Shown here one piece after another: positions 1-23,041 of a stretch of DNA of 23,041 nt. How positions within the stretch are numbered: the stretch's first letter is position 1; each line of letters begins with the position of its first letter. The stretch comes from a virus. Where the stretch lies: IMG/VR virus record IMGVR_UViG_3300028287_000366, positions 1-23,041 of that record; one strand, written 5' to 3'. The notes below the pieces were generated by a model, which was given only the letters and a program-made list of their open reading frames with translations, was not told the origin of the DNA and did no database searches. A program made the position numbers and the translations under genes.

Positions 1-73
1 GCTCGAAAGAAATCAGAACGTTCTGCGTTACAGAAAATAAAAACAAAAGCAAAATCTGCAGGTCGAGCAAAAG
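1..73 (+). repeat. 73-bp direct repeat, copy 1
   Basis: Bases 1-73 are identical to 421-493; the copies first differ at position 74 (a versus g) and remain similar to about base 84. The copies are 420 bp (140 codons) apart and in the same reading frame, so both encode the same basic segment. The repeat begins at the window edge, so its left limit may lie further upstream. Confidence 0.95.
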
Positions 74-2013
74 ACAAAGCAACTGCCGACGCCCAAAGTA
101 AGTCAGTCATTACCGGCCTATGGCGTAAGTTCGAAATGGATGCTCCTGATACTATTGCTGGTGGTGGTGATCCGTTCGACGCATTCATGGGCAAAGGTTA
201 TGCGCGAAAAGCAGGCATAAGTAACGACGACCTACATGATGTTCTTAACAAGGGTGCTAAATTAGCAGGATATAAGGGCGGGATTAATGGATTCTATAAA
301 GGTTTAGTTTCCGATGGTATCCCTAACGCCGACGCAATGGTAGAAGGAGTTTTAGAAATGAACAACTCAGATCATGAGAGATCCATACAAGAGATTAAAG
401 GTCGCTTTGTTAAGAGACCTGCTCGAAAGAAATCAGAACGTTCTGCGTTACAGAAAATAAAAACAAAAGCAAAATCTGCAGGTCGAGCAAAAGGCAAAAC
501 AACTAAACCAGTCGTTTACTACAAAGAAGTTGATCGTCCCGTTGGCCGAGATTTTTTTGTAATTGTTAAATCTGAGTCTCCTCATTTTGAGCCAGGGGAA
601 ACGTTCTCAGATGACGACATGTCGATGGCTAGCTCCCAGGTTACTTTTAAAGAGCTGGCGGCTGAAGGCAAAACAAATAAAGACTCCCCAAAATTTGAGA
701 GGACAGAAATGAACAATGACGATTTAAACGAATTGGTCGAAGACAACACAAACGACAAGTCTGACGACGGTGAAGGTATGGACAAAGTTCAACCTAAGGC
801 GTTGAATAAGAGTTTCAAGAAGAGAAAGGATAAGGACATCGATAATGATGGCGATACCGATTCGTCTGATGAGTATCTCCATAAGCGTCGAAAGGCAATC
901 AGTAAGAACGTAGACGAAGCTGCGTCGAAGTTCTCTGCCAAAGAAATCAAGATGGCCGTGGGAATACCCTTCGATAAGAGATATAAAGGCACTAATTATT
1001 CCGGTGCTGAAGCAGCAATCGAAAAGATTAAGACTGGTCTATCAGATCACCCTAAAGTTGCAGCTGCGCTTAAGCGCGCGAACGAAGCGGTTGTTCTTAC
1101 TGTCCAGCATCCTACATGGGGATACGGTGAGGTTCTAGAGAATCTCGAAGACGATATGTCCGAAGTATTATTCGAACACGGTGTTGAAAGTGTTGGTCTG
1201 GTTGATGTGGATATCCTAGCATATGATGATGGAGAAGACTTCACCGAAGAACTAGAAGCAGCGTTGGAAGAATCTCTGAAAAAAGACCTGATGAACAAGG
1301 GTTACAATGAAGAAGCAAGTCCAACCAAGGAAGGCGCGGATGTCGTGCGATTCACAAACGGTCATAAGATCGATAAGCAGTTCGTCTTTGTGATTATGAT
1401 CGATGGCGAAGAAGAAGGTGTTTATCACTCTATAGATCAAGCCAAGAATGTCGTTAAAGATCGAAAGAAAGGCGCGCCTCATCGGAAGTATAAGATTATT
1501 CGTAAGAAAAGAACAGGAACATATTCTTACAAAGAAGAAGCAAGTCCAACCAACACAGGCGATGAGGAGTCTGTTGACCTTGAAGAAGGTAAGATGAAAG
1601 AGTTTCATGCTATGGTAAAGCAAGGCATGACTGCCGCACAGATTGCTAAGAAGATTGGCATGAAAGAGAAAGATGTTGCGGAGTTTATGAAAAGTATGAA
1701 GGAAGAACGCGATCAGGTAATGCGTGAAGCGACTGAGATCGAAAAAGAGTTTAATGATGTTTACACTCTCCGCATGGATAGTTATGTCAATGCGATGAAG
1801 AGAATGTGGGAATCTAAAAATTCTCCTCAGACTAAGAACGCTGCTCCTGGTGAAGACAAAGATGTTGAACGTGAACTTGATGGTAAGAAGATCAAGAAAC
1901 TTCACCGCGATAATGTCAAAGACGATGACACTGAAGATAAGAGTTATGACAACGCATTGAAAGCAGCGAGTGCAACTAAGCAGGCACCTACGCGCAGGGG
2001 TGATAACAGGTAA
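1..2013 (+). CDS. Large modular phage protein, 5' end outside window
   Basis: The frame is open from base 1, so the ATG at 136 is internal and the true start lies upstream; 670 residues are visible. Composition is rich in Lys, Glu and Asp. Parts seen, numbered from base 1: a basic repeat at residues 1-24 and again at 141-164; an EF-hand/dockerin-like loop at 279-290 (DIDNDGDTDSSD); an SH3-like stretch near 364-404 (HPTWGYGEV...VLFEHGVESVGL); a roughly 65-residue domain at about 443-510 between two EEASPT linkers; and an HTH-like segment near 543-565 (MTAAQIAKKIGMKEKDV). Related EF-hand-bearing basic proteins occur in marine T4-like phages, usually unnamed. It overlaps the next gene by TAATG. 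A virion or head-associated role is inferred from the neighbours; the function is unknown. Confidence 0.85.
   Translation, partial: ARKKSERSALQKIKTKAKSAGRAKDKATADAQSKSVITGLWRKFEMDAPDTIAGGGDPFDAFMGKGYARKAGISNDDLHDVLNKGAKLAGYKGGINGFYKGLVSDGIPNADAMVEGVLEMNNSDHERSIQEIKGRFVKRPARKKSERSALQKIKTKAKSAGRAKGKTTKPVVYYKEVDRPVGRDFFVIVKSESPHFEPGETFSDDDMSMASSQVTFKELAAEGKTNKDSPKFERTEMNNDDLNELVEDNTNDKSDDGEGMDKVQPKALNKSFKKRKDKDIDNDGDTDSSDEYLHKRRKAISKNVDEAASKFSAKEIKMAVGIPFDKRYKGTNYSGAEAAIEKIKTGLSDHPKVAAALKRANEAVVLTVQHPTWGYGEVLENLEDDMSEVLFEHGVESVGLVDVDILAYDDGEDFTEELEAALEESLKKDLMNKGYNEEASPTKEGADVVRFTNGHKIDKQFVFVIMIDGEEEGVYHSIDQAKNVVKDRKKGAPHRKYKIIRKKRTGTYSYKEEASPTNTGDEESVDLEEGKMKEFHAMVKQGMTAAQIAKKIGMKEKDVAEFMKSMKEERDQVMREATEIEKEFNDVYTLRMDSYVNAMKRMWESKNSPQTKNAAPGEDKDVERELDGKKIKKLHRDNVKDDDTEDKSYDNALKAASATKQAPTRRGDNR
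421..493 (+). repeat. 73-bp direct repeat, copy 2
   Basis: Second in-frame copy of the repeat at 1-73, with no mismatch over 73 bases. Identity at the silent positions too points to recent duplication or gene conversion rather than selection on the protein alone. The residues after the repeat differ completely between copies. Confidence 0.95.
1309..1553 (+). repeat. Pair of 20-bp direct repeats flanking a domain
   Basis: A 20-base sequence at 1309-1328 recurs exactly at 1534-1553, 225 bp (75 codons) apart and in frame. Both copies encode an EEASPT linker. Between them lies a compact domain (core FVFVIMIDGEEEGVY, residues about 460-475) ending in a basic KYKIIRKKR strand. The arrangement looks like a domain cassette between recombinogenic linkers. 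Confidence 0.8.
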
Positions 2014-2258
2014 TGAAGTCCTTTATGGCATATATCACCGAATCCTCAGTCGAAATTGCCGTTCGGCACTCGGACACTGAACGGGTTGGTGAGAAGAAAA
2101 TCTCGGCCGTTATCAAGAAGTATAAACTTGGTCAACCAGACGCTAGTGACAAAGACGTTGCTTGGACGGTGAAAGATCGATCAACTGCCGAGAGGATCAA
2201 AAAAGACCTTAAGAAGATAGGCGTTAATGCCGATGTCTTCATAGATGGAGAAACATAA
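2013..2258 (+). CDS. Small protein with capsid-targeting-like N-terminus
   Basis: 81 aa, starting in a TAATG overlap with the large gene upstream and ending in another TAATG overlap with the next, so translation is probably coupled. The N-terminus MKSFMAYITE resembles the T4 internal-head-protein targeting sequence MKTYQEFIAE, which the prohead protease gp21 cuts after an I/L-x-E motif; here that would be I-T-E at residues 8-10. The rest is a small, charged alpha/beta-like domain (VAWTVKDRSTAERIKKDL, then a VNADVFIDGE strand). No enzyme motif is seen. By inference it may be a packaged or prohead protein; the motif is short, so this is tentative. Confidence 0.8.
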   Translation: MKSFMAYITESSVEIAVRHSDTERVGEKKISAVIKKYKLGQPDASDKDVAWTVKDRSTAERIKKDLKKIGVNADVFIDGET

Positions 2259-2476
2259 TGATTAGACAACCAAGTTTCGCACCCGAATCAATACCCACTC
2301 CCATGGGTTGGGTTGATCCACAGGGTGGCATGGTGTCAGCAATGCAACTATCGCCAGGCGATATTCGCGAATGGTACAGCGCGCAAAGCGGACCACAGAT
2401 GCTGACCGAAGCACCGACTGATGGATCATTTCATATCGATGGTGACATGAAAAGACATTTCTGGGGCGAGTCGTGA
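2258..2476 (+). CDS. Conserved small phage protein, function unknown
   Basis: 72 aa, coupled to the upstream gene through TAATG. It is Pro-, Gly- and Met-rich, with the core GWVDPQGGMVSAMQLSPGDI followed by a Trp-Tyr pair and an acidic/aromatic C-terminus (MKRHFWGES). I recognise the WVDPQGGMVSA-type core from conserved hypothetical proteins of marine T4-like phages but know no function. It has no signal peptide or membrane segment. Its place in the head/structural block is the only functional hint. Confidence 0.8.
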   Translation: MIRQPSFAPESIPTPMGWVDPQGGMVSAMQLSPGDIREWYSAQSGPQMLTEAPTDGSFHIDGDMKRHFWGES

Positions 2477-2489
2477 AATCGTTTAGACG

Positions 2490-2567
2490 ATGAAAAGTTT
2501 TTGTGCTCGATCAAAAGGTTGGACGGGAGAACGCGGTAAAGCGGCCCGACGTAGATGGAACTGTTAA
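2490..2567 (+). CDS. Possible 25-aa basic micro-ORF
   Basis: ATG at 2490 opens 25 codons (MKSFCARSKGWTGERG...) ending at TAA 2565-2567, with a strongly basic Arg/Lys C-terminal half. It starts with the MKSF motif shared by two neighbours and fills the otherwise empty 100 bp between 2476 and 2577. There is no clear Shine-Dalgarno sequence, and its length is within what chance allows. It could equally be a decayed fragment of an MKSF-type gene. Confidence 0.3.
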   Translation: MKSFCARSKGWTGERGKAARRRWNC

Positions 2568-2576
2568 CTGTTAACT

Positions 2577-2858
2577 ATGAGCGACGATCCCATTGAGTTC
2601 ACTCCTGCTACGCCTGACCTCGATAAAGAGGAGAGACGGTTAGAACTGGAACTCAGAGAAGAGAAAGCAGAATCACAGAAGCGAATGGCATGGGTTGCAA
2701 TGATCTCTATGATCGTCTTCACCGTTTTCTTATTTCTTCCTTTCTTCAGTGATGAAAGGATTAACGCGATCGGAGATGTGCTCGGATTGTTCTTTGTCGC
2801 CCAAGCAGGTATTGTGGGAGCGTATTTTGGTTTCACCAGTTGGATGAGTAGAAAGTAA
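2577..2858 (+). CDS. Two-TM membrane protein of marine T4-like phages
   Basis: 93 aa. Residues 16-36 are highly charged and probably form a coiled coil (KEERRLELELREEKAESQKR). Two hydrophobic helices follow at about 38-57 and 64-87, and it ends in GAYFGFTSWMSRK, a C-terminus I recognise from conserved phage membrane proteins. The N-terminus is therefore probably cytoplasmic and the helices form a hairpin in the inner membrane. Nearness to the 3-TM holin at 4343 suggests a role in lysis or in membrane association of head assembly; neither is shown. No good Shine-Dalgarno precedes the ATG, only a repeated ctgttaact. Confidence 0.85.
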   Translation: MSDDPIEFTPATPDLDKEERRLELELREEKAESQKRMAWVAMISMIVFTVFLFLPFFSDERINAIGDVLGLFFVAQAGIVGAYFGFTSWMSRK

Positions 2859-2901
2859 CTAGATAGATATACACTTAGTGCTTTCCCTTTGGAATTAATA
2901 T

Positions 2902-3270
2902 ATGAAGTTGTTTGAAGAACTGAACGAAGATGTCTTCCTGTTATTCGCTGCGCGTCATTACTATAACCCTATATGTATCGACGCAGAAGAATTTCATGAA
3001 GATCTCAAGAGATTTAAATATGTGAAGCGTTTGATCAGTAGATTTACTGCTGGTGGATCGTTAAACGAGACGTTGATACTGAACCACTTGATTGTTATTT
3101 TCAATGTGTTCGGGACAGATGCTGGGTTAAAGATGTTGGAATTTAGATTAGAGGATAGATACTGGTCGACACTAAAACCATTCTTAATCTTCCTGAAGAT
3201 TATTCCAAACGATATTTACACTGAAATACCAATGAACAAGGAAGTAATAGAGAGGTTGAGAAAAATATAA
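2902..3270 (+). CDS. Conserved T4-like phage protein, function unknown
   Basis: 122 aa, mostly helical by composition, with the conserved run FAARHYYNPICIDAEEF near residues 15-31 and LNHLIVIFNVFGTDAG in the middle. This family is common in marine T4-like phages and, as far as I know, has no assigned function. The N-terminus MKLFEELNED is only loosely like the head-targeting motif seen elsewhere here. It shares a TAATG overlap with the next gene, and the two are probably made together. The start is preceded by ttggaatt, a poor ribosome binding site. Confidence 0.85.
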   Translation: MKLFEELNEDVFLLFAARHYYNPICIDAEEFHEDLKRFKYVKRLISRFTAGGSLNETLILNHLIVIFNVFGTDAGLKMLEFRLEDRYWSTLKPFLIFLKIIPNDIYTEIPMNKEVIERLRKI

Positions 3271-3857
3271 TGTCATTAGCATCTAGAGCAGGCGATCTAT
3301 ACTACACGTTTCGTTTTATCAAAATGTTGACGACCCCGTTTGAAGATACAGACGCATTTAAACTTGGTCTCATTGACGCGAAAGGTAAGAGGATCAAGTC
3401 TGAGAAGATTGTGGATGCAGAACAGAAATCAGCATTCACTACCTTCCATCGTTTGGTGTTTAATATTAAGAAACTGATGGCGAAGATTCCGTTCGGTAGT
3501 TCCAAACTCGCGTCATATGCCGCAGCGTTGTTTCTAGTCAAAGAACATTTCGGTGTATCGGACAAGAACCTAGAACGCATTGTTGAAAAGACCGAGATCG
3601 ATTCTCTCGACTTCATGACAGAAGAATCGAAATGGTATCTCCTTGATGACCGTAGACTCTCGCCAGGCGTTTACAAACTACATAACGAGAAGTTACTATC
3701 AGACACGCTAGAAGAAGCAGTCTTAGCTAAAGACAGCATCCGCGTAGGAAGTGAATCATATCCTGTAGGAATAGTATTTGGCCTTGACATATATGAAGCG
3801 CAACATGTAAAGACTGGCAAAAAGGTACACTTCACTATAGGCGAAATCTATAGATGA
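3270..3857 (+). CDS. Conserved phage structural-block protein
   Basis: 195 aa beginning MSLASRAGDLYYTFRF, with a central SKLASYAAALFLVKEHFG helix and a C-terminal beta-rich part (GVYKLHNEKLL, VGIVFGLDIYEAQHV) that reads like a small barrel. Families with this N-terminus and SKLASYAAALFL core are widespread in marine T4-like phages and are annotated only as hypothetical or structural. It is translationally coupled (TAATG) to the gene before it. There is no catalytic motif, signal peptide or TM segment. A virion role is inferred from position only. Confidence 0.85.
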   Translation: MSLASRAGDLYYTFRFIKMLTTPFEDTDAFKLGLIDAKGKRIKSEKIVDAEQKSAFTTFHRLVFNIKKLMAKIPFGSSKLASYAAALFLVKEHFGVSDKNLERIVEKTEIDSLDFMTEESKWYLLDDRRLSPGVYKLHNEKLLSDTLEEAVLAKDSIRVGSESYPVGIVFGLDIYEAQHVKTGKKVHFTIGEIYR

Positions 3858-3894
3858 AAGGTTTTAAGCAACATCACATAGAGAGAATAATAAC

Positions 3895-4329
3895 ATGAAA
3901 TCGTTTAAATCATTTACTGAAGAAGGAGATCCAACCAGTACAGCTGATGTTGTAGGCACTGGTGATGACGTTGCTGATTGGAAGACAAAGAAGAAGAAGA
4001 AATCATCGGTCGTAACGCGGCACTATATAGAAGTCAACGGTAAAAGAAAGAAGCAAATGAAAGAAAGTTTGCAAGAAGCATATCCTCGCGCACAACTGCT
4101 CGATAATATCAAAGACGACATCTTGTCGGTTCTCGATGACATTGACCCTTCTTACCTGAAACCTGAAATGTTGAAAGACCCAAAGGAGATCAATAAAGAA
4201 ATTGAGGGGTATTACGAGTATAACATGGGATCCGGTCCTGGTTATAAAGTGAAAGATGTTGCTGGTGTCCTAAAGAAACACCACAAAGAATTTTTAAAAT
4301 TTATTAAGAATAAGAAACAGTCCAAATAA
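3895..4329 (+). CDS. MKSF-type protein with basic linker
   Basis: 144 aa. N-terminus MKSFKSFTEEGDP, then a low-complexity acidic/polar stretch (TSTADVVGTGDDVADW), a Lys run (residues 31-36) and a VVTRHYIEVNGKRKKQ strand pair. The C-terminal half is helical and charged. The order MKSF / TGDD / TR-YIEVNGKRK is familiar from conserved proteins of marine T4-like phages. The N-terminus could be a prohead-targeting peptide, but an exact I/L-x-E cut site is absent, so this case is weaker than the gene at 2013. A modest Shine-Dalgarno (gagaga) lies 11 bases upstream. Confidence 0.85.
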   Translation: MKSFKSFTEEGDPTSTADVVGTGDDVADWKTKKKKKSSVVTRHYIEVNGKRKKQMKESLQEAYPRAQLLDNIKDDILSVLDDIDPSYLKPEMLKDPKEINKEIEGYYEYNMGSGPGYKVKDVAGVLKKHHKEFLKFIKNKKQSK

Positions 4330-4342
4330 GGTGAATTAAATT

Positions 4343-4819
4343 ATGTTAGCAGGAATATTAGGATCATTACTTGGATTTGGTTCATCAGTCGTACCCGCAA
4401 TTATGGATGGATTTAAGTCAAAGCAGGATCAGAAGTTTGAACTCGCTAAGATGGAGAAAGTGGCAGAACTGCGCAAGGCAGGATACACCCACGAACTAGA
4501 CATGTACAATGAGATGGGTGCCGACACGGAGCACCAAAGACTCATTGACCATGACATAGCAATCAGTCAGCACGATGGAGTCATTGGCGCATTACAGCGA
4601 TCGGTTAGACCTGTAATCACATATGCATTCTTCATACTGTTTACCGCAATAGAGATAAGTCTGCTTATGGAAGCACTAGACTCTGGAATGACTGTGACTG
4701 ACTCACTAGGCATTCTATGGGATGATGATACAAAGGCAATCTTTGCTTCTGTAGTGTCATTTTGGTTTGGATCTAGAGCAATTGATAAAAACAGAGAAAT
4801 GAGAAATAAAAGAACTTAA
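4343..4819 (+). CDS. Holin, 3-TM GTA/phage type
   Basis: 158 aa. A Gly-rich hydrophobic N-terminus (residues 1-20) is followed by a charged helix (25-60), then TM segments at about 90-110 (SVRPVITYAFFILFTAIE) and 132-147 (IFASVVSFWFGSRAI). The SVRPVITY and SFWFGSRAI motifs fit the family called holin of 3 TMs for gene-transfer release. Such proteins form holes in the inner membrane so that a peptidoglycan hydrolase can reach the wall; here the M15 peptidase at 9130 is a candidate partner. It is the last gene before the promoter of the reductase operon. An aaggtgaatt Shine-Dalgarno lies just upstream. Confidence 0.85.
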   Translation: MLAGILGSLLGFGSSVVPAIMDGFKSKQDQKFELAKMEKVAELRKAGYTHELDMYNEMGADTEHQRLIDHDIAISQHDGVIGALQRSVRPVITYAFFILFTAIEISLLMEALDSGMTVTDSLGILWDDDTKAIFASVVSFWFGSRAIDKNREMRNKRT

Positions 4820-4831
4820 GCACAACTCTGC

Positions 4832-4860
4832 TTGAAATACAACACAAAAAGGTTTATACT
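4832..4860 (+). promoter_or_regulatory. Sigma70-like promoter before the reductase gene
   Basis: TTGAAA at 4832-4837 and TATACT at 4855-4860 with exactly 17 bases between. It lies in the 78-bp gap before the ribonucleotide reductase start at 4898, which has the Shine-Dalgarno aggag. The spacing and both boxes match the host-polymerase consensus well, so early or middle transcription from here is likely. Confidence 0.75.
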
Positions 4861-4897
4861 TAATCTTTTCTATAGAATTTAGGAGTACATCATTATA

Positions 4898-6829
4898 ATG
4901 CCCAGCAATTACCTTCCATCACTTTATCAGGAATTTATACATTTGTCGCGTTACTCTAGGTGGTTACCTGAAGAAGAACGGCGCGAAACGTGGGAAGAAA
5001 CGATTGATCGATATTTCAATTTCTTTGAAGAGCACCTCCAAGAGTCATGTGATTATAAGATGCCTAAGAGTCTCCGAAAGGAACTCGAAGAGGCAGTCCT
5101 AGTACAAAAAGTTATGCCTTCGATGCGATGTCTAATGACCGCAGGCGAAGCACTCAAACGTGAAAACGTTGCAGGATATAACTGCGCGTATATTGCTGTG
5201 GACAAACCCCAGAGTTTTGACGAGATCCTTTATGTACTAATGAATGGTACAGGTGTAGGATTCAGCGTAGAACGTCAGAACCTTGCGAAGATGCCATCCG
5301 TTGCTGAAGAATTCCATGAGACAGACACAACGATTGTTGTTGCCGACAGCAAACTCGGTTGGGCAAAATCGTTGAAAGAACTTATCGGTCTTCTATATGC
5401 CGGACAGATTCCACAATGGGACATGAGTAAAGTTCGACCGGCCGGCGCACTCCTAAAAACATTCGGTGGTCGTGCGTCTGGTCCAGACCCTCTCGATGAA
5501 CTGTTCAGATTCTGCGTGGCCAAGTTCACCAGTGCTGCGGGACGACGATTAAACTCTACTGAGTGTCATGACATCGTTTGTAAGATTGCAGAGATTGTGG
5601 TCGTTGGTGGTGTGCGCCGCTCTGCGTTGATCTCACTGTCTAATCTATCAGACGATAGGATGCGTCACGCGAAGTCTGGTGAATGGTGGCATGCAGAAGG
5701 ACAACGACGCCTGGCAAATAACTCTGCGGTATATACTGGGAAACCTGATACTGGTATCTTCATGGACGAGTGGAAATCACTGTACGAGTCTAAGTCTGGT
5801 GAGCGCGGTATCTTCAATCGAGAAGCGGCCAATATGGTGTCTGCTAGAAGTGGTCGTCGCATCATAGACGGTTGGGAGTTTGGTACGAATCCATGTTCCG
5901 AGATCATCCTTCGCTCCAGGCAGTTTTGTAATCTATCAGAGGTCGTTGTACGCGCGAGTGATACGGTTGAGTCTCTGAAAGAAAAGGTCAGACTAGCGAC
6001 AATTCTAGGAACGTTCCAGTCAACTCTAACCAACTTCAAATATCTTTCTAGTTCATGGAAAAACAACTGCGAAGAAGAACGATTACTTGGTGTGTCTATG
6101 ACAGGTATCATGGACAATGTCCTAACCACCGGAAAGAAAGGCGACCTAGGCGCACTGCTGGATGAACTTCAACTAGTTGCGATTGAAACTAATGCATGGT
6201 TGTCAAAGAAACTTGGTGTCAACCAGTCTGTGGCAATCACATGTGTGAAACCTTCAGGAACAGTTTCACAATTAGTAGATGCCGCGTCTGGTATTCATGC
6301 GAGACACAACCCTCACTATGTTCGTACAGTGCGCGCAGACAAGAATGATCCTTTAACTCAATTCATGGTTGACCAAGGTTTTCCTGTTGAGGACGATGTA
6401 GCGTCACCTGCGACAACAAGCGTGTTCTCTTTCCCTATGAAGTGCGATAAAAACGCAGTGTTCCGTACCGACATGTCTGCTATTGAACAACTAGAAATGT
6501 GGTTGGTCTATCAGAAGCATTGGTGCGAACATAAACCTTCTGTCACTATCTCTGTTAAGGAAGACGAGTGGATGGATGTGGGAGCATGGGTCTATAAGAA
6601 CTTTGATTGGATGTCGGGTGTTAGTTTTCTTCCGTTCGATGGAGGTACATATAGACAGGCGCCGTACCAAGACTGCACCGCGACCGACTATGATGGGTTG
6701 TTAAGTCGACTACCAAAGACAGTTGATTGGTCAGGTCTTTCTAAGTTCGAACTCGAAGACAGCACAGTCGGTGCTCAAACCTTAGCATGTGCCGGAGGAT
6801 TTTGTGAGGTAGTGGATCTGGTGAAATAG
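4898..6829 (+). CDS. nrdJ: Class II B12-dependent ribonucleotide reductase
   Basis: 643 aa. It reduces ribonucleotides to deoxyribonucleotides with adenosylcobalamin as radical source, supplying dNTPs for phage replication. Visible features: C96 in YNCAYIAV and C344 in RQFCNLSE (the active-site disulfide pair), the NPCSE motif with N331, radical-site C333 and E335, GVRRSALISLS at 238-248, and KPSGTVSQLVDAASGIHARH at 451-470. The C-terminal redox pair is C631/C636 (CAGGFC), with the CxxxxC spacing of the monomeric Lactobacillus-type triphosphate reductase. It is about 100 residues shorter than that enzyme. No NrdB-type radical subunit is needed or seen. A strong promoter precedes it; the stop overlaps a downstream GTG start. 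Confidence 0.95.
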   Translation: MPSNYLPSLYQEFIHLSRYSRWLPEEERRETWEETIDRYFNFFEEHLQESCDYKMPKSLRKELEEAVLVQKVMPSMRCLMTAGEALKRENVAGYNCAYIAVDKPQSFDEILYVLMNGTGVGFSVERQNLAKMPSVAEEFHETDTTIVVADSKLGWAKSLKELIGLLYAGQIPQWDMSKVRPAGALLKTFGGRASGPDPLDELFRFCVAKFTSAAGRRLNSTECHDIVCKIAEIVVVGGVRRSALISLSNLSDDRMRHAKSGEWWHAEGQRRLANNSAVYTGKPDTGIFMDEWKSLYESKSGERGIFNREAANMVSARSGRRIIDGWEFGTNPCSEIILRSRQFCNLSEVVVRASDTVESLKEKVRLATILGTFQSTLTNFKYLSSSWKNNCEEERLLGVSMTGIMDNVLTTGKKGDLGALLDELQLVAIETNAWLSKKLGVNQSVAITCVKPSGTVSQLVDAASGIHARHNPHYVRTVRADKNDPLTQFMVDQGFPVEDDVASPATTSVFSFPMKCDKNAVFRTDMSAIEQLEMWLVYQKHWCEHKPSVTISVKEDEWMDVGAWVYKNFDWMSGVSFLPFDGGTYRQAPYQDCTATDYDGLLSRLPKTVDWSGLSKFELEDSTVGAQTLACAGGFCEVVDLVK

Positions 6830-6984
6830 TGGAAGATTATTATCACCAAGTAAATTGTGCTGGTTGTGGAACAGAGACTAGAATTCGTGTCATTAATGAG
6901 GATGAGTTCCCTGTTTTCTGTGCCATGTGTGGCATGGAAAATGAGTCGAACCAGATTGAGGAAGACGACTATATAACTTCATGA
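6829..6984 (+). CDS. 51-aa zinc-ribbon protein
   Basis: GTG start at 6829 overlaps the reductase stop by one base, and the stop TGA at 6982-6984 overlaps the next ATG (ATGA). The protein has two CxxC knuckles, NCAGCG (Cys 10 and 13) and FCAMCG (Cys 31 and 34), about 17 residues apart, and an acidic tail (EEDDY). This is the layout of a minimal four-Cys zinc ribbon. Coupling on both sides places it firmly in the reductase operon. Possible roles are a redox/metal accessory to the reductase or a small transcription- or DNA-binding factor; the sequence does not decide. Confidence 0.85.
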   Translation: MEDYYHQVNCAGCGTETRIRVINEDEFPVFCAMCGMENESNQIEEDDYITS

Positions 6985-7409
6985 GCGAATGGTTATACAA
7001 CGGCAAGACATACGATCCCACTGAGGAAGAACTCAACGAATTGGTGGGATTCGTATACATCATCACTGAAGTCGAGAACGGCATGATGTACATAGGAAAA
7101 AAGTTGTTCTGGAAACCTAAGATTCTACCAATCACTAAGAAACGCAAGAGACGCCGCAGGACGGTCGTTCAATCTGATTGGCGTGATTACTTCAGTTCTA
7201 ACAAAACCATCATGGAAGAGGTCTCCACGAAGTCTGGAGACGCTTACAGACGAGAAATACTACATCTGTGCATGAGCAAAGGAGAGTGCTCTTACAAGGA
7301 AGCGCGTGAGCAGTTTGATCGTGAGGTACTACTTCGCGACGACTACAGAAACGGCATCATAAATTGCCGGATCAATGCGAAACATCTAGACAAAATGCGA
7401 GGCATCTGA
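6981..7409 (+). CDS. GIY-YIG-like nuclease family protein
   Basis: 142 aa. FVYIIT at residues 24-29 and MYIGK at 36-40 form the two strands that give the GIY-YIG fold its name, here in the variant VYI/YIG. A very basic stretch follows (KKRKRRRRT, 53-61), then SDWRDYFSSNKTI and LHLCMSKGECSYKEAREQF, a Cys/Glu-rich motif I recognise from a conserved T4-like phage family. E107 or E109 could be the catalytic glutamate. It is a stand-alone gene with no intron around it, so it is more likely a processing or host-DNA nuclease than a homing enzyme. It starts inside the preceding gene's stop (ATGA). Confidence 0.75.
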   Translation: MSEWLYNGKTYDPTEEELNELVGFVYIITEVENGMMYIGKKLFWKPKILPITKKRKRRRRTVVQSDWRDYFSSNKTIMEEVSTKSGDAYRREILHLCMSKGECSYKEAREQFDREVLLRDDYRNGIINCRINAKHLDKMRGI

Positions 7410-7412
7410 AGT

Positions 7413-7420
7413 TATAAATA
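7413..7420 (+). promoter_or_regulatory. T4-type late promoter box
   Basis: A perfect TATAAATA lies just after the stop of the GIY-YIG-like gene, 72 bases before the next ATG at 7492. This octamer is the -10 element read by the T4 late sigma factor gp55 with the gp45 clamp. It is the only exact copy I found on the + strand of the window. A single 8-mer can occur by chance, but its intergenic position supports function. Confidence 0.55.
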
Positions 7421-7431
7421 CTCTCTGTAAC

Positions 7432-7460
7432 TTGAATCTTCTAAAGAAAAGGGTTACACT
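7432..7460 (+). promoter_or_regulatory. Sigma70-like promoter
   Basis: TTGAAT at 7432-7437 and TACACT at 7455-7460 with a 17-base spacer. It resembles the promoter at 4832 in the lead-in (cTTGAA), the spacer end (AAAAGG) and the -10 (TAYACT). It sits 12 bp after the late box, so the gene at 7492 may be transcribed both early and late. Confidence 0.65.
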
Positions 7461-7491
7461 ATAGTGATAGTAACGAACGGAGAACATAGTA

Positions 7492-7926
7492 ATGAGTTAT
7501 ATTAAGCGACTGGAAGTATTCGAAATTCTTGAAGCATTCAGTAAAGAATCATCAAGAAAAGAAAAGATAAAAGTCTTACAGAATTATAAGACACAAGCAC
7601 TAATGGATGTACTTCGTGGTACATACGACGATTCGATTCAATGGAATCTACCTGAAGGTGCTCCACCATTTGCAGCAAACTCACCCCAATCAGTTCCGTC
7701 CACTATACACAAACAACACAGATACTTTAAGTATTTTGTGAAAGGTCTTCGCGATTGCGAGAACTTAAAATCAACAAGACGAGAAAGTATGTTTATCAGC
7801 ATCTTAGAAGCCGTTCATCCTGAAGAGGCAGAGGTGTTAGTAAAGATGAAAGACAAGAAACAACTGGTGAAAGGATTGACCAAAAAACTTGTAGAGGAGG
7901 CGTACCCGGGTCTAATCCAAACATGA
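7492..7926 (+). CDS. Conserved phage protein, DUF6433-like
   Basis: 144 aa, soluble and mostly helical. Conserved blocks: KIKVLQNYKTQALMDVLRG (25-43), DDSIQWNLPEGAPPF (46-60), FKYFVKGL (79-86), RRESMFISILEAVHPEEAE (96-114) and MKDKKQLVKGLTKKLVEEAYPGL at the end. I recognise this as a widespread family of T4-like phages, probably the one called DUF6433, with no known function. It has a good Shine-Dalgarno (cggag, about 10 bases upstream) and its own promoters, standing apart from the overlapped operons around it. Confidence 0.85.
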   Translation: MSYIKRLEVFEILEAFSKESSRKEKIKVLQNYKTQALMDVLRGTYDDSIQWNLPEGAPPFAANSPQSVPSTIHKQHRYFKYFVKGLRDCENLKSTRRESMFISILEAVHPEEAEVLVKMKDKKQLVKGLTKKLVEEAYPGLIQT

Positions 7927-7965
7927 TATGATAATTCCAAATCAAGTCACTACGGAGAACTGCCT

Positions 7966-8127
7966 ATGACCAACGGTCAGATAGAACGACTGAAAAAAGA
8001 CTCAAGACAACTTGGACATTATATACATAAACTAACCAAAAAGGGAAAAACGCATGCAGCGAGAAAGTTTCAATTAAAACAAGGTTTTCTCGACGCAGCG
8101 ATTGACCAAGCAACCAACATGGGGTGA
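7966..8127 (+). CDS. 53-aa basic helical protein
   Basis: ATG at 7966 follows a good Shine-Dalgarno (ggag at 7954-7957, 8 bases away) and opens 53 codons to TGA at 8125-8127. The product is basic and probably one long helix or helical hairpin (GQIERLKKDSRQLGHYIHKL, then ARKFQLKQGFLDAAIDQ). I do not recognise the family. It is immediately followed by a terminator-like hairpin, so it would be the last gene of the transcript that begins near 7432. Confidence 0.7.
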   Translation: MTNGQIERLKKDSRQLGHYIHKLTKKGKTHAARKFQLKQGFLDAAIDQATNMG

Positions 8128-8138
8128 TCAATCTAGGC

Positions 8139-8160
8139 AGTCCCCCTTAACAGGGGGACT
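8139..8160 (+). terminator. GC-rich terminator-like hairpin
   Basis: A perfect 9-bp stem (AGTCCCCCT at 8139-8147, AGGGGGACT at 8152-8160) closes on a TAAC tetraloop. The tract after it is only actttacg, so the U-run is weak. Its position just after a stop codon and before a new gene cluster fits a terminator; it could instead be an RNA-processing or stability hairpin. Confidence 0.6.
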
Positions 8161-8186
8161 ACTTTACGCCCCGCTTAATGATTAAC

Positions 8187-8190
8187 GGAG
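8187..8190 (+). promoter_or_regulatory. Shine-Dalgarno that fixes an ATT start
   Basis: GGAG at 8187-8190 stands 6 bases before an in-frame ATT at 8197. The first GTG in the same frame, at 8236, has no comparable ribosome binding site. The frame has a TGA stop at 8179, and no ATG, GTG or TTG lies between that stop and the ATT. Confidence 0.65.
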
Positions 8191-8196
8191 AAGAAC

Positions 8197-8433
8197 ATTC
8201 CTACTTACGATTTTAAAAATGTAGAAACAGGTGAAGTGGTCGAAAAGATCGTAACACTATCTCAACGTGAAGAGATATTATCGACAGGAAAGTGGGAACA
8301 GGTCCACATCGGTGCGGCCGCACCATTAATTACTCACACCGGCAACATCATCAATAAAACCTCAGGTGATTGGAAGGATGTACTCAAGGGTATTAAGAAA
8401 GGCGCGGGACCAACAAGCACGATTGATCTATGA
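8197..8433 (+). CDS. FmdB-like phage protein with ATT start
   Basis: 78 aa if translation begins at ATT 8197: (M)PTYDFKNVETGEVVEK. This matches the MPTYDF N-terminus common to small FmdB-like proteins of cyanophages and other marine T4-like phages, where the start is normally ATG. Later parts also fit: a LSQREEIL helix and a GDWKDVLKGIKKGAGPTSTID tail. The zinc-binding cysteines of true FmdB are absent, as in many phage members. Starting at GTG 8236 would remove the first strand of the family. The stop overlaps the PhoH start (ATGA). Either a rare ATT codon is used or a base was misread. Confidence 0.75.
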   Translation: MPTYDFKNVETGEVVEKIVTLSQREEILSTGKWEQVHIGAAAPLITHTGNIINKTSGDWKDVLKGIKKGAGPTSTIDL

Positions 8434-9152
8434 GTCCTAAGAGAAGCACCCGATCTGAAAACGATCGGATGAAGATTAGTTTGGATAATCTATTAACAAT
8501 TCAACCAGAAACAGACAACCAAGCAGAAGCATTCGAAGCATGGAAAAAAGATCAACTCAATCTTGTAATGGTAGGTGCTGCGGGTACTGGTAAAACGTTT
8601 CTAGGAATGTATCTCGCTCTCGAACAGGTAATGGACATGTCGACACCTTACGAGAGATTAATCATAATCAGATCTGTTGTACCTACACGAGATGTCGGAC
8701 ATCTTAAGGGAACACTAGAAGAAAAACTCCAAGCGTACACCGCACCATACAGAGCAATCTGTGATAGTCTGTTTAATGTCAAAAAGGCATACGATAGACT
8801 GGAACACAATGAATATATTACGTTTGAATCAACCTCATATATAAGAGGTATGACGTTCGATAATTGCATCATTCTTGTGGATGAATCGCAGAACTGTAAT
8901 GAACATGAACTCGATTCGACTATAACAAGGGTTGGTGTTAACACCAAAATAATATTTTCTGGTGATTACTATCAGTCAGATTTTCGAAACAACAATGAAC
9001 GAGAAGGTATCAACAAGTTTCTCCACGTGATCGAACACATGACATCGTTCGCCACGATACAATTTGGTTGGGAAGACTGTGTAAGATCCGACTTCGTTCG
9101 CGACTACTTAATGACTAAAGAATGGTTACATGACAATACAAATAAGCAATAA
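8430..9152 (+). CDS. phoH: PhoH-like ATPase
   Basis: 240 aa. Walker A GAAGTGKT at residues 49-56, the PhoH-specific RSVVPTRDVGHLKGTLEEK region at 81-99, Walker B IILVDESQN at 147-155 and a sensor-like FSGDYYQSD at 177-185. This is a complete single-domain PhoH ATPase of the kind found in very many marine phages; the family is related to the ATPase cores of helicases. Its role in phages is not settled: RNA metabolism and phosphate-stress response have both been proposed. The first 13 residues are poorly conserved by character, so M14 is an alternative start. It begins in an ATGA overlap and its 3' end overlaps the next gene by 23 bases. Confidence 0.93.
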   Translation: MSPKRSTRSENDRMKISLDNLLTIQPETDNQAEAFEAWKKDQLNLVMVGAAGTGKTFLGMYLALEQVMDMSTPYERLIIIRSVVPTRDVGHLKGTLEEKLQAYTAPYRAICDSLFNVKKAYDRLEHNEYITFESTSYIRGMTFDNCIILVDESQNCNEHELDSTITRVGVNTKIIFSGDYYQSDFRNNNEREGINKFLHVIEHMTSFATIQFGWEDCVRSDFVRDYLMTKEWLHDNTNKQ

Positions 9153-9615
9153 TTTTTCACTTAAAGAATTCACACGATCTGTAATGGCACAGAGGATGGG
9201 CCTCGATAATCACCCCTCGGTCGATGAACTTGAAAATCTCTCTGAGTTATGCGATAATATATTACAACCACTAAGAGAACAAGTCGGACAAATCAAGATT
9301 CTTTCTGGGTTTAGATCGGTAAAACTCAACGCTGCGGTCGGTGGTTCTAGTAAATCTCAACACTGTAAGGGTGAAGCAGCAGACATCGAAGCAGTTAACT
9401 TTGGAAACAAAGAACTGTTCGGATTTATCGTAGACACATTTAAGTTCGATCAGTTAATACTTGAGTTTTATGTACCGGGCGATCCACATTCTGGTTGGAT
9501 ACATGTGTCGTACAAGCGATCAGGTAATCGAGGTATGAAACTCGCTGCGGTGAAAGAGAATGGTAAGACAATCTATAAAGTGATCAATAGTAAAGAAGAT
9601 TTAGAAAACTTGTGA
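9130..9615 (+). CDS. M15-family peptidase, probable endolysin
   Basis: 161 aa. ILSGFRSVKLNAAVGGSSKSQHCKGEAADIE (residues 57-87) and GWIHVSYKR (122-130) are the signature of M15 (VanY/peptidase_M15_3) D-Ala carboxypeptidase or endopeptidase domains. Zinc ligands would be H78, D85 and H125. The N-terminal NNFSLKEFTRS is the usual lead-in. No signal peptide or TM helix is seen, so the protein would need the holin at 4343 to reach the peptidoglycan. Tail-associated use during entry is an alternative. The ATG lies inside the end of phoH in another frame. Confidence 0.88.
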   Translation: MTIQISNNFSLKEFTRSVMAQRMGLDNHPSVDELENLSELCDNILQPLREQVGQIKILSGFRSVKLNAAVGGSSKSQHCKGEAADIEAVNFGNKELFGFIVDTFKFDQLILEFYVPGDPHSGWIHVSYKRSGNRGMKLAAVKENGKTIYKVINSKEDLENL

Positions 9616-9627
9616 GAAGGAACCATC

Positions 9628-9789
9628 ATGGCAAAGTACAGAAAGTTTGATCCCCAGAACAAGAAGAAGTCGAAAGATAAATCTGTTTCTGGACCTAAAA
9701 CACAACCTCTACATAATTGCAATAGAATTAGTAAAACTGAGTTGACAAATCGTTATGAAGAAATCGATCTATCGAGTCTACGTCGGTAA
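9628..9789 (+). CDS. 53-aa basic phage protein
   Basis: The ATG at 9628 follows aagga with a suitable gap and lies 12 bases after the peptidase stop; 53 codons run to TAA 9787-9789. The N-terminus MAKYRKFDPQNKKKSKDKS is typical of short basic proteins in marine T4-like phages (KFDP-NKK pattern). The C-terminus is more acidic (NRYEEIDLSSL). Function is unknown. Its 3' end overlaps another short open frame at 9755. Confidence 0.7.
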   Translation: MAKYRKFDPQNKKKSKDKSVSGPKTQPLHNCNRISKTELTNRYEEIDLSSLRR

Positions 9790-9844
9790 ACCTAGAGTTC
9801 CGCACAAGATTGAGAATGAAATTAATTTTAGGAGAAACAAATGA
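9755..9844 (+). CDS. Possible 29-aa ORF, coupled to next gene
   Basis: ATG at 9755 lies within the previous ORF in a different frame; 29 codons (MKKSIYRVYVGKPRVPHKIE...) end in an ATGA overlap with the gene at 9841. The sequence is basic with a beta-strand-like core and does not look like random shadow translation, and the downstream coupling is suggestive. It has no good Shine-Dalgarno and overlaps its neighbour by 35 bases, so it remains doubtful. Confidence 0.35.
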   Translation: MKKSIYRVYVGKPRVPHKIENEINFRRNK

Positions 9845-10254
9845 GTCATTATAAACTGGTCTCCAATGCATTGCGAACACCTGACGGTACGGTTATTGAA
9901 AGTACGCATAGACATGACTATGTCACCCACAGAGATCAGAATGGCAATAATTACATGGTAGATGGAGGTCTAGATTATGTTAGATCCAGTGCTAATGGTG
10001 ATGAGGAACATTTAGCGGTTTATCTAGAGGATGGTCATGAGAAGGTTCGTAACGCGTTGACTTGGGGTACATACGGTATTAACGGTGACCAACCCTTAAA
10101 ACGTGTTAAACTATCTGATATGAGCAGTGACCACATTAGGGCTGTGTTGAAAGATAATGAAAAAAGACCAACGGTTTATCCCTCAGTTGTTACTGCGATG
10201 CAGGACGAACTGCAGTTTAGAAATTACGGTCTTCCTTTTTATCTAGATATATAA
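9841..10254 (+). CDS. Conserved phage protein, function unknown
   Basis: 137 aa with a strong Shine-Dalgarno (aggag, 8 bases upstream). Conserved blocks: LRTPDGTVIESTHRHDYVTHRDQNG (12-36), YMVDGGLDYVRSS (38-50), LTWGTYGINGDQPLKRVKLSDMSSDHI (73-99). I recognise this pattern from a widespread family in T4-like phages whose role is unknown. It has no catalytic triad, metal site, signal or TM segment that I can identify. It is the last gene before the non-coding hairpin region and the glycan cassette. Confidence 0.85.
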   Translation: MSHYKLVSNALRTPDGTVIESTHRHDYVTHRDQNGNNYMVDGGLDYVRSSANGDEEHLAVYLEDGHEKVRNALTWGTYGINGDQPLKRVKLSDMSSDHIRAVLKDNEKRPTVYPSVVTAMQDELQFRNYGLPFYLDI

Positions 10255-10261
10255 ACTTGAA

Positions 10262-10349
10262 AATATTTTAGGAAGCGCACCTGTAATGCGTGGTAAATTC
10301 CCACCGGATTACCGTTGAAGACCCCGTTAGGTGCGCTTCCTAAAATATT
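10262..10349. other. 21-bp perfect inverted repeat with structured loop
   Basis: Bases 10262-10282 are the exact reverse complement of 10329-10349 (arm begins AATATTTTAGG). The 46-base loop holds a smaller nested hairpin: GTAAT/ATTAC (10283-10287 with 10308-10312) enclosing GTGG/CCAC (10290-10293 with 10301-10304). As RNA this is a very stable long hairpin between 10254 and the glycan cassette; as DNA it could form a cruciform. It contains no ORF and has no tRNA signature. Role unknown: RNase III site, attenuator, small RNA or recombination site are all possible. Confidence 0.85.
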
Positions 10350-10358
10350 GGAGAAATG

Positions 10359-10407
10359 TTATGCAATTCTGTAGTTCTACTTACCATGTTGCATAAAAAG
10401 TTTTTTT
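10359..10407 (+). terminator. Weak hairpin followed by seven T
   Basis: TTATGCAA (10359-10366) pairs with TTGCATAA (10389-10396), with a 22-base loop containing a small GTA/TAC hairpin; a run of seven T (10401-10407) follows 4 bases later. The AT-rich stem is weak for an intrinsic terminator, but together with the larger hairpin it marks a likely transcription boundary or attenuator before 10440. Confidence 0.4.
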
Positions 10408-10439
10408 GTTGCGGGGTGATCCAGCGGGCGTAAACTATC

Positions 10440-11180
10440 ATGAAAAATTTAATATTCCAATACTACATACCATACGAGTCGTTTGATAAAGGCATTGGTG
10501 GTAAAGAATTACCACAATGGGCACAAGCAGGATCAAACTCTGCGAAGAATTATGCCAATCAGTGTGGTGCAGAATACGAACTGAACTATACTCGTCACTT
10601 CAAACACATCGACCCTCGCTTGGATACTCTACGTCTATTCTATGACGAATCGTTTGACGAATATGATAACGTCCTATGCTTAGACCTAGACATGTTGATT
10701 CGGACAAGGAAGAATGTCTTTGATCTAATTGAATCCAACACAGATGTCGCAATGGTTCATGAACTAGGCATCTTCACCAAGAGAGGATCTTGGTTAGGTC
10801 GTGTGATGAATCCACCTCTTCATGAGCGCGGGATAAAGGCATACGGCAAGCACTTGTTTGGATCTGACTGGAAGTTTCCAAGATCATCACTGTATCGTGA
10901 CGAGAACTACCGGTATCTTAATGGTGGATTACAGTTATGGACAAAGCAGGGTAGACTGAAAGCACGAGAACTATTCACATCAGTCGACGACTATGTTCTG
11001 CACACCAGATACACTGAACAGATGTATATCAATCTCCAGTTATCACAACCAGAGTTTAATGTCCAAGAGTTAGACACTAACTGGAACAGACTATCGTATC
11101 AGTGGTCGTTCAATCAACCGGACGGTTATATAAACCACTATCTTGGACCACAGGACAAACTACGAATGGTGAAGAAATGA
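10440..11180 (+). CDS. Glycosyltransferase, DxD type, paralogue A
   Basis: 246 aa. N-terminal MKNLIFQYYIPYES strand, then SNSAKNYANQCGAEYEL, a DxD metal/nucleotide-sugar motif at D82-L-D84 (VLCLDLDMLI) and NGGLQLW at 161-167, the usual acceptor-side Gly-Gly block of GT-A (GT8-like) transferases. It should transfer a sugar from a nucleotide-sugar donor in the cytoplasm. Two relatives with the same N-terminus and layout lie at 16033 and 17594. This is the first gene of the coupled cassette; no clear Shine-Dalgarno is seen before its ATG. Sugar and acceptor cannot be told. Confidence 0.8.
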   Translation: MKNLIFQYYIPYESFDKGIGGKELPQWAQAGSNSAKNYANQCGAEYELNYTRHFKHIDPRLDTLRLFYDESFDEYDNVLCLDLDMLIRTRKNVFDLIESNTDVAMVHELGIFTKRGSWLGRVMNPPLHERGIKAYGKHLFGSDWKFPRSSLYRDENYRYLNGGLQLWTKQGRLKARELFTSVDDYVLHTRYTEQMYINLQLSQPEFNVQELDTNWNRLSYQWSFNQPDGYINHYLGPQDKLRMVKK

Positions 11181-11779
11181 GATTCCTAGAACTAGCCGCT
11201 AAAGGCCAGCGAGATATTAACTGGGATGGTATTCGAGATGTTCCAATGCCAGGTTGTATGGTTCGTGACTTAACTGACCTCCCTATTAAGGGAATTGCAG
11301 ATAACACCTACACCGGTATTTACTCGGAGCATTTCATTGAACACATAACCAAGGAAGAAGGCATTGCATTATTCAAAGAATGCTTACGTATTCTAAAACC
11401 AGGTGGATGCTTGAGAACTGTTTGGCCGCCCATGGACTATGTTAATTTCTTACGGAACGGAAAGGACCATAGTGACAATGAGTTCGTGAAGCATTACTAT
11501 GAGATCTACATCAAGAAGCATAGATTCGCTGGCGAAGGTCATGATCAAAAACCGATACAGGAACAGGTTGCAATAGGTCTGTTACATCAGAAAGGTGAGC
11601 ACAAATACCTTTGGGGTGTGCAGGAGATGTTTGTAGAGTTGATGAGTGCCGGGTTCACGAAACTGGGAGACCCATTATACAACAATAGTCGCGTTGCTGC
11701 GTTCAGAAACATCGACACTCCAGGTTCGATAAGAGAAGCACATTCCGCTGTAGTAGAGGCACAAAAACCATGGCGCTAA
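11177..11779 (+). CDS. SAM-dependent methyltransferase-like protein
   Basis: 200 aa from the ATG in an ATGA overlap with the previous stop; a longer reading frame to 11102 exists but lies inside the glycosyltransferase. Class I methyltransferase features from motif post-I onward: DLTDLPIKGIADNTYTGIYSEHFIEHI (31-57) and ALFKECLRILKPGGCLRTVWP (64-84). The Gly-rich SAM-binding motif I expected near the N-terminus is missing; only MRFLELAAKGQRDINW stands there. It may be a degenerate but stable subfamily, as in other sugar clusters. It probably methylates a sugar or is a structural relative. Confidence 0.75.
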   Translation: MRFLELAAKGQRDINWDGIRDVPMPGCMVRDLTDLPIKGIADNTYTGIYSEHFIEHITKEEGIALFKECLRILKPGGCLRTVWPPMDYVNFLRNGKDHSDNEFVKHYYEIYIKKHRFAGEGHDQKPIQEQVAIGLLHQKGEHKYLWGVQEMFVELMSAGFTKLGDPLYNNSRVAAFRNIDTPGSIREAHSAVVEAQKPWR

Positions 11780-12063
11780 CAGTTGATATTGTCAAGGACG
11801 ATAATTTTGATGCCGAAAAGGTGAAGATGTTTTGGACACCGCTCATGTTGAAGTTCAAAGATAGACCACAATTCAAATTTCGGGTCATGGATGTAGCATC
11901 AAACCTAACAAATTCCGCAAGGTTTCCATGGTATCTTATACCTACATACCAAGGCATGTTATACTTAGAAAAATTAGAGACAACAAAAGACAACCCGCTT
12001 GTTATGTTTGATGTGGATTCAGAGTTAAGTGAGTTATGCTACGACATAAGGAATTTTAAATGA
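11770..12063 (+). CDS. Orphan 97-aa ORF in glycan cassette
   Basis: 97 aa; ATG overlaps the previous stop by 10 bases and the stop overlaps the next ATG (ATGA). The middle is aromatic and hydrophobic (ARFPWYLIPTYQGMLYLEKL) and the end acidic (VMFDVDSELSEL). I recognise no family or motif. The length and the abrupt end at the coupling site would suit a fragment of a larger enzyme, but no remaining part is visible. Tight packing on both sides supports real translation. Confidence 0.6.
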   Translation: MALTVDIVKDDNFDAEKVKMFWTPLMLKFKDRPQFKFRVMDVASNLTNSARFPWYLIPTYQGMLYLEKLETTKDNPLVMFDVDSELSELCYDIRNFK

Positions 12064-12611
12064 GAAAAGTATTCATAGATTGTGGCGCAAACAAGGGGTT
12101 TGCTATTGAGGGATTTAGGGAAATATACGGAAGTGATTATGAAGTTTTTGCCTTTGAGTGTCTTCCTGAGTGTATAGGAATACTGAAAGAAAAATTTGAT
12201 GACATTACGTTAATAGAAAAGGCTGTACACACAGAGAATACGAATCTAAAATTCAATATAGGTACTACAACAAGGTCTGGAACATTACGCCATGATAAGA
12301 CGATGTTCCAAAAAGGCACCCATATGACAGTAGAGGCAGTAGATTTGTCTATGTGGTTGATGGATAACTTTGACGAGACGGACGAGATTATCATGGCCAT
12401 GGATATCGAAGGTTCTGAATATGAAATTATTCCTAGAATGTTAGAAACAGGAGCTGTTAAGTATCTGAATAAATTTTATTTAGAGTGGCATAGTATGAAA
12501 TTGCGAGACGTTCCAGGAATCACCGACCAGGTCCTAGGTGAAAATCTTAAAGCGTATCTTGGTGATAATTTAATAGTGTCGGTAAGTACCGGTTGGGATA
12601 TTTCTAGGTGA
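12060..12611 (+). CDS. FkbM-family methyltransferase A
   Basis: 183 aa. FIDCGANKG at residues 5-13 is SAM-binding motif I, AFECLP at 31-36 has the acidic residue for the ribose, and MAMDIEGSEYEIIPRML at 112-128 is the FkbM signature. It is short but complete for the core domain. FkbM proteins O-methylate sugars or polyketides. The end (LIVSVSTGWDISR) is compact. It begins in ATGA and its stop overlaps the GTG of the next gene. It differs clearly from the second FkbM protein at 14500, so the two probably act on different positions. Confidence 0.87.
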   Translation: MRKVFIDCGANKGFAIEGFREIYGSDYEVFAFECLPECIGILKEKFDDITLIEKAVHTENTNLKFNIGTTTRSGTLRHDKTMFQKGTHMTVEAVDLSMWLMDNFDETDEIIMAMDIEGSEYEIIPRMLETGAVKYLNKFYLEWHSMKLRDVPGITDQVLGENLKAYLGDNLIVSVSTGWDISR

Positions 12612-13093
12612 TCATAATTTCTCATCGTGGAAATCTTAATGGTCCCAGTCCTAGTACCGAAAATCATCCCAAACAAATAATCGAAGCCATAGAACGTGGG
12701 GGATTTTTTGTTGAGACGGATCTTTGGTACCAAAGTGGGAATTATTTTTTAGGCCATGATCACCCGGAACATCAAATTAATATAGATTTTCTTCTACAAC
12801 ATAAGGAATCCCTCTATATTCACTGCAAGAATATAGAGGCTCTAGAATCTATGTCCAGAAGAACAGACCTCCACCACTTCTGGCACAACACCGATGACCA
12901 CACCATTACCAGCAATGGCGTGGTGTGGTCCTACCCTGGCGCAACTGCCTTTCGTAGTAAGGAAAGTGGTATACAGATACTAACTCTTCCAGAAAGAGAG
13001 AGTCGTAGTTATATGAGATCATATATAGAGAATTTTTCTGGTTTATGTACAGATTTTCCGCTTGATTTCCGTGATGTGTGTCATGGCGAGTGA
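12608..13093 (+). CDS. GDPD/PI-PLC-like phosphodiesterase
   Basis: 161 aa with a GTG start overlapping the previous stop (GTGA). SHRGN at residues 5-9, TENH at 17-20, FVETDLWY at 34-41, LGHDHPEH at 48-55, IHCKN at 71-75 and LCTDFPLD at 146-153 follow the glycerophosphodiester phosphodiesterase TIM-barrel order: the catalytic pair would be H6 and H50, with E36 and D38 as metal ligands. It is shorter than the usual 220-250 residues but keeps both ends of the barrel, as in compact forms from capsule loci. It lacks a signal peptide, so its substrate is cytoplasmic. A role in glycerophosphate-linked sugars is inference. Confidence 0.75.
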   Translation: MIIISHRGNLNGPSPSTENHPKQIIEAIERGGFFVETDLWYQSGNYFLGHDHPEHQINIDFLLQHKESLYIHCKNIEALESMSRRTDLHHFWHNTDDHTITSNGVVWSYPGATAFRSKESGIQILTLPERESRSYMRSYIENFSGLCTDFPLDFRDVCHGE

Positions 13094-14450
13094 TATCAAG
13101 TTGGTGTTATTCGATTTAGATGGCGTGTTGATTGATGCGAAGAAGATACATTATGACGCGCTCAACGCCGCAATAGTGATCGTCGCCGGTGAAGAATATT
13201 CAATAACTGCGGAAGAACATCGCAATTTCTATGATGGGAGAAAAACCAAAGAGAAGTTAGTTCTTTTAACAGAAAGAAAGAGATTACCTCCAGAATTTCA
13301 TGATAGAATATTCTCGTTGAAGCAGCACCATACGATGAATATGATGGAAACGTTGCAACCCAACGAAGAACATTTGGCCCTGTTTGATGCTCTGATAGAG
13401 AAAGGATATAGTATTGGAGTATGTACCAACTCGATAAGACGAACTGTTCTGACCGCACTGGCTAATGTTTCTCTCACGAAATATTGCTCGATTATATTGT
13501 CCAACGAGGACGTTAAGAATTCTAAACCGCATCCCGAGATATACTGGAAGGCGATGTCGATGTTGGGTTTCCTTCCTGAAGAAACGATGATCGTGGAAGA
13601 CTCGCCACCAGGATTGTTATCCGCAGCAAGATCAGGAGCAAAATATATAAGAGTAGAGAATCCTATGAATTTAACCAAAGAGAAGGTGATGAAAAATTTG
13701 AGTGGTATTACTGTACAAAACAAATGGAAGTCTGAAGAATTAAATGTCCTTATTCCTATGGCCGGTGCGGGAAGCAGATTTCATCAGGCAGGTTACACAT
13801 TCCCAAAACCCCTAATAGATGTTAATGGCAAATCGATGATACAACGAGTTGTTGAAAACATAGGTCTAGATGCCAATTTTATTTTTGTGTGTCAAAAGGA
13901 ACACAGGGAAAGTTACAACCTAGATAATATGTTGCCACTGATTGCTCCCAATTGTAAGATAGTCGAAACAGATGGTATCACTGAAGGGGCCGCATGCACC
14001 GCATTACTTGCCAAGGAACATATAGATAATGATAATCCACTGTTCTTTTCTAATAGTGACCAGTGGGTCGATTGGGATCCCGTCGGGTTTATGTATAAGA
14101 TGCAAGAAACTGCTTCTGATGGTGGGATTGTTACGTTCAAAGCGACACATCCCAAATGGTCGTTCGCGAAGATCGACGATAATGGCGTTGTGGTCGAAGT
14201 AGCAGAGAAGAATCCAATCAGTGATAATGCAACAGTGGGATATTATTATTGGAAATGTGGATCAGATTTTGTTAAGTATGCTGAACAGATGATTGAAAAT
14301 GACATTCGAGTGAATGGAGAATTCTATGTCTGTCCTGTTTTCAACGAAGCGATCAAAGACGAGAAAATTATCCGCACATTCGAGGCCCAGCAAATGTGGG
14401 GACTTGGGACACCCGAAGACTTAGAGCATTTTATAGTATCAAATTTATGA
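13083..14450 (+). CDS. HAD phosphatase + sugar nucleotidyltransferase fusion
   Basis: 455 aa from ATG 13083 (MASDIKLVLFDLDG), overlapping the previous gene by 11 bases; a TTG at 13062 in the same frame is less likely. Residues 5-190 form a HAD hydrolase: DLDGVLID (nucleophile D11, acid D13), VCTNS (113-117), K148 in NSKPHPE and VEDSPPG (171-177). Residues 222-455 form a nucleotidyltransferase: PMAGAGSRF (225-233), FPKPLIDVNGK (240-250) and NSDQW (324-328) with metal-binding D326. One chain could activate a sugar to a nucleotide-sugar and remove a phosphate. All key residues of both domains are present. It is central to the cassette. Confidence 0.88.
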   Translation: MASDIKLVLFDLDGVLIDAKKIHYDALNAAIVIVAGEEYSITAEEHRNFYDGRKTKEKLVLLTERKRLPPEFHDRIFSLKQHHTMNMMETLQPNEEHLALFDALIEKGYSIGVCTNSIRRTVLTALANVSLTKYCSIILSNEDVKNSKPHPEIYWKAMSMLGFLPEETMIVEDSPPGLLSAARSGAKYIRVENPMNLTKEKVMKNLSGITVQNKWKSEELNVLIPMAGAGSRFHQAGYTFPKPLIDVNGKSMIQRVVENIGLDANFIFVCQKEHRESYNLDNMLPLIAPNCKIVETDGITEGAACTALLAKEHIDNDNPLFFSNSDQWVDWDPVGFMYKMQETASDGGIVTFKATHPKWSFAKIDDNGVVVEVAEKNPISDNATVGYYYWKCGSDFVKYAEQMIENDIRVNGEFYVCPVFNEAIKDEKIIRTFEAQQMWGLGTPEDLEHFIVSNL

Positions 14451-14503
14451 AGAATTTATTTATGAAGAATTTACCACCCACACAATGGAGAATTTATTTA
14501 TGA
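14447..14503 (+). CDS. 18-aa mini-ORF from a start-site duplication
   Basis: ATG at 14447 lies in the stop of the fusion gene (ATGA). Eighteen codons (MKNLFMKNLPPTQWRIYL) end with TGA 14501-14503, itself inside an ATGA with the next gene's start at 14500. It arose from a tandem duplication of the start region of the FkbM gene. It may act only as a leader that passes ribosomes from one gene to the next. Confidence 0.5.
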   Translation: MKNLFMKNLPPTQWRIYL

Positions 14504-14518
14504 AGAACTTACCACCCA
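14452..14518 (+). repeat. Imperfect tandem repeat, 38-bp period
   Basis: A 29-base sequence at 14452-14480 (gaatttatttatgaagaa...) recurs at 14490-14518 with one difference (t to c). The period of 38 is not a multiple of three, so the copies are out of frame with each other. The 9-base spacer cacaatgga recurs at 14537-14545 inside the FkbM gene, consistent with a template slip back from there. Confidence 0.9.
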
Positions 14519-15171
14519 ATTCTGATAGCTTTCAGACACAATGGAAAACCCCAGAACATGATGTATTTTTCAAAGATCATCAAGACGTCCTTGAGGCGAT
14601 GTGTTTTAGAACTTGGGACGTTGCGATAAAACACCTATCTTCCTTCAGAACAGCAATAGATATAGGCGCGCATATCGGAACCCATTCCTATGTTTACTCA
14701 CAGTTCTTTGACAATGTGAAGGCTTTTGAACCATTATATTTCAATGAATGTTCTGACAACATAAAGCATATAGAAAACTGTGAAATTTATCCTTATGGTA
14801 TATCAGACGCATCAACTATAGGACATATGGTCCGGAGTAACAACAACTCCGGGATTTCGGTTGTGTTAAATGATGATAATAGAGGTAAAATATCAAAATC
14901 GAAGAACATAAAAATGGAAAAAACGTATCCCGTGGAATTGAGAACTCTGGATGAGTTTGGTTTCACTGACGTAGATTTCATAAAGGTTGATACAGAAGGT
15001 TATGTTTATCCCATTCTGCTAGGCATGAAACGAACGCTTGAGAAGTGGAAACCTCTGTTAGAACTCGAAATGAACTATTTGACAGTTAGAGAACAGGAAT
15101 CCTTGGAGTTTCTTTCTTCATTAGGATACGAGAAGGTAGCCACAGAAGATAAGGATTATTTTTACAAATGA
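14500..15171 (+). CDS. FkbM-family methyltransferase B
   Basis: 223 aa from ATG 14500, chosen because ggag at 14487-14490 lies 9 bases away and the start forms an ATGA with the mini-ORF; ATG 14485 (five codons more) is in frame but less well placed. AIDIGAHIGTH at 52-62 is SAM motif I, KAFEP at 74-78 follows, and IKVDTEGYVYPILLG at 161-175 is the FkbM signature with the catalytic-region Asp-Glu. It likely O-methylates a sugar. Its Asn- and Lys-rich middle (NDDNRGKISKSKNIKMEK) has an AT-rich flavour. The stop overlaps the next ATG. Confidence 0.87.
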   Translation: MKNLPPNSDSFQTQWKTPEHDVFFKDHQDVLEAMCFRTWDVAIKHLSSFRTAIDIGAHIGTHSYVYSQFFDNVKAFEPLYFNECSDNIKHIENCEIYPYGISDASTIGHMVRSNNNSGISVVLNDDNRGKISKSKNIKMEKTYPVELRTLDEFGFTDVDFIKVDTEGYVYPILLGMKRTLEKWKPLLELEMNYLTVREQESLEFLSSLGYEKVATEDKDYFYK

Positions 15172-15326
15172 CAAAACGCGGCACCAGTGCTGACTCTAGA
15201 TCATACGTTGATTTTTATACGGAAGAAACAAAACGAATAGTGGCCGAATGGTACAAAGATGATATTGAGTTTTTTGGATTCGAGTTCACAACAGCAGCTA
15301 CGAAGAACATCTGGGCAGTTTCGTGA
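15168..15326 (+). pseudogene. Sulfotransferase C-terminal remnant
   Basis: ATG in ATGA overlap with FkbM B; 52 codons to TGA 15324-15326, which overlaps the next GTG. The product (SYVDFYTEETKRIVAEWY, KDDIEFFGFEF) reads like the last 40 residues of phage/bacterial sulfotransferases (Y-x-x-Y-Y-x-x-E-T-x-x-I-V...D-I-x-x-F-G-Y-x-F). The PAPS-binding N-terminal part is absent and the ORF opens directly upstream with another gene, so the enzyme has been truncated. It may still be translated thanks to coupling. The family match is from memory of the pattern, not a search. Confidence 0.6.
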
Positions 15327-16036
15327 GAGTTGCTGTTTGTGTTTCTGGCCTTGTGACATCTGCATACGGGGGTGGCGCCAAGAGAAATAACGAGATTCTG
15401 AAAGAAAAGTTTCCGACGGCAGATTTCTTTTACACGACATGGGAAACGGAAAGAGAGTCGTTTAATCGTTCTTTCAGTGGTGTGGAATGCGCTTTCTTAC
15501 CCGAACCAGATATCACCAGACACCCCTACACAGAGTTGATAGAATCGTTTTCCCCCTGGTTTCAGAGTACCGCAGATTGGGTCAGATGTTCACCAGAAAG
15601 GATTGTTTGGACAAGACATCACACAAAACAGATTGTTGCTCATTCATATCTGGTATCTAATCTTCCTTCCGGATATGATGTCGTTGTTAGGACAAGGTAT
15701 GATGCATTTATATCTCCCTGTGCTGTATTTGAAAATTACCTAAAAAAGGCGTATAATCATAATACAGTTAGTGGGTTTGGAACCAGAAATAAAGATAGGA
15801 TAGACGAAATTAATGTTCTTTCTAATCCTGGCACAAACTGGGAACATAGAATACTGGATCATTTGATCATACACCCCAATCGTATGGTATCATACGATAA
15901 TGTTGTCACTATGGTCGAAAAAAATACACTTCATCCAGCAGAATATGGATGGTACCAGACTTTGGTTTTACCCAACAACTTCATTCACACGAATAATGAT
16001 GGATGGGTTAATCATGATAAGAAGATTAATATATGA
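15323..16036 (+). CDS. Putative glycosyltransferase, RTRYD type
   Basis: 237 aa, GTG start in the stop of the remnant (GTGA). N-terminal strand MRVAVCVSGLVTSAYGGG, then ADFFYTTWE (33-41), YDVVVRTRYDAFI near residues 118-130 and a C-terminal NNFIHTNNDGWVNHD. Proteins that begin with an IAVCVSG-like strand and carry R-x-R-x-D in the middle occur in sugar clusters and phages as unclassified glycosyltransferase-like proteins; the RTRYD would take the place of DxD. No other domain is seen. The function is plausible, not demonstrated. Confidence 0.65.
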   Translation: MRVAVCVSGLVTSAYGGGAKRNNEILKEKFPTADFFYTTWETERESFNRSFSGVECAFLPEPDITRHPYTELIESFSPWFQSTADWVRCSPERIVWTRHHTKQIVAHSYLVSNLPSGYDVVVRTRYDAFISPCAVFENYLKKAYNHNTVSGFGTRNKDRIDEINVLSNPGTNWEHRILDHLIIHPNRMVSYDNVVTMVEKNTLHPAEYGWYQTLVLPNNFIHTNNDGWVNHDKKINI

Positions 16037-16698
16037 AGAATATAATACTCCAGCATTACACTGGCGAACTGGGTGAACTGGAACATCTATCTGTCGCAAA
16101 CATATCTAGATATGCTGATAAGTGTGGTGCAGATTATGAACTGGTTCTCGGAAACGTATTCTCCGACAAATTGTCTGTTCAGACCCAGAAGTTGTTTATG
16201 CTCGATCCATGTTGGGACGACTACGACACCGTTGCAATGGTCGATATCGATATGTTCGAGAGAAAAGGACAAAGAGAAAACGTATTTCATGTTCAGGGAG
16301 TTGGTCTATATGGAGACATACAAGAAACGCTACATAGGGGGTTGAACAGAAACTTCCCTTTCATGTCTAGTATGGAAGTGCCATACTGGGGAGGGGCGAT
16401 ATACAAGATGGACAGAGATATGCGTATACGTCTTCGAAAGAATATAGATGTCAACGCATTGTCAAAGTTCAATCGCGCATATTTCGACGAGGGTTGTATG
16501 CATCATCTAGCGTTTCTATCTGGTGAGAAATTCGCAACACTTCCAGGCGATTATAAGTGGTGTCATTGTTCATATCGTGATGGTATAGATACTGCCGCAC
16601 TGATTCATGTCAGAAACAAGGTTGGTCTAACTGGTCCAAAAAGGCCAAAGATTGAAAATTATAGACGTTTGGTTGAGAGGGGTTTGATTGAAGAATGA
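16033..16698 (+). CDS. Glycosyltransferase, DxD type, paralogue B
   Basis: 221 aa. It has the same plan as the proteins at 10440 and 17594: MKNIILQHYTGEL, RYADKCGADYELV (26-38), VDIDMF with D71-I-D73, and WGGAIYK at 119-125. It is the shortest of the three and its middle differs, so donor or acceptor probably differs. It is expected in the cytoplasm and uses a nucleotide-sugar. Starts in ATGA after the RTRYD protein and ends in ATGA with the SDR gene, which could supply its donor sugar. Confidence 0.8.
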   Translation: MKNIILQHYTGELGELEHLSVANISRYADKCGADYELVLGNVFSDKLSVQTQKLFMLDPCWDDYDTVAMVDIDMFERKGQRENVFHVQGVGLYGDIQETLHRGLNRNFPFMSSMEVPYWGGAIYKMDRDMRIRLRKNIDVNALSKFNRAYFDEGCMHHLAFLSGEKFATLPGDYKWCHCSYRDGIDTAALIHVRNKVGLTGPKRPKIENYRRLVERGLIEE

Positions 16699-17597
16699 AC
16701 ATACTAGTGACAGGAAGTAATGGGTTTTTAGGAAGAAACGTCTGCGATGAATTTGTGAGAAACGGTCACACTGTTTATGGAGTGTCTAGGTCTATATCTA
16801 GTCGAGTTTCTGAGGTGATACAACATGTGTGCGATATCACAGATTCAGAAACCATGAACCGCATTGTGAGTGAAAAGTCTATAGATATTATTGTACACCT
16901 GGCAGGTAAACCTATTGTTTTTGATTGTGAGAAGAACCCATTCGACGCATACAGAACAAACGGGTTAGGCACTGCGTCGGTATTAGAGTCAGCGAGAGTG
17001 AATGAAGTGTCTAAGGTGCTGTCTATAGAAACTGATAAGGTTTATGGTTTTCAAGATGAAGTGCCTACCGACGAATCTGCAACATTCAATCCAGGATCAC
17101 CATATGAATTCTCTAAAGTTCTGGCCGCGAACTTTGCCGAGTGGTATAGAAACTATTATAACATTAACGTTATAAGTGTTCGACCCGCTAATCTTTTCGG
17201 GCCCTACGATTTTTCCACCAGTAGATTAATACCCAGCGCATTGAATAATCTCAAAGTAGGAAAGGGTATTCGCGTCTATGAGTCTGCCCTAGAAATGAAA
17301 AGGGATTTCGTATATGTTTCTGATGCCGTCAAAAGTATATACAATCTTGCGACAAAAGAGTGTAACTTTAATGAGTATAACATAAGCAACGACGATCCCA
17401 TGACCATAAAAGAAACCGCAGATAGAATCGTATCTGCATTAGGAATAGATATTCCTCATGTGATAGAAAAGAAGTCAGGATCGTTTAAGGAGATCCCATT
17501 ACAGGAAATAAATGGTAGTAGGTTATCGGAAGAATTTGGTTTTGAGTTCACTCCTTTCGATCAGGCTATACAAGAAACGTGGGAAAGAATAAAATGA
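16695..17597 (+). CDS. SDR-type nucleotide-sugar epimerase/dehydratase
   Basis: 300 aa, full length for an extended short-chain dehydrogenase. NAD(P)-binding GSNGFLG at residues 7-13 (G7, G10, G13), CDITD at 46-50, HLAGKP at 68-73, SIETDKVYG at 110-118, catalytic Y137-x-x-x-K141 and RPANLFGP at 163-170. The SxxTDKVYG pattern is like 4,6-dehydratases of CDP-glucose and relatives, but this does not fix the substrate. It would modify the sugar nucleotide made by the fusion enzyme at 13083. Tightly coupled on both sides by ATGA. Confidence 0.9.
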   Translation: MNILVTGSNGFLGRNVCDEFVRNGHTVYGVSRSISSRVSEVIQHVCDITDSETMNRIVSEKSIDIIVHLAGKPIVFDCEKNPFDAYRTNGLGTASVLESARVNEVSKVLSIETDKVYGFQDEVPTDESATFNPGSPYEFSKVLAANFAEWYRNYYNINVISVRPANLFGPYDFSTSRLIPSALNNLKVGKGIRVYESALEMKRDFVYVSDAVKSIYNLATKECNFNEYNISNDDPMTIKETADRIVSALGIDIPHVIEKKSGSFKEIPLQEINGSRLSEEFGFEFTPFDQAIQETWERIK

Positions 17598-18409
17598 AGA
17601 ATTTAATTTATCAATACTGGGATGGGAAACTTCTTCCCGGACACAAGGCCGGAAGAACTGCAATGCAGTCCTATGCGGATCGAATTGGTGTTGAGTATTT
17701 ATTTGAGGACAATCCCAGATGGCAGACTGCTCTCGGGCAATACTCACCCCATTATGGTTCGTTCAAATTCGTATATGACGGATCATTCGATATATACGAC
17801 AACATACTGTATGCAGATATAGACATCTTCCCCGTGGATGGTTTGACCGAAAATATCTTTGATGGGTTTACTGCCGAACTTGGTATATGTACAGAACCAA
17901 TGCAACCAAAGTTTCGTTCCAGTTCGATAACTCCAGGAGGCATAACAAGTCGAAACGATGAGGTTTGGGCGAAAATGATAAGGGATGTTTATGGAAAGGA
18001 CATGCCGCGTGACTCTGATGGTCTATTGAAAGTGTATAATTCAGGTTTGGTTCTTTGGTCTAGATTAGGTATAATGAAAGGAAGAAAAAATCTTCCAGTG
18101 TTCAAAGGATACATACAGCACTGTAGAGAGTCTGGTCTACCATCATTTTACACCGCAGACCAGAACTATATACACGCAGCAAAGGACATTGCTGGATTTG
18201 ATTGGATAGAACTAGACAACAATTGGAATAGTTACATCCATTATCATGGGGAAGGCGACCCACGCCCAGTAAACGATTCAAGAACAGAAAACACTAAGTT
18301 TGTACATGTTCAACTTAGGGCTGCAGACCACTTCGATAAAGAAACGCTACATACTATTGTTAATAATCCAGTAGAAGTCTGGAACGGCAAGCTCCCAAAA
18401 ATAGGATAG
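17594..18409 (+). CDS. Glycosyltransferase, DxD type, paralogue C
   Basis: 271 aa from ATG 17594, which forms ATGA with the SDR stop; a GTG five codons upstream lies within the SDR gene. MKNLIYQYWDGKLLPGHKAG, SYADRIGVEYLF (26-37), ADIDIF with D75-I-D77 and YNSGLVLW at 148-155. This is the longest of the three paralogues and shares the Q-Y opening with the one at 10440. Same GT-A type reaction expected: transfer from a nucleotide-sugar, metal dependent. The gap of 3 bases to the next gene is the only break in the overlap chain. Confidence 0.8.
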   Translation: MKNLIYQYWDGKLLPGHKAGRTAMQSYADRIGVEYLFEDNPRWQTALGQYSPHYGSFKFVYDGSFDIYDNILYADIDIFPVDGLTENIFDGFTAELGICTEPMQPKFRSSSITPGGITSRNDEVWAKMIRDVYGKDMPRDSDGLLKVYNSGLVLWSRLGIMKGRKNLPVFKGYIQHCRESGLPSFYTADQNYIHAAKDIAGFDWIELDNNWNSYIHYHGEGDPRPVNDSRTENTKFVHVQLRAADHFDKETLHTIVNNPVEVWNGKLPKIG

Positions 18410-18412
18410 AAA

Positions 18413-19000
18413 ATGATTAATGCAGAACTAAGTCATGTGAAAACTCTACCAGAATTTTACACAGAGATTAGAAAGCAACACGAGCAAGCACACGGCCACG
18501 ATTATTGTTGGCAGCATGATGCTATGCAAAAACTAATGAAGAAGTGTGATACATACAGAGAACTTGGAACGCACCAAGGAGCTTCTGCGGCCGCAGCATG
18601 TCTGATGAATCCATCCGCAGTAACTCTTGTTGATATTTCTTTTGAGAAGTGGAGACCATTCGAATCTATATTCAGAACTTATTGTGAAGAGAACAATATT
18701 AGTTTTGATGTTCAAGAAAAATCTTCTACTGATCCATCAACTGCCAAACCTGTTGATCTGTTATTGATAGATAGTAACCATCAACCAGCGCATCTAGTTA
18801 ACGAACTTAACCTCCACGCAAAGACAGTCAAGAAGTATATCGTACTCCATGATACTTCGCGGTTGTTCGGGAAGGTTGACGATAGACTATGGCAAGTTGT
18901 CAATGGGTTTATTAACAATGGTATCAATCCATGGATAGTACAAGAACGTTGTACTGACAATGTGGGGTATACTGTACTACAGAACACACTGAACACATGA
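18413..19000 (+). CDS. Class I SAM methyltransferase (Methyltransf_24-like)
   Basis: 195 aa. YRELGTHQGASAAAACLM at 48-65 is motif I, TLVDISFEKW at 71-80 motif II, and LLLIDSNHQPAHLVNEL (116-132) with YIVLHDTSR (142-150) match the cephalosporin-hydroxylase / Methyltransf_24 type found in many sugar clusters. The IDSNH and LHDT residues would bind a metal or substrate. Complete domain. A Shine-Dalgarno aggata precedes it. It likely methylates a hydroxyl of a sugar; the exact acceptor is unknown. Ends in ATGA with the GT25-like gene. Confidence 0.8.
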   Translation: MINAELSHVKTLPEFYTEIRKQHEQAHGHDYCWQHDAMQKLMKKCDTYRELGTHQGASAAAACLMNPSAVTLVDISFEKWRPFESIFRTYCEENNISFDVQEKSSTDPSTAKPVDLLLIDSNHQPAHLVNELNLHAKTVKKYIVLHDTSRLFGKVDDRLWQVVNGFINNGINPWIVQERCTDNVGYTVLQNTLNT

Positions 19001-19704
19001 AAGCGTCCATCATAACATTAGTCGATGACGTTGACTCGCGCAATCAGGCAGAGCGTTGTCGATCTTCCTCTGACCAATACAACCATGATGTCGAATGTAC
19101 TCTGAGTCCAGCAGTCACGCCAGACATGGTAGACGATCTGCTACTTTCGTTTAGAGTTCATTGGACATATCCATGGGACGAACCTAGACTGGATATTAAA
19201 ACAGGCCTATTGCTGCCTCCATATACAACAGCATCTCCTATGAAACTAGTCGCTTGTTTTCTCTCCCATTACTGGTTATGGTTAGAGATCGCGGAGTCGA
19301 CCGAACCCAGGATCATCCTAGAAGAGGACGCACTGTTTGTGAAACCCCTCGATCTGGACATTCTCAAGAACACTAAGTTCAGCATAGTAGGACTTAATGA
19401 TCCCCGAGGCGCAACCCGCAAATCTAGTGTGTTCCACAGTGAAGTTGAATCCCCCTCAAATTTAGGGTATAATATAATACCAGTACCTTCAGTTGACAAC
19501 CAGAACGTGCCTCAGGGTCTTGCAGGCAACTCTGCGTACTTCATTAGACCAGAAGGCGCAAAGACGCTGGTGGGACTGGTGAAAGCACATGGAGTATGGC
19601 CTAACGATGCTATCATGTGTAAGCAACTAATGCCAAAGCAATTGGGCGTTACCACTACATACTATACACGAGTACAAGGGACAAAGTCTAAGACTGCATC
19701 ATGA
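18997..19704 (+). CDS. GT25-like glycosyltransferase A
   Basis: 235 aa. The layout is that of LPS glycosyltransferases of family 25: MKASIITLVD opening, VACFLSHYWLWLEIAE (85-100), RIILEEDALFV with E109-E110-D111, and a late GLAGNSAYFIRPEGAKTLV. EED stands for the metal-binding ExD motif of the family. These enzymes add galactose or related sugars to lipooligosaccharide core. It forms a tandem pair with the next gene, which has the same motif order. Coupled by ATGA on both sides. Confidence 0.85.
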   Translation: MKASIITLVDDVDSRNQAERCRSSSDQYNHDVECTLSPAVTPDMVDDLLLSFRVHWTYPWDEPRLDIKTGLLLPPYTTASPMKLVACFLSHYWLWLEIAESTEPRIILEEDALFVKPLDLDILKNTKFSIVGLNDPRGATRKSSVFHSEVESPSNLGYNIIPVPSVDNQNVPQGLAGNSAYFIRPEGAKTLVGLVKAHGVWPNDAIMCKQLMPKQLGVTTTYYTRVQGTKSKTAS

Positions 19705-20363
19705 AATCGTTTGTAATAACAATTGAACATCTAGAAGTTTCCAGACAAGTAGCAGAACGATGTAAGAAATCCCTGTCAGAGTTCGATGTACAGAACTACT
19801 ATGGTTGTACACCAAAGGACGATCCTGTTGCTTTATTTCAACATCATGGTATGGATGCTTCTGGTTTCAAACAACAACCAGGAAGGGAATACGCTTTTGA
19901 GATATCTAATATGGCAGCGTTTCTTTCTCACTGGAGTTTATGGAACAAGTGTATAGAGGATAATGAGGAGTATCAAATCTTCGAACATGACGCGGTTGCA
20001 ACATTGTTTGTTCCTCAGTTCATTCCATACAAGCATTGTGTCTCTATTGGTAAACCTAGTTATGGAAACTTCAAGATTGCTCCAAGAATGGGATCACACA
20101 AACTGTTTAGCAAAGCATACTTTCCAGGTGCTCATGCATACAGACTTAAACCTGCTGGTGCTAAACTGTTAGTAGAAGGTGCGAAGACGCATGCGCAACC
20201 AACAGACATTTTCTTGAACAATAAAGATTTCCCGACACTTGAAGAATACTATCCATGGCTTGTTGAGGCAAAAGATTCGTTCTCTACAATACAGAGAGAA
20301 CTGGGTTGTCGGGCGAAACACAATTGGCATGACGGTATAGGGTATACCATAATAAATGATTAA
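19701..20363 (+). CDS. GT25-like glycosyltransferase B
   Basis: 220 aa, evidently a relative of the gene before it: MKSFVITIEHLE opening, MAAFLSHWSLWNKCIEDN (71-88), YQIFEHDAVA (91-100) and GAHAYRLKPAGAKLLVEGA later. The acidic motif is E95-H-D97 rather than E-E-D. The MKSF start here is a beta strand and not a head-targeting peptide. Function is expected to be sugar transfer in the cytoplasm. It overlaps the next gene by 8 bases. Confidence 0.82.
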   Translation: MKSFVITIEHLEVSRQVAERCKKSLSEFDVQNYYGCTPKDDPVALFQHHGMDASGFKQQPGREYAFEISNMAAFLSHWSLWNKCIEDNEEYQIFEHDAVATLFVPQFIPYKHCVSIGKPSYGNFKIAPRMGSHKLFSKAYFPGAHAYRLKPAGAKLLVEGAKTHAQPTDIFLNNKDFPTLEEYYPWLVEAKDSFSTIQRELGCRAKHNWHDGIGYTIIND

Positions 20364-21045
20364 TCTTATCACAGTATGTACTGACGCATATCCTATGGAG
20401 TATGCCCGCAAGACGATCACTAGATTCATGGAGTTGACTGACCTAGAATGTACACCGTACTGTATCACAGATCGACCTGACGAAATTAGAGACATTGCTA
20501 CGCCTATCAAACCAGAGATTAAAACTGTAGGTTGGTGGAACAAGGTCCTTGCGTACAGTCCTAATATGCCCAAGGGATTTAATGTCTACCTTGATATCGA
20601 TATCGTCCTCATTAACAACTTCGATGAAGAGATCAGGTATGCTCAACGAACAGGCAAAAAGATTTCTTGTGTATCGGATGCGATTATGTGGAAGGGTAAT
20701 AAGTTCAGTTCTTCGATGATGATGTTCTGTACTGGAGCAATGAAGGATGTTTATGAATACTTTAAACCTGTTCACAAGATGTTAGAGCATGACTATGATG
20801 GCGGTGATCAGGTATGGACAGGTCATCTCTTAAACGACGACGACATACTGTACCTAGACGAAGTGTATCCAGATATTAAGATGAATCTGAAATTTCATCT
20901 CGGTACCAAAGTGTTTGGCCAGTGGAAGTTTCCCCACAGAATTAGTCCAAAGATAAAAACTGTTGATTGTGGCGGTCGACCAAAACCTCACGATCTCCAA
21001 GATTTAGACTATATAAGAAACAACTGGCATGAGATCAAAACATAA
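20356..21045 (+). CDS. DxD glycosyltransferase, WWNK type
   Basis: 229 aa. LITVCTDAYPMEYA opening, GWWNKVLAYSPNMPKG (59-74), VYLDIDIVLINNFDEEI with D80-I-D82, SSSMMMFCTGAMKDVY and a late DGGDQVWTGHLL. WWNK followed by a DxD strand is the hallmark of a GT-A-type family often found in phage and capsule clusters. It is not close to the three MKN-type paralogues. Complete and in frame; TAATG overlap with the next gene. Confidence 0.8.
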   Translation: MINLITVCTDAYPMEYARKTITRFMELTDLECTPYCITDRPDEIRDIATPIKPEIKTVGWWNKVLAYSPNMPKGFNVYLDIDIVLINNFDEEIRYAQRTGKKISCVSDAIMWKGNKFSSSMMMFCTGAMKDVYEYFKPVHKMLEHDYDGGDQVWTGHLLNDDDILYLDEVYPDIKMNLKFHLGTKVFGQWKFPHRISPKIKTVDCGGRPKPHDLQDLDYIRNNWHEIKT

Positions 21046-21800
21046 TGGGTAAAGTAGTTCATGTAATCGGCAACGGTGATAAGGCAATATTCTATAAAGA
21101 GAAGAAGCGCGAGGGCATGAAACTTATCTGTAACATGCCTCCGTTCTCTATGCCAACAAATGAAGTCTATGCAACCTGTATGGTTGACTTCAAGATGATG
21201 GCAGCATTGACAGAGGGATCCTTGAACCTTGCTATGTATGACTGGGTGCTTGGTACGCGGCCGCGTATGTGGATGGATGACCCTGCTCGTTCGTTGTTTT
21301 ATCTAAAGTACGCCAAGAACATCAAGGAGTTCTATACTACTGTTCCTGACTATGCAGGTAATGCTACCAACTTCAACTGTGGACATATGGCAGTCCATTA
21401 TGCAGCAAACAAACATCAGGCGGACGAAATTCATATGTATGGATTTGACACGTTGTTTGATTTCAACATGCACAGTATCACAGATCTGTATCTGAACAGC
21501 GACCGTGGACAGTCAAACAATTTTAGATTGATCGAGAACTGGCGTCCTGTCTGGTGGGGATTGTTCAACGAGTTTCCAAACACTAAGTTTGTACTGCACC
21601 ATGATCATGACGACCTGAAATTACCGAAACTTGAAAACGTGGAAGTAATAACGTATACTAGTAAGAAGAAGAAAAACGAACCTGTCAAGGTAGACAAACC
21701 AGCGCAGATTATACTAGACGAGGATCCTCTCGCGGAACTTCGCGGATTGAATCGTCATCAACGTCGAGCAGTAACTGCACAGAAAAGGAAGAATAAATGA
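21045..21800 (+). CDS. GT42-like protein with basic tail
   Basis: 251 aa. HVIGNGDKAIF (6-16), MKLICNMPPF (25-34) and NCGHMAVHYAANKHQADEIHMYGFD (111-135) follow the layout of GT42 / motility-accessory-like proteins, where GNGPS binds the nucleotide and the last block is the conserved GxD strand. The usual Pro-Ser after GNG is changed to Asp-Lys. Residues 206-251 form a Lys/Arg tail with GLNRHQRRAVTAQKR, a basic tail seen on assorted phage proteins. Possible sialyl- or pseudaminyl-type transfer is inferred only. It is the last gene of the glycan run; ATGA with the next gene. Confidence 0.6.
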   Translation: MGKVVHVIGNGDKAIFYKEKKREGMKLICNMPPFSMPTNEVYATCMVDFKMMAALTEGSLNLAMYDWVLGTRPRMWMDDPARSLFYLKYAKNIKEFYTTVPDYAGNATNFNCGHMAVHYAANKHQADEIHMYGFDTLFDFNMHSITDLYLNSDRGQSNNFRLIENWRPVWWGLFNEFPNTKFVLHHDHDDLKLPKLENVEVITYTSKKKKNEPVKVDKPAQIILDEDPLAELRGLNRHQRRAVTAQKRKNK

Positions 21801-22093
21801 ATATGAATAGAAGTGAAATGATCGAAGAACTCAAAGCGAACATCTGTACTGTGACGTTCACTAAGGTGAATGGAGACGAGCGGATTATGTTGTGCACATT
21901 ACGTGAAGACGTATTGCCCGAGTGGGAATCGCGTGTCGCCCGCGATGCACCCATGGTCAACGAAAACGTTGTCAATGTGTGGCACTTTGCCCTCGGTCAA
22001 GCCAGACATGATGATGGATGGAGAAGTTTCCGGGTCGATAATGTAACAAATTTCGTTACTCATGAACCTGATGTCAACGTCGCATCCATGTAA
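21797..22093 (+). CDS. WYL_2/DUF2693-like small protein
   Basis: 98 aa (MNMNRSEM start; M3 also possible). VTFTKVNGDERIMLCTLREDVLP (residues 19-41) and VNVWHFALGQARHDDGWRSFRVDNVTNF (59-86) match the SH3-like phage family I know as DUF2693 or WYL_2. Such proteins are common in T4-like phages and may bind nucleic acid or a small ligand. It marks the return from glycan genes to ordinary phage genes while still being coupled (ATGA, then TAATG). Confidence 0.8.
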   Translation: MNMNRSEMIEELKANICTVTFTKVNGDERIMLCTLREDVLPEWESRVARDAPMVNENVVNVWHFALGQARHDDGWRSFRVDNVTNFVTHEPDVNVASM

Positions 22094-22767
22094 TGTCATT
22101 CGTTCATCGAAAAGAGTCGCTGTTAGGTTATGATGATCTAACAGCGACTACCTTGCCAACAGGTAGAACATACGCTACCCCAACCGGCGAAAGGTATCCT
22201 TCCATAACGACTGTTCTTTCGATACTCTCGGAAGAGCATATCGCCGCATGGAAAGAAAAGGTTGGTGAAGAAGAGGCGAGAAAGGTTTCTTTTCGTGCGT
22301 CGAATCGTGGGACTAAAGTTCACGAGATGATAGAGAAATATGTGGCAAACGATCCGGACTATGCTGTCGGATATATGCCGCATGTCGTTGCCAACTTTCG
22401 TTCAGTCAAACCTATTCTTGATAGTCGCCTTGGACTTATCTATGAACAGGAAGCAGCACTGTATTCGCATCACCTCGGTGTCGCCGGCCGTGTCGACCTT
22501 GTCGGCGAGTTCGACGGTCAACTATCAATCGTTGACTGGAAAACTTCAGCAAAAACAAAACGCAAATCTTGGGTTGAAAATTACTTCATTCAAGAATCCG
22601 CATACGCTATTATGTGGGAAGAGCGAACAGGTGTTCCCATCACCCAGTTAGTCACCATCATAGCAGTCGACCATAGTAAACCACAGGTGTTCGTCGAACA
22701 TAGAGACTCCTGGTCGAAAACCCTCCTAGAAACAATCGATCTATTCAAGACTCGAAATTCCCTTTAA
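22093..22767 (+). CDS. PD-(D/E)XK exonuclease, Cas4/RecB type
   Basis: 224 aa. YPSITTVLS (35-43), NRGTKVHEMIEKY (71-83), GVAGRVDLVGEFDG (129-142) with D135, SIVDWKTS (145-152) with D148 and K150, and IQESAYAIMWEE (166-177) with Q167 give the complete PD-(D/E)XK nuclease order I know from Cas4, RecB and phage exonucleases. No Cys cluster for an Fe-S centre is visible, unlike Cas4. It would act as a DNA exonuclease in replication, recombination or host DNA breakdown. TAATG start; nothing overlaps its stop, which ends the long coupled run. Confidence 0.9.
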   Translation: MSFVHRKESLLGYDDLTATTLPTGRTYATPTGERYPSITTVLSILSEEHIAAWKEKVGEEEARKVSFRASNRGTKVHEMIEKYVANDPDYAVGYMPHVVANFRSVKPILDSRLGLIYEQEAALYSHHLGVAGRVDLVGEFDGQLSIVDWKTSAKTKRKSWVENYFIQESAYAIMWEERTGVPITQLVTIIAVDHSKPQVFVEHRDSWSKTLLETIDLFKTRNSL

Positions 22768-22789
22768 AAAACAACAACTTAGCAAAAAC

Positions 22790-22818
22790 TTGATCTTTTC
22801 GATGATATAGACGATAAT
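22790..22818 (+). promoter_or_regulatory. Sigma70-like promoter
   Basis: TTGATC at 22790-22795 and GATAAT at 22813-22818 with a 17-base spacer, in the 77-bp gap before the last gene. It shares the acTTGA lead with the promoter at 7432. The next start at 22845 has the Shine-Dalgarno aagga at 22834-22838. Confidence 0.6.
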
Positions 22819-22844
22819 GTCTCTTGAATTGAAAAGGAATGAAC

Positions 22845-23041
22845 ATGTTTGTAGTTAAGCGCACCGACCCAAAGACCAACAAGGTTTTGTATCGAACAGA
22901 CACCGGAAAATATGACACATGGTCAGAAGATGTGCAGGACGCGCATTTGTTCAAACGAAAACGCATCAGAAATGTGTGGTGGTTTAAGGACCACTTTGAA
23001 ATGGTTGAGGTGAAGATTGTTCTGGTGCACGACCCGAAGCA
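22845..23041 (+). CDS. Conserved small phage protein, 3' end outside window
   Basis: ATG at 22845 with the Shine-Dalgarno aagga 6 bases upstream and its own promoter. 65 codons are visible: MFVVKRTDPKTNKVLYRTDT, then YDTWSEDVQDAHLFKRKR and NVWWFKDHFEMVEV. I recognise this type of short protein from marine T4-like phages; its function is unknown. No membrane or catalytic motif is visible. It is cut by the right edge of the window. Confidence 0.8.
   Translation, partial: MFVVKRTDPKTNKVLYRTDTGKYDTWSEDVQDAHLFKRKRIRNVWWFKDHFEMVEVKIVLVHDPK

Follow-up and report, generated by a model that had tools for sequence, protein, structure and literature searches.

The window, a 23,041-base virus record (IMGVR_UViG_3300028287_000366), carries a real glycan biosynthesis locus, and what is new here is the behaviour of this locus: its ends are anchored, and its interior is swapped within a species. 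Comparison of contigs indicates that alleles are exchanged, in a serotype-like manner, inside one phage species. We propose that this is a modular, allele-swapped locus that varies a surface glycan in an uncultured lineage of T4-like marine phages, a reading for and against which we consider the case evenly balanced.

A glycan cassette between phoH and an exonuclease gene

Gene families were assigned with Pfam and PHROG profiles (Table 1). Sixteen intact ORFs (c1-c16), all on the plus strand and with no internal stops, occupy positions 10440-21800, and a further ORF of 52 aa sits between c7 and c8. A sequence-only reading of the same DNA had counted about 17 consecutive genes, a figure that corresponds to the 16 intact ORFs plus this sulfotransferase remnant. 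Its description of nearly every junction as ATGA, GTGA, TAATG or a short overlap also proved accurate. Junctions are mostly overlaps of 4 nt (ATGA/GTGA), 1 nt (TAATG) or 8-11 nt, the sole intergenic gaps in the cassette being +34 (c6/c7) and +3 (c11/c12), and the overlapping series runs on past c16 through a WYL_2 gene into the exonuclease gene. Start codons were revised for c2 (ATG at 11177) and c6 (ATG at 13083). The G+C content of the cassette is 40.8%, compared with 42.5% outside, so that composition gives no sign of fresh acquisition. A nucleotide search against sequenced phages found no match to the window.

Table 1. Features of the window, with positions counted from its first base.
Feature	Position	Strand	Evidence or remark
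phoH, left boundary of the variable locus	8430..9152	+	phrog_170, E 1e-77
M15 peptidase endolysin	9130..9615	+	PF08291, phrog_894
Perfect 21-bp inverted repeat, 46-nt loop	10262..10349	.	shortly 5' of c1
c1, GT8-like glycosyltransferase	10440..11180	+	DxD; c1/c9/c11 family
c2, methyltransferase	11177..11779	+	PF08241 (Methyltransf_11); allele switch point inside
c3, 97 aa	11770..12063	+	no family match; 32% relative in alternative allele
c4, FkbM-type methyltransferase	12060..12611	+	PF05050
c5, GDPD-like	12608..13093	+	phrog_34507
c6, HAD phosphatase and sugar nucleotidyltransferase fusion	13083..14450	+	PF13419, PF00483, phrog_8468, phrog_3980
c7, FkbM-type methyltransferase	14485..15171	+	PF05050
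52-aa remnant of sulfotransferase C-terminus	15168..15326	+	PF03567 positions 217-251 of 252, E 0.13 only
c8, variable transferase-like family	15323..16036	+	family in all full c6-selected cassettes
c9, GT8-like glycosyltransferase	16033..16698	+	invariant DxD; c1/c9/c11 family
c10, SDR nucleotide-sugar epimerase/dehydratase	16695..17597	+	PF01370 (Epimerase), E 4.9e-51
c11, GT8-like glycosyltransferase	17594..18409	+	c1/c9/c11 family
c12, methyltransferase	18413..19000	+	PF13578 (Methyltransf_24)
c13, GT25 glycosyltransferase	18997..19704	+	PF01755
c14, GT25 glycosyltransferase, conserved 3' anchor	19701..20363	+	PF01755
c15, glycosyltransferase	20356..21045	+	phrog_1962, E 1.3e-6
c16, conserved last gene, putative DUF115/MptE-like fold	21045..21800	+	predicted structure, neighbour conservation
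PD-(D/E)XK exonuclease, right boundary	22093..22767	+	phrog_298, E 2.8e-70

The cassette encodes six profile-supported glycosyltransferases and two likely transferases, in line with the at least seven transferase-like proteins noticed previously, together with four methyltransferases (c2, c4, c7, c12), an SDR (c10), a HAD-nucleotidyltransferase fusion (c6) and a GDPD-like protein (c5). Pfam and PHROG profiles likewise support the fusion, the SDR and the four methyltransferases recognised in the sequence-only reading. Its GDPD-like enzyme is c5, which drew no match in a Pfam profile search; the PHROG family agrees with the annotation of a DSL-LC03 protein, at the matching position, as a glycerophosphodiester phosphodiesterase. 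The three GT8-like proteins c1, c9 and c11 form a single family with an invariant DxD motif. Its profile matches LARGE1 structures, the hits to GT8 structures fall short of significance, and the Pfam GT8 model is passed or nearly reached by some relatives. The structural relatives of c6 are PDB 4evw, for its nucleotidyltransferase domain, and bPGM. For c10, the best named model is dTDP-glucose 4,6-dehydratase, with a score far below the model cut-off.

On context or weak fold evidence only, c8 and c16 are likely to be transferase-like; for c8, Pfam gave no match and a PDB search nothing convincing. The predicted structure of c16 (pLDDT 87) has as its fold neighbours viral structures annotated DUF115 and MptE-like, with no fold match in the PDB, and PF01973 is matched by 8 of 41 c16 members at E 0.016 or weaker, which together point weakly to a DUF115-like protein. 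An initial model (15 sequences, pLDDT 66) had shown a marginal match to Cst-II; we dropped the resulting sialyltransferase assignment because the better model does not reproduce this match.

The 52-aa ORF aligns with the last 35 positions of Sulfotransfer_2, at E 0.13 alone, and shares 45-50% identity with the C-terminal ends of complete sulfotransferases that relatives encode in their cassettes. Most simply, it would be a stub left after another gene took over the rest.

The inverted repeat ahead of c1 is kept in every contig found of the window's species; an Rfam search of this hairpin gave no match. The late-promoter motif TATAAATA occurs at a single site, 7413, a frequency expected by chance, and scans for sigma-70 promoters and terminators returned weak signals near the level of shuffled sequence.

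Fixed site, conserved 3' genes and a switched interior

The cassette lies between phoH and the exonuclease gene in relatives too, with phoH as the left flank of full cassettes. P-SSM2 differs: there the two genes are 1.4 kb apart and two minor coat genes alone occupy the interval that holds the cassette here. Comparison of gene neighbourhoods shows one block in the relatives rather than scattered genes, and the linked pathway proposed in the sequence-only reading thus withstands the objection that its genes might be dispersed.

The 3' end is the constant part of the block. We assembled a sample of 80 loci selected by c16, of which 64 were testable for neighbours and 56 had at least 9 kb upstream. 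A c14-like GT25 gene stands within 3 kb to the left of c16 in all 64 testable loci, and the exonuclease gene within 2.5 kb to its right in 62 of the 64. The fusion gene c6 was considered as a universal cassette gene and rejected, being present in 26 of the 56 loci with sufficient upstream sequence; its frequency had been overstated in a first sample because that sample was chosen by c6.

The interior is highly variable. Clustering at 40% identity sorts the proteins of 24 cassette regions into 116 families, a count that takes in some flanking genes of partial contigs. In one pair of loci (L018 and L031), flank proteins are 92-96% identical and the cassette ends 85-96%, and just 8 of the 16-17 cassette families are held in common. 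Other cassettes encode a pyruvyl-transferase, a sulfotransferase, a hexapeptide transferase and many methyltransferase families (among 25 families listed for 84 cassette proteins). Bacterial O-antigen and capsule loci combine fixed flanks, conserved ends and a mosaic interior with serotype-like switching. Of these features, fixed flanks around an exchangeable interior are present here.

Within the window's own species the switch can be placed to within a gene. Contig L008, from another record, contains the whole arrangement again at about 100% identity. The inverted repeat at 10262-10349, used as a search tag, recovered five contigs, among them L154, which equals the window across 11,520 bases, so that the window allele is backed by both L008 and L154. 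L155, L156 and L158, from three other datasets, are 97.5% identical to positions 4329-11442 of the window (7.1 kb). In 250-base bins, identity is 96-100% up to position 11000 and 92% in the next bin, then falls to 67, 58, 49 and 28%, placing the break between the alleles inside c2, the second cassette gene. The three contigs are mutually 99.95-100% identical across the junction, and this agreement shows that both arrangements were assembled independently.

On the near side of the break, c1 of the alternative allele is 97.6% identical to that of the window. Past it, the genes of L156 include a c2 diverged to 62.5% identity, a GalE-like SDR, a GT8 transferase that shares 48% identity with c11, two FkbM methyltransferases and a relative of UDP-sulfoquinovose synthase, which matches NF041015 at E 4.4e-100 but falls short of the curated cut-off. 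Several of these proteins have nearer relatives in the cassettes of other phages than in the window. L156 ends within the alternative allele, before its right boundary. A separate contig of the same metagenome as L155 (L073) bears c13-c16 and the right flank at 94.6%, and no contig joined this flank to the alternative allele.

Proposed role and alternative explanations

The comparisons show the locus, its gene families, the conserved anchors and the allele switch. Expression of the locus, the structure of its sugar, the acceptor and the selective benefit may be envisaged as follows. The products of c6 and c10 would make an NDP-sugar, from which, along with host sugars, the GT8-like, GT25 and other glycosyltransferases would extend an oligosaccharide in the cytoplasm, to be capped by O-methyl groups; sister alleles would contribute sulfate or sulfoquinovose. 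The 3' end, comprising the GT25 gene c14 and the putatively DUF115-like c16, stays constant and the interior is swapped through recombination between relatives, which would give different glycan types in one phage species. The exchange of alleles resembles that seen at surface-antigen loci and makes a surface role for the glycan plausible. The most likely role would be a variable surface glycan, with the virion slightly ahead of host LPS as its site.

Evidence on the acceptor comes from what the cassettes encode. In a simple hydropathy test none of the window's cassette proteins appeared to be a membrane protein, the only one over the cut-off being the soluble c6. Across 471 proteins from the 24 cassette regions, 19 passed the cut-off; eight of these are c6, and the other 11 come from two phage groups, where every one is encoded to the left of c6. 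No flippase, polymerase, exporter or initiating transferase was found among the window proteins or the 25 listed families, nor were the membrane proteins GtrA and GtrB of the Gtr serotype-conversion cluster found in the window cassette. With no flippase, polymerase or membrane protein, the glycan is probably made in the cytoplasm, where its acceptor would be either LPS core or a virion protein, the latter as in chloroviruses (PMC5408694). GT8 and GT25 enzymes are classic soluble LPS-core transferases as well, which keeps a host target in play even without membrane proteins. The DUF115 group includes flagellin glycosyltransferases, and a DUF115-like c16 would thereby tip the case slightly towards a protein acceptor. 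Glycosylated virions have precedents in PBCV-1 and in a mycobacteriophage. We lean slightly towards the virion rather than the host, and tentatively, with confidence well short of even, envisage true phage serotypes in which a methylated, sometimes sulfated coat built in the cytoplasm is varied by swapping the locus, whole or in part, among conspecific strains.

That the locus instead remodels the host surface, altering LPS core or O-chain against superinfection or grazer recognition with the help of host lipid carriers and flippases, is a possibility we take seriously without thinking it probable. Such remodelling has been proposed in print for P-SSM2 (PMC2984593) and for pelagimyophages (PMC7029224), both GT25 and GT8 are LPS-core families, and Pfam names GT25 as an LPS biosynthesis family. 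Weighing on the other side are the absence from the window cassette of any flippase, polymerase, initiating lipid-phosphate transferase or membrane protein, and the short life of a lytically infected cell, at odds with a locus so large and so repeatedly re-diversified. There is a slim chance that the sugars are put on modified bases to counter restriction, as in the glucosylated hydroxymethyl-cytosine of T4. DNA-glycosylating phage glycosyltransferases are known (PMC12619734, citing Pyle et al. 2024). PF00303 (thymidylate synthase/dCMP hydroxymethylase), detected in 9 control genomes, is however absent from six long relatives, making T4-type DNA glucosylation unlikely, and base masking needs no allele-varying chain of 6-8 transferases with methyl- and sulfotransferases besides.

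Whether the glycan clusters of marine T4-like phages have a function or are filler has been an open question since the P-SSM2 genome, and a filler role was raised for the cyanophage LPS clusters (PMC3037559). Fast turnover of gene content and one truncated sulfotransferase would fit functionless DNA that hitch-hikes to fill a headful of packaged genome. We find this scarcely credible for the present locus, in which all 16 main ORFs are intact and tightly overlapped for translation, motifs are conserved where tested, GT25 accompanies c16 in every testable locus, and c6, its HAD motifs intact, keeps an identity of about 70-75% among diverse phages. Constant ends around an interior exchanged within a species are hard to square with filler; the pattern suggests that selection favours change in a surface sugar, as it does at the serotype loci of bacteria. 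A sugar on the virion would create phage serotypes affecting adsorption, decay or recognition; one on the host would form a diversified superinfection barrier. The near-identical phages that differ in their cassette are a ready test set.

Related phage systems, lineage and host

The sequence-only reading had taken a block of this size to be exceptional, on the view that phages carry few glycan genes. The clusters of P-SSM2, S-CAM9, S-PRM1 and the pelagimyophages contradict this, and the window cassette is not the first of its kind. The T4-like marine phages P-SSM2, S-SM2 and S-SSM7 have LPS clusters of comparable size, large contiguous sets of genes for transferases and nucleotide sugars, whose function was left open (Sullivan et al. 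2010, PMC3037559); P-SSM2 has 24 LPS genes (PMC2984593), with one cluster near phoH (PMC3037559). The core genes of the window, c14 and c16, set it apart from these cyanophage clusters. Contiguous glycan clusters also occur in S-CAM9, S-PRM1, S-8S53, DSL-LC03, B23 and SynMITS9220M01. The first five of these, all Kyanoviridae, share a fusion about 53-54% identical to c6, and Kyanoviridae cassettes have a relative of c5 nearby and several glycosyltransferases in an overlapping series. They differ in having GT11 and other transferases and in lying mostly by transaldolase, hli or psbA rather than between phoH and the exonuclease gene, and no c14- or c16-type gene was detected in those compared.

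Pelagimyophages, again uncultured T4-like marine phages, have a hypervariable host recognition island with GT8 glycosyltransferases (Zaragoza-Solas et al. 2020, PMC7029224). This island lies between VrlC and gp14 together with tail fibres, unlike the glycan cassette at the phoH-exonuclease site, with its fixed 3' genes and swap within a species. Chlorovirus PBCV-1 (PMC5408694) offers a more distant likeness in the glycosylation of its capsid, with virus-encoded cytoplasmic transferases and antigenically variable glycans; it is an unrelated eukaryotic virus, and its variants arise by single-gene mutation rather than by cassette exchange. The difference from bacterial O-antigen and capsule loci is that no Wzx, Wzy, ABC exporter or initiating transferase was found in the window.

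The earlier attribution to a T4-like phage is supported by relatives: T4-type Gp23 (PF07068) is present in all eight long relatives carrying c6 or c16, the 23-kb window itself being uninformative. The photosystem reaction-centre gene PF00124 was found in none of these eight, with a Synechococcus control positive, a further difference from the cyanophages. Bacterial homologues of c16 lie on five MAG contigs, at least one of which (L070) has a cassette-like series of overlapping genes; as these may be phage contigs binned with their hosts, they are uninformative about the host. The class II ribonucleotide reductase NrdJ is closest to those of a SAR116 phage and roseophages, which weakly suggests an alphaproteobacterial host.

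Repeats upstream of and within the glycan cassette

The stretch around the inverted repeat that lies upstream of c1, a GT8-like glycosyltransferase gene, has a fold z-score of -4.95. The repeat is conserved across every contig found of the window's phage species; the loci of more distant relatives contain none, and an Rfam search with it returned no matches.

At the other site, a direct repeat covers both the stop of c6 (a HAD and nucleotidyltransferase fusion) and the start of c7 (an FkbM-type methyltransferase), and may explain the sole sizeable gap in the cassette. The c6 product itself carries a four-residue hydrophobic insertion in its IVIV region, at about residue 30, relative to all aligned relatives.

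Features of the window by position
Feature	Position	Details
Long first gene	136-2013	
Class II ribonucleotide reductase	4898-6829	nearest: SAR116 phage HMO-2011, 66%
Inverted repeat, upstream of c1	10262-10349	perfect, 21 bp; loop 46 nt
c6	13083-14450	
Direct repeat, 34 nt	14447-14480 and 14485-14518	copies 94% identical

Left-hand genes

The same-species contig L154 can be placed against the long first gene in several alignment registers, so this gene seems to have internal repeats. The ribonucleotide reductase is of class II, whereas the cyanophages inspected carry class I nrdA/nrdB.

Relatives of the cassette's right-hand end

Homologues of c16, the conserved last gene, are present in five contigs (L067-L071) binned into Flavobacteriales, Rhodobacteraceae, Sphingobacteriales, Bacteroidetes and Verrucomicrobia MAGs. 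L070 has a cassette-like series of overlapping genes, and these contigs may therefore be phage DNA. In the near-identical phage contig L073, a response-regulator-like and a cytidylyltransferase-like ORF, both assigned by eye only, lie 3' of the exonuclease (L073:7413-8951).
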